This document shows positions 1 through 64,000 of a stretch of 64,000 nt of DNA, piece after piece. The translations under genes were made by a program, and so were the position numbers. The first letter of the stretch is position 1, and every line of letters begins with the position of its first letter. Under the pieces are notes generated by a model, which was not told the DNA's origin, made no database searches, and saw nothing but the letters and a program-made list of their open reading frames with translations. Origin of the DNA: Tetradesmus obliquus (lineage: Eukaryota; Chlorophyta; Chlorophyceae; Sphaeropleales; Scenedesmaceae); the NCBI GenBank assembly GCA_030272155.1, contig CP126206.1, positions 310,001 through 374,000 on the forward strand, read 5' to 3'.

Positions 1-314
1 GACATTATTTTTGTCATTGTTTTCTATATTGCCTTATTGCTTTACGCTCACGACTCCTTCGCAGGCTTATGTAAGCGAGCGCAACTCGCGATCACACGTC
101 AGCCGCGCGTCCGTGCGGTTTTCGCCCCACCCTTTGCATTTTCAAATACTGCGCCTGCACGAGATGTCGCCCGCTTTTTCTATGGGTAACAGCTGCAGAA
201 AAGAAACCCTGTCGGAAGGCCACAGTCTCCGTCCTCAGCACATTCGTCCTGGTATATCTCAAGTCCTCATTCCTTCTTTTTTATGGCGGTGTACCTGCAG
301 CCGGAAACAGCTGA
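1..314. other. No gene seen
   Basis: Upstream flank of the fucosyltransferase-like gene. Short open frames are present on both strands, but none has a recognisable domain, and no promoter element can be named with confidence. It may hold the 5' UTR and promoter of the gene that starts at 315. Confidence 0.4.
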
Positions 315-1359
315 ATGAGTGACATGTGGAACACATGGATTCTCGGCTTGCACTTGTGCGGTCTGCTTGACAGAAATACGGCTGATTCGCCGATAGGAAA
401 TGCCGCATCTGCCAAGGCTTCTGCAAACCCAGGCGTTCAATATGCAAGCTTCACCAGCGGAAAGCATGCACGTCCTGGTCCATGGCACAGGTCAAATTTT
501 TCGTACCTTGTCCTGGGGTACTTGCTGGCAGCGCACTGCTGCGAAGCACAGCAGCAGCTGCCCACCTGGAGGACGCACTACCTGCTTGCGAATGCATCAG
601 TGCAACTGGAGCCCTGTTCAGCAAAGCAGCTTCCTCGCGCTTGGCTGCCAATCAGAGCAGAGCGGCAAGGCACAGCACAACTTCCTGGGACTGCTGAAAT
701 GCAAAGAATCATCTACGCCCACCAACACCCCAGCGACTGCAGCAACGTCACATTCCTGGTGTTCAGGCATCCATCACACCTTGGTATGGGGGCAATGGTA
801 GACTACTTGGCTGACGCCCTCGCCTGGGCAATGGCGGAGGGCAGGGTGCTGCTGCTCGACTACGAATCACCTTGGACAAGGTGGTGTACACATGCGCTTG
901 GTGGTCGGCGTAACTAAACAATACAAACAGCAAGTGGTAGCGCATGCAGTGCACCGCAAATGCATGTTGATTGGTTTACCTAATGCCAATAGCTGACGAC
1001 TGATTCTTTGTATCTGCTTGCAGGGGCTCGCCTAGATCGTAAGTCGCTTGAATGTGGAGCTGCAAGCATTTGCTGGAAGCATGCAGTGTATGCAGTTTGA
1101 CTTGATGCTAAGGTTGTTATGAGTAGACACATAGACAAGTGTGTCTTTGGCAGCATCTCTTTACCAGAAACAGCAGATTAGGAGACTGTCGGCAGGGGTG
1201 CTAATCGGACAAAGCTACACCGGCATATCTGAGCTGGACCATGGGTTATTTAGCAACTTCATGAAGTGTCTATTTCAGCATGCACCCAATCATGCTATTT
1301 GTTGCTCTGCATACCTGAACTCTGCATACCTGCTTCACGCCCTTCTAGAACACAACGCA

Positions 1360-1418
<59 letters not shown>

Positions 1419-4155
1419 CATTGTGATGTGTGCACGCAGTTGGCAATGTGTATCGGCATGCAGTGTGGAATTTGCCCCTTGCTTGTGGGACGGACTATTT
1501 CAAGATTAGCAGCTCCAGCCTTCACTGAACATATGTGTTGACGCAACAGGTACTGCCAGGGCGGCGCATTGGCGTTGGATGAATGCTACTTTGAGCCTGT
1601 GTCCTCCTGCTCCTTGCGTGATGCTTACGGCCCAGACGTAGTGGCAGCATGGGGCAGTTCCTTGCAAGTCGACCTACTGGATGCAGCACGCAAGCGCTTG
1701 CATGGTGACAAGATATTTTTCAATGCAGTCATAAACAGAAATGAATACAGCCGAGTGCCACCGCAGGTATGTGATATTGTCACTGACTGTGTCAGATCAG
1801 CCATGTGCACCACCACCTGAGCAAACAGCAACCCTGGTGACTGTCGTCAATGTTGCATTCATAGTATACATATATGCATGTACTTGGCGTGGCAATTTTG
1901 TAGTGGTCCAGGAAGTACAGCATGTTAGAGTCGCATTTGACCCAGGCATCAGGTATGTAGCTGGCCCCTGCTGGGCATCAATCAACTCAAGTCGAAGGAC
2001 CTATGGGCGAGATCAACCTAAATTCAATCAAAGGCTGGGTATTTCAAATTCATCATCTTATCATGTTCTGAGCTTCTGGGGTTATTTGCTGCAGCAGGTA
2101 TCAATGTAATGTGTCGGGTGGCGTTGCACTCGAAGATGCTTTTGTTACAGTTGAGGATACTGAATCGCCCTTGTCACAGCAGGACCTACTGACAGTACTG
2201 CTTGCACTGCCCATGCAGGCAGATGCTTTTGTCAAAAATGTCATCCGGGGAGTGAAGATTGGTGGGATTATATCGGAGATGTTTTGGTTCCGAGCCGTTG
2301 CCACGAGCTACATCATGCGCCTGAACAGCAAGACGCTACAGGTACTGTCTGATAGCCGCATAGCGCCACATGAGTGATTGTCTTTTCATATTGCAAGCCC
2401 TTGAACATTCAAAACAAGCTGAGCGCTGCTGAGCTTTTGCGACCCAAATCATGCTTTCTGTGATCATACATGTGCTTGATTGCGGCCGCCATTCGGACGT
2501 TGATGTGGGTGTACTGTCAGCACATGAAACACGCTTTTGACTCGGCCCAGCCAGAGTCTCTGCTTTGCAACGTGACTCACATGCCAATAAATGTGCACAG
2601 CATGTAGGGCACATAAATTCTGCCTGAAACCGGACACGGTAGAGCATTTTTTTGGGTCACATCTACCAATGTTGTTTGTGTGCAGGTGGTCAACACATTG
2701 CGGCATAACTTCTTCAAGGACCATGTCATTGGCCCAGGCACGGTGTCAGTCCACATCCGCCGAGGTGACAAAACCAGGATTGGTGAGATGAAGTTCGTGA
2801 AGGAGTCGACATATCAAAACTATGCCCAGGCCCTGCACACAGCCAACACTGATGTTCTGAACCAGTCAGCGTTTGTAAGCACAGAAGACCCCACAGCATT
2901 GAAGATCTTGGCTGAAAATATGACGTCTTGGGCCATCCAGTACACAAGTGTGCCGAGGAACAACCATGGAGGCAATTCAGTGAGTCAGGGCTGGTCCAGC
3001 TGAAATCATGCGTTGACTTTGCATGGTGTTGACTCGTAGCACTACTTGGTTGCTTTGGTCGTGCTTCACCAGGTTGTGCACAGCCAACAGGAGGCTAGAC
3101 AAGCCATGCCCTGAACCTGGCCCTGGCACGGGCGGGACCATGATGGAGCTGCTTGTGAGATGGAACGGCTGCCAATGTTATTAACTTATGTGCCCTTAAA
3201 CGTTTCCCAAAAGTCAGCAAAATTAGTGTGTCGCTCCCGTGCAGAGTCAAGAAGGTTGATCGTGCAGTCAGTGACATGTTGATATTTGTGCTTCTTTTGC
3301 TTGCAGCCCTTTGCCACAGCACCAACAACGGAGGCGATGCGTGCTTTCCTCAACTTGGACCTTGCTCTCGAATGCGACGGTGAGGCATGACGGTTGCAAC
3401 ATATTGTCCGGAGGTTGTGATTGTTTTGCCTTGCCTTGTTGCTGCTGGCACATATGTCGCCACACGGCACACACAGTGCAGTTACAGAAGTCATACAAGG
3501 TGAGAACACATGCACACATGCTGAAGTGTGGGCACAGGTGAAGATCGGTTCAGCCATCAATCCCTCGCCCACTATATAAATTGCTTTGGTGTTACTGTTC
3601 CAAACTCAGGGTATGTTTGGCCTGGTTCTCTTAGCTAACTTGGCAGAGTATGTTGTCTCCTGCAGCTCTCCACAAGCGAGCTGCATGCTCAGTTACTATG
3701 CACATATTTGTATCCTGCATCCATGTATGTGAATGTATCGACATGTTTGGCGTATGCTATCTTCATGGTATGATATAAAAATCCGGGATTGCATAATATG
3801 CCGGCCTGACAAATGTGCCGTGAAGCTTCTCGTGGTAGCTTCTTTGCCTAATTTCCAGCTCCAGCCGAGGGCTGTTTGGGTAATTAAGATGTGGGTTTTG
3901 AAAAGAACTTCAACATGCCTACTTCTGAGCCTTGTCTTTACCTAAGTGTACTTTACACCAGCCGTACGGCCGCAATCCTTAACAGTTACCACTGTGCTCT
4001 GCTGTCTCGCTGTTCTGCATACAACAGGCTGGGTTGGTACGCTTGGATCCATGTGGTCAGTCTTGACAGAGCGTCTGCGTGCCACGGCCAGGTGCAAGGC
4101 TGATAAACCTTATGCTGATGCACATGGGACACTGGCTGGGTTGGGCAGTGTCTGA
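315..4155 (+). CDS. GT23 / alpha-1,6-fucosyltransferase-like (FUT8-like), 7 exons
   Basis: Predicted exons are 315-880, 1550-1766, 1912-1952, 2098-2341, 2686-2979, 3307-3379 and 4028-4155. All junctions are GT-AG and in phase, giving 520 aa (animal FUT8 is about 575). The 41-nt third exon is inferred because it alone restores phase between exons 2 and 4. An N-terminal hydrophobic stretch near residues 45-60 could be a Golgi signal anchor. Family signals are 'CYFEPVSSC', the nucleotide-sugar motif 'VHIRRGDKTRIGEM' in exon 5, 'AFVSTEDPTALKILAE', and the C-terminal block 'WVGTLGSMW ... LRATARCKADKPY'. These match GT23 enzymes, which transfer fucose from GDP-fucose, in animals to the innermost GlcNAc of N-glycans in the Golgi. 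The acceptor here is unknown. The start is the first ATG of the long exon-1 frame; an upstream exon cannot be excluded. Confidence 0.75.
1362..1415 (+). repeat. (AGC)18 microsatellite in intron 1
   Basis: A pure run of 18 AGC units inside the first intron of the fucosyltransferase-like gene. It makes spurious poly-Ala, poly-Ser and poly-Leu frames that should not be annotated. Confidence 0.98.
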
Positions 4156-5013
4156 CAAACACTGGCAGCAACGTCATACCATACTGAATCAACGCTCAGG
4201 CCACCTCAAAGTCCCGTGTGAAAAAAACATGGATCAGCCGCTACCCATCTGCAGCACTTTTTATTCATTGTATGTTTGCCGGCACCAGAGCCTGCCTGCA
4301 GGACAAGACCACCGGTAGATGCAACATGCATGTTTACAACCAGCTGTTGTCACGTAAAGTATGGCAGAGAATCACCAAGTTTATTCTGCAAGATCCGGCT
4401 TGTAAAGTTAGGAGTGGGCACCCGTGCACAGGGTTGGCATGTAGAATTTCTGTGCAGAGCTTGATGTCAAGCTTTGGAAGTGGGTGTAATATGACAGTTT
4501 GGGTGTGTTAAGGTTAAGGTCTGCGCAGCCTGCACTTAAAGTTTTGCAGGGTGCAATTGGCGTTGAACACGGTCGAATTCATTTTCTTTCTTCCGTGGTG
4601 CTGACTTCATGGAGCAAGTGAATTTGAGGAGAGAAAAACTTAAACTTGAATAGCATGTGGCAACAGCAACGTATGGGCGATACGTCGCTGCATTATGACA
4701 CTGTGCTGCGCATACCGTTGTACGTGTAACAGTATGCTGTGCATCTGCCAGGCATGCAAGTTGCTGAATCCCTGCCATTTGAACCATGTCCCGTGAATCA
4801 TTTACCGGTGTGCGGCCCCAGCACGTCACAGCATGCGTTGTAATGCGGTGTGGAGAACATTCTGGCGTGAAATGACAGTTCCCGAAAGTTGGCCGAAGGG
4901 AGGCAGGAAGTACTACACTAGTGGCCCACTCTGCGGATGCCCGCGGGGTCAGATAGTACTTGAATATCTCAGTGGCATGTGGAGAGAAGCTCGCGAAGTT
5001 ACATGCTTTTAGC
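4156..5013. other. Intergenic / 3' flank, no gene seen
   Basis: Follows the fucosyltransferase-like stop codon. TGTAA, the usual poly(A) signal of chlorophytes, occurs near 4400 and 4486. A 181-codon open frame on the minus strand (5081-4536) has no recognisable domain and runs through the hammerhead motif, so I treat it as chance. Confidence 0.4.
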
Positions 5014-5059
5014 AACCAAAACCGGTTTCGCCCTTGCTGAAGGGGCTCATCAGTTGGTT
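5014..5059 (-). ncRNA. Type I hammerhead ribozyme motif (minimal stem III)
   Basis: Read on the minus strand: stem I strand AACCAA (5059-5054), invariant core CTGATGA (5053-5047), stem II hairpin with 4 GC-rich pairs GCCC/GGGC (5046-5030), GAA (5029-5027), stem III ACC/GGT (5026-5021), U at the cleavage position H17 (5020), and returning stem I strand TTGGTT (5019-5014), which pairs perfectly over 6 bp with the first strand. All conserved core positions are present, including the A15.1-U16.1 pair. Stem III is self-complementary with no loop, so the motif would be expected to work best as a dimer, as reported for retrozymes and Penelope-like elements. No second copy was found nearby, so the host element is unknown. 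Confidence 0.72.
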
Positions 5060-5089
5060 GGATTAAGCAGAACAATCGCACAACACATC

Positions 5090-5155
5090 ATGCACATCCT
5101 TGGCGTTGATGCTATGGCTTGATGGGTAACATGATGATGATGATGCACATCCTTG
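5090..5155 (+). mobile_element. 40-bp 5'-truncated LINE insertion with 13-bp target duplication
   Basis: The 40 bp at 5103-5142 match the last bases of the LINE at 6214-12142 in sense orientation: the codons for the C-terminal residues, the stop, then a GTAAC(ATG)n tail. They are flanked by exact copies of ATGCACATCCTTG at 5090-5102 and 5143-5155. This is a dead-on-arrival insertion made by target-primed reverse transcription that stopped almost at once. Confidence 0.9.
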
Positions 5156-5815
5156 TGGGACAAGCTGCATAGCTGTTGCTTAACAGAGCCTGCTCGGCCA
5201 CTTGTCAGCAGCAGAAACCTGTTCTACAACAACTGCAGTACCAACTGGACACCACCAGGCACATAGTCCACTTTTGCATAATGTGAAGGCCAGCGTGGTC
5301 AACACGTGCCCACACCGCACAACTACTCCCACAGAGGCCACACACCACACGGGTGCCTTTGAGCTGGCAATACTGAACTAAGCAATCATGGGCGGCCGAA
5401 AATCACACCATAGTACACCAGGTGCTTCAGAAGCAGATAGCATCTGCACCGCAAGGAAAGGCACCTGCTAGGGCGAAGCTATTGCAGCTCCTGCCACTCC
5501 CAGGGTAAACCTGGGTACCAGTCCTGTCTAGCTCACAGAACTGCTGACCGCTTCGGAGCTGTGGCTGCTGACCTTTTGGCTTAGAAGCTAGTAGCTGATA
5601 CATTTACTGCACATGTACATCACATGCATGAACGCTTTGATGATATCATCCAAGCGTTCATCACATGCATGAACGCTTTGATGATATCATTCAAGCGTTC
5701 ATGCATCGATGCACGGCCGAATGCCGATTATTCTCTTTCCAGTTGAATACAAGTTCACCTGCAGCGCTGCGTAGCAATCGGCTGCACGTTTGCACTGTCG
5801 CTGCACCTCCTGCAG
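5156..5815. other. Upstream flank of the CAP gene, exons not identified
   Basis: Earlier exons of the CAP-domain gene (signal peptide and first half of the CAP fold) should lie upstream of 5816. I could not recognise them here or in 4156-5013. The only clear structure is the tandem palindrome at 5621-5702. Confidence 0.4.
5621..5702. repeat. Tandem 41-bp unit, each holding a 34-bp near-palindrome
   Basis: Two adjacent units contain ATGAACGCTT...AAGCGTTCAT around a central GATGATATCATC. The palindromic parts are 5628-5661 and 5669-5702 and differ at a single base. Each could form a hairpin with about 10-bp outer arms. Confidence 0.9.
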
Positions 5816-6199
5816 GTACAACGAAGTGCAGTCCTACAACTTCAACAACCCTGGCTTCAGCTCCGCCACTGGCCACTTGACACAAGTCGTGTGGCGCGGC
5901 AGCAGCACGCTCGGATGTGCCGTGCAGGTCTGCAACTCAGGCCTGGGAGGCACCGGCTGGTCGCAGGGGATCATAGTTGTCTGCAGGTACTCTCCTGCAG
6001 GCAATGTGCTTGGATACTTCCAGTCAAACGTACTGCCGGCGTCATCAAATCCTCCTCCACCAGTTACACCGCCACCATCGCCGGTGACGCCGCCACCCCC
6101 AGCCAACCCACCACCAGTGAACCCCCCACCAGCAAACCCTCCGCCTGCAAATCCCCCTCCTACTAACCCTCCTCCATCTGCCCCCAATCCTCCCGGGAC

Positions 6200-6213
6200 G
6201 TTGCCGTCTGGCT
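6200..6213 (+). repeat. Target-site duplication, left copy
   Basis: GTTGCCGTCTGGCT, identical to 12143-12156; bounds the 3' end of the LINE. Confidence 0.95.
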
Positions 6214-6233
6214 CATCATCATCATGTTACTCA

Positions 6234-8088
6234 TCAAGCCATAGCATCAACGCCATCGGCCCCGCGCCCCAATGGAGCGACAACTACACCCTCATGTTTG
6301 CAGGCATTACGCACACCCCAAGCCTTTTCAAAAAAATCAGCAATGAACCTAGACACCAGTAACCTAACAGAACCCCAAGCATCATCCGACACAAACCGCT
6401 TCACCTTCACCTCAGCATCTGTAATAGACAACAAGTTACGCAACTTTGCAGCGCAACCAGACAAAGCCCTAATCTCATTCAACATCTCATCTCTTTGCAC
6501 AGACGTCACAGCACAGTCAAACAACAAATGTGACAATGACTCCACACCAGCACCACACGCCGGACATGCTGTATTACCATTAGCTCGCCTGCCACCATAA
6601 CGACTGGTGCGTTCATGCACAGCCAAGCAGCCCAAACGCACACGCATCATCAACTCGACACCACGTGTAGGCGCCCCAGACCGCAAAAAAGGCCTGACCC
6701 GCTTAAACGTCATAACATCGGCATGTTTAGGGTGCACATGCGTGATGTAACTCAACAAAGTGGAATGCTCCGGCGATTCACACATGATCCTATCTGCATG
6801 CAACTTCTTGATCTGCCCTGAAATGTGACTCTTGCAGCAACTTGCACGCCCTGCCGCTGTCTCTACATTCACACCATACTTGCACAATAGACTCTGCACA
6901 TACTTGTGCCACGGAGTTACTACCATTGCTCCAGTCGAACGCCTCCACTCTGCAGAGAAAACTTGCTTTGGCAGTCTAACACCATCCATGCAATGTATCC
7001 TGAAATAGTACTCCATAGCTCGCTGATGTAACCACATATGCAACGGCTTCACACCCCACTCAGCCAAAACAGCCGAGGAACACGGACGCTCCTTGCCACA
7101 GCGCATTGCACACTTAATTATGTCTGTCCGCACCTGATCAATCTGCTGCAGCTGCCTAGCTGTTAACGGGAACCACACTTCACTGCCGTACTCCACAACT
7201 GGACGAATGCAGGTCAACAGCACAATACGCTTCACTTCAACACTGATATGACGGCTCTTCCATATGGGCATAAGCCCAGCTTTCACACGCTGCACTTTGG
7301 CAAGCATTTTGTCAAGATGTGTACTCCAATTGCATGCGTTGTTGAACCACAAACCAAGATAGCAATATTCTGAAACGACTGGCACAGGAGCATCATTCCA
7401 TATGATGCAAGAGTCAACCAGCTCACTACGCTGGCTGCGCTGACGACCTGGCAAGATGTGCATGACTGCAGACTTGGAACTGTTGAGCTTAAAGCGCCAC
7501 TTGCAACTGTACTCATACACGGTTGCAGCAACGGCTTGAACTTCAGACAGAGAACCACACACAGCAACAAAATCATCTGCATGCATGGCAGCCACAACCT
7601 GGCCAGCAGCTTCGTCAGATGGACCTAGTAGCGTTATGCCGGGGTGTTTTGCATGCACCTCACGCAACAGGTCATCAATGAAAAACAGGTACAATGTGGG
7701 GGAGATGACATCACCCTCATGCAAGCCAAGATCGCATGAAAAGCTGTCAGTGACGCAACCTTCATGAGAAACCACACGACGAGCGCCCTGATATAAGTTA
7801 TACAGCAGCCGGAACATCTTTCCTCGTACACCCTTCTCCCAGAGTTTGTAGAACAACCCATCAAGCCAGACAGTGGGAAAGGCTTTGTAGGTGTCAACAA
7901 AAAGCACATATGATTCCTTCCCCTCCGCTTTCTTTCCACACAAGATCTCACTTAGCACGCTCTGGTGATCTGCACAGCTGCGCTTGGGCCTGAAACCATT
8001 CTGGCTTTTATGCAGCAACGGTGCTGCTGCCGTGGCAGCAGCAGTTGCTCGTGGTGGACCTGCTGGCTGCTGCTGCTGTGACTGTTGC

Positions 8089-8120
<32 letters not shown>

Positions 8121-9190
8121 TTGTGCTGCTGGCTGTGGTGCTGACTGCTGTTGCTGTTGTCCTGTCTGCTGGCTGTGGTGCTGCGGCTGCAATTCGCCCT
8201 CTGCAAACTTGATGAGGCGCTGATTAAGGACGCTGGTGTAGAATTTGTAAAGCACGCTGAGCAAGGCGATGCCACGGTAGTTTGTAGGATCTGTAAGGTC
8301 TCCCTTCTTTGGCATGTTCACAATTGTGCCGGGCACCTGATGTACCTGCTCCAGCTGCCACATAAGGCTGCAGTACTGCAGCAGCATATCAGCAACTGTG
8401 CTGCCTCCGTACTTCAGGAGCTCGTTGACGATGCCCTCCTCCGCCGGGTTGCCAGCTTTGCTTGTGCGCAGGCGGTGCAGGCAGTCATGAACCTCATCAG
8501 CAGTGATGGCAGAGTCCAAGGGGCAGGGGGCAGAGGAATGAGAGTCACTCAAGCACTGCTGTACACTGGCAGTTACTTGAGATGCATATGCAGCGTCAAA
8601 TTGGGGGTTAGATGACGCAAATGCTGCATGGCTGCCGACACGCTGGTAATGACACTTGAACGCATCTGCCTTTTCTGCCGGAGTGGAAGCCACATGTCCT
8701 GAGGGGTGCTGAATGACACTAAACACAGCATCGCTGACATGCTTGGGGCACAGGCGGCGTATAAGCTGCCACATGTCCTTTTCACCCAGCACGCTGTCAT
8801 CAGTCATGCGAGCATTGTAAGCTGAAGTTACAGCATGCTCGCATTGCTGCTTGTGCTGTTTCTTGGCTGCTTTAATCAGCTGTGCTGCCGCTTTGCGCTG
8901 CTGTTGATACGCTGCCCAATCTGCCACAAGCCCTGTCGTCCTGTGCTGCTCGAAGGCCTGGACCCTGGCTTGCACCGCGTTTGTCAGCTGCTGGGACCAC
9001 CATGGGAAGGACTTGCCCACCAAAACCTGCTTATAACCAAAGCTGGCATTCACTGCATGGCGGATCGCTGCAAGCAGTTGCTCGTGTGCTTGCTGGACTG
9101 CTGCTGTGGCTGTCAGCTGTGTTGCAGCTGATGGTAGCTGTGTAGACGTTCCCAAGCTGCGATAGAGCTGCCTGATATGCTTCAAGTTCG
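6234..9190 (-). CDS. LINE ORF2, reverse transcriptase part
   Basis: This frame follows the endonuclease frame after a one-base shift near 9150. Motifs in order: '[13 protein letters not shown]' (entry to the RT region), '[19 protein letters not shown]' (fingers), '[12 protein letters not shown]', motif A '[14 protein letters not shown]' with its catalytic Asp, '[20 protein letters not shown]' (motif B), and motif C 'MHADDFVAV' with both catalytic Asp (7563-7586). Near the C terminus is a C-x2-C-x8-H-x4-C zinc knuckle ('[18 protein letters not shown]'). Odd feature: a run of about 14 Gln, set in a larger Gln-rich insertion, sits between the fingers motifs and 'GFRPKRS', encoded by the CTG run at 8083-8127. 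The enzyme primes on nicked target DNA. The stop codon lies about 20 nt from the 3' end. Confidence 0.9.
8083..8127 (-). repeat. CAG/CTG run coding poly-Gln inside the LINE RT
   Basis: Interrupted CTG/TTG trinucleotides on the plus strand give a poly-Gln tract in the fingers region of the RT, a place that is normally ordered and length-constrained. Confidence 0.9.
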
Positions 9191-10260
9191 GCTGACTGCT
9201 CCCCATTCTGCAACCTAAAGTCCTTGGGCTGCGCATTGAGTCGCAGCACAACCTGTTTTGCAGGGCGGCGCGGCATGCGTCTGTTGAAACGGGCAAACAC
9301 AGGCAGGTGGTCAGTGGCAGCAACAGTGCGGGGCCCAACCCGTGCAGTTGGGCGAGCAGCAAATTGGCAGGGCAGAGCGATGTCAGACGAAGCAATGATG
9401 TAATCGATGAGGGAGCAACCGTTCGACCTGATAAGGGTGAGATGTTGGCGGGGGCAGGCAGGTGGTGAGCGAGCATTGAGTGCGTACATGTTGAGGCTAT
9501 CAAGCAGTGAGAGCAGCAAAGGGCCGTTACTGTTAGTACCCGCTTCCCCGTACATGCCAAAGCGCGCCGAGGGCGAGGCCGCCCTCCCGATCCTAGCATT
9601 GAAGTCCCCCATAACTATTAGTGGGCCATTTCTGGACAGGAATGCAAGGTCTTCTTGCAGTGCCGTGTAGGCAGCCCTCTTCAACGCCGCCGGCTTGCCT
9701 TCATCAGGCATATACACTACCCCGATGAACAGCTTGCGGGCACCACGCTGCGCTGGCATGACGAGCCACAGCGCCTCCTCATACTGCTGTTCTGCAAATG
9801 TAAACAGTTTCACTGAGTTAGCAACAGAAGCGCACACAGCAACTCCCACACCCCCACCCAGCTGCCCTCCCCCCCTGGCCTTACTGATGTACGTGTATCT
9901 GGGCAGCAGATCAGCAGGAAGCCGCCCGCCCGTGGTCTCCTTTGTTTCCACAAATCCCATGATGTCGCAGCATTGATCCTTCAACAAAAGGCTCATTTCC
10001 GCCAGTTTCTGGCCCTCCCTTGGCATGCCATTCACGTTCAAGACGCCACAAACCAATGTGCTACCACCAGGCTGCACTGGTGCCCTGATCGGGCGCCTGC
10101 GCTGACGCGTAGCTGCTGCCCTGTTGCCGGCTATGCGCTGGCTGTGCCTGTTCTCCTGCTGCTGGCTTGGTACATATGTATACAGGGGGCCTACAGACTG
10201 CTGGTCCTGGTCCTCATCGTCTGATGCAGGGACCAGCTCTTCCTCTTCATCCGTTGGCAC
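9031..10260 (-). CDS. LINE ORF2, APE-like endonuclease part
   Basis: Starts in an acidic, Glu/Asp-rich stretch and then shows an exonuclease-endonuclease-phosphatase fold: 'GVLNVNGM', 'FVETKETTGGRLP', 'GGGVGVAVCASV', 'VMGDFNARIG', 'SLIDYIIASSDIALP' and 'AATDHLPVFARF'. These cover the catalytic Asp, Asn and His residues of LINE endonucleases, which nick target DNA to prime reverse transcription. Homology to the next part of ORF2 leaves this frame near 9150 and continues in the RT frame, a shift equivalent to skipping one base. This is either a +1 frameshift used in translation, a disabling mutation or a sequence error. The frame stays open for another 40 codons, which I regard as out-of-frame read-through. 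Confidence 0.85.
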   Translation of the reverse strand: MPTDEEEELVPASDDEDQDQQSVGPLYTYVPSQQQENRHSQRIAGNRAAATRQRRRPIRAPVQPGGSTLVCGVLNVNGMPREGQKLAEMSLLLKDQCCDIMGFVETKETTGGRLPADLLPRYTYISKARGGGQLGGGVGVAVCASVANSVKLFTFAEQQYEEALWLVMPAQRGARKLFIGVVYMPDEGKPAALKRAAYTALQEDLAFLSRNGPLIVMGDFNARIGRAASPSARFGMYGEAGTNSNGPLLLSLLDSLNMYALNARSPPACPRQHLTLIRSNGCSLIDYIIASSDIALPCQFAARPTARVGPRTVAATDHLPVFARFNRRMPRRPAKQVVLRLNAQPKDFRLQNGEQSAELEAYQAALSQLGNVYTATISCNTADSHSSSPASTRATACSDPPCSECQLWL

Positions 10261-10331
10261 AGGGACCAGCTCCTCTTCTTCGTCCTCTGTGCAGACGAGC
10301 CGCTGTCGGACTCAGCGGCATTGTCATCTGG

Positions 10332-11411
10332 TCATGTCACCTGGGACAGCTCAGACTCAGGCTCAAGCACGGCATAGCGGTTAGACAACACCAAACCAGC
10401 GGACCTCTCTTCGCGCCGGCCTGCCAGGTGGCTGTTCAGGTAAGCTCCCCGAGCACCCAAAATCACCCTACCATCATGGGTGAAAACAGCACGCCAGTGC
10501 ATTGTGTGCTGCAGCTGCTCCTTCAGCATAATCACCATGCAGGCTGTCAGCTGACGGACTGCTGATGATGGCAAGCTAAACACCACAGCTGTCGGCCCTA
10601 CCCAGAACGCCCTGCCAGCGAGCAAGTCAAGAGGAACAGCATTGCTTGACATCTGTGAAATAGCACGCGTGCCGGCTGCACGTACTGCAGCAATCGTTGT
10701 AGCTGTTCTGCGCGGGCCAAACAGCTTCACCTGGTAACCCCAACTGCTAGTATCCCTTGCATGGCGGCCCTGGGCGCGGCTAGACCCAGGGCAAGAGCGG
10801 CTGGACAGCTCAGCCTCTGTTGCAGGTCGGGCCACAGGTGCTGCAGCGGCGGCAGCAGCAGCAGCAGCAGCAACTGCAGGGCGGGGGGCAGAATCAGACA
10901 CAAGCGCAGCAACACGCGTCACACGGTTAGCAGGCGGCGGCGTTCCCATGTAGCCACCTGCAGCGGCAGCAGCATAAGAGTCAGTGTGCACCTTGCGCCA
11001 AGCACCCTGCATCCACACATGGGTGTTAGCATCTGGGCAAGCAGGAGCAGAAGAGGGACCATCTCCAAAGCGGGGTGCTGTGACTGGGTAGCAAAAGCCG
11101 TCAATCACCACATACTGCCTGGACAGGCCGGCCACAGGACCACAGGGGCTGGGAGCTGCTGGCTGCCGGCCAGCAGGGGCCCCTGTGGCCCCTCCGACCT
11201 GCACTGCCAAGCTGCGCTCCTGCGACATCCTGTGGTCCTGTGTCAGGATGATACATTGCTTGTGAAGTAGGTGCGGCAGGGTGGGCAGCAGGCACATATC
11301 TGTTGAGTAGCAGCAGGCAGCAGCAGCCTGCGCAGCAGTGGCAACATAGAAAGCATAGTAGGACAGGTGCAGCACCATATCTGCCACAGGATTGGCCACA
11401 TGGGCTGGCAT
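10332..11411 (-). CDS. LINE ORF1 (unknown nucleic-acid-binding candidate)
   Basis: A 359-codon frame upstream of the endonuclease frame, in the position of LINE ORF1. No zinc knuckle or RRM is obvious. It holds a poly-Ala run of about 13 residues coded by a GCA microsatellite (near 10845-10875) and ends in a region with 'AFWVGPTAVVFSLP' and 'WRAVFTHDGRVILGARG'. A start at the internal Met of 'MSQERSLAVQ' (near 11230) is also possible, because the first residues are Cys-rich and unlike the rest. The stop at 10332 lies 72 nt before the first Met of the endonuclease frame, so reinitiation or a frameshift would be needed to make ORF2. Confidence 0.6.
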   Translation of the reverse strand: MPAHVANPVADMVLHLSYYAFYVATAAQAAAACCYSTDMCLLPTLPHLLHKQCIILTQDHRMSQERSLAVQVGGATGAPAGRQPAAPSPCGPVAGLSRQYVVIDGFCYPVTAPRFGDGPSSAPACPDANTHVWMQGAWRKVHTDSYAAAAAGGYMGTPPPANRVTRVAALVSDSAPRPAVAAAAAAAAAAAPVARPATEAELSSRSCPGSSRAQGRHARDTSSWGYQVKLFGPRRTATTIAAVRAAGTRAISQMSSNAVPLDLLAGRAFWVGPTAVVFSLPSSAVRQLTACMVIMLKEQLQHTMHWRAVFTHDGRVILGARGAYLNSHLAGRREERSAGLVLSNRYAVLEPESELSQVT

Positions 11412-12142
11412 GTATGTGCTGCCATTGACTGCCTGCTAGCCAGCAATGGTGTCCACTGCTACTGCTGCTGCTGCTGTGTGAGGTGCTGCTGCTGGTGCAT
11501 TCAGCGCTGCTGTGAGCTGGCAAAACTGTGAGGCAGGCTATTGGCATGGCACCGGACGCAATGCATCACGTTCGATGCATGTATTCTCCCACTTGATCCG
11601 TCTGAACGAAGCAAGTCCGCCAGGCTGCAGATCGCGGTCCACTCCCAGTAGTGACCGTTGAGGTGGGCGTGCTCCCCACGCACGATTGGATCCGTAAGCC
11701 GGTGCCAGTGCCATAGCTTTGCCAAAGAACCAGTTTTGGCATATCACTTATATTTGAGTCCAAGCAGCGCGATGCCCAGCCCACACGTTTCGTGTCGTGT
11801 GCTGTAGTGCCTGCTGCCCATTGCCCAGGGACCACTGTATCAGCCCTGCACGACACCCTACTTCACAAACATCATGAAACAAAAGGTTTAGAGAGGAGTA
11901 GCGCGCCCTCAGGCGCGCCACGGACCAGAAAGTTCGAACGCAGAGTTCGAACTGAAGGCAGGTGCTGTGCTCTGGCTACCGCCCGCGCACGCCTGCTCCG
12001 TCGCTTGACGATGAAGTTTCCGGCTTAAATCGCTTTGCTGGCTGTTTGACGCGCACTGGCGTCCAAGGTCGCCACCCCCGCAGTTTGCAAAGTGATTGAT
12101 TGATTGATGGATTGATTCTCTCAGTTGACCCGGCTGCCAGCA

Positions 12143-12156
12143 GTTGCCGTCTGGCT
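12143..12156 (+). repeat. Target-site duplication, right copy
   Basis: GTTGCCGTCTGGCT, identical to 6200-6213; bounds the LINE 5' end. The reading frame across it (Leu-Pro-Ser-Gly) is the same as in the left copy. Confidence 0.95.
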
Positions 12157-12410
12157 ACAAGTTTGCAAACCCTGGCTGCCTCTACTCGCCCAATCAGCGC
12201 AGCCGTATGTGCATGGAGGATTCGGGGAGTGCAGTGCTGTATGCCAATGGATTCCCTGGTAATGCTGTCTGGGTGAGCAAGAACAGCATGACATCATGGT
12301 TCAAGCCTTACAGGCTGTCGCTGGAAAAGGATGGTAACCTTGCAGGTGAGTGCTGCTCACGTGTTGTGGTGGGGTGTATGTCAGTGATTTGTGACATGAT
12401 CACCTGGTAG

Positions 12411-12816
12411 CGCAAGTGCGCTGTCGCTGCTGTCACTGCTGCGTCAAGCAGCAAGATGTGGGTAGAACTCTGTGCGGCGTCTGGCACATGTCAGTTGGCC
12501 CACCGGCCTCCCGCTGAAATGTATTTTCATCTCTAAAAACCCCTGAACCCTAAAAATGCCTGTTAGTGCCGTGACAAACAGCCATTCAGTAACTGTCAGT
12601 GTCATCGTGTAGGTGTTGCTGGTGTTGCTGTGCTAGCCTTGCTTGCTGTGTGATGACTGCTAACGTATTTTCGCAGAACTTGAACCCAGAATCTCGTTGA
12701 GTGTATTTACATGGACATACTAACACAGTGTGCACAGGCTGTTCTATGCTCTATCGTTCTGTGGCATGCAGCTTAGCTCATCCCCACTTGACATACACCA
12801 AGACAGCTACTGCAGC
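12411..12816. other. Gap between convergent genes, nothing assigned
   Basis: Lies between the donor of the lectin exon (+) and the stop codon of the glycosyltransferase gene (-). A further lectin exon could be hidden here, but no bulb-lectin repeat is visible in any plus frame. Confidence 0.4.
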
Positions 12817-15378
12817 TTACACGCACCACAGGCCTGACTCGTTGCGCGTCACAACACCTGCGTCCCCTGTGATTCTGCAAACATGCGCCGACTCTTTGTA
12901 GCCAGCCCAGCCTATGTAGTTGTCAACGGGTGGGATTTCATAGACAGCAACACCACCGCCATCATACATCTTGCCGCCCCTAGCATTCAACCCGAGGTCC
13001 AGCGCCCGCTGCTCCTTGCTGGTGTACCAGTACCTGCAGGCACCCAAGTGACAGCAGCAGGCGTGGAAGGGAAGCCTTGGACTTGTTACACAGCAGCAGG
13101 CAGGGAGCTTTCAAATTTGTGGGCGAGCGACAGGCTGATCCAAGCATACACTGAGCAAACACATGACGCTGGATCCTACTAAAGGAGCTACTTAAGCCTA
13201 TTCCCAAGCAACAATGCAAACCATGTGCAACCGGCAGCTGCAGCTGCCACAGCTGACCCCACATTCCAAAGAGACCTTATCTTTTCTTGTGACGTGCATC
13301 ACTGTAAGTAGCGGCTGCAACACCGTGATCACCAACACATACTGCAGCTGTGCTCACCACACGGGCAGCGACTTGTTGAACGGCGTCTGGTACTGGCAGC
13401 CCATGAAATTGTCACCCGGACAGCCCCATTTCCGCCTTAGGTATGCGGCGTTTATGTTCCACCGCTGGTCCACAAAGCTTCTCATGTGGCGCTCCTGCTG
13501 TTCATTGTTTGGGTCGTTGGGCAATTGCACACCTGAAGAGTAGCGCTGCTCACTCCTTTTGCCGTGCTGCAAGATGACATCGTGCAGCACTTGCACGCGC
13601 ATTGGCGGCTGCATGCGGCTCTGGCGGAGCTTGAAGTCGCCGTCTTCAAAATATGCTGGGTAGATGCTCTCATCAAACAGGCCGAAGCGGCCCAGGGCTG
13701 ATTTTGTGAAGCCAAAAGCGTTGTACAGGCCGTCGGTCATAGAGTACGTCCTGCAGTGACACAAGAGAATGCACAGCCAGAGCCGCTTGGTTGCAGAAGG
13801 TCTTGCATATGAGCAAAGCGAAGTGTCCATCAGCCAGTGCAGCAAGCTGTCCGGCAGTGCCTGGTCCCGCCTGTTCCTGGCCATTACAAGCGACCGTGTG
13901 GCGCCTGCATTACTCCCACATGAAAGCTTGTCCAGCCGTCACCAGCTACCGCCGTTGCTCCGACGTCCGCTACCGCCACCGTCACCACTGACGACCTGTC
14001 GGCGCCGCCCATCATCGTCACAGCTATCATCAGGTTGTGTTGGCAACAGCTCCACCCCGTCAGCATGTACAGTGTGGGCTGGCAGGACTGTCACCAGCTT
14101 GGGCACCGCGTTGGCGAGAGCATGCTGTGTTTGGGCAGCAGCAGCCTAAGCAGCTGCTACAAAAGCAGTAGGCAAACATGTCGTGCAGTGCACCCACGGA
14201 AGTGACACATGCGCTTTAGATATGTATGCCAGCTCGCCACCCATTGTGATATGTGCTTAAAAATGACAACGAACAGCATCAATTCATACCATGTCTGGCT
14301 TTTATGCAGCTGCAGCTGCTCAGCAAGCTGCGTCCGCTCACCAATTCATGAGTGCCACCTCTATGCTGTTGTCCCTGGAGGCGTTCCACATGTGCCCTGC
14401 AAGCCTTTCCAGTGACCCAGGCATCCATGCTGTGTCCCGCGCGCAGTACACACCCCACGCCTCATGCGGAAAAGCCTGGAACACTGCAGCAGGCACAGCA
14501 GAGCAGGAGCTTCAGGCTGCATGCAGTATCGCTGCTGGGAACACGCCTGTCAGAGATTAGCAAGCCAGGCATCACAGCACAACTCGATGGCAGTAGGCTG
14601 CACACTGCGGAAACATTTTCAACAAGCAGCCACGTGTGTGTATCAACCTGAGAAACTTGCAGCTGCTTCAAGCAGCTTGGCGTGGGCAGCTGAGACAGCA
14701 CGCATGGCCTTGGCTGAAGGTCCTGAACCCACGTGGGTATTGGGTCTCTCAGGGCATTGGCCTCTAAATGCGTTCTGCAACATGTTTCATCCTGGCACCG
14801 GCAGCACAAGCTGATTGTGTGACGGCATACGTGCATTGCAGTGTTGTGCAAGCAGCGACGTCTGAGCATCAAGGTGTTGAAACAATGCCAACACCAAGCA
14901 GTATGCAAGCTGACACCATGAGAACAAGTTCAGCATGCCAGCCTGTTCTGTGGTTTGCATACGAATAACCATCAGCTGCGTTGGGGTTACCTGCGTTCCA
15001 CCCCTCAGCCACCGAGGGTGAGCGCTCGCAGGCGACAATGACGATGTTGTCTGCATATTCTTTCAGTTGCTGCACCTCATACCAGATAGCACCATGAGGA
15101 GGGCTCAGGGCCCTCTCTGGCACCACAAAGTATTTGACTGGGTAGTCCAGAGTGCTGTAGTAGAGGCGCAGCACCAGCAGCTGAGGATCTCTGCCCATGC
15201 TAGTGCCGATGAATGGAACATAGCCAGATGTACATGCACATGTGCCACTGAGAGCACTCTCAGGTTTGTGATGAATCTTGCAGATGTTGGCGCGAGTGCT
15301 TTCAGAGCGATAGTAGTGCTCGTATGTGATCGATGAATTCAAGTTGAGTGGTTGGCTTCGAGCAGAGGAGGCATGCAC
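12817..15378 (-). CDS. Glycosyltransferase, secretory type, about 5 exons
   Basis: Exon-like blocks, minus strand: 15378-14991, 14774-14648, 14483-14342, 13750-13358, 13033-12817. The last three junctions are GT-AG and in phase. The junction of the first and second blocks is off by one base, so a small exon is missing or a boundary is wrong. Signals: 'LLVLRLYYSTLDYPVKYFVV' (N-terminal Rossmann-like strand), 'NIVIVACERSPSVAEGWN', 'IEVALMNW', then 'FGLFDESIYPAYFEDGDFKL', where FDE and EDGDF resemble the acceptor/metal region of GT-A transferases, and 'SFVDQRWNINAAYLRRKWG'. Predicted about 420 aa. It is a GT-A family protein by pattern; donor and acceptor are unknown. It is convergent with the split CAP-lectin gene. 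Confidence 0.6.
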
Positions 15379-15997
15379 AGCGAGTGATCACTCTCATGAG
15401 CACAGCACCAGCAGCCAAGCAGCTGGGATAGCACTCGTACTTGTCCGCATTGTTCAAGCACTGGGCTAACCTTTATTAGTTGATGCTCATAAAACATATG
15501 TGTCGAATCGACAGCACGTTGCATGATGGTCATGTAATAACTCATGCACCCATCCATTCCACGAACAACCACACTTACCACCGGTCCACAGCTGCATGTT
15601 CATCCCCAACCAAGTTTTTTGTTCTTGTTTCTGGATTCATCATACCAACGTGTTCTGCCGAATAACTGGTGTCTTCCCAACTTCAGCAGCTGCGCGTGTG
15701 CATTGACACAATGTTGTGCTTCAGAATAAGTAGATAAGATACATAGATTGTATAATATATATGTAAGCGGTGGCTAGGAAAAGATAGCCCTATCATATCA
15801 CGAGCCTCAGGACCAATTTATGTAATCTTGGCCACTGGTCACCAGTGTAGTACAGGTGTATGACGGCGATCAAGGACCGCCATTATATCAGTGGTCGAGA
15901 TTGTGACACAGTTGTTTCACGCTGTCTTTCCTTTGCTTGAAACATCTTGTAGCGCTACTTTATCTTATATGGGTCGCACCTGGGTCAACCATGAAGG
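15379..15997. other. Upstream of glycosyltransferase gene, no gene seen
   Basis: Contains an AT-rich stretch around 15725-15765 and several short open frames without domains. It may hold the promoter and 5' UTR of the minus-strand glycosyltransferase. Confidence 0.4.
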
Positions 15998-17332
15998 TCC
16001 TGTCACACCTCTTGTAGCGGAGGGGTAAGTGGTGGGAGCTAGTGATTCTGCTTGCACGGCTGTGTTGTACGTGGTTTGAAGGGGCCAAATCAATAGAGTG
16101 GAAAAGTAAAATTCTCCCAAGCTCCATGATTTTGGGCTCTTCCAGTGCTGTGAACTTATAATTTCCCCCGGAGAGCCTCATTTCAGGGATTTAAGGAAGT
16201 TAACGATAATTTGGAGACAAAGAATAGGAAGTTAGTATTGCCAAGTCATCAGTGTTATCTGACACCATTTTCAGGGCGCAGTCTCCACTCACCACCGTCT
16301 TCCAACCAACGGCAAGTGCCCACAAGCTAAGGCATGCGGCGCAGTGGCTGGAAGGATAGCCCCCACCTGCAAAGGCTGCCATACACACCTATTGTTGTAC
16401 AGAAACAGGGACTTCGTCAGTGGAAGCTGCAGTGCAATTCTCAACCTCAAACTAGCTACATGCCATGACCTACTGTGATAGGGCCATGACAAGTCATGTG
16501 ATGGACACGGTGTGGGAAGTCTGCCGTGGCACGGTGAAGGCACTGCTGCTAAGCTCATGAAAAGTGTCGGTGCAGCAGCTGCACTGCCCAGTGCTGCATG
16601 CAGTTGCTAGTCTGGAGGGCAACTTGATGGCATGCAGCGTGTGAAGTGCTGCACTTGCACCTTCTTGTGCTGCTGTGGGGTGTTTGTGTCCTGTTTTCTG
16701 TGACGCTATATCGGTAGCTCGACTCAAGAACAAGGTCATCATGTCAGTGACAATACAGCACAGCTATCGTACCACACTGGTGACATCCATTCAAATTCAC
16801 AGATGACGATTTGTAGTGTAGGAAGATTGCAAACAGTTGCCTGCAAGCAAGCTTGTCGATTATGTGGTTTTTACATCCAAGTTCGGGCACGCAATTCTGC
16901 TCTTACCCACGCTGCCGGTGTTTACTGACGGCTTAAGGAACATGATGAGCCTGCTTGCCAACTGTGCGGCACAGGCACGATACACCCTGTAGCACCCCAA
17001 GGAGGGGCCTAGGGGACTCCGGCAGTAACAGGTGCCAAATCCATGTCTTGAGCAGCTAACCCCCTCACATTCTTGGCTGTTTGCACTAAATTCCTGCTTC
17101 TGCCTTGCCACTAAGTTCCACTAGATCCCAACTTGCCTGGTTTTGTTCTGGTCCACTGGATTCAACTCCCAACTCCCAACTCCCGCTGATCTGCCACCTT
17201 TTTGAAATATGTTGGAATTTAGTGAAAGTTGTCACATACACATCCCTCTGAGGCTTGTTGAACTATTTCTGCTGTATTACATTCACTAAACTCCCTTCGT
17301 TCACCCCTCTGCTACAAGGGGTGTGACAGGAT
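15998..17332. mobile_element. 1.34-kb segment with 29-bp terminal inverted repeats
   Basis: The left end 15998-16026 and the right end 17304-17332 are inverted copies (TCCTGTCACACC...CTTGTAGC.GAGGGGT) with two mismatches. Read on the minus strand it starts TGTCACACC and ends GGTGTGACA, so it could also be a single LTR (TG...CA) of a gypsy-type element with long terminal inverted repeats. No transposase or long ORF lies inside, and no clear target duplication flanks it. A third TCCTGTCACACCC occurs at about 30585. A MITE or a solo/3' LTR are the two readings. Its position just downstream of the gypsy relic at 18090-21532 on the same strand favours an LTR. Confidence 0.6.
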
Positions 17333-18089
17333 TAAAGGGGAATTAGCGGCCCCTTCAATGATGGTACGTGACTGTGCTCTAACTCTGAGGGTGTCGTGAG
17401 AACCCTTAGCATGCATGAATTGATTAAAGCAGGGGTTAGGTGCGTCATTGGTGAATGGCGATGGGCGAGTGGCAGTGGGTGTGTGACTCCGGTGAGTGCC
17501 AATGGTGAATCCAGGTCACTCAAGTGACATCGTGCGGGTGCCACCCATTCATCATTTGGCTGATGTCCGGTAGTTTTGTCGTCACCGAAGGGACAGGGGT
17601 TGTTCTGGCCGGGTTTCTTGCAGCAGGGTGCTTGTGGTGGGAATTGTGGTGGGCACGTGCTGGAGGTGTTGCAGCACTTGCTGCACTGTTTTCGTCCGTT
17701 TAGCCAATTCGGACGTGCGGTACGGTTTCTGCTTTGGACGGTTGTGCTGAGCAGGGGCGCCGAGCTTGTCGGAACGCGGTGCGTTGAGACGGCGGTGAGC
17801 GACGGTATGCTAATGAAATTGCGGGACGGCAACGTGTGTGGCCTGTGCAAGGCGCGCTGCGAAGTGGCTGAGCGACAGCTCAGTGCCCAGACCCTTCGCT
17901 GCCGGAATAGCGTGCATGCGAAGTGCTTTCGTGAGCGGTTGTGCTCTGTGGGCACCGAGCAACAACACAACCCAGCAGCAGCAGCATCAGCAGCAGCAGC
18001 ACCAGCAGCAGCACTGAGCACCAAATCAGCCGTCACACAGCAACACATGTACATGTGTGCTGTACAGCACCACATGTGGTACATATATG
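17333..18089. other. Unassigned, between LTR-like segment and truncated RT
   Basis: Open frames run on both strands (minus 18102-17332, plus 17576-18106), but I recognise no RT palm, RNase H or integrase motif (no HHCC, no DDE spacing). If the gypsy relic once continued here it has been replaced or has diverged beyond recognition. A GCA-rich tract lies near 17965-18015. Confidence 0.4.
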
Positions 18090-18511
18090 TAACCAAGCTC
18101 AAGTAGCTGCTGTATCTGCTTCTCCATTTCTTCCATTTCAGCTGGAGAATAACGGAACATAGGTCGCAAAATAGGCGACGTACCTGGTTCCAGAGGAATC
18201 ACCTCATAGTCGATCTGGAGTTTTGAGCCTCCATGTGGTGGGTGGTCCGTGAACATCGTAGGGTAATCAGCTTGCAGTTGTGCCACACGAGGATCCTGTG
18301 ACTCAGTAGCTGCAGCTGCACACACAACAGTAGCATCACTGTCAGTGGGTGCATGTACCTGTTTCACCACAAACAAGCAGTACCAGAACTCTTGTTTACT
18401 CAACCGTTTAGCTTGTGCATAAGATAATACAGTAGGCTGAACAGGCGAAGGCTTCTGTGAAGGCACATCCATGAACAAAATAACAGGGGTTTTCATGGTT
18501 GAGCGGAACAC
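18090..18511 (-). pseudogene. Start of gypsy reverse transcriptase, truncated
   Basis: Reads 'YPTMFTDHPPHGG', 'IDYEVIPLEPGTSPILRP', 'FRYSPAEMEEMEKQIQQLLE' and 'LGYI', the classic connection and fingers region that precedes gypsy RT. The similarity ends abruptly at about 18090. The palm with the YxDD box, RNase H and integrase are absent. Confidence 0.85.
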
Positions 18512-19086
18512 CCACGGACAGTGCGATTTCCAGCCCAGTGGACAAGCCGCGGACGTTGACTAAAGGTGACACATGGTATCGATAAAGCCTTTTCGCCCTT
18601 GCCCTTGACTGTACATGTGGCAGATGCATAATCTAGCTGAGCCTTCATACTGGTCAGCCAAGCATCTCCAAGGATAACATCAAATGCTGAAGGCATGTCT
18701 ATCACAACAAAGTTGAGCTGTGACGCAAACCCTTGCATACGTAAAGTGACAGTGCACTGCTGCGCCGCGTGTGCAGCAGCGCCTGCAACACCAATCACAG
18801 ACAGCCGGCACTTGCTCTGTCGCCGTGCAACTCCAACTCTCTCACAGAAAGCAGCAGAAATGTAGTTATGCTGTTCTGCGCCACTGTCAAACAGCACTTG
18901 TGCTGTGGCACCCGCAACGGCACCAGTCAGTTGCATCACATGTGTTGTGGTAGGACGCACAGTGTCCTCCTGACTCGTGTCAGGTGTATCAGCAGCAGTA
19001 GAGGCACAGAACTGTGCTCGTGCCTGCTGTACTGACTCAATATGTGGCTTGTCCACATACACAACAAAATCACACTTGGATCTCAC
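18493..19086 (-). CDS. Retropepsin-like aspartic protease (retroelement)
   Basis: Contains the catalytic triad in 'VLFDSGAEQHNYIS' (D-S-G) and the second conserved block 'AFDVILGDAWL', in the spacing seen in Ty3/gypsy proteases. It would cut the Gag-Pol polyprotein. The frame is out of phase with the gag frame and with the RT frame that follows. Confidence 0.85.
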   Translation of the reverse strand: MRSKCDFVVYVDKPHIESVQQARAQFCASTAADTPDTSQEDTVRPTTTHVMQLTGAVAGATAQVLFDSGAEQHNYISAAFCERVGVARRQSKCRLSVIGVAGAAAHAAQQCTVTLRMQGFASQLNFVVIDMPSAFDVILGDAWLTSMKAQLDYASATCTVKGKGEKALSIPCVTFSQRPRLVHWAGNRTVRGCSAQP

Positions 19087-20137
19087 AGTTTGCCCTGAGG
19101 CGGCATCAACAAACAGCGGCGTATTGCGCGCAAAAACGCCGCAACAGTGTCATGCCGCGCAGCACTGGTGATCTGTACTTGGCTAGAAGCAAAACGCAGG
19201 CGCCAAGCTCTGGACACCGCAGCTTATGCAGCCTGTACCTGGTGAGAAACAACTCACGATGCTGTCTAGGGGTATGTAACCAAAGGAAATCACGAGCTGC
19301 AAATTTTCTATCAAAGAATGACTTGCTACCAGCAGCACAGTAATCTGGCAGCAGTGCATTACTGCCATCTACTACTGCACATGCATCAATCGTGCATGTC
19401 GTAACAAGCTCACTCTGCAGCTCAGCAAAAATGGCTGGACTGATCTGCAGTTCATCGTCTGCGTCGAAAGGATTTATTTGCTGGGTAACAGCCGCAGTTA
19501 CGCCGTGCTGTGAGCCACCAGCTACACCACTCTCCTCACGCTGCTGCCTGGCAGCACCCCAACTGCTGCTGCTTCGGCACGCCAGCTGCAGAAAAACTGC
19601 ACACTCCAGCAGCTTGCACACTAGCGTCTGCTAGCTGCTGCTTGCTCTGCATCTTGCAGGAACCACCATCCGCCTGGCCTGCAGGCCTGTCACTGGCGGT
19701 GTGGGCTGCGATCAGCGCATCCAGCGCTGCCAGCTCATCACTTCTGCTGCACACAGCAGGCACAGTGGCAACAACAGCAGTAACCACGTTACTCTGTTTG
19801 CTCACTGAAGCAGTAACCTCGTTACTCTGTGCACTCACTGCACCCTCACGGCCCGCAAAGGGATCATATGAGGTACGGCCTAGGCCGAAGATGGCATCAC
19901 GCCATTCAGTTGACATGTCAGCAATCAGTGCATAGTAACGCTCCTCCAGCGTCGCTTCACTGCCTTCTGACAGCGTGGTTGCATCTGCTGACAGCTCAGC
20001 ATCACGCAGCTCGTCTAGCGCTGCGTAGCTGTTTGCATGTACAGGCAGTATGCTAGCACACAGGTCTGCAGCAGGCGGCAGGCATGCATCAGGCTCAGCC
20101 GCACTGGACACAGCGCGCAGCATCTCCTGCTGGCCTG

Positions 20138-21532
20138 CTACACTGCTGAGCAGCATGAAATCCTGCTGCCAACTGCAGCACATATTGACAGCTCTGCACT
20201 GCTGTCAATGCAAGGCACAGCCACTGCTGTGCTCACCTGTGCCTCCTTGGGGCAGTTGCGCTTGATGTGCCCCTGCTCGCCGCAGCCGTAGCAGGTCACT
20301 GGCTCACGCTTGCCGGTGAACTTGGGCTTGGGCTGGAACTTACCCTTGCCGTGCTGTGGCTTCTGCACGCCGCCAGCTGGTTTGAAGGGCTGGCGCGGAG
20401 GGAAGCCACGTTGCTGGCTTCGGCGGTCGCGGGAGTTGAAACCATTGCCGCCGCCGCCGTTGCTGGACTGGCGCGCTGCTGCGCGAGCAGTCTGCTGGTC
20501 AAAAGGCACTGCGTGATTGACCACGTTAGCACGGAAGTCAGCATAGAGCAGCCATGGTTTCATGTCAGCTGTGTATGCAATCAGATCCTTCAGCTTTGCA
20601 TGCACTGCTCTGTGCACCAAGCAGATCTTGAGGAAGTCACTCACTGGCTGCTGCATGCGGGCCCAGATGGCCTCTAGCTTTGCTACGGTGCCCATAGTGT
20701 CTGGCTTCTGCACATCAGAGTGCACACTGAGGCATTCATAGAAAAGCTGCAAGTCAGTGTCCTGCCGGCCAGCTAGCGCTGACCCCAGCACCCCGTTGCT
20801 GAAGTCCTCCCAGGTGTAGCTGCCATCCATCAGCTGCTCAGGCTCGCTGAAGTCTTTCAGCTGCGGGAACACCATGGCCCTGGCATCTGCGCTGAGGCAG
20901 CAGAACACTGCAATGGCAAACAACTGGTGCAGTGGCACTCCCTGTAGCAGCAGCCAGAGCCTGCTAGCTGCCAGCCAGCTGATCATGTCCTTGGGGTTGT
21001 CCTTGGCCTTGTCCCCTGCGTGCAGCTGGCCGTTAGGCGATGTCTTGCCGAGTATCTTGGCTGCTGCGAAGGCCTTGTCAAACGCTGCGTTGCTGCTGGC
21101 CGTTCTAGCCTTAGCTGTTGCCTTGCCTGCGTCAGACAGGAGAGACTTAATAAAGTTCTTAGCATTCTCCTTGTTGTCGCTCCACATGCTCTCGAATAGC
21201 TCGCGTGACACGCCACAGTCAGTTGGCGCGGCACGGAACCAAACGAGCATGTTGGCTGTTTCTGCTGCAGAAAGCGGTGGCAGAAATTCCACATCATTAT
21301 CGAGGCGCATGCCAGCTGCTGCAGCTGCAAGGCCGTCTACCTCGGCTCCGGCTAGCTCGGCTACCACTGCAACTGCAGCTGCTGCTGCGTCCATCTGCTC
21401 CTGATCCTGCTCATCATGCACCATTGCATTTAAATCAGCCGGTTCAGCCATTGCTGAAGTGGACTGGACCGTGACAGGTCTCGGCCACCACTGTAACGAC
21501 TGAGGAAGCGTAGGGAAGCGTATAGAAGACAA
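20138..21532 (-). CDS. Gag polyprotein with CCHC zinc knuckle (retroelement)
   Basis: 464 codons. An acidic, Ala-rich N terminus leads into a capsid-like helical region ('MISWLAASRLWLLLQGVPLH', 'VSDFLKICLVHRAVHAKLKD'), then a basic Gly/Arg/Gln-rich linker and one zinc knuckle 'CYGCGEQGHIKRNC' (C-x2-C-x4-H-x4-C). The fold and order are those of gypsy/copia Gag, which packages the element RNA. The real start may be the internal Met of 'MAEPADLNAMV' rather than the first Met. Homology is to families, not to a named element. Confidence 0.8.
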   Translation of the reverse strand: MSSIRFPTLPQSLQWWPRPVTVQSTSAMAEPADLNAMVHDEQDQEQMDAAAAAVAVVAELAGAEVDGLAAAAAGMRLDNDVEFLPPLSAAETANMLVWFRAAPTDCGVSRELFESMWSDNKENAKNFIKSLLSDAGKATAKARTASSNAAFDKAFAAAKILGKTSPNGQLHAGDKAKDNPKDMISWLAASRLWLLLQGVPLHQLFAIAVFCCLSADARAMVFPQLKDFSEPEQLMDGSYTWEDFSNGVLGSALAGRQDTDLQLFYECLSVHSDVQKPDTMGTVAKLEAIWARMQQPVSDFLKICLVHRAVHAKLKDLIAYTADMKPWLLYADFRANVVNHAVPFDQQTARAAARQSSNGGGGNGFNSRDRRSQQRGFPPRQPFKPAGGVQKPQHGKGKFQPKPKFTGKREPVTCYGCGEQGHIKRNCPKEAQVSTAVAVPCIDSSAELSICAAVGSRISCCSAV

Positions 21533-21703
21533 AAAGGGTTAATAGGATATTATGATAAGCCCGTGGGGAACTCTCAGGAGTCGAATCCCTCCCCTCCTAC
21601 ATTGCAGGGCCTATGTAGTTCTCTCGTCCAACGACCCCGGCTAGGGTATAGGTCTCATCTTGGACCTACGGCACGGCTCTCTCTCTAGACCCTACAGTAT
21701 CTA

Positions 21704-23862
21704 TTATACTGTGCCGTTACATGCTGCTGCTGACACGAGCTGGCCGTTGTCGCCAAAGAAGTCACACATGACTGCTCCCAGCACTAAGCCCGGGAACACT
21801 TGCGGATCAAATGCTATGCCCAGCTGCTTGAAGGCCTCGCGTATGGGGTCTGCATCTGCACTGCCCGCCAGCTGCATCACCTGTCGCAGCTGCATCACAA
21901 TCGGTGTTGTCATCACGCTGTGCTTCAGCCTGCTCAGAGGGTCGGCAGAAGCGCCAACTGCTGGCTGGGGTCTGCAGGAGCGCCGGCTCCTGCAGGTTGA
22001 TCATCCACGCCTGGCACCACTGCCTCGGCGCCGCGCGGCTTGATAGCTGTACGCCGCGCGCCAGGCTTGGCCGTAGCAAGCAGCAGATCAGGGCCACCAA
22101 GGCCCCTGTCAATGCTGCTGCCCGACCCTTGCTGTTGCTGCTGCTGTGGCTGCTGCCGGAGGCAGCAGCGTCGCAGCCTTCCAAACCCCCAATTGCCCCG
22201 CCCGCTGCTGCAGCGCTGCTGCTGCCCTAAATGTCAGGTAACGCCGCCCAGCTAACCTGGCGGCTGCTGCCAGAGGCAGCAGCGCCGCCTTGCGGGCTGC
22301 TGTTGCCCAGGGGCGTGGATGCCCCCAAACTGATGTACCTGCCACTACTGCTGCTGCTGCTGCTGACCCTGTCGACGTGCGGAGCGCACGCCAGGAAGTC
22401 GCCGAAGGTCGAGTTGCTGATGGCTGATTTGGCGATCCCTGAGCGGGCCAGGAAAATGCTCTTGCTGCCTGGCGGCTGCACACGCATGGCGCCCATGAAC
22501 GCGCCGGGCGGCCCGAAGTCCAGCCCAGGCTGCTGCTGGTGCCACTGGCGCTGATCCAGGTCAAAAGCCCCGCCACGGCCGCCACGCTGCTGTTGCTCGC
22601 GCCCGCGGCCGCCCTGCTGCTGCTCCCGGCCACCCTGCTGGCGCGCCCCGCCCAGAGCCCCGCCTGCAGCGCCAATGTAGGAACGCTGCTGCGGCGGCGG
22701 CGGCTGCTGCTGCTGCTGCTGCTGCCTCGGTGCGGCCTGCAGCTGCTGCTGCGGCTTCTGCACCGGCGGCTTCAGCTGGCCAGTCTGCGCGTCATGGCTG
22801 CGGCATATTGCCTGCAGCATGTTGAAGCAAACAGCTGCGTCATTGCCCTTCTGCACTGCTGTGGTCGCCTTGTTCTGTAGCTGCTGCTTGAGGATCATGA
22901 CCATAGGGTCGCTGCCAAAGTATGTGAACACCCGCTCCAGCTCCTCCAGCGGATGCGGCAGCGGCATCCTGAAGTCGCCATGTAGCTTGATCCGCTGCAG
23001 GAACGACGCTGCCGGCTCCGTCTTTGGGTTCCAGCCTACTGCTGAAAGCCTGGACAGAGCAATCAGCAGGTCCGCTGGCTTGCTGGGGTTAGCTGCCTCA
23101 AGGCTGCGCAGGAACGCCTCCACATCCGTGCCGTGGGCCAGCTCCGGCCCAAAGCTCTACCGCATCTTGGCAGACACCTTGCTCCTGACCATGCCAATGA
23201 CACGGGAGCTGCGTACCAGGGGCACACAGTCATCTACGCTGGCCAGGGCTGTGCGCACTGACCCTGTCCACGCTCATGGTCGGCACAAACTCTATGACTG
23301 GCTTGAGCGCTGCCTCAATCTCGTTCTGCGCTGCCTTGACCTCTGCCAGAAACAGCCTGTTGCTGCGGCGCGGGCTGCGCTGCTTCTTGCCACTGCTCCT
23401 GCTGCGGTAGGGCAGTGGCTGCTCGGCCACACTGCCCCGCCTGTGACTGCTGTTCCCGCCTCTGCCGCTGCTTGAACTGCTGCTGCCACCACTGGCAGCA
23501 TAGTAAGGCCTCTCCTGCTGCTGCTGCCCTACAGGCACAGCCACTGCTGCTGCTGCTGCTGGAAGGCCTGAGTTCATCAGCTGCGCAGCAACGCCGTTAG
23601 CGAGCTGCTGCTGTGACAGCTGTAGAGCGCTGACCATAGCGACGCGCGCCTGCGCCAGGTCCCTGAACTCCACGATGAGAAACCGCACGGCCTCCTCAGC
23701 AGTGCTGTCGCTACTCAGCTCGCTGCGAAACCTGTCTACATTGACCCCAAGATCGATCAAATCGTTAAGAAACTTGAAGTATAGCGGGTCCCGCAAGCAA
23801 GCGGGCACCTCGGTAAGCGCAAGCTGGGGCATGGCCATCCTACACAAGAGCTGTTCCCTCAA
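21704..23862 (-). pseudogene. Second decayed Gag-like region
   Basis: Open blocks on the minus strand at 23862-23230, 23123-22227 and 21916-21704 appear to be one broken polyprotein. After 'KPVIEFVPTMSVD' a frame change leads to 'VPLVRSSRVIGMVRSKVSAK', then a TAG, then 'GPELAHGTDVEAFLRSLE'. Middle parts are helical ('ADLLIALSRLSAVGWNPKTE', 'FLQRIKLHGDFRMPLPHPLE') and then Gln/Arg/Gly-rich ('GGREQQQGGRGREQQ'), like Gag nucleic-acid-binding tails, but with no zinc knuckle. It starts exactly where the 304-bp repeat ends (23856-24159), so that repeat could be its LTR. Family uncertain. Confidence 0.5.
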
Positions 23863-24159
23863 TCTCCACCATAAAGATTAGCTTCCATGAAAGCACGGGG
23901 TGTTCAAGCTCGTAATCGCAGACGCGTGTGTAGGGGTTGGGTGTATCCAGATACTTTTCACATTTTCACACAAAGGCGGCCAGACTGAAGTCGACAAGGA
24001 CGTGCCCCAACAACCTTTTCTTTAATCCAACACCCAACAGTGTTTCACTGCGAGTGTGCTGGCTATAGGCAAGCACCGAGCATGGCATGTGTTACTCAGG
24101 GTTCTGCAACCACAGAGCAGTGCACAGCAACAGCAGAGCGCTGCAAATCACAGACTACA
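23856..24159 (-). repeat. 304-bp inverted repeat, left arm
   Basis: Matches 28145-28448 in reverse complement with about 7 mismatches in 304 bp and no gaps seen. On the minus strand it begins TGTAGTCTG and abuts the start of the Gag-like region, so it may be an LTR. Confidence 0.93.
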
Positions 24160-25189
24160 GTTTACACTAGTCCTACCGTTGTTTAGCATCAGCACTGCGT
24201 GTGCTGTGACTGACGGCTTTGCCTGCAAGGCCATATGTCAAGTTACACACACAGAGACTTTCAGGGGTGAGTCTCCTTGGGTGACAGCCTGTTTTGCTGA
24301 GTCATCTGCGACGTTCCAGATGTTCGGGTGTTCGTTGCAACGTAGTTGCCTGTGCACACCGTGTAACCCCTCTTCTTCTTTTTTGTATCCAGTTTGCATG
24401 TGACCGTATTGCAAATGGTACAACAGTTGAAGTGAGCATGAAGAGAGACCTTGCACCGCTGGCAAGTTTTAATGGCAGTACCCATACATGCCTCAGGTGT
24501 TTTTTATTTCTCTTGCAGTATGTATGCAGTATATGTTGAATGTACATAAGTTTGTGTGTTGTACGCAGTCTGCGTGGGAGTGACAAAATATGATGTTACA
24601 GCCTGCATAATGTAGCACACATTATGTGTCCGCACTCTACAATGCTACTCGCACGTGACAGAGTGCCCAATGATTACACTCTGCAAAGAGTTGATCGTAT
24701 ACTTTATTATGATGTCAGTATCACGTGTGTAGCTGTGTTGTCAGCAACGGAGCAGTGACGACGCAGAATTGCATGTGGTCCCATTCCACAGGAGCATACT
24801 ACGCCCTGGTCCGTGTCCTTTGGCATCGACCTCTTTGCCTCTTCAGAGTGGGCTTTTGGCCCCTGCAGTTGTGCCCCTTGTCTGTTTGTATTCCGGCGTC
24901 AAGCCTATATAAGAAGTGCCATGTCAGTGACATGTAACAGTTCTATTGATGCTCTCGGCTGAGTCCTTCGGCAGGTCTCACCTACGGACGTCAAAGTTTA
25001 TCACTGCAGCCTCCGTTTGTACATCACATGCGGTATCTCCTATCCATGAGGTCTGGACAACTCCAGGTGTAATACAAACCACGGCGCCACCAGGACAAGT
25101 ACGGCAGCATGTCATCCACGACAGGAGCTTCCGCAGCAATGGTCAGTGGTCGACGAACAGTTGCTTTTCAAAAAGAGGGCTTTCCCCTG

Positions 25190-25307
25190 TAATATGACAG
25201 AACTAGGCATGGTAAATGCACAATCGTTCACCTGCAAGCAATGCTGGTCCAGAAGCCCCCCCTCCCGAAGGCTCCTGGCGCTCCAAGTGGGCTGTCCACG
25301 CAGGCAC
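25190..25307 (+). repeat. Dispersed repeat A, copy 1
   Basis: Shares AATATGACAG, GGTAAATGCACAA-like and CTGCAAGCAATGCTGGTCC ... CCGAAGG ... CTCCAAGTGG blocks with 57941-58050. Partial copies lie at 58089-58159 and, inverted, at 56207-56277. Confidence 0.85.
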
Positions 25308-26501
25308 GTCTGTCCAGCATCATGGCACCATGGCACCTGTACTGCAGGCAGTTGATGCTTGATGTGGTGGTGGAGGTGTTGGTCACCTCTTTGCAGCTGT
25401 GATGCACATGCATGCCTGCTCAAGCAGCTGCAGCAGCACAGCACCCAACCATACCCAGACACACCTAGGTGAGTGCACCCTAGTTGAAACCTTCCTGGGC
25501 TGGAAGCTTGCTGCGACTTCCTATGGTACTTCTAGGCAAGGGCTGTGTTTGACGTTTGCAAAGGCTACACACTGTTGCTTTGGATCAACAGCAATATTCG
25601 TTCATGACAACAATCTTAAGAACATTTACGCATCCTACCCTACCTGCTGTGTACTTGTCTATGTCCAATTTGAAAGACACAAAGTCTGCCGCCTGAGCAA
25701 TGGCCTTGAGCATGGGCACCTGCAGCAAGCCGTGCTTTGCAAAATTGTGTTCAACCTGTTGTGGATGGTGCCAGGACCCACATGTAACTATCCTCTCTCA
25801 AAATTGCCGTTGAAAGGTACTGCTCGCACCTGCACGCGCCTTGCATGCTTGCCATGGTCACTTCACTACAGACTACACAAACAATGCTGAAGAAATTGAC
25901 AGCCTACGTAGGGAACTGCCACTCAAAGCAGCCAGGCAGCTGGCTGCAGCGACAAGAGCACTGCCATACCACAACTTGGGGTACAGCCATGGCAAGTCTG
26001 TGCAGCCTAGACGGCGCATGTGAACGGCAATGCTGGCAATGCATGTGCGGAACTGCTTCGTTGCACGACTCTGCAGCTGCTGATGCCCCATTCCTTTTTG
26101 AGTCGGTCTTGTCAGTTTGTTGGTTGCTGACCAGCTTTGATCTCTCGCACAGACGTACACATGCTATCAATGCTGCACAGCACTGCATGCACCCACTGTG
26201 TGCGAGGCGTCGCTGTAGTCGGTGATTGCGGGTATGTTGAAGTACTGGTAGTTGTGGAACAGGTCCTTGAGCAGCTGCGGCAGGCGGCAGGCACAGGGTC
26301 ACAGCGGCAGTGGTTGGATTGCTGTTGCACAGCATACAACAAGGCTAGGGAAGCTTACATGCCACACACCATAAGGTTGCACTGAGCAACGCATGTATAT
26401 GTTGTGTAATCATTGGTATGCCTGTTGGGATAGACTTTCACAAAGCATGGTATTGGTACAGCCTGGCAATGTGAGGCCCACACACGGGAGCGCGCAAACG
26501 T

Positions 26502-26606
26502 CCGCAAGTCTGGGTTGCGTGCCCGCGGGCGAAATGTCACCTAAGCCCCCTCCCACCCACACGCGTCACAACTTCAGGTGACCGAAGTACGCCACAGATG
26601 TTACCC
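26502..26606 (+). repeat. Dispersed repeat B, copy 1
   Basis: About 105 bp nearly identical to 48616-48722, same orientation, differing by a 3-bp indel (AAC) and a few substitutions. Contains CCGCAAGTCTGGGTTGCG and CACCTAAGCCCCCTCCCACC. Confidence 0.95.
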
Positions 26607-27210
26607 ACCTCTGAACATACGGCACTGGGTGGGTTGATAGGCGCCGCCTCCCAAAGCAGCAGCCGGTCCATATCAATGCCACACGTTGGCATGCTACGGT
26701 TGGTACTAACGTACCATTGGCACTGCCAACGGCGACACGCCTCCGTGTCTCGCCAGACACGTGTACATATCCGTCTTCGGGCAGTGTGACATGACCTCGT
26801 GTCAGCGGTGTATCTGGCCTCGTTTTAAAACGAGCCTCAGGAGCAGAGACGAGCCTCCTGACCGGGCACCGCCGCTTCAGCTCGGCCAGCTCTGGCAGCA
26901 AGACAGTGTTGGGCACAGCAGCTGGCTGCTGCTGGCACATAATGTGATCAGGTTCTGCTGCTGCCCAGCTGGCAGGTTTCCGACCATGCAGGTGCCGCTA
27001 CCAACCAGGCAGCTTCGACCAGGCACTGGTGCGCCCAGCATGCGTTGCAGTGCAGATGAAGGGGAGCTACACGCACAGCTGCCGGGCAAGTAGGCAGCAG
27101 CAAGTTCTAACACAAGCAAAAGGCAGCCATGCTTGGTGGTTTGAAGGACTGTGCTGCTGCTTTGCTGTGTTACAGTGCAACTTAAACCGCCTGCTGCACG
27201 CATCACTCAC

Positions 27211-27900
27211 CTCACAAACCAGCCCTGCCCAACAGAGGTGGGCGCTGCCTCCCAGCGCGTTGCGCCCAGGTCCATGTAGATGGCCTGGCAGGTGCGGTTG
27301 AGGCACGCCTGGCTGGCAAGAGGGTGCGCGGCAGCGTGCATCGCGTTAACATCTGCCGCAGAGAAAGCAGGGCCTGCTTTGCCAGCAGTAGGTAGCCTCT
27401 GTCGAACACATCAGCTCCCATGTCACAATGTGCGTGCGGGTGGCGTAGGCCGTGTGCCAGTGGCTCTATCCAGGTCGTGACCTTATTTTGAGGCTGCCCT
27501 GGGCACGTCGCAGTTGTAACAAAGCGGGAGAATACCTGGGGGTCGTACACAACCTGATCGCCACCTGCAGCCTGTTGCTTCAAAGTGTCCAGCCAGATCT
27601 TGGTCCATGCCACCTGCTGAGGCGCCTTGACAGCATCACAGAACGTGTTCTGCCAGCTGGCGACATTGTCCAACCATGACTGCTCAAATGCAGAAGATAT
27701 GTACTTGGTCGCAACAGTGCAAGACTGTTGCTGCTGCTGCTACGAAGGGCCATACCGCCGTTAGCTGCCGCCCGTATTAGTATGTGTCGTGCCCTTCAGC
27801 ATCACCGTGCGTAAATCGACTGTGAAGTCACTGTACAGCACCAGCAGCAGTGTGACAATGCACACTGACAGAGCAGCCTTGTAGAGTAGCGCATCGTTGT
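27211..27900 (-). pseudogene. FkbM-like methyltransferase gene, partial or broken
   Basis: Exon-like block about 27895-27790 encodes 'ALSVCIVTLLLVLYSDFTVD', a likely signal anchor. A second block, about 27720-27211, reads 'AFEQSWLDNVASW', 'VVYDPQVFSRFV', 'VTTWIEPLAHGLRHP', 'ADVFDRGYLLLA', then, in another frame, 'ADVNAMHAAAHPLASQACL' and 'AIYMDLGATRWE' before a donor at 27210. The IEPL..LRHP / DRGYLL / MDLGA pattern is one I associate with algal FkbM-domain proteins. The DLGA strand would be SAM-binding motif I. The one-base frame change near 27365 suggests a pseudogene or a sequence error, and the rest of the methyltransferase domain was not found. Function by family only: methyl transfer, probably to a sugar. 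Confidence 0.5.
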
Positions 27901-28072
27901 GGCGTGGATGATAGATACATCACAGACACCTTAGGTGTTTGTATGAGGGCAGTCAATGGAGGTTGTGCTGCACGCCAGCAGCACCAATAAAGGGTAGGCT
28001 TTTGCTGTGCTCCTGCAGACGTGACAACCCTGCCTGGCAATGATCCTTGGTGACACGGAGGTCAGCCTGTGT

Positions 28073-28107
<35 letters not shown>
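28073..28107. repeat. (CAG)n microsatellite, about 11 units
   Basis: Pure CAG run just inside the right inverted arm. Confidence 0.97.
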
Positions 28108-28110
<3 letters not shown>

Positions 28111-28144
28111 AGCTGAAAACAATCTCAAAGGTGCTAATATCATA

Positions 28145-28448
28145 TGTAGTCTGTGATTTGCAGCGCTCTGCTGTTGCTGTGCACTGCTCTGTGGTTGCAG
28201 AACCCTGAGTCACACATGCCATGCTCGGTGCTTGCCTACAGCCAGCACACTCGCAGTGACACACTGTTGGGTGTTAGATTAAAGAAAAGGTTGTAGGGGC
28301 ACGTCCTTGTCGAATTCAGTCTGGCCGCCTTTGTGTGAAAAAGTGAAAAGTATCTGGATACACCCAACCCCTACACACGCGTCTGCGATTACGAGCTTGA
28401 ACACCCCGTGCTTTCATGGAAGCTAATCTTTATGGTGGAGATTGAGGG
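28145..28448 (+). repeat. 304-bp inverted repeat, right arm
   Basis: Reverse-complement partner of 23856-24159. It is followed at once by a second, partial copy of its own middle part (28453-28536). Confidence 0.93.
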
Positions 28449-28452
28449 GGAT

Positions 28453-28536
28453 TGCAGAACCCTGAGTAACACATGCCATGCTCGGTGCTTGCCTATAGCC
28501 AGCACACTCGCAGTGAAACACTGTTGGGTGTTTGTT
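28453..28536 (+). repeat. Partial repeat of the right arm
   Basis: Repeats about 83 bp of 28193-28275 in direct orientation. At the diagnostic sites (TAACAC, CTATAGCC, GTGAAACAC) it matches the left arm rather than the adjacent right arm, so it did not arise by simple tandem duplication of its neighbour. Confidence 0.88.
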
Positions 28537-30644
28537 CGAGTTTCTGCTGTTTTGAGTGGTGCTTGGTTACTGGCTCATGTGAGTGCGGATTGTTGCCACC
28601 GCTGTGCTGCATCTGCATGTCCCTGGTTGGTGTTGCTCTGTGCTTGTTTCGGGATTGTATGTGTTGGCACGCTTTGTTTGCATTGCCTGTCGGTTGTTTG
28701 GTGCTAGTGTTGGCTTGTGATGGCTTGCTTGTGCCTCAGTCTTCTCTTTTGGGAGGGGGTGAAGGTGTAGGCTACACACAGCGCTGACTGATAGACTTCA
28801 CTGAAGCTTTGTGGTGTGATCTACCACAGCCAGAGTAAGGATGGAAAGGTGTTGCAGCTTCTGTGTGTACGCCTGCTGTGATAAAAGAGTCAGCCTGAGG
28901 CACTGCGCTTCTAGGTTCAGCTGTTATAACAGTGTTATGCTGAGTCAGCGTAACAGTTACAGCTACAGGTTATGAAATGCCGTGAGTTGGCAGGTGTGAA
29001 GAAGAAAAAGGAAGTATGTTGCAACGCTGTCAAGCGTGTGCAGACCATGTGGCCGTCGAATGTCACAAGGTAACAAATCCAGTGCTACACATGATTATGC
29101 TGGATCAAATGCATATGAAAGTGAGGGTTTTATCTGAGTAACTGAGTATGTGGCTACTGTTTGCTCAGCGGCTGTAGCTGTTGTCCAACGGTGCGATGCA
29201 TCAACCGCCGGACCTCCACTTCCAGTCGCAGGCGGGCGAAGCCATGCATGTCACAAGCCATGCATGTCAACAAGTGTCTCTGGGCTGCATAATCTACAGT
29301 TCGCTGATAGAATGAAACACAGTGCGAAGCTGTATCCTTCGGATGTAGCAGCTGCTGGACAGTGGAATAAAGCAGGGGTGCTGCTGATGCTACAGTTGTA
29401 AGCAGCTTGCCGCGCAATTCCATTACTTGTGAAGTATCTTGTCGACTCATAGGTTTATGCTTGTTTATTAACGCCGTGAGTCCTGCCTAGTAAAGCCTGC
29501 AGCCTGGCACGGTCGTGTGTTGGTCTCAGTCGGGCTGCCCCGGTACAGCAAAAACAGCTACACAATATTTAATGATAGCCACATACCTGCTAAGGAAACA
29601 ACGGCCACCTGGATAGTGTGCTCGTAGCAAGGGGGTGCATTATTTAGCTTGTGCTTGGCTAGCCGGCACTGCTTTGAGATGCATGACAGTCAGTAACAAT
29701 CAATGCACTGAATACGTACAACGTGCTTTTTCTGTATGCAAACGTACGGCTTTCTTGAGTTTACGACGGTATCACTGCGCGTTAAGCCAAGTGTCGACGG
29801 CGCTTACTGCGCATTGAGATACTGCTTTCTGGATCGCTGGCAGCCACTTGCTTCAAACACTGGATTTAATTGAAATGTGAAATTCAAACATGAGATGCTA
29901 TGTTCGTACCGTACCCCGCTGAGAAAATAATGTCTTCCTCGGCCGCCGGGCTGCAGCACTGCTGCCGTGGACGGTCCACAGCCTGCATTGCAGCACTATT
30001 GTGACGGGATGAAGCTGTTACCATGCAGTGCTGGTAACGGCTGGTAACGGTAACGCGTGGCGGCGGTGGCAGACGGTAATGGGCAGTACCGGTAACGGTG
30101 CAGCGGCTGGCAACGGCCGGTAACGGCTGGTAACGGGCGGCGGTAGGCGGCACCTCCGGCAGCCGCCGCCGGCGGCACCATGGTGCATGTTTAAAGGAGG
30201 TACAGCGTGCATGCAGGTCAGACATTGCATGTAACCACAGTCGCCCAGACCACAACACCGACATGCCCCCAACGCAGCTGACACGACAATTACAACTAGC
30301 GCTCTAGCGCGAGCACCGCTAGCGCTGCCGGCACACTATGCCATGGTTTGCACCTGATCCCTGAGGCCGGTCACGGCCGGAAACGGGCGGTAGCAGTAAC
30401 GGTGGTAACAGCTTCATCCTGTCACTATTGCTGTTTTGGGAATGCATGTGTGAGCCTGCAGCACATTATGTTTTCGAGCTGCAATAGTGGTGATCGTGGG
30501 AGGGACATGTCATTTGAGGATGAGCACGTACAGTACAGGCTGCCAGTGGGCGGTCTAAGGTCTTGTTGACTCCCCTTAAATCCTGTCACACCCTTTCATC
30601 ATCATGTTATATGCAATGCGACGGCTTTGAATGGCTCCTATTTT
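28537..30644. other. Intergenic, no gene seen
   Basis: No domain is recognisable in any frame. A short-period tract of CGGTAACGG-like units occupies 30020-30150. A TCCTGTCACACCC sequence like the ends of the 15998-17332 segment lies near 30585. Confidence 0.4.
30020..30150. repeat. Degenerate GGTAACGG tandem tract
   Basis: Repeated variants of GCTGGTAACGG, CGGTAACGG and GGCAACGG on the plus strand, imperfect, about a dozen units, GC-rich. Confidence 0.75.
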
Positions 30645-31396
30645 AGAGAGTGGCAGAGAGAGTCTTGCATTTTTGCGTATCTGCAAATGTATTTCATCAT
30701 GTCGTCAGTCTTTGCTGGCTTTCACTGCCCCAGTCACTTGTTCTGGGGAAGCTCTGCACCGGCACTGCCAGCTGCTGCTGGAAGCTTCTGGTGGGCGCAT
30801 CTTGCATTCGTGCACGCAGGAGTTCGTGCATTACTGACCCGTCAATTTTCTTTCATAGCATATATATGTATATATGCTTACCGCTGATAATCAGATAGAG
30901 GAGGCAGACCGGAGACAGTCGCAGTGCGCAGTTTCTGAGGTCGAGTTACTCGGGCCTGCAACATTGCATCATGTATCATTCAACAAGGCACTGGGCTCAA
31001 GCGGCAACTCTGTTGCTGCAGCGCAACGACAGAGTGGGACCGGCATGCATTTCAGCGTCTCATGCTGGAGCTCCGCCCTTGCCTCACCCAGGTGGCCACC
31101 TTGCTGACACCACAGACGTCTGCTGATAATGGTAGAATGGCAGCACCTTGCGGTGTGCATCTGGCCAAATATGCTTAGCAGCAGCAATGGCTGCAAAACC
31201 CTGCGACTGTAAAACCAGCAGATCTCTGCTGCATTCAAACACTGACAGCAGCTGCTGCCAGGCAACAAGTGTGCTGCAGCCAGCATTTGACATGCAGAGA
31301 GCCAACTGTAAAACCAGTCACATATGCTGAAGGTAAAACCATAATCAATATTGTAAATACTCATAAACAGTATGTGGCATGTTGATTCCCATCAGG
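30645..31396 (-). repeat. Direct repeat, 3' copy
   Basis: Second copy of the 752-bp repeat, downstream of the RGG frame. Its TATA-like site is changed (CTATGAAAG) relative to the 5' copy. Confidence 0.97.
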
Positions 31397-31831
31397 TGCA
31401 GCAGCAGCAGTCTGCTACCGCTGCTGCTGCCCTTTCCTGCAAGCATTTAATGTAATTAGATTTGCTCTCCCTCTGCCCCTGGCCAGTGCATCTGGCCTGG
31501 AGAGAGAGAGAGGGAGAGAGAGGCCCACCGTCCACCCCTCCTGGCAACAAACCGGCGTGCAGTCAGGTGCTGCTGCCTCACACATACACTGCACTGTCAG
31601 TGCTCATGCATCATGTGTGAAGATCAGACAGCAGCCCCTGAGCCACCAGCAGGTAGGCCAGGAGTCTGCTGCTGATGCTGCACAGCTGTGCACATCATCT
31701 ATGATCAGATTCATGTTGCACCAGCCATCACATATCCGAAACAATCATTCACCACCGCCGACTGCACACAAAGCCATCATGTCACAGCAGCCCTTAGCCA
31801 GCCATGCATCAGCCAATCACACGCTTACAGC

Positions 31832-33766
31832 CTAGTATGGAGTGTACCTGCCGCTGCCCCTGCCACCATGGCCGTAGCCACTAAACCTGCCACGCTGGCC
31901 CGTGCTGTGGCGCCCGCGTGCCGCATCCCTGCCGCCCGTGTAGCGGCCCCTGTTGCTGTAGCCGCCCCTGTTGCTGTCGCTGCTGTAGCCACCCCTGTCA
32001 GCCCTGCTGCCGTCATTCCTGTAACGCCCCCTGCTGTAGCCCCTGCCTGTGCTGCCGCCCCTGTTGCTGGGCGTGCTCCACACGCTGAACTGCTGCTGCG
32101 GCGGCGTCTCCATCTCACCACCCTCATATGCTGCCTCTGTATCGCCACCGGCCGCTGCTGCTGTTCCCGCTGCCTCCACTCTCGCCAGAGCTGCATGTGC
32201 GTTTGCGAGCTGCTGTCGCAGTGCTGCCAGCTCGCTGCTGCTGATGCTGCTGCTAGCGCCCGCACTGCTGCCAGCACCCGCGCTGCTTCCCGCTCCTGTT
32301 GCTGCTGCTGCTGCTGCCAAGTTTGGTGTGGCCGGCAGCGCCCGGGCTGCAGCCCGCGCTGGCTGCTGCCCATATGTTGCAGCAGCCGCGCCGTGGCGGC
32401 CGCCAGCCTGCCGAGCAGCCGGTTCACCTGCCTGGTGGCCTGCTGCTGGCGTGCTGCCACCCTGCCTCAGCTTGGCCATGAGCACCTGCTTGGTTAGCTT
32501 GGGCTCAGTGATGAACTGCCGCTGCTGGGCTGAGTAGAAGTGCAGCTGTGGCTCCCTGGCTGCTGTGTTGCTCCAGAGCGTGCTGTAGTGCGAGAACGCG
32601 CTGTAGAAGTGCTGCGAGGGCTGGTGCGGCATCTGCACGTACATGGCCAGCTTGTTGGCGTACTCTGACATGTTCAGGCTGCAGGCATCGGACATGCCGT
32701 CGCACACACAGATGCTGCTTGTGTGCTCCAGCACTCCTGCTGCATTCTTGGCTGCGAGTGCCAGGCTGGACTTGTACAGCTTGTATTCAGTCTCTGGGTA
32801 CTCCTCTGGGTGCACAGAGTGGTTCTCAGGGCTGAACAGCACATAGCTGCCGCTCCAGTCATCCTGCTCATCAACGCCGCCTGTGCCGTACTTGTACACT
32901 GCTGGCACCACCTTGGTCTGGATCAGCATGTAGCGCAGCAGCATGGTCAGCAGCTCCTCCAAATCCTGTGCTGCCTGTGGGGGGCAGCCAGGCTTTGAAG
33001 AGAGCTTGCTGAACACCTGCTGGCGCTGCTGCTCAATGCTGCCTACTGCTGCTGGCATAGCCACCTTTGGGTGGTAGTACAGCATGTACAGCACAGCTGG
33101 CAGCGGGAACAGGTCCAGCCCGCTGAAGCTAGGGCCGTCACCTGTTGCCTGCTCCAGCTGCGCCTGCATCCAGGCCTCCTCTGGCAGCGCCACTGGCATT
33201 GCTGCGCTGGTCAGGCAGTTGCTGTGCCTGGGGATGTCATACCACATCACAACCCTGCCTGAGCCCAGCGCCTGCAGGTGTGGCTTGAGGCCGCTGAAGG
33301 CGTCACCCAGCCACTTCACTGCATCCTCGCACATGACCATGGCCTTGGTGCGTGTGTGGAGGCTGCCGCCCCTGAAGCCATAGGCGATGCCTGTGCGGGC
33401 GTGGAAGCCGCGCCGCTTCTCATTGCAGAGCGGCAGCACGCCCTCCACAGGAGGCAAGTAGAAGTGGTGCCGCGCCCCTGGCAAGTTGCCTACCCATGGC
33501 GTGCTGCCCTTGTCAATCACTGTCTGGAACACTGCATAGTCACCATCGTCATTGATATCAGTGCCCTGGCTGTCAGGGATGAAATTCTCAAATGACTGTG
33601 ACTCTGGTGTGTCAATGTTGACCAGGCTGTCGTAGAGCTCAGGAGCTGCGTCCAGCAGCTGCTGGAGGTTCTCTGCTGCTGGGTGCTGCTGCATTGCTGT
33701 TGTAACCAGGTGCTTGTGCTGCTGGGAGACTGCGGCTGGCTGAATCAACTGCGTTACTGCTGCCAT
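31832..33766 (-). CDS. RGG/RG-rich protein of the retroelement (Gag-like)
   Basis: 644 aa if it starts at the ATG at 33766 (33850 is the first in-frame ATG, but that start adds a Cys-rich lead of low quality). The first 480 residues look folded ('WVGNLPGARHHFYLPPVEG', 'AVLYMLYYHPKVAM', 'DDWSGSYVLFSPENHS', 'EYANKLAMYVQMP'). They are followed by Ala/Ser/Gly low complexity and a short helical segment ('SELAALRQQLANAHAAL'). The last 80 residues are Arg/Gly/Tyr-rich ('RGGYSNRGRYTGGR'), an RGG-type RNA-binding tail. The position overlapping the RT stop by 13 nt suggests coupled translation. I infer a nucleocapsid-like role. No known family recognised. Confidence 0.7.
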   Translation of the reverse strand: MAAVTQLIQPAAVSQQHKHLVTTAMQQHPAAENLQQLLDAAPELYDSLVNIDTPESQSFENFIPDSQGTDINDDGDYAVFQTVIDKGSTPWVGNLPGARHHFYLPPVEGVLPLCNEKRRGFHARTGIAYGFRGGSLHTRTKAMVMCEDAVKWLGDAFSGLKPHLQALGSGRVVMWYDIPRHSNCLTSAAMPVALPEEAWMQAQLEQATGDGPSFSGLDLFPLPAVLYMLYYHPKVAMPAAVGSIEQQRQQVFSKLSSKPGCPPQAAQDLEELLTMLLRYMLIQTKVVPAVYKYGTGGVDEQDDWSGSYVLFSPENHSVHPEEYPETEYKLYKSSLALAAKNAAGVLEHTSSICVCDGMSDACSLNMSEYANKLAMYVQMPHQPSQHFYSAFSHYSTLWSNTAAREPQLHFYSAQQRQFITEPKLTKQVLMAKLRQGGSTPAAGHQAGEPAARQAGGRHGAAAATYGQQPARAAARALPATPNLAAAAAATGAGSSAGAGSSAGASSSISSSELAALRQQLANAHAALARVEAAGTAAAAGGDTEAAYEGGEMETPPQQQFSVWSTPSNRGGSTGRGYSRGRYRNDGSRADRGGYSSDSNRGGYSNRGRYTGGRDAARGRHSTGQRGRFSGYGHGGRGSGRYTPY

Positions 33767-36048
33767 GATGGTGACCTGATGCGCAGCGCAGCAACAACAG
33801 CAGTCATTGTAAAAGCCTTGCCAGGTATGAAGTCGTTGTTGTGAGCCCATTCTTCCAGCAACGTCAGCAATCGTCGTTTGTTGAAACCCCGTGCACCCAT
33901 TTTTGTTATCACCGCTTCAATGTGCACAGCAGCGAGGCGAGCTGAGCTGCAGATTGCTGCAATCCTGCTCGCCTGCCCTAGGATCAGCTTGTAGCTGTTG
34001 CCCAGGGGCCGGTTGCTGTACAGAGTTATGTAGTTGATGGGTGTGATTGGCAGCTTGCATTGCTTGTCATATATTTCAATCTCGTAGGTGCCATCTGCCT
34101 GTATGTGGGTCAGCATGTCGAGGTACTGTGTGCTTTGTGTGCCACTGCCGTCTGCTGCTGCTGCTGCTGCTGCTGCTGTTACGTCATATGTTATGTCAAT
34201 GCCAACGCATGCCGGGTAGATCCAGCCAATGGATGAGCTGTCACCAGCCCCCACAGGCTGTTTCAGGAACCCTGCTAGTGTCGGCGCGTTGATAAAGCGC
34301 ATATCGTCCATGAGGCGAAAGCAGTACAGCCATTCTGTGCACAGCTGCCTGCGCACAGCATTGGATGCAGCCAGCCTGGACATGCGCATGACTGCCTTGC
34401 ATTCATACATCATGAAGTAAAGATTGCAGGCGTTAGGGCTGTAGTCAGCGCCCATGGGGATGCCCCTGGACTGTCTGAAGATCAGCCCTGCTGCTGTCAC
34501 GTATGCGTTATTGACGATTATGTTTAGTAAGGCAGTTGCAGCCTCAGCAGAAAGGTAGAAGATCTTCCCATTCGGGTGAATCTTCCTGCCACCTGCTGGT
34601 TGATGCTGCCAGCGCACGCTGTATGAGCCAGCGCTGCTGTCTCGTACCGCCAGTACCTGGGGTCTCCCCCGCTGCTCTGCTGTGTAGCTGAATGCCTTGC
34701 TTACTGCCCACTGTAGGGCAGCAGGCAAGCTGTCAGCCTGGTCATGGTCGATTTGTATGTTTTCAAAGCACTTTGTTATGTCAGCGCACATGTCTGTGTG
34801 GATAAGGTCAGGGAGGTTGATGGCGACGTTCTGTGCATTTGCTATCACGATGCACGTCTGTGTCGCCACCCCTACAAAGTCCTTTATCTTGCTGTTCAGC
34901 TGACCCAGGGCACCTGTTACTGCCTCCATGACACATGACGTTATCCCCTGAGTTATGCTGTTCAGGCCAGACAGTATAGATTCAGAGGTGTTGGTCAGGT
35001 ATCTGAAGTTGTTTTTGTGTGATTTGTACGCTATGCGCATTATGGGCAGGCTGTCTCCGCCCACTGCCTGTGGCAGCATGGGGTTAATTGACTGCAAAGC
35101 GCTGCTGAGCCTGTCTCGTAGCTCTGGCATGGTGCAGTTCATCTGCTCAAAGTCAGACGACGTCACCAGACGCAGCAGAACCAGCAGCTGTGCGTACTGT
35201 GGGCATATGAAGCATGGTGTGTTGCTTGCTTTGTCTACCTCACAGATGTGTAGCTGCTGCTGCAGTAGTTTTAGTTCTGTTTTGACGCTGCTGGAGAACT
35301 CGTCTGGCTGTGGTGCTGTTCGCTGCAGCTGGTGCAGGGTCCACGTCTCAGCCGACTGGCTGATAACGTCCCATGCATCCAGGGGCAGGTCAACGCCACA
35401 GGCTGCTGCTGTTGGTGCTAATATATCATCATAGAACTGCCAGGCAACCTCGCGGTTGCAGTCCACCATTTGCTGTCTGTCTGCTGCTGCTAAATGTATG
35501 TGGTTTAAACTGCATGCTAGCAGCTCCCTCAGTGGTGCAGACTGCACCACTGCGAGGTCTGTTGTGAGCACGTGTTTTGTACCGAAAGCCATGGGGCAGT
35601 GCTCCAGAATGCTGCCATCCATGATGGTAGTTTTGAAGCGTGCCTCAAGGCTAGCGCAGCTGCATGACATGGTGGCCAGCTGCTGTTCTAGGCTTTGTAT
35701 GTTTTGCTGCTGTGCCATTACTTGGCGTGCGTTGATGGCTGTTGGCTTTAGCTGCTGCTCATAGCTCCATGTGAGCTGGTATTCAGGCAGGGCGTTTAGC
35801 AGTACTGGTTGCAGTTGGGCTATGATCACCTCATGCAGCATCTGCATTGGGTGTGCATGCTCCAAACAGCGTGATATGTACCGCGCTTTGATTTTCACTG
35901 GCCTGCTGCTGGTGCGTTCAATTGCCACATAATTCCTGCCCAGAGCACTCACTTCAAGCGTACGCCTGTTCAGCTCCTGCTGCCCCTGCTGCTCCTCCTG
36001 CTCAACGCCATCCTCGCCAAGCTGCTGCAGATCCTCGTTGTTCGCCAT
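33754..36048 (-). CDS. Reverse transcriptase of unusual lineage
   Basis: 764 aa. The N-terminal third has Gln/Glu-rich and helical parts and 'GTKHVLTTDLAVVQSAPLRE'. RT motif A 'DITKCFENI' is near residue 423, motif B 'QSRGIPMGADYSPNACNLYF' near 528, and motif C 'FRLMDDMRFI' near 579, with Met before the two catalytic Asp. After the palm come 'GWIYPACVGIDI', 'YLDMLTHIQADGTYEIEIYD', 'SNRPLGNSYKLILGQASRI' and 'NKRRLLTLLEEW'. This tail resembles in outline Penelope-type RTs and an uncharacterised RT family I recall from cnidarians with a YDKR-type block. It lacks RNase H and any endonuclease I can see. A poly-Ala run coded by a GCA microsatellite (34144-34175) interrupts the region after motif C. 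It lies first in the element, before the RGG frame, the reverse of the usual Gag-Pol order. Confidence 0.85.
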   Translation of the reverse strand: MANNEDLQQLGEDGVEQEEQQGQQELNRRTLEVSALGRNYVAIERTSSRPVKIKARYISRCLEHAHPMQMLHEVIIAQLQPVLLNALPEYQLTWSYEQQLKPTAINARQVMAQQQNIQSLEQQLATMSCSCASLEARFKTTIMDGSILEHCPMAFGTKHVLTTDLAVVQSAPLRELLACSLNHIHLAAADRQQMVDCNREVAWQFYDDILAPTAAACGVDLPLDAWDVISQSAETWTLHQLQRTAPQPDEFSSSVKTELKLLQQQLHICEVDKASNTPCFICPQYAQLLVLLRLVTSSDFEQMNCTMPELRDRLSSALQSINPMLPQAVGGDSLPIMRIAYKSHKNNFRYLTNTSESILSGLNSITQGITSCVMEAVTGALGQLNSKIKDFVGVATQTCIVIANAQNVAINLPDLIHTDMCADITKCFENIQIDHDQADSLPAALQWAVSKAFSYTAEQRGRPQVLAVRDSSAGSYSVRWQHQPAGGRKIHPNGKIFYLSAEAATALLNIIVNNAYVTAAGLIFRQSRGIPMGADYSPNACNLYFMMYECKAVMRMSRLAASNAVRRQLCTEWLYCFRLMDDMRFINAPTLAGFLKQPVGAGDSSSIGWIYPACVGIDITYDVTAAAAAAAADGSGTQSTQYLDMLTHIQADGTYEIEIYDKQCKLPITPINYITLYSNRPLGNSYKLILGQASRIAAICSSARLAAVHIEAVITKMGARGFNKRRLLTLLEEWAHNNDFIPGKAFTMTAVVAALRIRSPSWQQ

Positions 36049-36518
36049 GCTGCGTGGCTGGTGTAGACGACAGTGCTCCTGAGGGGGCAGTCAGTTGATG
36101 CGGTGCAGTGCATCAGCTGGTTACTGGCAAGGCCGAAGCAAGTGGTGCCATACACATGCCCGCATACAGCTGAAGGTCAGCATAGTTCAAGAAACTGCGT
36201 GTTATAGCTGAGGGGCTGTCATAGGATCTGCCCTATCGGGCTTTACATCTGTCAAATGTGATATGCCAGAGGATCACAGCAGTCCTGCCAGCACTGCTGT
36301 GCTAGTGTTACATCTGCTGTAACAGCGCAGTACTGTAACCCCTGCAAGCCATTCTGGAGTTGTAATGAATGTATAAGGCTTTAAGCCAGCTCATTCCTTG
36401 ATCAATGCTTGTGGGATCCACAGTCATTGAAGGCAAGGCTAAGCTCAGTTCAAACCAGAGGCAAGCAAGACCGCACCTTCGCCAAGCGGCTTCCAGGCCT
36501 TCCTGCCTAACCCCGAAG

Positions 36519-37270
36519 AGAGAGTGGCAGAGAGAGTCTTGTATTTTTGCGTATCTGCAAATGTATTTCATCATGTCGTCCGTCTTTGCTGGCTTTCACT
36601 GCCCCAGTCACTTGTTCTGGGGAAGCTCTGCACCGGCACTGCCAGCTGCTGCTGGAAGCTTCTGGTGGGCGCATCTTGCATTCGTGCACGCAGGAGTTCG
36701 TGCATTACTGACCCGTCAATTTTCTTTTATAGCATATATATGTATATATGCTTACCGCTGATAATCAGATCGAGGAGGCAGACCGGAGACAGTCGCAGTG
36801 CGCAGTTTCTGAGGTCGAGTTACTCGGGCCTGCAACATTGCATCATGTATCATTCAACAAGGCACTGGGCTCAAGCGGCAACTCTGTTGCTGCAGCGCAA
36901 CGACAGAGTGGGACCGGCATGCATTTCAGCGTCTCATGCTGGAGCTCCGCCCTTGCCTCACCCAGGTGGCCACCTTGCTGACACCACAGACGTCTGCTGA
37001 TAATGGTAGAATGGCAGCACCTTGCGGTGTGCATCTGGCCAAATATGCTTAGCAGCAGCAATGGCTGCAAAACCCTGCGACTGTAAAACCAGCAGATCTC
37101 TGCTGCATTCAAACACTGACAGCAGCTGCTGCCAGGCAACAAGTGTGCTGCAGCCAGCATTTGACATGCAGAGAGCCAACTGTAAAACCAGTCACATATG
37201 CTGAAGGTAAAACCATAATCAATATTGTAAATACTCATAAACAGTATGTGGCATGTTGATTCCCATCAGG
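36519..37270 (-). repeat. Direct repeat, 5' copy
   Basis: First copy of the 752-bp repeat in sense order. It carries the TATA-like promoter site and a 131-codon frame (37238-36843) that is conserved in both copies and may be chance. Confidence 0.97.
36724..36731 (-). promoter_or_regulatory. TATA-box-like site in the 5' repeat
   Basis: TATAAAAG on the sense (minus) strand, next to a 20-bp near-palindrome of ATATATA type (36733-36752). It is about 680 bp upstream of the RT start. The 3' repeat has TATGAAAG instead, so only the 5' copy keeps the consensus. Confidence 0.5.
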
Positions 37271-40170
37271 CACTATGGCAAAAAGCATCCACAGAATGTC
37301 CTCAACTCATCCACAAGCACCCCACCATGCATCCACAAGACCATGTTGTGGATGGCTGTAAGTGACCGCCGACAAAACCTGCAGGTGTTCCTTTGAATCA
37401 ACAGTCCTGTGCATGCTATAGTTGAAAAATAAACAGTACATGTGTGCAGCGGCACCAGTACCCTGCAGAAGGCCCCCCTGAGCCAATTTGCCCTGCACCT
37501 AACTGGCAGGCCCTAAGGGTTAATGCACCAGCGATGCAGGTATTCCAATCATTTGCAAAAGTTTTATATAGCTACTTTGAAAACTGTCAGTGTTCCGTGG
37601 CCTTGTACTAGAAGCCTTCATGGCTGGCTCAGCACTTGATGTGTCATTGGCAGTGCTTGCTGCTAACACTGTATGACAACGGCTATGCAACAAAATATTT
37701 CATACCGTATGATTTGCAGGCAAAAGCATCAGTCGATCTCTGGTCACTTGTTCAAACATCGAGGTTTGAGACTTGACAGCCCACCCGGGGGTCCAGGACC
37801 CCATGGCGAACGTAGCCGCCGTGAGGCAGAATCATAACGTACAACGTGTTTGAGGCCTTTATGACTGCGGCACTGCTACGCTTGCTTGCACGCCATGAAC
37901 GGCACTGCAGCCCACCTGCAGGGCTGCATTGCTCGCTGTGTTCGAAGTACTCACTTGAAGTAAACACGAAGAATGAACCGAATTTGTGAACTTGATGGCG
38001 CAAGGCAAGGTGTCAGCTCCGGATCAGCTAGATCAGCAGTGCTGCTGCGAAAGCAAGGACATCGCCCCTTGATCTGGCTGGGTTTGGGCAGATCATTGCC
38101 TTACGCCTTCCATGACAGATACTGCCAAATGCTGAGGTGCTAGCATCAGTACTTGCTGGTGCCGTTGTGATCACACAACCACTAGCTGATGGAGACAGCA
38201 GTTGCGCAGCAGCAGCGGGCATGCACAACAACAAAGGATGCCAAGGAGCACATGTGCAGAGGCCCATAGCCAGGACGCCGATTTGCCAGCGAATCACACT
38301 CACAGCAGCAGGCGACAGGTGAGCAAGCTGTGCCAAGGGGACGGGCAGGCTGGATCAACAATAGCAGGCTGTCACTTGCTTGTGTGCAGGGACACTCATC
38401 TTGATCCTGCTGGCATGCCAGCACAGTATGTGCAGTGCAAATAAGTGCAGCAACGAGGCTCAGCTGTTTGTAAAGGGGTGATAAACGGCAGCGCAAATGC
38501 ATCGGTCACTGTGCTGTGCAGCGTACTGCAGGTGCATCCGGGCGCCTGCATGTTACAATACATGTGTGTTGTGATGAGGTGCACCTCTGCACTTGTGGAC
38601 TCAGGACACGGTGGACATCTGCAGTACACAAGTGCACCTGTTAACATGGAGTTTGCACTGCGCTTTGATCCTTGCAGTGTTCTGCTGGTACCCTATCAAC
38701 AACTGCGGTGGTGCTACGCCGAATTGTGAGTGCTGTGACAAGTTCATGCATCAGCAGCATGCACAGCAGATGCACTAGCGTGATGCCAGGTTACAGAGAC
38801 AGGACTTGCCGCCACAGGCTCGGCAACAGCCACGAATCGGCAACAGCCACGAATGATGACAATGCACAGCAGCGGCACCGGGTGGCAGTGGCTGCAGAAT
38901 TGTGTGATGAATTTGCTTCAGAGCAGCAAGGTGGCCTCGGTGCAGCAGATACCCTGCATGCATGGGGCGTGGTAGCGGTAGTGACAGCAGCAGCAGCACC
39001 CGAAGCAGCAACATTGCATGTTGTGCATGTTGATGACTTGGGTTGCAGCACCCGGTGCTCTGCTAGCATGCAAGCAGCAGCAACACTGCAGGTTGCACAA
39101 CGCTCACCACATGTGTGGTTCTGCTGCAGATCTCTCCAGTGCATTCACAGTATCTGGGAAACAGCCAAGTGCGGCGCCATAATTGTGTGCTTCAGTCTGG
39201 TGCATTTGTCACAAGAGGTGCGTTCCAGGTGGAGCATGCCTGACACTGTCGATGGTTTGATACTATACAGCAGATAGCATGCATGCTCATTTAGTCTACG
39301 CACTCCGCATCATCAGCTGCAGCTGCCAGACCTAGCGCATGTTGTCCTTGGTCACATTATGGCAAGTGCCTTCAGGACTGAGAGCAGATGCAGCAACAGC
39401 AGCAGCAGCAGCAGCAGCAGCGGCAGGCTACATAGCCATAAGAGGTCTACACCACACCTTGCACGTATATGTTGGGCAGCAGCAGCTCTGCTGTAGCAGT
39501 GGCATGTAAAACTCCACAGCAGCCATGCGAGTAACTGCTTGGTTTGACAGCAGCAATGATGCTTGCCTGTGCTGCTCGCCGCTGCTGCAATTATTGTGCA
39601 GGCTGCCAACTTGCAAGCTATCTGCTGGTGTCGCGAGCAGGCGTTGAGGAATATCATCTCAGTCAGCAGCATATGCTAGCAGCAGGGTTGAACTTACACA
39701 GCAAGAGCGTCATTGTTGGTTGCAGGCGGTCTGCAGCTGACTGAGCATCACCATGTCACGTTGCCTGTGACAGGTCCTGTCACATAGCACATTGTGGGAT
39801 CGTTTGCCTATCTTTCATTGAGTTGTTGCCAGCAGCTTATGACACAGCGTTTTCAGCAGTTGTTTCAGCGAGCTTGTCAGCTGCTGCTGCTGCTGCTGCT
39901 GCACGCTGTGCTCGCGTACGGGCACAAGCTCGACCAAAAAGTGTTTACAACTGATATATTGTATCTGTAAACGTGTTTAAGCAGTGATTCGAGGCTCTTC
40001 TGCACAATCCACGACATGATCCACACGCGATCGAGGCTTATCCACAACGGTTGTGGACCGTTCCGGTTGTGGACGGCCTTGTGGACGGCCCTCGCCCGTT
40101 GTGGATGGCTTGTGGATGATCTGCTGCGGACGACTTGTGGACGACTTGTGGATCTGCTTTGACCATAGTG
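37271..40170. other. No gene recognised; two TTGTGGAT-rich patches
   Basis: Plus-strand frames between 38445 and 39277 are open but match nothing I know. CAG runs occur near 39388-39422 and CTG near 39883-39903. At 37271-37355 and 40010-40160 the DNA is crowded with TTGTGGAT/ATCCACAA words. Confidence 0.4.
40010..40160. repeat. Cluster of TTGTGGA(T/C) words
   Basis: Around ten copies of TTGTGGAC, TTGTGGAT, TTATCCACAA and GATCCACA in 150 bp, degenerate and in both orientations. A smaller set lies at 37283-37352 beside the 5' end of the retroelement. Confidence 0.8.
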
Positions 40171-40323
40171 AGGTGCAGCAGCAGCAGTCTGCTACCGCTG
40201 CTGCTGCCCTTTCCTGCAAGCATTTAATGTAATCAGATTTGCTCTCCCTCTGCCCCTGGCCAGTGCATCTGGCCTGGAGAGAGAGAGAGGGAGAGAGAGG
40301 GAGGCAGAGAGAGTCTTGTATTT
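40171..40323 (-). mobile_element. Short derivative of the 752-bp-repeat retroelement
   Basis: 40171-40300 matches 31394-31523 (the element's 3' non-coding end) with one substitution. It then joins, at a CTCTCT-rich stretch, to 21 bp (40303-40323) identical to the outer end of the 752-bp repeat (36526-36546). The full element does not have this junction, so this is an internally deleted or separately mobilised derivative. Confidence 0.85.
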
Positions 40324-40578
40324 CCATTGCCATCCATTGCCACAAAATCAGCAAGCAATTCCCAAAACCGCAACACCGCCTGCTGCTTCGCCTCCTGCAA
40401 CACCTGCGCTACTAGTTGCTGTCGCTGTTGTTGTTCATGCAGCTGCTGCTGCTGCTGACGCTGCTCAACCAGCTGGTTATGCTGTTGCTGCGCAGCAGTG
40501 AGAGCTGCAGGCTGAAACACATCAGTAAAAGGTACCTGCCATTGCGGCGGCGGCGCAGACGGCCGCTGCGCGGCAGGC

Positions 40579-41007
40579 GTGGGCGGCGGGATGCGCAGCT
40601 TGACTCGTGGTTTGCGCTATGTGGCGGCCGCCCAGGGCGTACTATGGAAGATGTGCTGGGATAATGCGTACAAGGAGACGTATTCGCGGCTGGTCATGGA
40701 TGGCTGGCCTACGTTGCAGCGCATGCACCAGCTGCATGACACCTGCATGTGTGGCGCTGCGTGTCCTGGTCTAATACACCATTTTTGGGAATGCCCGGTT
40801 GCAGTGGCAGTGATTAACAGCCTTCTGTCTGTGTTGCCTGCAACATGGTGCACGCGGGCTGCAGGCCGCCCGCCGCTTGCTATGCGGCATGTCTGGCTGA
40901 TGCAGCGGCCTGCTGGCCCTAAGCATCTCCACCAGGGTGTTTGGGGGGTTGTATGTTTAGCTGCTTTGAATGCCATGGATGTTGGCAGACGGCATGCTAG
41001 ACAGTAG
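40579..41007 (+). pseudogene. C-terminal end of a non-LTR retroelement polyprotein
   Basis: Reads 'LWKMCWDNAYKETYSRLVMD', a zinc motif 'CMCGAACPGLIHHFWECP' (C-x-C...H-H-x3-C), and 'GVWGVVCLAALNAMDVGRRH'. I associate this C-terminal knuckle pattern with algal retroelement RT proteins. No RT palm lies upstream, so this is a truncated relic. Orientation is opposite to the neighbouring 40171-40323 fragment. Confidence 0.6.
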
Positions 41008-42034
41008 GACTGGCTGTCTACACCAGGCTTGGTTGATTGGAGTTTGCAGGAGCACTCGCAAACTGTCTGTGAGACAGATTTATTGTTGGTTGATCAAGTT
41101 TTATAGAGCTGCGGTGCATTACAGCAGCAGACCAACGAGTCAGTGCTGCTCACCACGTGGTGTGCATACTAGTGCACAGCGCAGTACTGCGCTATGCACA
41201 GCACTGCTGCAGGCTGTAGTGGCGCTGGACAGTGCAGTAGTGTACTAGTGGTGTCTCCTGCACGATCTGCTACATTGACCTTTCAGCCCAAAAGCTGCAA
41301 AGGCTGCTGGCCAGTGGTGCGCACCTGTCGTAGCCTGAACTGCGGCCTCAAACCTCAGTGCGGGTGCCGGCACTTGTATGGGCTGTGTTGAGGCAGGGCT
41401 TGGGAACTGTGCCAAAGCGGTGAGATTCTTCGCCCGGCTGATATAATGTGCCCCGCTAGCAAAGCGGTTGATTGTTTGATCAAAACTGGCACCCAGGTAT
41501 TTTGATTTCCTCCGTGCCCACCATGCTTATCTGCAGAAAAACAAAAACTGGGCAGTGCCGTTCCCAGTAGCCACGATGCACTGGGGGCAACGGCACTGAC
41601 GGTTTTCGTCTTGCTTCTAGTCCTGGTCCAAAAGACCCCTTGTCAGAAACACCCTCTGCTGTTGTCACCTCCAGCTCATGTTTGTGAAGTATAAGTTTTC
41701 CTCGCAACTATGATGCCTAACATAGGCCCTAGAATTATGCGTTAGTGTTTGCCTTGCCGCCATCCGGGTGACTGAAGCAGCGAAATGTGGCATGTGAGTC
41801 CTGGGCCAATCTAAGGACAGCTGTGCACGCTGCGTCCAGCCAGTGGCAGGCACCTGGCACCAAGGGCGCATTGCTCAGCGCATGTCGACAGCCCTGATGC
41901 GTACCAGTTTTTAGTAGGATAGATGATGGTGTGGCTAACGACGAACACAAAGATCCTAGCAACAGGCATGACATGTACTGGCTCCCCACGAGGCGGAGGC
42001 GCCAACCAGTGAAGCAGCTAAGTCTATTGCGGTC
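41008..42034. other. No gene recognised
   Basis: Plus and minus open frames without domains. It may be decayed sequence of the retroelement relics on either side. Confidence 0.4.
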
Positions 42035-42930
42035 ATGGCCGCTATGGGGGTTGCGGAGAGCAACAACCCACCAAGCACGATCCTGGTGCCGGAACCAAAC
42101 ATGAAAGAGTCCCTTAAGGCCCGCATCCACAACGTGTGCAAGATGGGGCATTCCAACAACGACACAGTGTATTACTCAAGTTGGGAGAGAATGGCTGAGA
42201 AAATCGACCATTGGTAGAGTCACCTGTTCATGACTAGCACAACTGTGGCCAGCCACCTCAGGAAGCTCGTGCTGCAGTACAGATATGAATTACTTCCGAC
42301 CTACAAACTTCTAAAACGGTACAAAAAGTCCGACACTCACCTCTGCCCCCTGTGCGGACAGGACGACGGAGGCCATCACGCACTGAGCGGGTGCGAAAAA
42401 CTGCTGAAGAAAGCCACGTTGCGGCATAACAATGCCGGCTCACTTATGTGGAGGCCATATACATGGGAGATAAAGGACACCAACTCATAGCTGCGGATGT
42501 GGGTCTCGACAAGCGAAGGAGAGCTGAAGGCAGGGAAACATTGGAAGTGACGCGAACCATCCCAGCATCGGCGCTACCAGCGAACATACCTACAACGGTC
42601 AGAAAGCAACATGCGTTTCTCTACGACTACAATCGCAAAGCCCGTCGCCGCAAATATACTGTTGTGGAAATGAAGTACTGCAGAGATACAGAGCCCGAGG
42701 ACCAAGAAGCGAGAGCCATTCAGCAGCACAGGAACCTCGTAGAAAACATCCAGAAGTATGACCCGGGGGCGTACGTGAAGCACTGCGTTCTCCTGTTAGG
42801 AGTTGGTGGCGTGACATACAAGGACGTTGGCAAGCAATTATCAGAAAATCTCGGCGTGAAAGGACACTCTCTGGATAGCCTGCTCCGACGACTTCACTTC
42901 AAGTCTGTCGAAGCAGTGGGAGACATGTAG
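42035..42930 (+). pseudogene. Relic of a retroelement with restriction-like endonuclease end
   Basis: Reads 'AEKIDHW', a TAG at 42215, then in the same frame 'VLQYRYELLPTYKLLKRYKK' and a zinc knuckle 'CPLCGQDDGGHHALSGC'. A frameshift near 42445 leads into 'MGDKGHQLIAADVGLDKRRR', 'YTVVEMKYCRDTEPEDQEAR', 'QHRNLVENIQ' and 'VLLLGVGGVTYKDVGKQLSE'. The V-E-M-K-Y-C-x-D-T block fits the PD-(D/E)xK pattern of restriction-like endonucleases found at the C terminus of some non-LTR elements, including algal Dualen/RandI types. One stop plus one frameshift: inactive. Confidence 0.65.
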
Positions 42931-43209
42931 AAACACAGGCGCGCTCTACTGCAGCACAAGCTCGGCACCAAGCATAAGATCACAGGGCTAAAACGCCCCT
43001 GCCATGGTTTTACTCCACACCACAGAACCACAGTCAAAAGGAAGAAGTGACAAAACCTAATGGCCCCATGGGTACCTTGCTGAGCCCTAGCGATCAGTGA
43101 CAATGTTAGGAGGTGTGAAGGCGCATGGGGTATCCTCATCGTCACACACACCCCCTCCCTTAACTTACGCGGGTGGCGAGTTTAACACACCACACGTAGC
43201 TCATTCATT

Positions 43210-43740
43210 CATTCATCAGTAGAATCTCAAGAAGAGATGAATTCCCATCAACAAAACTTCAAAATGAATTAAATGTCTTTAAAAGTGCTTACGCTGTCTT
43301 GCTTGTGAGCATAGCAATAGTCAAAGACTCGCTCACTCATGTTGCAAAAGGCACACGGAGTCTTCAAAAAACTGGAAAGTAATGAAAGATAACTGCTGTC
43401 TAGAAGATTGGAGATTCAGTACCATTTCACAGGACAACGGCGGCCCTTCTTCTTCACCTTTCGCTCACATACTGGTGCACCATCTATCACACAACGTTTC
43501 ATTATCAGGAGGGTGGTCCCCCCAGTCTTTGCTGAAGTAAAAGAGACAAAGTGTTGATACATTTTTACGACTTTACGAGAATATATTTCTATAAAACCAA
43601 AATACTTTTTGAAAGAAACACGAAAGGCATATAGCGGGCCTATCACCTTCTGTGTTTTAATTTCCCAGTTAAAGATATGAACCTGCCTAGCTCTGCAAAG
43701 AACACATTATTTTTTTAAAAGAATTTAAATGCTTCTAATG
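43210..43740. other. AT-rich island, about 30-35% GC
   Basis: The line 43561-43620 has 13 G/C in 60, and 43681-43740 has 18 in 60, while flanking DNA is near 50-55%. A 76-codon minus-strand frame (43646-43416), Lys/Phe/Ile-rich, is the only notable open frame and matches nothing I know. The composition differs sharply from the rest of the window. Organelle-derived or other foreign DNA is possible. Confidence 0.6.
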
Positions 43741-44212
43741 AGCACGCTGGTTCGGACGAAAAGTGAAATTCCAGGTACGGAATCAGTATGCAGCAATCGC
43801 CCTCACGTAGACTCACGAGCAGCCTTGTTTCAAACTCTGTACACCACAAGGCACTGGCTTCGTGCCGATGCACAAAGATCTCTTATCTTGTTGGCTGAGC
43901 CCCTTACAGCTCACGGCTCAATGCTTGTTGGCATGGCGGCTCACCTGCAGGGTGTTGCGCCATTGCTGCTACGTCGGGTGGCACATCGCCAGATATCATC
44001 TATTATAGTATGCATAACCAACTAGTGTTGTGACACCAAGGTCAGTATGGTTGTTGCGTGATGCGGCTCAGCTGCTAGCATCATACTCTGGTGACCAGAC
44101 CCTACAGCGAACTTGGCCCTGACAATCCTGAGGATTTAATTAACCACCTTTTTAAAGCTGCATCACGAGGATGAACGGTGCTCCCGTGCGGTGTAGAAGT
44201 TTTGGGTACTTC

Positions 44213-44253
44213 CACCGAAGCTTCGGTCTTAAGAAGGCCTCCGAGGCCTTCTT
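44213..44253. repeat. Two adjacent perfect palindromes
   Basis: ACCGAAGCTTCGGT at 44213-44226 and an 11-bp-arm palindrome AAGAAGGCCTC/GAGGCCTTCTT at 44231-44253. Confidence 0.9.
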
Positions 44254-45249
44254 CCATGGCATGTCCCTCGCCTCCTTTACCTGAAGCTAAGGGTCGCGGA
44301 TTTTACACGGTAAATTGAAGTGTAAAATTGTCGTTCGAACCTTTAAACAGGCTCGTTGCCCCAATTCGTACGCACGAGCGCATTACACGCGTGATGCAGA
44401 ATCCGCCGCATTTTTTTGAAGGCGCTGCGCGCAAGTACAGCCTATTTCCCTAGGGCCTAGGAAGTGGACTCGACTTCCTAGAAAGTTTACTCGACTGCGG
44501 CTGTCTGACAGGCGTGTGCCCCGCTACTATACCATTCTTATATTCCTTCTCCTTCGGTTTGAAAATGCAGTCAACATTCTGTGTGCAGCATTCGACGGTG
44601 ATTCTGGGGCTGCAATGAATGCGAGGCGCTTGCCCGGCCGTCGCTCTCACGGCAACGATGCAGCAGGTTTGACATGAAGGTTATGGATCTTTTATAGCTG
44701 GAAACTTACAGATTTGTTGTTTTGTGTTGTGTGAAGCAGCGTGCAGCCCACTCGGGCAGGCAGCAGGCGTGAGATGAGGGAGAGCGCGCTAGCGTCTTAG
44801 CAAGTTGTCTTAGCTGCTGCTGCAAGCAAACTGCCAGCCCCGATCAAAGCCTGCAGCTGCCCACCGCTACTCAGGATTCATACAGTGTGCTCTTTGCCGC
44901 TTTGCTGCTCATGGCGTAGCGGAGAGAAGCCACAAGTTGTTCAACTGCCGCTGGTCATAATACGTGCTAACACTCTGTAGCCGTGAGAGGATCGCATGCT
45001 CTGACATCACTGACAAGACAGAAGCTATTTCCAGTTCGGAGCATTCGATTCCCGTTAAGCCCTCTTCGCGGATATGTTGCCCGCACTGAAGACCACCGGT
45101 CACCTAACACCTCCCGTTAACGTAGGCAGACCCGGTCCTGGGCCCACCCCTGTAAGGCAAACGTGTGAATGTCTTGAATTCAATTGGGTTGTCGAGGTCT
45201 GAGCAACAAAGGAAGGGTTACTAGTCGATGTGGTAGCTGCTGCTAGCAT

Positions 45250-47750
45250 ATGATGGGGCAGCTTGTTGTGGCAGTATGGGTACTAGCCTGGATTGCCAGC
45301 TCACTATGCATCATCCTCACCAACAAATTCTTGCTGGGTTACACGAGATTCAAGTTTCCTTTCATGTTGGCTTTGTGGCACATGCTGTTGGCCAGTGGCA
45401 GCTCACGAGTTGCTATGAAGATTTTCGGCATCCCAGACGCCATCCAGCAGCACATTGACAGCAGCAGTAGCAGCAACATGAGCTGTAGCAGCAGCAGCGG
45501 CCAGAGCAATAGCAACAGCAGCGGCCGCACACTGCAAGGACAACTGGCAGCCATTGGTCTGCTGTTTGGTGCCTCTCTGGTGTTGAGCAACTGGAGCTTC
45601 ATGTACTTGACTGTGCCAACAATCCAAATGCTCAAGGTAAGGTGACGCGCTTACATGGTATGAGAGCGATGCTGCTGCAACAACAACAAGCTCAACAATA
45701 GAGAGCTGTGCTGAGTTGCCTGAACTCAAATATTAGTGTACAGTATGTTCAGCTCTGCTAGCCTAGCAGGCGGTCAAGTTGGCGTCACCCATGGCAAAGC
45801 CGTTGTTTGTCACCTCCCGAACCAGTCACAGTGTTGTTCTAACGGAACCTCCATTACTGCATGCTCTGCTGTGCTGCCATAACCCTTGCAGGCCAGCACC
45901 CCGGCAGTCATATACCTGGTAGGTGTGTGCTTGCACACTGAACAGCTGCAGCTGGTCAGGTTTATCAAAGTGTTGGTGGTCTGCGCGGGTGTGGCCACAG
46001 CCAGCTATGGCGACGTAAACCCCAATCTGATTGGCGCAATCTTGCAAATCTGCGGCGTCACGGCTGATTCCCTCCGCATCTGCATTTTGCAAAAGGTAAC
46101 GTGTATCGGGGGTACCTGGTATGTTGCTGCTAGGGCACTGTGCCTGCTAGACACACAATGCTCTATGCTGTGTATACATGCTGGCAACAAAGCCTCCACA
46201 ACACTCGGCCTAAGCACTCGGGGATCAAGAACAGCGGCACAGAGTGTGCAGAGTGTGCAGCGTGCCTGCCATCCCAAAGGGCCGCCATCTGCATACAGTA
46301 ATCGCAGTAATGTTCAGCGAAAGTCCTCGATCATTTGATGCAATAATCGCAACAATTTACATCGATCAAGTTATGTGTGTCAATTTACAGCTTTGCTTAA
46401 ACTTAGCAACAGCTAGGAGAAAATCGACAGTCAACATGCAGCACTCTTGCTACCTGCAGGCACCAGACAGTTGACTGGCTGACATACACGTGGATGCTTC
46501 TGTGTGCTGATCAGCAGCTGCCCAGGGCAAGCAGCAGTTGATAGCAGTAAGATGGCAGTAGACCATGAAAAGAAGGTATTTTTGGGCTAGCTGCTGTGGC
46601 AGCACATTCAAAGCATACTAACATACTCAGAGGAGGATGTGTTATGTGGCTCTGCAACAATTACAGGTGCTTCAAGGGACCAGTGTGAAAGCGCCTGCAT
46701 TGGTCACACTGGCACACGTGGCGCCGTACACAGCAGCTTCACTGGTGCTGCCAATGCTCATGGTGGAAGGCCACGCGCTGGTCACGACTTACGCAGCTTG
46801 GCGACCAGCCTTGCCTGCTGTGATCCTCAGTGGCTTGTTCGCCACTACCCTGAACCTTGTGGTGAGCTGTTTGGCTGGCCTCTTAGCACAAGATTAATTT
46901 TGATGTTCGCTGTTAGCAAGCAGCTGCAATGCACCTCGAGGTTCTGACTGTATGAGGTGTCGCCTGGTGGCAATCCGCCTGACGCTGCAGGTATGTTGAA
47001 CAGAGCACATGAGCCAGCATATGCAGGGTGAAACTGGTAACGTGACTGCCAGTTTGAGGGGACATGATGCAGTAGGGGGAATGCATGTCTGATCAGATTG
47101 TGCAGAGTGCACCACGCCACATGCACAGTACAAGCTGTACGTGCCTTCCATAAGTGAGTGGTTGCGTCACTGTCACAACATGTGGCTCAGCAGCATGTGG
47201 GCCTGCCGGCCATTTTTCTTTGGGAGCCCAAATCTTGCAGCTGCAGACAGCGGCTGACAGTCTTTCTCTTAAGTGCTAATAACTACGCTTTTAATTGCGC
47301 CCCTGTAATGTGGTGCAGGTGTTTCAGCTGGTCCGCCTCACATCTGCTTTGACAACCAGCTTGTCTGGGGTCATAAAGGAATGTGTGTGCATCACCGTTG
47401 CTATGCACGTCTACGACACGATCGTCAGCAGTACGCAGTGGCTTGGATACTTCATCGCAGTAGCTGGGCTGTTGTGGTACCAGCAGGGAAGCAGGAATGC
47501 TGCTGCTGCACCTAACAGCACAGAAAGCAGTGCTGGAAAGCCGGGGGCAGGCACAGGCAATGCTCAAGGGGCTATTTCTGGCAGTGACGAAGCTGCAGAT
47601 GACGCTGAGAAAGCGTCGCTGCTTGACGCTTGCGAGCGAGATGAGCAAGTTGCCCGGCAGGACGTTTCTGCAACAGCTTTCAGCAGCACGGAGCTTAGTA
47701 CGCGTTTCGGAAGGGCTGTTGTCCTATCACCAACAGACACGAAGGGGTAA
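45250..47750 (+). CDS. TPT / nucleotide-sugar transporter family, 5 exons
   Basis: Exons 45250-45636, 45892-45918, 45952-46095, 46667-46861 and 47319-47750 all join in phase 0 with GT-AG introns, giving 394 aa. The first helix 'AVWVLAWIASSLCIILTNKF' with the following 'FPFMLALWHML' is the classic start of the drug/metabolite transporter superfamily, triose-phosphate/nucleotide-sugar branch. 'ASTPAVIYL' plus 'FIKVLVVCAGVATASYGDVN' and 'RLTSALTTSLSGVIKECVCI' match conserved helices of that branch. A Ser-rich insert (about residues 75-95) lies in the first loop, and the last 70 residues are a hydrophilic tail. It likely moves a nucleotide sugar or related metabolite across a Golgi/ER or plastid membrane; the substrate cannot be read. 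TGTAA poly(A) signals lie near 47814 and 47892. Exon 2 is only 27 nt. Confidence 0.82.
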
Positions 47751-49159
47751 TCAAAAGGAACATGTTGTGAGACTAGGAAGATTGTCACTTTGTGGCCAAT
47801 GATTTAGAGAGTGCTGTAATCAGCAGCGGTTGTACCGTTCTACTCCAACCTTCAGCATATATGCGGTATATACCGTGGGGACCCAGCGGATGTGTAAATT
47901 CGTTCTTATACACTTTGCAGCTTTCACTGCACATGTTTTGTACATATGGCGGCTGGCTGTGTATATGACAGATAGCCTTTGAAGCACAGTTGGTTTACAA
48001 TCTCACATACAGGTGGGGCTGTAGTCAGTGAGTGCGCAGCCAATGCAGAAGAACCGTTCGTGCTGAGTCAGCAGCACCGTGCGACAACGGTTGTCAGGCT
48101 CAGTCTGGCATGCTCTGGCTACAACTACGATCCAGCTGACAGCATAGAACAGATGATAGTCCCCAGAAGCTCTAAATTAGAGCTATCAAGAAGTCGGCGG
48201 TAGACACAGCAGACCGATCGGTCGTCGCGACGATAGCAGCGGCATTCCGTTCCAGCTGGTCAGCACACATCACGCAGCCCTGCCGCCTCCTACAACCGCA
48301 CTCATTGTCAGCACAGTCAACATGAATCGGGGCCATGCAGTCAGGAGACAAAGCACAAGGGACTAGATGAGTGGTCCTCCGAATTGGGTGACTCCTCCCC
48401 AAAGCGCCTTACCTGCTATGCACCATCAACATCAAAAGTCACACATTAAGTGAGAATGCTTGTGACAGCTGTGCATGCTTGTAGCTGTGCCTTACGCATT
48501 TAATAACGGTGACGATAGGTAGTGTCGAAGTCACTGTCACATAGGCAGCTTATGGAGGCCAGAAACCATCAGAAATTTTTTTTTTTGCTAGTTGAGTACC
48601 GCACGCGAGCTCAACCCGCAAGTCTGGGTTGCGTGCCCGCGGGCGAAATGTCACCTAAGCCCCCTCCCACCCACACGCGTCACAACAACTTCAGGTGACC
48701 GAAGCACGCCACAAATGTCACCTTGAACAGAAGTACCTCAGATAGCTACATCGCCTGGGACCGTACGCAATGCATATGAGCAGCCCAGTGCTGTCCATCA
48801 CCCCTCTGATGCTGGTCAAGTGCGTCCTTCGCATCCACGCCACCAGAACTCACGCCGATGTTTTTAATTGACTGCACACGTTTTGATTGTCCTTACGCAT
48901 GCTAATGCGCTACCGGCTCGAACGGTGCGGATTGCGTGTTTCAAGGCAGGCGAGCAGGCGTTCGCAACAGTCGACCTGTAGTCCCGTCACCGTCATACCG
49001 GCGGTCTTCTGGATTTCGGGTACGAAATTTAGTTGAAGACGTCAGTGTCACGACCACCCATCGTCTGCTGGGCCGGCCACTTCTGCTCGGCACTTGATCA
49101 GCCGCGATTGGCTGGTGCATCACCAAGCCAGTAAACAGCAACGCTATATTAATAACGAA
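47751..49159. other. Intergenic, contains dispersed repeat B
   Basis: The 3' flank of the transporter and upstream flank of the fusion gene. No domain is seen in either strand. A T9-10 run at about 48577 and repeat B at 48616-48722 are the only marked features. Confidence 0.45.
48616..48722 (+). repeat. Dispersed repeat B, copy 2
   Basis: About 107 bp, partner of 26502-26606 in the same orientation. Confidence 0.95.
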
Positions 49160-52100
49160 ATGGGGTCTTGGGCCTTGCAGTCGCAAAAAGTCGGGGCTTC
49201 TCTGTGTGCTTTACTGCTTTGCGTCGTGGCTCTCTCGTTGTGGACACAGCAGGAGTACACACCCTTCAGCACCCGTTTTAACATTATATCAGTTAATCAC
49301 AGCCACCCGTGCGATCAGCAGCAGCTGGATCCAAGACGTCAGAACGACATTGCCTTGTTCCAGGCAGCAGATCCCACTTTGGCACGGAGAGTGCCTCACA
49401 ATGTCACTAAAAGAGTAGCTATCATTGGGGCAGCGGGATACATAGGTTCAAAGCTACACGACTACCTGAACCTCACAGCATCGGGATGGCTTGTACATGG
49501 CTATGACCGTGACCCTAGGGGTCTGGCCTCCCGGGTATGGCAGCTGGCAGCGCTGGACATCCCCGACTCCACTCTGGCACAATACGAGTGAGGCGCAGTG
49601 ATGCAGCTGCACCAGCCCCTAGCGCGTTGACACTTCACAACACTCAACAACAGCAACAGAAAGCCTTGCCAACTTGCAGTGCTGTTGTGGTGTCCAGGAT
49701 GCAGCTGCCTGTCATGTGGCGCACTCCCTGCTCTTATCCTGGCGGCTCAAACCAAACAATGCGCTTGTTTGTGTTGCAGTGCATTTGTCTACCTGGGTGG
49801 CTATACTGGCAGGGTTATGTGTGATGGTGACCCAGCAAAGTGCATCACTGAAAATGTGGATGAGGTTGTCGCATTTGCCAAGCGACTGCAGCCAAGGCAG
49901 CTTCTGGTGTTCGCCAGCACCTCTGCAATCGCAGAAGGTTCAGGTGGGCATGCGTGGTTAGAAGGCCAGCACTATGAAAACCACAACTCGCAGCTCGTTC
50001 CAACAGCATGCCCAATGCAAGTCACTACAACTCTCTTCTTTCACTTATTGGCTGCCACTGATACTGCTCAGCACCACTGGCGGCCAGTCTATTGCTGTTG
50101 GCTGGCAGATTAGGAGAACAACATAACAAGCATGGCAAGCTGACTGACATCTGTTGTTCATGTATGCTTGCAGGCGCAGACCTTCAAAAAGAGGATGGTC
50201 CTGTGCGTGAAGCACTGCTTGACAGCTACAGCAGCTCAATGTCGAAACGGGAGCAGGCCCTCAAGCAGCTCGGTACAAACAACCCAGCAGCGCCGCAGCT
50301 CATTGGCACCAGGTATGCAGGCCTGCAGCCCCGTATAATAGGGCTGAAAACTTCTACTAGGCAGTTGTATGGCAATCACACACGTTGCAGCAACTCATGG
50401 CATACAGTGGTGGATGATTTATGTTTCACAGCTTACTTTGCTTCTGTGCCCACCCAGTGATCAGCAATGGGAAGTGAGGCAGAGCTGGCCTAGACTGGCT
50501 GGTGCTAGCGTTGCACTTTCCCCCAAGCAAGATGCGGTTTAGCAGGCTGTCAGCAGCCTGGGCAACACAGCCGAAATTGCAATAATGATGATGATTACTA
50601 GTTGCAGCTGCTCAAATGTGGAGAACTAAGGTTCTGCAATCACTGTCCTGACTGCCAGCACTTTTAAAGTAACAGTACATGCACTGCTTGCAGGTTCGGA
50701 ACCGTTGTTGGGTTGTCACCCAGCCAGCGGACAGACCTCATTCACATGGCTCTCGTCTGCTCAGCTTACGGCTCAGGCCGCCTGAAGATCAGCAGTCCAG
50801 AAACTCACCGAGCACTGCTGGCCATGGATGACTTGGTCGTAGCATTACACAAGATCCTCCTTCAGCCTCAGCGGGCGGGCAGGTTTGAGGTTTTCCACCT
50901 AACCTCATTCAACACCAAAGTAGTGGCTGTTGCCAATGAAGTGGCGCAACAGACTGGGGCACGTGCAGACATCGCGCCAGCAACTGCTACCAGTTCTACA
51001 GGATTCTCCTTGGACAGTACCAAGTTCCAGACCCGCTTCCAGTTCCACCCCCAAATTACCCAGCAGCGCGTGGTGTCTGACCTGGTGAAACACGCGCCCA
51101 AGATGTGCATTGGACGCGACATAACACACCGGCAGCACAATGCTTCTGTGCCGTGCGTGGTTTGTGGGTCTACAGACATGGCAACAGTTCTCGACTTGGG
51201 ATCTCAACCACTGGCCAATGACTTTTTTGACAGTGCAAACCGGTCTTTGGCCTGCGAGCGCTACCCGCTTAAGCTAATGCACTGCAGGAGGTGCCATCAT
51301 GCGCAGCTGTCATACCTTGTGGATAGGGAGCGCCTCTTTCTCAACTATCAGTACCAGAGCGGCACCAGCAGTACCCTTGCAAAGGTAAGCAGCATTTGCA
51401 CAGTGCTGCTGCTGACAAAGGTGATGCTGTGGCACTGAATAGATTGCCTTGAGAACAAAAGCGCAGTTCTGTAGCCGGTGTACTGTAAACTTGGGTTGTT
51501 GCACAAGCACGGCAGGCGCTGGACAACCGTGATAAGTGGAGCTAAACAATGTGCGAAGCCATTTGGCTCCTGCTTGTTTGTGATGAGGCCCAAACCCTAC
51601 CCCTAAACCCTAACCCTACAGTGTTAACACAGCATCCAAAGCTAGCCAGGTGCTGCAAACCCCAGGGGCTTCCTGAGGCACCCTTCCGTTGGGCTGGGTG
51701 GCCGTGGCCTAGGAAGCCTGGCCTTGGGAGACCCCTGCAGATTAAACTCAATGGTTTGAAGTCGCTGCATAGTAGATATGGATGGGTTGTCACAGCAGAA
51801 TTCCCAGGCCCCGAAGGCAATGTCCGGTGTACGCACGCAGGATCATAGGCCTAAACAGGCTGCATTCTGATGCACTGCACTTCGAGCTTGCACCACATTT
51901 GCTCTGACGTCGTCGTGCTGAGTACTTTGCTTTTGTGCTTGCAGCACTTTGAAACCATTGTGGACAAGGTTGTCCAGGGCACTGGCAAGCAGCAAGGCAC
52001 TGTGCTGGAGATTGCATCCAACGACGGCACCCAACTTGACAAATTCAAAGCCCAGGGCTGGAAAACATATGGTGTTGACCCCGCCAAAAACCTCGTTAAG

Positions 52101-54193
52101 CTGGCTGCTGCCAAAGGCCACAATGCTATTGCTGCATTCTGGGGCCAGGGCAGGATTGCCGGCCTGCCAGCTCCCAACACTCTGGATGCAATTGTTGCGC
52201 AAAACGTGTTTGCTCATGTGTTCAGGCCTGTGGAGTTCCTCGATGCATGTGCGGCCGTCATGGGGCCAAACACGCTGCTGTACATCCAGACGTCACAGTG
52301 TGAGATGTTTCAGTCAGGTCAGTTTGACACAGTGTATCACGAGCACGTCTCGTTCTTCTCTGCGCACTCCTTCCAATGGGCTGCCAAGGCTGCAGGTCTT
52401 AGCATCACCAACATTGACATTGTTCCCATCCACGGTCGCTCATGCTTGGTTACCTTCAAAAAGGGCAAGCAGCTGCCTGCAGCCAGCTTGCAGCAGTACA
52501 TGAGCATGGAGATCGACACAGGCATGACACAAGACTGGTTCTACAAGCAGTTTGGCAGCCGGGCCGTTGCTCTGCGTGACTGGATGAATGGTATGCTTGC
52601 CCAGATGGCGGCACAGGGCTTCACCCTTGGTGCGTATGGTGCAGCAGCAAAGGGCATGGTGCTGCTCCACTACCTCAAGAGCAGCCCGGCAAGCAAGGCA
52701 TATGAGTTTGAGTTTGTTGTAGACGATGCACCACTAAAGCAGAATACATTCTGCCCTGGCACCTCCATCCCAGTGAAGCCTACTGCCTACCTGAAGACAC
52801 TCAAGGCAGACAAGCCGCTTGTGCTTGTCATCTTTGCTTGGAACTTTGAAGAAGAGATCATTTCAAAAGTACGGAGCACAATGGCAGGAACTGGAAACAG
52901 CAAGGTGCTTGCCATAGTACCATTCCCTACGCAGCGTGTCATTGAGATCCATTTAGGTAGTGGCCAGCAGGCAGTGACGGAGCTGCTCACAAACCCTGCT
53001 GTTCCACTTCAATGGCCTGGAGTTGTGGCATCAAATATGCGCTGCCCTGTGGTGGGTGTGTCACATTTTTACAACGAGGAGTTCCTGCTGCCTTTCTTCA
53101 TTCGCCACCACGCAGCTGTGTTTGACAGCATGCTGCTTATAGACTATGCAAGCACGGATAGGTCAGTGGAGCTGCTGAAAGCTGAGATGCCAGCGTCATG
53201 GCAAGTGGTGCGGTCTGCAAACAAGGACTTTAACGCAGTGGCTGTGGATGCCGAAGTACGCCGCTATGAGCGCAGCTTCCCTGCATGCGCTTGGAAGATA
53301 GCCCTGACCACAACAGAGTTCCTGGTGCATCCTAACATGCGTGGTATGGTGGCTGAGCTGGACGGCAACCTCACAACCGAGGTGGGCACTTCATGGTCTA
53401 CGTGGTGTCATTTGCGTATTGGCTCAGCCAGCTGAGCCGGTTCTATGTGTGTATTATGGCGTTATGCCCAGTGTACATCAGGTCCTCAGGTAGGGCCTTG
53501 TATCACCACTTAACTGCAGTGCGTCCTTGCACAGGGCAGTACCTTCATGTCAGTGTGTGCACCGGCAGCAATACTTCATCAACTGCCAGTTGTTGGGTTC
53601 TGCGTTCCAAGCCTCTGCGGTATGCAGCGCGACCATGCGGCGCACACAACAGCAGCTACATTGCTGTAACGACGCCACAACGCGTCACATACTGCATTAT
53701 GCATTGCTTGCAGGTTATCCAGTTTCCGTACCACGTCATGGTGGGGGATGACAGCAAGCCTTTCAGCAATCACAGTCAGTTGGCAGTTCAGCGCACGCAG
53801 TATGGCGCAAGCTTGGCCGGTGACTACGGCCGCTTCATGCACCGTTCCATGAGCCTGGAGTACTCCCCCGGCAGGCATGGCATCACTGTGCCAGCGCAAC
53901 CATCTCCAAGCGGCTTTCTGCTGAAGTACCAATGGACGCCTTGGCCGCAACTTGTACCACGCAAGTTGCAGATAAAAACCAGGATACCAGAGTCTGATAA
54001 AGCACAGGGTTTTGGTGGTCAACACCAGGTTGATGAAGCTGCTTTGATGAGCGCGCGGCAGAGAAGCATAGCAGCTGGTGCTCTTGCAGACTTGAGTGTG
54101 TACAACTTAAATGATCCTACTGCTGTGCACAACCAGCACGTACAACTGTGGTACGCAGCCATGTATGGAAACATTACGTTCGCAGGGAAGTAA
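49160..54193 (+). CDS. SDR epimerase - sugar C-methyltransferase - glycosyltransferase fusion, 6 exons
   Basis: Exons 49160-49587, 49780-49943, 50174-50312, 50694-51384, 51945-53381 and 53714-54193 join in phase (1112 aa). A signal anchor 'ALLLCVVALSLW' lies near residue 20. Domain 1 (about 75-350) is an extended SDR: 'RVAIIGAAGYIGSKL' dinucleotide loop, 'LLVFASTSAIAEG', 'RFGTVVGLSPSQR'. Its active-site Tyr lies in 'DSYSSSMSKREQAL', where the usual Lys of YxxxK is Met. Domain 2 (about 398-790) is a TylC3/NovU-type sugar C-methyltransferase: zinc Cys 'CVVCG' and 'CRRCHH', SAM loop 'VLEIASNDG' (494), catalytic-type 'YHEHVSFFSAHSF' (about 604), and C-terminal 'GAYGAAAKGM' (about 704). Domain 3 (843-1112) starts 'VVGVSHFYNEEFLLPFFIRH' like GT92/GT2-type transferases and ends 'RFMHRSMSLEYSPGRHG', but where a DxD is expected it has 'IALTTTEFLVHP'. 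A role in making and transferring a branched or modified sugar is inferred. Confidence 0.8.
51592..51619 (+). repeat. Interstitial telomere-like tract in intron 4
   Basis: AAACCCTACCCCTAAACCCT plus AACCCTAC: about four degenerate CCCTAAA units, plant/green-alga telomere type, inside the fourth intron of the fusion gene. Confidence 0.8.
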
Positions 54194-55199
54194 ACATAGC
54201 GTGTCTGACAGCGTGTCTCATAGCATGCCTGATGGCGCCTCCAGCTGAACAGCTATAAGCCTATTGTTAGGCATGTGGTGTCAAGCGACAGACACAACCA
54301 GCAGGCAGAGTCTGGCAGTGTGTGAAACGGCTTGCCTGTGCCTGTAGCATGCAATCATAGTGCTACTGGACCAGTGGTTCAGCAACAAACGCATGTGGAT
54401 TACACCTATCGACAGAATGCTGCAGCATGTGGTGAGTAAAGAAAGCTGGCCTCTTGGCAATGTGGGAGAGTCCTCTCATCAGTGTGAACGTAAAGCGCGT
54501 TGTGCTGCTTTCATGCATACGGCCAAGCGTGACGTATGGTGATAAGTGTGGTACCCTCCAACGTTAGGTGACTTACATCTGCTGGCCAGCATTGGCCAGC
54601 TGCAGCTTTACATCATCAGGTGTGCTGTTCACAGAGAGTTTGCATATAGCATGTAAGCATGTAGACATCCTGAGCACTCTCGATCGAAACGTGCGTGGAA
54701 TAAGCGACTTGTAAGGACAAGCAAAGACAAAGAGATTCATGAGACGCCTGAGCAAACACCCTGCGTGTTAGCCAGCACAAGTCATCAAGTAACATGAAAT
54801 GTATCACCTGAATGGCGCCTGTCCGCCCATAGCATGCGGCTCAGCTGTTGCTCCAGGTGCTCCAGGCTGGACCGAGCAATGGGACAGTGTCTAGAATTCG
54901 TCATTTTACAGTGTAGGATGGCGCAGGACTGACGAGGCAGAGCTACTGGAGGTGCCACATCCCTCCTAGTACATGTATAGCATCCCTAGGTCTCTTGCCC
55001 GTCTCTTCCCCCTCAGGGCCTGAGTCAATACCTGCAAACAGGAAGAAGTTTCCTTGGGGTCAGCGGGGTTGTCAGTAAGGCCCGTTGATATACATCTTGT
55101 GCATGTATTGGCTGCTTCCTCCCCCTAAGTGGCTTGCTGTGACGTTGAGATGCTCGTGGCGAAGTAGTCATAGTGCGTGCATCATCAGCGAAATGTGCT
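54194..55199. other. Downstream of fusion gene, no gene seen
   Basis: 3' flank with scattered short frames, no recognised domain. Confidence 0.45.
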
Positions 55200-55557
55200 G
55201 TGCAAGTCAATATGATGTGCTGTGCTGCATCATCGCCAACAACACCACTTGCCATCAGATATGTTGTGCGACGTGGCATTGTGAAGCTGTACATCGAGGG
55301 TCTGCTTGCGAAGTGGTGCAAAGACGCTGCATAGCATGTAGTTGCACCAGCAAGCCATGCGATGCTACTTCAGGGTGCGCATGCCCGCCTCTCAACTGAC
55401 AAAGCAGGTGCTCTGCGCCGATTGCAAGCGCCCAGGGAGTAGCGTGGTGTTACTGAGTTGGCAGAAGTATATGGCTAATCTCATGGGCAAGTATGGTGTC
55501 AATATGGGTGTTGCTTTTGAGCCAGCTGGAGAGTGCAAGCGGCACATCCTCCGATGA
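55200..55557 (+). pseudogene. Old internal fragment of the LINE RT (sense)
   Basis: 'LHQQAMRCYFRV' and 'LTKQVLCADCKR', then 'SWQKYMANLMGKYGVN', align with the C-terminal part of the 6-12 kb LINE ('[12 protein letters not shown]', '[12 protein letters not shown]', '[16 protein letters not shown]'). A TAG replaces the Trp just before LHQQ, and the upstream similarity (from about 55200) is in shifted frames. The protein divergence is large, so this is a much older copy or a sister family. Confidence 0.7.
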
Positions 55558-55781
55558 GTGGCGGTGGCGATGCTGATGCTGTTATCAATGCTGCTACAAA
55601 GACCTCAATGCCACCGGCAACTTACAACGAGCAGGCCGATTCTAGGGCTGCACAATATATTTGAGTTTTCATCTTAGCACTTTGAGCCGCTTTGCAGGCG
55701 CGGGGAGGCGGTGCCTGCTAAAACTATTATTTTTAGTGTTGCGCAGTTAAACCTAATATTACACAGCTTCAACATCCATGT

Positions 55782-56092
55782 GCATGCTAGTCATCATCAT
55801 CATCATCATCGCCCCCCCTCTCCCTCTACTCTGGAATAGGGACAATCATGTTACCCATTCAAGCCATAGCATCAACGCCATCGGCCCCGCGCCCCTCTGG
55901 AGCGGAAAGAGGAGGGAGCACTGCTCCATTGTGTTTGCAACTATTGCGCACATCCCAAGCTTGGACAAGATACTCAGCAATACTCATGGATATCACGCAG
56001 CACACACCCCTACTACCCCAAATATCATCAGAGACAAAACGCAACAACTTGGTAGATGCATCAGTCAATGACAACACTAGCATGCTAGTCAT
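55782..56092 (-). mobile_element. 285-bp 5'-truncated LINE with 13-bp target duplication
   Basis: The insert 55795-56079 is flanked by exact GCATGCTAGTCAT at 55782-55794 and 56080-56092. On the minus strand it encodes the last about 70 residues of ORF2 ('RFVSDDIWGSRG', 'EYLVQAWDVRNSCKH', '[11 protein letters not shown]' then stop), close to the 6-12 kb LINE. The 3' tail is longer here and ends in (GAT)n. Truncation begins at 'SLTDASTK'. Confidence 0.93.
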
Positions 56093-57644
56093 GTTGGGTT
56101 CATGTGCTAGAAGGCGCCCAGGCCGTGGTTTTCAGGCTGCCCCTCGCGTGGCATTGAGCTGCTGATATGGACTTGCTATGTTTGTGCGTGCATGTACGCA
56201 CCAGCACATGCGTGGACAGCCCACTTGGAGCGCCGGGGGACCTTGGGCGGGAGGTCTCCTGGACAAGCAATGCTTGAAGGTGCGCAGCTTTGCATTTTTC
56301 TTGCTAGACTGTCCATCTTTACATCATGTGCTGGCCACATTCGAATGAGCCTGTAGCATCTCCATGGGTTGGCCTGCCATTCTGGCAAGGCCCCAAGCGC
56401 AGCTCCGCGTCTCTTTATCTGCTTTTAACAACTTTGCCCTCGTGCGTCCAGCCTAAGCGCTCCGCTCGCCAAGTAAGCGTCGATGTGCAACCCTCGTCCT
56501 TTAAGGAATCGTTCAAATGGTTTTTTGCAGCCAATAGACGCTGTTTCGCAAAGATCATTCATGGCACTGAAGTGTCGGGCATCTGCCTGCCGCGAACGCA
56601 TGCGAGCGTCTACTGCAACAATAAACACTTTGAGCTGTTGAACCTGCCCTCCGCTGGCCATATCTAGTATTAACAGTTTTGTAACATGCAACAGATCAGC
56701 ACTGCAGAGGAATGCAGCAACGACAGCTGACAATCGCTCATGAATGTCACCGTAAAATCTTTGTTGGCAAAAATGGCAGGCTCGCTCGCTGACATGCGAT
56801 CTTGTTTTCTCAAGCGTTCCCACGTGCACGTGGGGTGCAGTCTCACTCCTTTACAATGTTGGCTGTCGCAGATCTCTTCACAGTCCGCTTTTTATTTTTT
56901 CGATCTGACTTCTTTCATATACTTGCGGTGCCTAGCGGTGGCCTGCGACCACCGCAAGGCCTCATTCCGCACGATTTGCGGTGAACCGCTAGCCGCGGTA
57001 ACACTGGTTGCTTACCTATAGGTACCGTAGCTACGGTAAACACGCATACTCACAGCGGGTAGACATACTTTACTTTAAGTTCAATTTATTTAATACTATT
57101 TATCGACAGGTACCAAGTACCTAGCTTTCGACAACCGCAAGAAATCGAACATGACGCCGCGGCAGAGCTAGCGTACCGAAACAGAGTTCTCCACTAAGCG
57201 TATCGTATCGATAGCCTCTTCATTGCAGCACTTTCAATGATGTTTAATCAGATCATATGTGGGATGTTGCCGCTGCTGACCACCAGAATTGTCACTTTTC
57301 GTCCGACCTTGCGTGCTCCTTTGCCAGTGGCGCCGGCGGCACGTTGGTAGTGGTACCATCCGGTGATCACTCTCATGAGAGCTGCTCAGTACCTCACTAT
57401 GCCTGTTCGGCGTGTCGTTTGTCGTGTGTGATGGCCAGAGACGCACCCACACCACTAAGGAGCCGGACAACGCTCATGCGTCCAGACATCATTCACAGAA
57501 TTGTGATCATGACCTCAACAAGCTTAAAATCATGTAGGTACCTGTAGACGGTGGTGAGGGCGCTTGAGTACTCCTTCTGAGGAGAGGGAGGATGTTCAGA
57601 CAGAGGAGGGTACTACCTCCTAGTAGGAGTCAAACCCTGGCCAC
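56093..57644. other. No gene recognised
   Basis: Contains an inverted copy of dispersed repeat A (56207-56277), a GC-alternating stretch near 56930-57030 and many short frames. Nothing else can be named. Confidence 0.45.
56207..56277 (-). repeat. Dispersed repeat A, partial inverted copy
   Basis: Minus strand shares CAAGC.TTGCT.GTCCAG and CGCTCCAAGTGGGCTGTCC with the copies at 25 and 58 kb. Confidence 0.75.
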
Positions 57645-57761
57645 TGGCGGACCTGGTCACTGCTGTGCGAGTCATGCTGCCCTGAGAAGCTCCTGAGGAG
57701 CAACTGTTTGATTGGTTTTACAAGGGCAGCATTACTCGCACAGCAGTGACCAGTTCCGCCA
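57645..57761. repeat. 39-bp inverted repeat with 39-nt loop
   Basis: Arms 57645-57683 and 57723-57761 pair with two mismatches (TGGCGGA.CTGGTCACTG ... GCTGCCCT). It could fold as a long hairpin, or be a MITE-like remnant. Confidence 0.92.
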
Positions 57762-57940
57762 ACAACAATTGCCGGCTGGTGACGGCAGTGCCATAGGTCT
57801 CCGGCATTTAGGTTTGCTTGTTTGCTGTGTATGATAAGTCCGTAGGGGTTTGACCCCCTGCTGACAACAACATAATGCTCATTTGGGGTGTTTGGTGCAA
57901 GGTTTAGGGCTGATGGGGTTGGTGCTTCGGGAGCGCTCTA

Positions 57941-58159
57941 TAATATGACAGTTTTAGGCTTGGTAATTGCACAACTGCAAGCAATGCTGGTCCAGAAGCC
58001 CCCCTGCCCGAAGGCTTCTGGTGCTCCAAGTGGCCTGATCACGCAGGCACAGCTGTTTAGTAGCAATGTCATGCGACAGACATACCTCCAAGCAATGCTG
58101 AGCCAGAAGACCCCCGCCAAAGTCTCCTGGCACTCCGAGTGGGCTGTTCATGTAGGCAC
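57941..58159 (+). repeat. Dispersed repeat A, tandem pair
   Basis: A full copy at 57941-58050 is followed by a diverged second copy of its core at 58089-58159 (period about 112 bp). Confidence 0.85.
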
Positions 58160-58949
58160 GGCTGCCCGGCGGCATGGCATGAAGCGATAGACATACCTGT
58201 AGGCGCAGAGAAGGTTACAGGGCAGTGTCGTTAGGGGTCCATGGGCGGGACCACCTGTGACCCCTGCCCCCCGGTCTTCAAGTAGTCCTGGGTAGACCGT
58301 GGTGTAGGTTCCAGTCATGACACTCGCAGTGACAGCAAGAAACAAAGCATTAGACATTGTGTATCACAGATATCACATATAAGTGTTGTATATGATGTTC
58401 AAGCATGCAGGTAGCGGCGGGCAGACAGAGATTTTGTTACAGTATAATTATGGGGGAGCTTTTGGCAACCAGGGGTGTGGGGCACTGGCGCGGTGAGTGT
58501 CACTGGCGACAATGGGCCGTTGTAGGGTTGGAGCCGATGCCGCGTGGCTCTTGTGCCGAGTGGTAAGGGCTGTTTGAAGCTCGAAGTGTGCGTTGCAAGT
58601 GCTTTGTGCCGATTTGCGTGTGATGCTGTGAGCAGCAGTATTGAGCAGCAGAGCTAGTTCTTGAAGCTCTGCGTTTCTTTCTGGCTGAAGCAAAAACTGC
58701 GCAAGGAGCAAGAAAACCGACGGTCCAGAAGGATCCATGCAGTGCAAAAGCCTGGCATGGGCTGGAAGTACGGGCAGTCTTCCTGTCTTATAACCATTGA
58801 AGTCTCATGACTGCGACGCTCATTGTTACAGCTGGCAAACAACACAGCGCCCCACAACTTCCGCGCCAGAGCCAGCTTCAGCCCTGCTTACATGTTGTAA
58901 ATTGAAAACTCTTCCTTCACAACATGTTGTTGATGACGGTGCCAGGCAT
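58160..58949. other. 3' flank of GT92 gene, no gene seen
   Basis: No domain in either strand; likely 3' UTR and intergenic DNA. Confidence 0.4.
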
Positions 58950-58973
58950 AAGACAAAACCCGGCTTTTGTCTT
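58950..58973 (-). terminator. Hairpin overlapping the GT92 stop codon
   Basis: 9-bp arms AAGACAAAA / TTTTGTCTT around CCCGGC. It overlaps the TAA at 58974-58972. It could affect 3' end formation; the role is inferred. Confidence 0.35.
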
Positions 58974-61796
58974 ACAAACAGAAGGTGCGTTGCTGCTGCC
59001 CGACATCAAGCAACTGCTGGCTTGAAGAAGCAGGCAGCTCCTGCTGCCGCCACCAGCACAAAACATTGCCCTTTGCAAACCCCTCAACCATGAAGTGATG
59101 CAGCCCGTCAACATAGCGCCCTTCCACCACGTGCGCCGCAACTGCTGGGTTGTGCTCCAAGTATTTTGCCTCATCCCACTCGTCCTTGTGTGCGACCCTC
59201 AGCTTAAAAAACAAGTACAAATGGTAGTCAGACCTGGACATGGGCTTGGCCTCAGGTGGCCCACCTTGCTGCAGGCCGCCATCACCCATGCCTGCCTGTG
59301 CTGCGCGCAGTTGTTGGATCAAACCTCTTGTTGCCATTGTATATTGTGTGTCATACTGAACTGGCTCTAGACTGCAGCTGCGTGCTTTGTCGTATGCATC
59401 TGGCAGCTGCCTGAAGTACGGCGGCTGGCTCTGCTCACTTTTTACGATGTACTCTTCTACAGTTTTGCCGTAGTAGTGGATTAGGTGCACGCGGTACTGC
59501 GGCAGCGCGGATTTGAAGCGTGCGTCATCCACGGATCGCTCCACCATGCCGCCAGCTGCTGCAGCTGCGTTGCACGGCGCAGCGTGTGGGGGGATTGGGT
59601 TTGTGGTGCCTACTTTGAAGAGTACCTTTGGTAGGTGGCTGAAGCAGATGCGGGGAAAGGCGTCCAAAAGCAAGTCTGGGTGACCCACTGCTTGGCCGCT
59701 ACCGCTGCTGGTGCGGCCTGGCGGGCGGGTGCTTGCACGGCTACTGAGGTTGCAGGCTTGGCGACTTGCAGCATAACTGCTGTTGCTGTTGCTGCTGCTG
59801 CTGCTGCTGAGGCCCGCTGTGTAGCTGTTGACGGCTGCAGCATGGGTAGAGCTGAGCACTCTGTGCTCTGAGTACATCATGCGCCAGGGCAGTAACAGGG
59901 CACAAGCATGCAGATCACTGGCCTCCACATCACTCAAAAACGTGTTGAGGACACCCACTGATGCTGATGACCTGCTGTTGCTGCTGTTATGGGATATGGT
60001 GCTGGCTGCAGCAGAGCTGCTGATGACATCACCGCTGCTCGATGACTGCATAGCTGCACTGCTGCGGGTACTGGGGTTTTCAACACTGCTGGTGTTGCCG
60101 CTGGTGCTGCTGCTGCTGCTGCTGCTGCTGCTGCACCCGCTGCTGACTCATTTGCGGTAGCAGATGGCGGGGCAGAGGATGTGATGTAGAGCACCTCATC
60201 TGTGTCCAGAGCCATGACCCAATCGACATGCTGGCCATATTCCTGCAAGCACTGCAGGGTCTTAGGGTTCTTCACCTCCATGGTGAGGTAGCGCTGGCCG
60301 CTGTCCTGCTCAAACGGTTCATGCGTGACCAGCCCTGCCTGCAAGTGAAAAGCAAGGCACGGCATGTGAACTGTGTGATGTAGGTGCTCAAAGTCGCGCC
60401 ACTGTATCATAGACCATGTGTGTTACGAACCCAGTACCGGGTTTGATCATGAGCCACGTAGCTAACGTCCGCGCCCAGAAACATCGCGCCAGACCGCACC
60501 AACTACAGCTGCAGCCTGATAGTACCGATGGGGAGCTTTACGCCCATTGACCGGAGATAAACGACAAAAATATGCAACACAGACTCACCAGTAACCCATC
60601 ACTGCAGCAGTAAGCGATGGGCCACAAAGCAGGCATACATGCACCCCCTACTTGTACTACAGCTGCTGCTGCTGCTCCTGCTTCTTTGCGAGGAAAACAT
60701 CCACTCTGCACACCTGCGCTGAAAGTTACGACCTGAGAGTGCCACTGGCACGTCAGTGGCACTGACAACACTACACCAGGGCTACCTCAGGCTACAAAGG
60801 AGCAGAAGACTGTCAGTGCTCGTTCCGCCCAGGCATCGCGGCTACTGGGAACAGCGCTGACCAGGTTTGGTTTTGTTTGCAGGTAACACTAGAACAAAGG
60901 AGCAGCAGCACTAAAGTCTGAAGTTGAAGCAGCCATGATAGCCTGGGGAGCCTTCTAGATATGTGAGTATGCATGATGTTGCATTATGCTTGTGCTTGCA
61001 ACAAATGCAACCGGCAACTTTGCTTACATATACCCGATAACAAACCAAACACAGCACAAAAGCGATGCTGCATACAGCCACAACTTGAACTAGCAAATAC
61101 AACAGCAGCATAGGTATGTTGGACCCTGGGCAGTACCGTGGATCGCCAATGCTGAGCAATGTAAGCATGAAGCAACAGTCTGCTGGGCCATGACATGCAC
61201 CTCACGCATGGTGCCGCCCTTACTGATGTTGCTGTCAACCCAACCGCGCTGCATCTGCATCATGCTCTCGTGGATGGCATTTTCATGGCCCTCACCTGCA
61301 CAAATGGCTGCAGCAGCATGGTGATGTTGTAATCGCTGCCACGCTGGTTGTTGTCCAGCACCACGACGTGGGAAATACCCAAAAGCAGGTTCCTCACAAG
61401 AAACTCCCGCAAGTGCAGGTCATTGCGCACAATCGTGCACATCAAGCTGCGGTACCGCTTGCCGCTGTTGCTAGGTGCAGCAGTGCCATGTCCTGCAAGC
61501 TGCTTCAGCTGCTCCAGCACAGCCTGCGCCTTAGAAGGGTTCCATGAGGGATGAAAGGATTCCTGCTGCTCTGAATTTCTAGCGATGATGCTATTGCTCT
61601 GAGTTATGACGGCTGGACCGTTCATCATGAGAACACCCGTTCGGTGCGAGTGGAAAGACGACAGCTGTGAATTGGTGGCGTACAGTGCAACAGCAGACAT
61701 AATAAAAAGAATCACTATTGTAACTGGTGATCTATAAATACCCAATTGGACTGGTTGAGTGAGGGCAGCACGGCCCATGCCTGACGAGGCAACCAT
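58972..61796 (-). CDS. GT92-family glycosyltransferase, 2 exons
   Basis: Exon 1 is 61796-61296 and exon 2 is 60338-58972, joined in phase. The protein is type II: an anchor 'VTIVILFIMSAVALYA' near residue 25 points to the Golgi. The catalytic region is 'MCTIVRNDLHLREFLVRNLL', 'HVVVLDNNQRGSDYN', 'LLQPFVQ/AGLVTHEPF' and 'DWVMALDTDEVLYI' with a D-T-D-E metal site, then 'SDLHACALLLPWRMMYSEHR' and 'YRVHLIHYYGKTVEEYIVKS', the usual order of GT92 (DUF23). The C-terminal 'YLEHNPAVAAHVVEGRY' and 'LHHFMVEGFAKG' is a short repeat often seen at the end of such proteins. Between D-T-D-E and the next block lies Ala/Ser low complexity coded by a CAG run (60106-60134). The reading frame must change there, so either a small intron was missed or the run has an indel. 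Sugar donor and acceptor are unknown. Confidence 0.75.
60106..60134 (-). repeat. CAG/CTG run inside the GT92 catalytic domain
   Basis: About 9-10 units. It gives poly-Ala in the upstream frame and poly-Ser in the downstream frame of exon 2. Confidence 0.93.
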
Positions 61797-63055
61797 GTTG
61801 TGTGGCCGATTGGATTCTTCGCTGCGCCTACGATTGTTCCTGTGCTAGGTTTCAAAACCTTGAGAGCCGCAACATACGTAAGGCATGCTAGCTACCGGTA
61901 TAGCTGATGGCATTTCCCGAGGCGAGCGATCCTTAAGATTAAGCTAAGCCTTTTTCGGGTAACGTTAAAAGGGTAAAATGCTTTTATCAGCTTCTATACT
62001 TGCTCGCAGCGCCATCGAAAAACGTTAACAAGGTATTTTCCACACGAGTAATGCTTTCATTTGTACGATTCGGCCGTGCGTGCCTGTTTTTTGGGCTCAA
62101 ATAGGCAGGTTACACTTGTGTGTAAAAGGTAATTACCCTAACGCTTACCTTCAGCAAATGGAGGGTAAGAAAATGCCAGCGGCTAGGCCTCTAGGCTAGA
62201 GTAGCTACTCTGCAGCTCAAGTCACTTGAAGTGTACAGGCTATAGCCTATACGCAAACTTTCAGGGGTTGATGCATGAATATCCTGGATGCAGCTCAGCT
62301 TGCAATTCACTCCGTATATGTTGCTGTTCTTCTCTTCTTTGGTAGTCACTGCACTCAGTGAAGCCACGGTGACTGCACTGCACTGCATTAGTCGGAGGCA
62401 TGGTGAAAGCTGCCTTGTTGAAACTCTCTCACAACAGGGGCCCTCAAACAGCCCAACTGCTGCAACCGCCCAAACGTGGATTCGCCAGTGGTCTGTGGGC
62501 TGGGGTGGGCATGCCTTGGTGCTGGCAGCATGACGCTAACGGATGGTGACCATATCAACTGGTCAGTGCAGCACTGAGAGAGAGAGAGGCCACCATAGTG
62601 CCCTCACGCGGCATACGCCACCACTACCACCTGAAAGGATTGAAAGCTGCAACAACTTGTGAGCTTGAAGCTCAGCTCGGGCTGTCACTCAAACGAGCTT
62701 CAACCCCGGGTTCATGGGCCATCATGGCCCATTCATGGCATGAAAGCCTCTGTGTGTGACCTCAACGTTGGTTATGCAAGCATAACCGTCTCTCCCATCA
62801 CATGCACTGCACTACCAGCAGCTATACTGTTGTGTCTCCGTGAGTCTTAACCCTATTAGGCTGTGACCGCACGTGGAGAATTGACTCGCACCTACAAGGG
62901 GCGTCCCTTTATAGGCTGCCGACGTACCGAGCCAGATTGTGACATGACAACATGCCAGAACCCCAGTGCTGCCCGCACTCTCGGATCAAATCACCCTCAT
63001 GAGCGGTAGATCGGCTCGCTGGGCTTGTGCCTGAGGTGGGTTCAGTCCCATACTT

Positions 63056-63078
63056 TGGTATTGGTATTGGTATTGGTA
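63056..63078 (+). repeat. (TTGGTA) hexamer repeat, about 4 units
   Basis: Uninterrupted TTGGTATTGGTATTGGTATT pattern. Confidence 0.95.
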
Positions 63079-63231
63079 GAGTCCCTGCACCACAGTACAC
63101 GTCGTTCTCATACGGACAGTCTACTTGTGCAGGCGCTGAGGCCTCACGACGTGACATATACGGCGCGCCGTGGTCCCTATATGTGTGCCAGCACCAGCAG
63201 GGATGCACGATACGCGCACTTGGCATTGAGA

Positions 63232-63252
63232 GTGAGTGAGTGAGTGAGTACC
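63232..63252 (+). repeat. (GAGT)5 tetramer repeat
   Basis: GAGTGAGTGAGTGAGTGAGT, uninterrupted. Confidence 0.95.
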
Positions 63253-64000
63253 CAGGCAGCTCTGCAGCTCCTGGGTAAGTTAAGGCTAAGGGGGTGTGTG
63301 TGGCCAGGGTAGTGATTCTACTCGCTGCAGCAGGCAGGGTTCTGGTTTGTAGGAGAGTTCTTAAACCCGCGGGGACCGCTAGTGCCCAGTTCAGTCAACG
63401 GGCCTGGGGGCAGGAGCTTGAAAGCGCCCCTGGGCTCCACACCCTCTACTTGTCCACTTGCGCCCTAGGGCACAAGCGGGGTGTATCGCTGTCGTGCGCT
63501 CATCGCTGTCGTGCGCTCATCTAAACCGTGGCTTTTTGCGGTGGTCTGGCTCGCCGGTGCCGTGCTTTCGTTTCTTTGCGGGGTTCGGGTTTGACTGTGC
63601 TGGTCTTGCGCCTGTACGTACAGGAAATGTATACATTTCCTTGCTGCCGTCATGATTGCCTTACGTTGCCTCCATATCTTCTGCATGTTGGTCGCGCACT
63701 TGGCATTTTGGCTAACGTTCGGAACGCGTTCGGAACGCAGGATACGTTACGCTTAGTGGCAAACGCTGCTTGGGAACGCCAGCTCAGCCTCTGCGTCATC
63801 TGCATGCCCCTATCCCTTCAAACAAGGTATCTGTATACTTGATTAATTACTTTGAGTAGCCACTGGCATCACAGGACGCCCCATGTTTTGCAACATATCA
63901 GGTGCCGGTGTTAGGGGTTCTCCGGCACACCAAGTGGATGGATTCGCGGCATGCAAAAGGTCACCAACTGCAACTTCACTTATTCTCGAAGCATGTCATT

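What the first reader, a model, noticed from the sequence alone, without database searches (positions are those of the whole stretch)
30645..37270. Young retroelement with non-canonical 752-bp direct repeats and an RT-first, RGG-second gene order
The repeats are equal in length with about 4 substitutions, yet they lack TG...CA ends. The body has only an RT of unusual lineage (motif C LMDD, a post-palm YLDM...IYDK...SNRP block) and an RGG-rich protein whose start overlaps the RT stop by 13 nt. No protease, RNase H, integrase, GIY-YIG or APE domain is visible. That set is not that of LTR, LINE or standard Penelope elements, and the Gag-like gene follows the RT. This is my best candidate for an undescribed element type.
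Basis: partly seen in the sequence, partly recalled or inferred. Interest (0 to 1): 0.88.

Follow-up and report, generated by a model that had tools for sequence, protein, structure and literature searches.

The report
Endonuclease-less Penelope-related algal retroelement
In what looks like an alga, a recently active mobile element copies itself with an enzyme related to telomerase and Penelope elements, yet it carries no recognisable DNA-cutting gene, is framed by long repeats that behave like those of retroviruses, and mostly sits in CT-rich tracts, an unusual mix for this little-understood class.

Summary
The retroelement is real, but its ends were misread. The right-hand repeat is split by a 2.9-kb CACTA-type transposon (37271-40170, 3-bp duplication AGG). 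The true direct repeat R is 879 bp (5 differences), and the element runs 30645-40300 on the minus strand. It encodes a 764-aa RT and, overlapping by 13 nt, a 644-aa RG-rich protein. The host genome (104.66 Mb, photosynthetic eukaryote) holds 2 full-length intact copies, 7 internally deleted bodies and 25 R copies at 13 loci. R pairs flanking a body differ by 0-5 nt; abutting R-R pairs differ by 27-35, so R is renewed at each insertion as an LTR would be. Eleven of 13 insertions abut CTCT. The RT is not of unknown lineage: profile comparison links it to a GIY-YIG-associated Penelope-type RT in the same genome (E 1.3e-10; LINE control fails), and its predicted fold is closest to telomerase. No endonuclease, RNase H, integrase or protease domain was found. 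Best reading: an endonuclease-less, Penelope-related retroelement with an added RG-rich protein, CT-tract sites away from contig ends and LTR-like repeats, i.e. a new variant of a known kind. Its place among Penelope clades could not be tested.

The parts
30645..31523 (-). downstream (3') copy of the 879-bp direct repeat R; ends ...CTCTCTGCCACTCTCT
31524..36518 (-). internal body X, 4995 bp
   Evidence: second copy on C1 aligns over the full 4995 bp at 98.6%
31832..33766 (-). second gene: 644-aa protein with RG-rich tail, start MAAV
   Evidence: homologues P0013-P0015 align from about this start
33754..36048 (-). first gene: 764-aa Penelope/telomerase-type reverse transcriptase
36519..37270 (-). 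upstream (5') copy of R, part 1 (R positions 128-879)
37271..40170 (.). CACTA-type transposon inserted in the 5' R; not part of the retroelement
   Evidence: termini CACTATGG/CCATAGTG, TSD AGG at 37268-37270 and 40171-40173; four further genome copies span its whole length 1-2900 and one spans 1-2620
40174..40300 (-). upstream (5') copy of R, part 2 (R positions 1-127)
40303..40323 (-). 21-bp extra copy of the 3' end of R, upstream of the 5' R

Best explanation
This is a recently active endonuclease-less retroelement whose RT belongs to the Penelope/telomerase group. SHOWN: layout R-X-R with X = RT then RG-rich protein; two intact full-length copies; deletion derivatives that keep both R copies and both ends of X; R pairs renewed together at each insertion; junctions mostly at CT tracts; extra copies of the 3'-terminal CTCTCTGCCA-like motif at some 3' ends. 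INFERRED: the RG-rich protein coats or chaperones the RNA. The RT binds the RNA through a signal near the start of the RT gene, because every deletion derivative found keeps at least the first 111 codons. The CU-rich 3' end of the RNA pairs with a GA 3' end at a nick or break in a CT/GA tract, and that DNA end primes cDNA synthesis, sometimes reiterating the terminal motif. The cDNA then switches template within R or between its CT runs, so that a complete second R is made, and the 5' junction closes on CT microhomology in the target. Cleavage would come from host breaks or from an endonuclease supplied in trans.
Confidence: 0.6

Rival explanations
1. Ordinary Penelope-type pseudo-LTR formation: R copies arise because tandem or partial-tandem copies are transcribed through and copied from an internal start, with no LTR-like strand transfer.
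For: Penelope-like elements form tandem or partial-tandem repeats with pLTRs, tails and internal initiation (PMC11167929, abstract and passages; PMC3846280, passages). Here a tandem R-X'-R-X'-R exists on C15, the window copy has a 21-bp tail, and every derivative found keeps the start of the RT gene, as the PAc element needs the first 172 nt of its ORF.
Against: R has nearly the same two ends in 24 of 24 uninterrupted copies (R positions 1-6 to 879); 5'-truncated copies, which PMC3846280 describes for some Penelope families, were not found. 7 of 8 body-bearing loci hold one body, not an array.
Confidence: 0.4
2. The element lives as an R-X circle and enters the genome by recombination at R or CT tracts; solo R copies come from excision.
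For: Body-bearing loci have complete R copies on both sides, a tandem unit of 1978 bp occurs on C15, and 4 loci hold a single R.
Against: No recombinase domain was found in the element's proteins. Solo R copies C12 and C5 differ by at least 9 nt from every other R compared, so those two are not recent excision products of known copies.
Confidence: 0.12
3. DNA cleavage is supplied in trans by the GIY-YIG Penelope-type elements of the same genome (L055).
For: L055 carries a GIY-YIG-like frame directly upstream of its RT (Pfam PF01541 E 4.3e-4, 21.0 bits, just under the 22.6 cut-off).
Against: Shared ends between the two were not tested. In the rotifer A. vaga there was no sign that endonuclease-bearing Penelope elements mobilise endonuclease-deficient ones (PMC3846280).
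Confidence: 0.15
4. A degenerate LTR retrotransposon that has lost protease, RNase H and integrase.
For: LTR-like renewal of R.
Against: The RT is of Penelope/telomerase type. The second intact copy has the same two genes only. No TG...CA ends.
Confidence: 0.03

Closest known systems
Endonuclease-deficient Penelope-like elements (Athena, Coprina)
   Same: RT related to telomerase; no endonuclease domain (from PMC3846280 passages, and recall)
   Different: described as telomere-associated (PMC3846280), whereas the insertions here are internal to contigs and mostly at CT tracts; LTR-like complete R; RG-rich second gene. Their RTs were not available for comparison
Penelope-type elements with upstream GIY-YIG (Chlamys type; that label is recalled from Craig et al. 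2021, paper not held), here L055
   Same: same RT motif series (DK, K.HK, NIP, GIPMG, DD, LD, YDK, SN, GQ..R; alignment, reading mine), hhalign E 1.3e-10
   Different: L055 carries a GIY-YIG-like domain; 22-26% identity in the palm region; no RG-rich frame among those listed in the 4.5 kb fetched
Canonical Penelope/Poseidon elements
   Same: pLTR-like direct repeats, tandem copies, 'tail', probable RNA signal near the ORF start (PMC11167929, PMC3846280, passages)
   Different: no GIY-YIG match; no hammerhead ribozyme found; no 5' truncation and no inverted R found
LTR retrotransposons
   Same: paired long direct repeats renewed at each insertion; solo repeats
   Different: no protease, RNase H, integrase or TG...CA found; RT of a different lineage

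Membership tests
Penelope-like elements | RT of the Penelope/telomerase lineage | tested here: met
   hhalign to L055 E 1.3e-10, LINE control negative; telomerase tops both structure lists. A rooted tree with reference clades was not possible
Penelope-like elements | GIY-YIG endonuclease (canonical members) | tested here: not met
   no Pfam match in either protein; the second full copy has the same two genes. Endonuclease-deficient members are known
Penelope-like elements | pseudo-LTRs, tandem or partial-tandem copies, tail | tested here: met
   R-X-R, tandem on C15, 21-bp tail in the window copy
Penelope-like elements | hammerhead ribozyme motif in the pLTR | tested here: not met
   no hammerhead among Rfam hits at E up to 5 in 30000-41000; of 2 CTGANGA matches in the element one has no GAAA within 70 nt and the other has 6 nt between CTGACGA and GAAA, too few for stem II by my reading
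Penelope-like elements | 5'-truncated copies (seen in some families) | tested here: not met
   24 of 24 uninterrupted R copies nearly full length, 9 of 9 bodies found with the 5' probe and 9 with the 3' probe; lower-bound counts, three diverged partial R matches left out
Endonuclease-deficient PLEs (Athena/Coprina) | location at telomeres | tested here: not met
   13 of 13 loci lie at least 178 kb from a contig end; no telomere-like repeat noticed at the printed junctions. Contig ends were not checked for telomeres
Endonuclease-deficient PLEs (Athena/Coprina) | RT clade | not tested
LTR retrotransposons | protease, RNase H and integrase | tested here: not met
LTR retrotransposons | LTR pair renewed at each insertion | tested here: met
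   8 of 8 body-bearing loci
LTR retrotransposons | tRNA primer-binding site next to the 5' repeat | not tested
   no comparison with host tRNAs was made
LINE/non-LTR retrotransposons | LINE-type RT with APE or RLE endonuclease | tested here: not met
   hhalign to the window's own LINE RT probability 0.6; no endonuclease domain matched
DIRS/Ngaro (YR retrotransposons) | tyrosine recombinase | tested here: not met
   no Pfam match in either protein (at E up to 10, at E up to 1)
Telomerase RT | telomerase RNA-binding domain | tested here: inconclusive
   no Pfam match to the family, but several telomerase structural alignments start near model residue 97, ahead of the RT fingers; some RdRp alignments start there too

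The most novel reading that the evidence does not exclude
A distinct lineage at the base of, or beside, Penelope elements and telomerase that makes complete LTR-like repeats with a telomerase-type RT and no endonuclease: it primes on GA ends in CT tracts, reiterates a short terminal motif as telomerase does, and regenerates R by template switching between CT runs, with an RG-rich RNA-binding partner in place of Gag.
Probability: 0.25. Interest if true: 0.85.

Novelty: new variant of a known kind. Interest (0 to 1): 0.6.

Why it matters
Penelope elements are close mobile relatives of telomerase, and how they integrate is unsettled. An intact, recently active, endonuclease-less relative that sits in CT tracts away from contig ends, with LTR-like repeats and an RG-rich second protein, would give a testable case of endonuclease-independent priming and of how direct repeats can be renewed without the retroviral cycle. 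It would also extend the gene content known for this class.

Tried and rejected
Repeat end at 37270: rejected, it is the edge of a CACTA-type insert. The 131-aa frame inside R was considered as a gene and rejected: variable sites fall 9/8/11 over codon positions and 6 of 25 copies lack the full frame. A hammerhead ribozyme was rejected. The RG-rich protein's fold could not be judged: AlphaFold mean pLDDT 33 from 4 sequences, so no Gag comparison was made. Viral contigs, GTDB contigs and phages gave no relative of the RT; viral contigs gave none for L055 either. Pfam, PHROGs and NCBIfam gave no family for the window's RG-rich protein; its relative P0015 had weak PHROG hits (E 0.0073, function unknown; E 0.48, tail fibre), and for the RT the hits were phrog_1321 (unknown, E 0.0068) for the window protein and phrog_1423 (reverse transcriptase, E 0.015) for P0018: not used as evidence. 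A rooted RT tree failed for want of references; the small tree (LINE row of length 10) is not used as evidence. PDB sequence searches gave only chance hits or none. VIA: telomerase rows stand above others, but absence of other families from that list excludes nothing. The comparison with canonical Penelope RT motifs rests on recall; the labels CACTA, Chlamys, Athena and Coprina are recalled or taken from papers, not from a database hit. Papers: PMC11167929 (outline, abstract and passages), PMC3846280, PMC10941475 and PMC7046594 (passages) were seen; others only as search listings. None of the listings of those eight searches showed a description of this element, but most subscription papers are not held.

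Full report
What is there. The element lies on the minus strand. Just beyond the right copy the sequence reads CACTATGG..., and at 40170 it ends ...CCATAGTG, with AGG on both sides. The remaining part of the repeat resumes at 40174 and runs to 40300. Laid side by side, the repeat is 879 bp with 5 differences. The 2.9-kb insert has four other genome copies that span its whole length and one that spans 1-2620, so it is a transposon that landed in the repeat later. The retroelement without it is 6753 bp: R (879), X (4995), R (879).

Genes. X encodes a 764-aa RT (33754-36048) and a 644-aa protein (31832-33766); the two overlap by 13 nt (ATGGCAGCAGTAA). Both are conserved: RT relatives P0001-P0012 share 47-61% identity and second-gene relatives P0013-P0015 share 38-74%; each search scored only about 8000 best candidates. 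P0013, P0019 and P0022 come from contigs of the same length, 20689 bp, so RT and RG-rich genes are probably linked there too; their order was not seen. Pfam finds no RT domain in the window RT, and 1 of 13 sequences hits RVT_1, at E 0.17. The aspartates of motifs A and C are invariant in 13 of 13.

Copies. The genome (104.66 Mb, 17 contigs) is that of a photosynthetic eukaryote, judging from exon-split PsbO matches and TERT matches; 'alga' is my inference. It holds 25 copies of R (24 uninterrupted, plus the split one) at 13 loci, 9 bodies at 8 of those loci, and among these 2 full-length bodies with both genes open, 98.6% alike over X. Three bodies share one deletion (X'', RT codons 1-254 joined at the DNA level to the RG-rich tail) and four share another (X', RT codons 1-111), so the deleted forms were amplified. 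Four loci are single R copies (C17, C12, C5, C11), C15:4.09 Mb is R-R, C13:4.84 Mb is R-R-X''-R-R, and C15:3.44 Mb is R-X'-R-X'-R. Counts from this tool are lower bounds. Three further, diverged partial matches to R on C6 (81-88%) were left out of all counts.

R behaves like an LTR. At 8 of 8 body-bearing loci the flanking R copies differ by 5, 1, 0, 0, 0, 3, 1 and 4 of about 878 nt, while three abutting R-R pairs differ by 35, 27 and 34. R pairs are thus made together at each insertion (or homogenised soon after, which I cannot exclude). No 5'-truncated copy was found among the counted copies. That is unlike some Penelope families, although pLTRs, tandems and tails are Penelope features (PMC3846280, PMC11167929; passages).

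Target. In 11 of 13 insertions CTCT directly abuts R on at least one side; the exceptions are the window copy and the C12 solo. In the flanks further out 283 of 36,192 positions (0.8%) would meet that test. Two insertions sit in the same CT tract of a dispersed repeat: their 5' flanks are 97.5% alike over 1042 bp while their R copies are identical, which suggests independent insertions. An unoccupied copy of that repeat, L061, has the tract GTGTAACCCCTCTCTCTCTTAACC. Because R begins and ends in CT runs, some abutting CT may be the element's own, and the exact junction and any target duplication cannot be read. In 3 of 13 insertions the 3' end carries extra copies of the terminal CTCTCTGCCA-like motif, and the window copy has 21 bp of the 3' end of R ahead of its 5' R.

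Mechanism. These facts fit priming of cDNA synthesis by a GA-ended DNA strand paired to the CU-rich RNA end, slippage on that end, and a template switch that completes the second R; the RG-rich protein is the probable RNA-binding partner. All of this is inference. The Penelope element PAc needs the first 172 nt of its ORF for activity in vitro (PMC11167929), and all 7 deletion derivatives here keep at least the first 333 nt of the RT gene, which suggests a similar signal. No ribozyme was found.

Verdict. The element is a new variant of a known kind: endonuclease-less, Penelope-related, with LTR-like repeats, CT-tract sites and an RG-rich second gene. Eight literature searches listed no description of it, but most subscription papers are not held.

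Noticed in passing
window 37271-40170: CACTA-type transposon with subterminal TGTGGA repeats and no frame of 250 aa or more listed; four other whole-length copies and one near-complete copy, plus many matches to its last 290 bp or so, in the genome
   Followed up: partly
window 6234-10260 (-): LINE with RT and APE endonuclease in two overlapping frames
   Followed up: no
window 20138-21532 (-): Gag-like frame with CCHC zinc knuckle, probably an LTR-element remnant
   Followed up: no
L055 1-3184: Penelope-type element with GIY-YIG-like frame upstream of the RT, interrupted by a stop codon; the RT has 34 matching stretches in the genome, two of them the element reported here
   Followed up: partly
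L062-L064: second, broken Penelope-type RT family; L062 piece 31% identical to L055
   Followed up: partly
G000 C6:6070232-6072171 and C6:5961150: diverged stretches 81-88% alike to parts of R (R 246-309 and 309-509 are 1.7 kb apart there), perhaps an old relative or a host source of part of R
   Followed up: no
L016 1201-1500 and L061: dispersed repeat, 54 matching stretches, many lacking their 5' part but reaching the same 3' end beside a CT tract: possibly another retroelement at CT tracts
   Followed up: partly
window 23856-24159 and 28145-28448: 304-bp inverted repeat pair, 97.7% alike, with a further 81-bp copy
   Followed up: no
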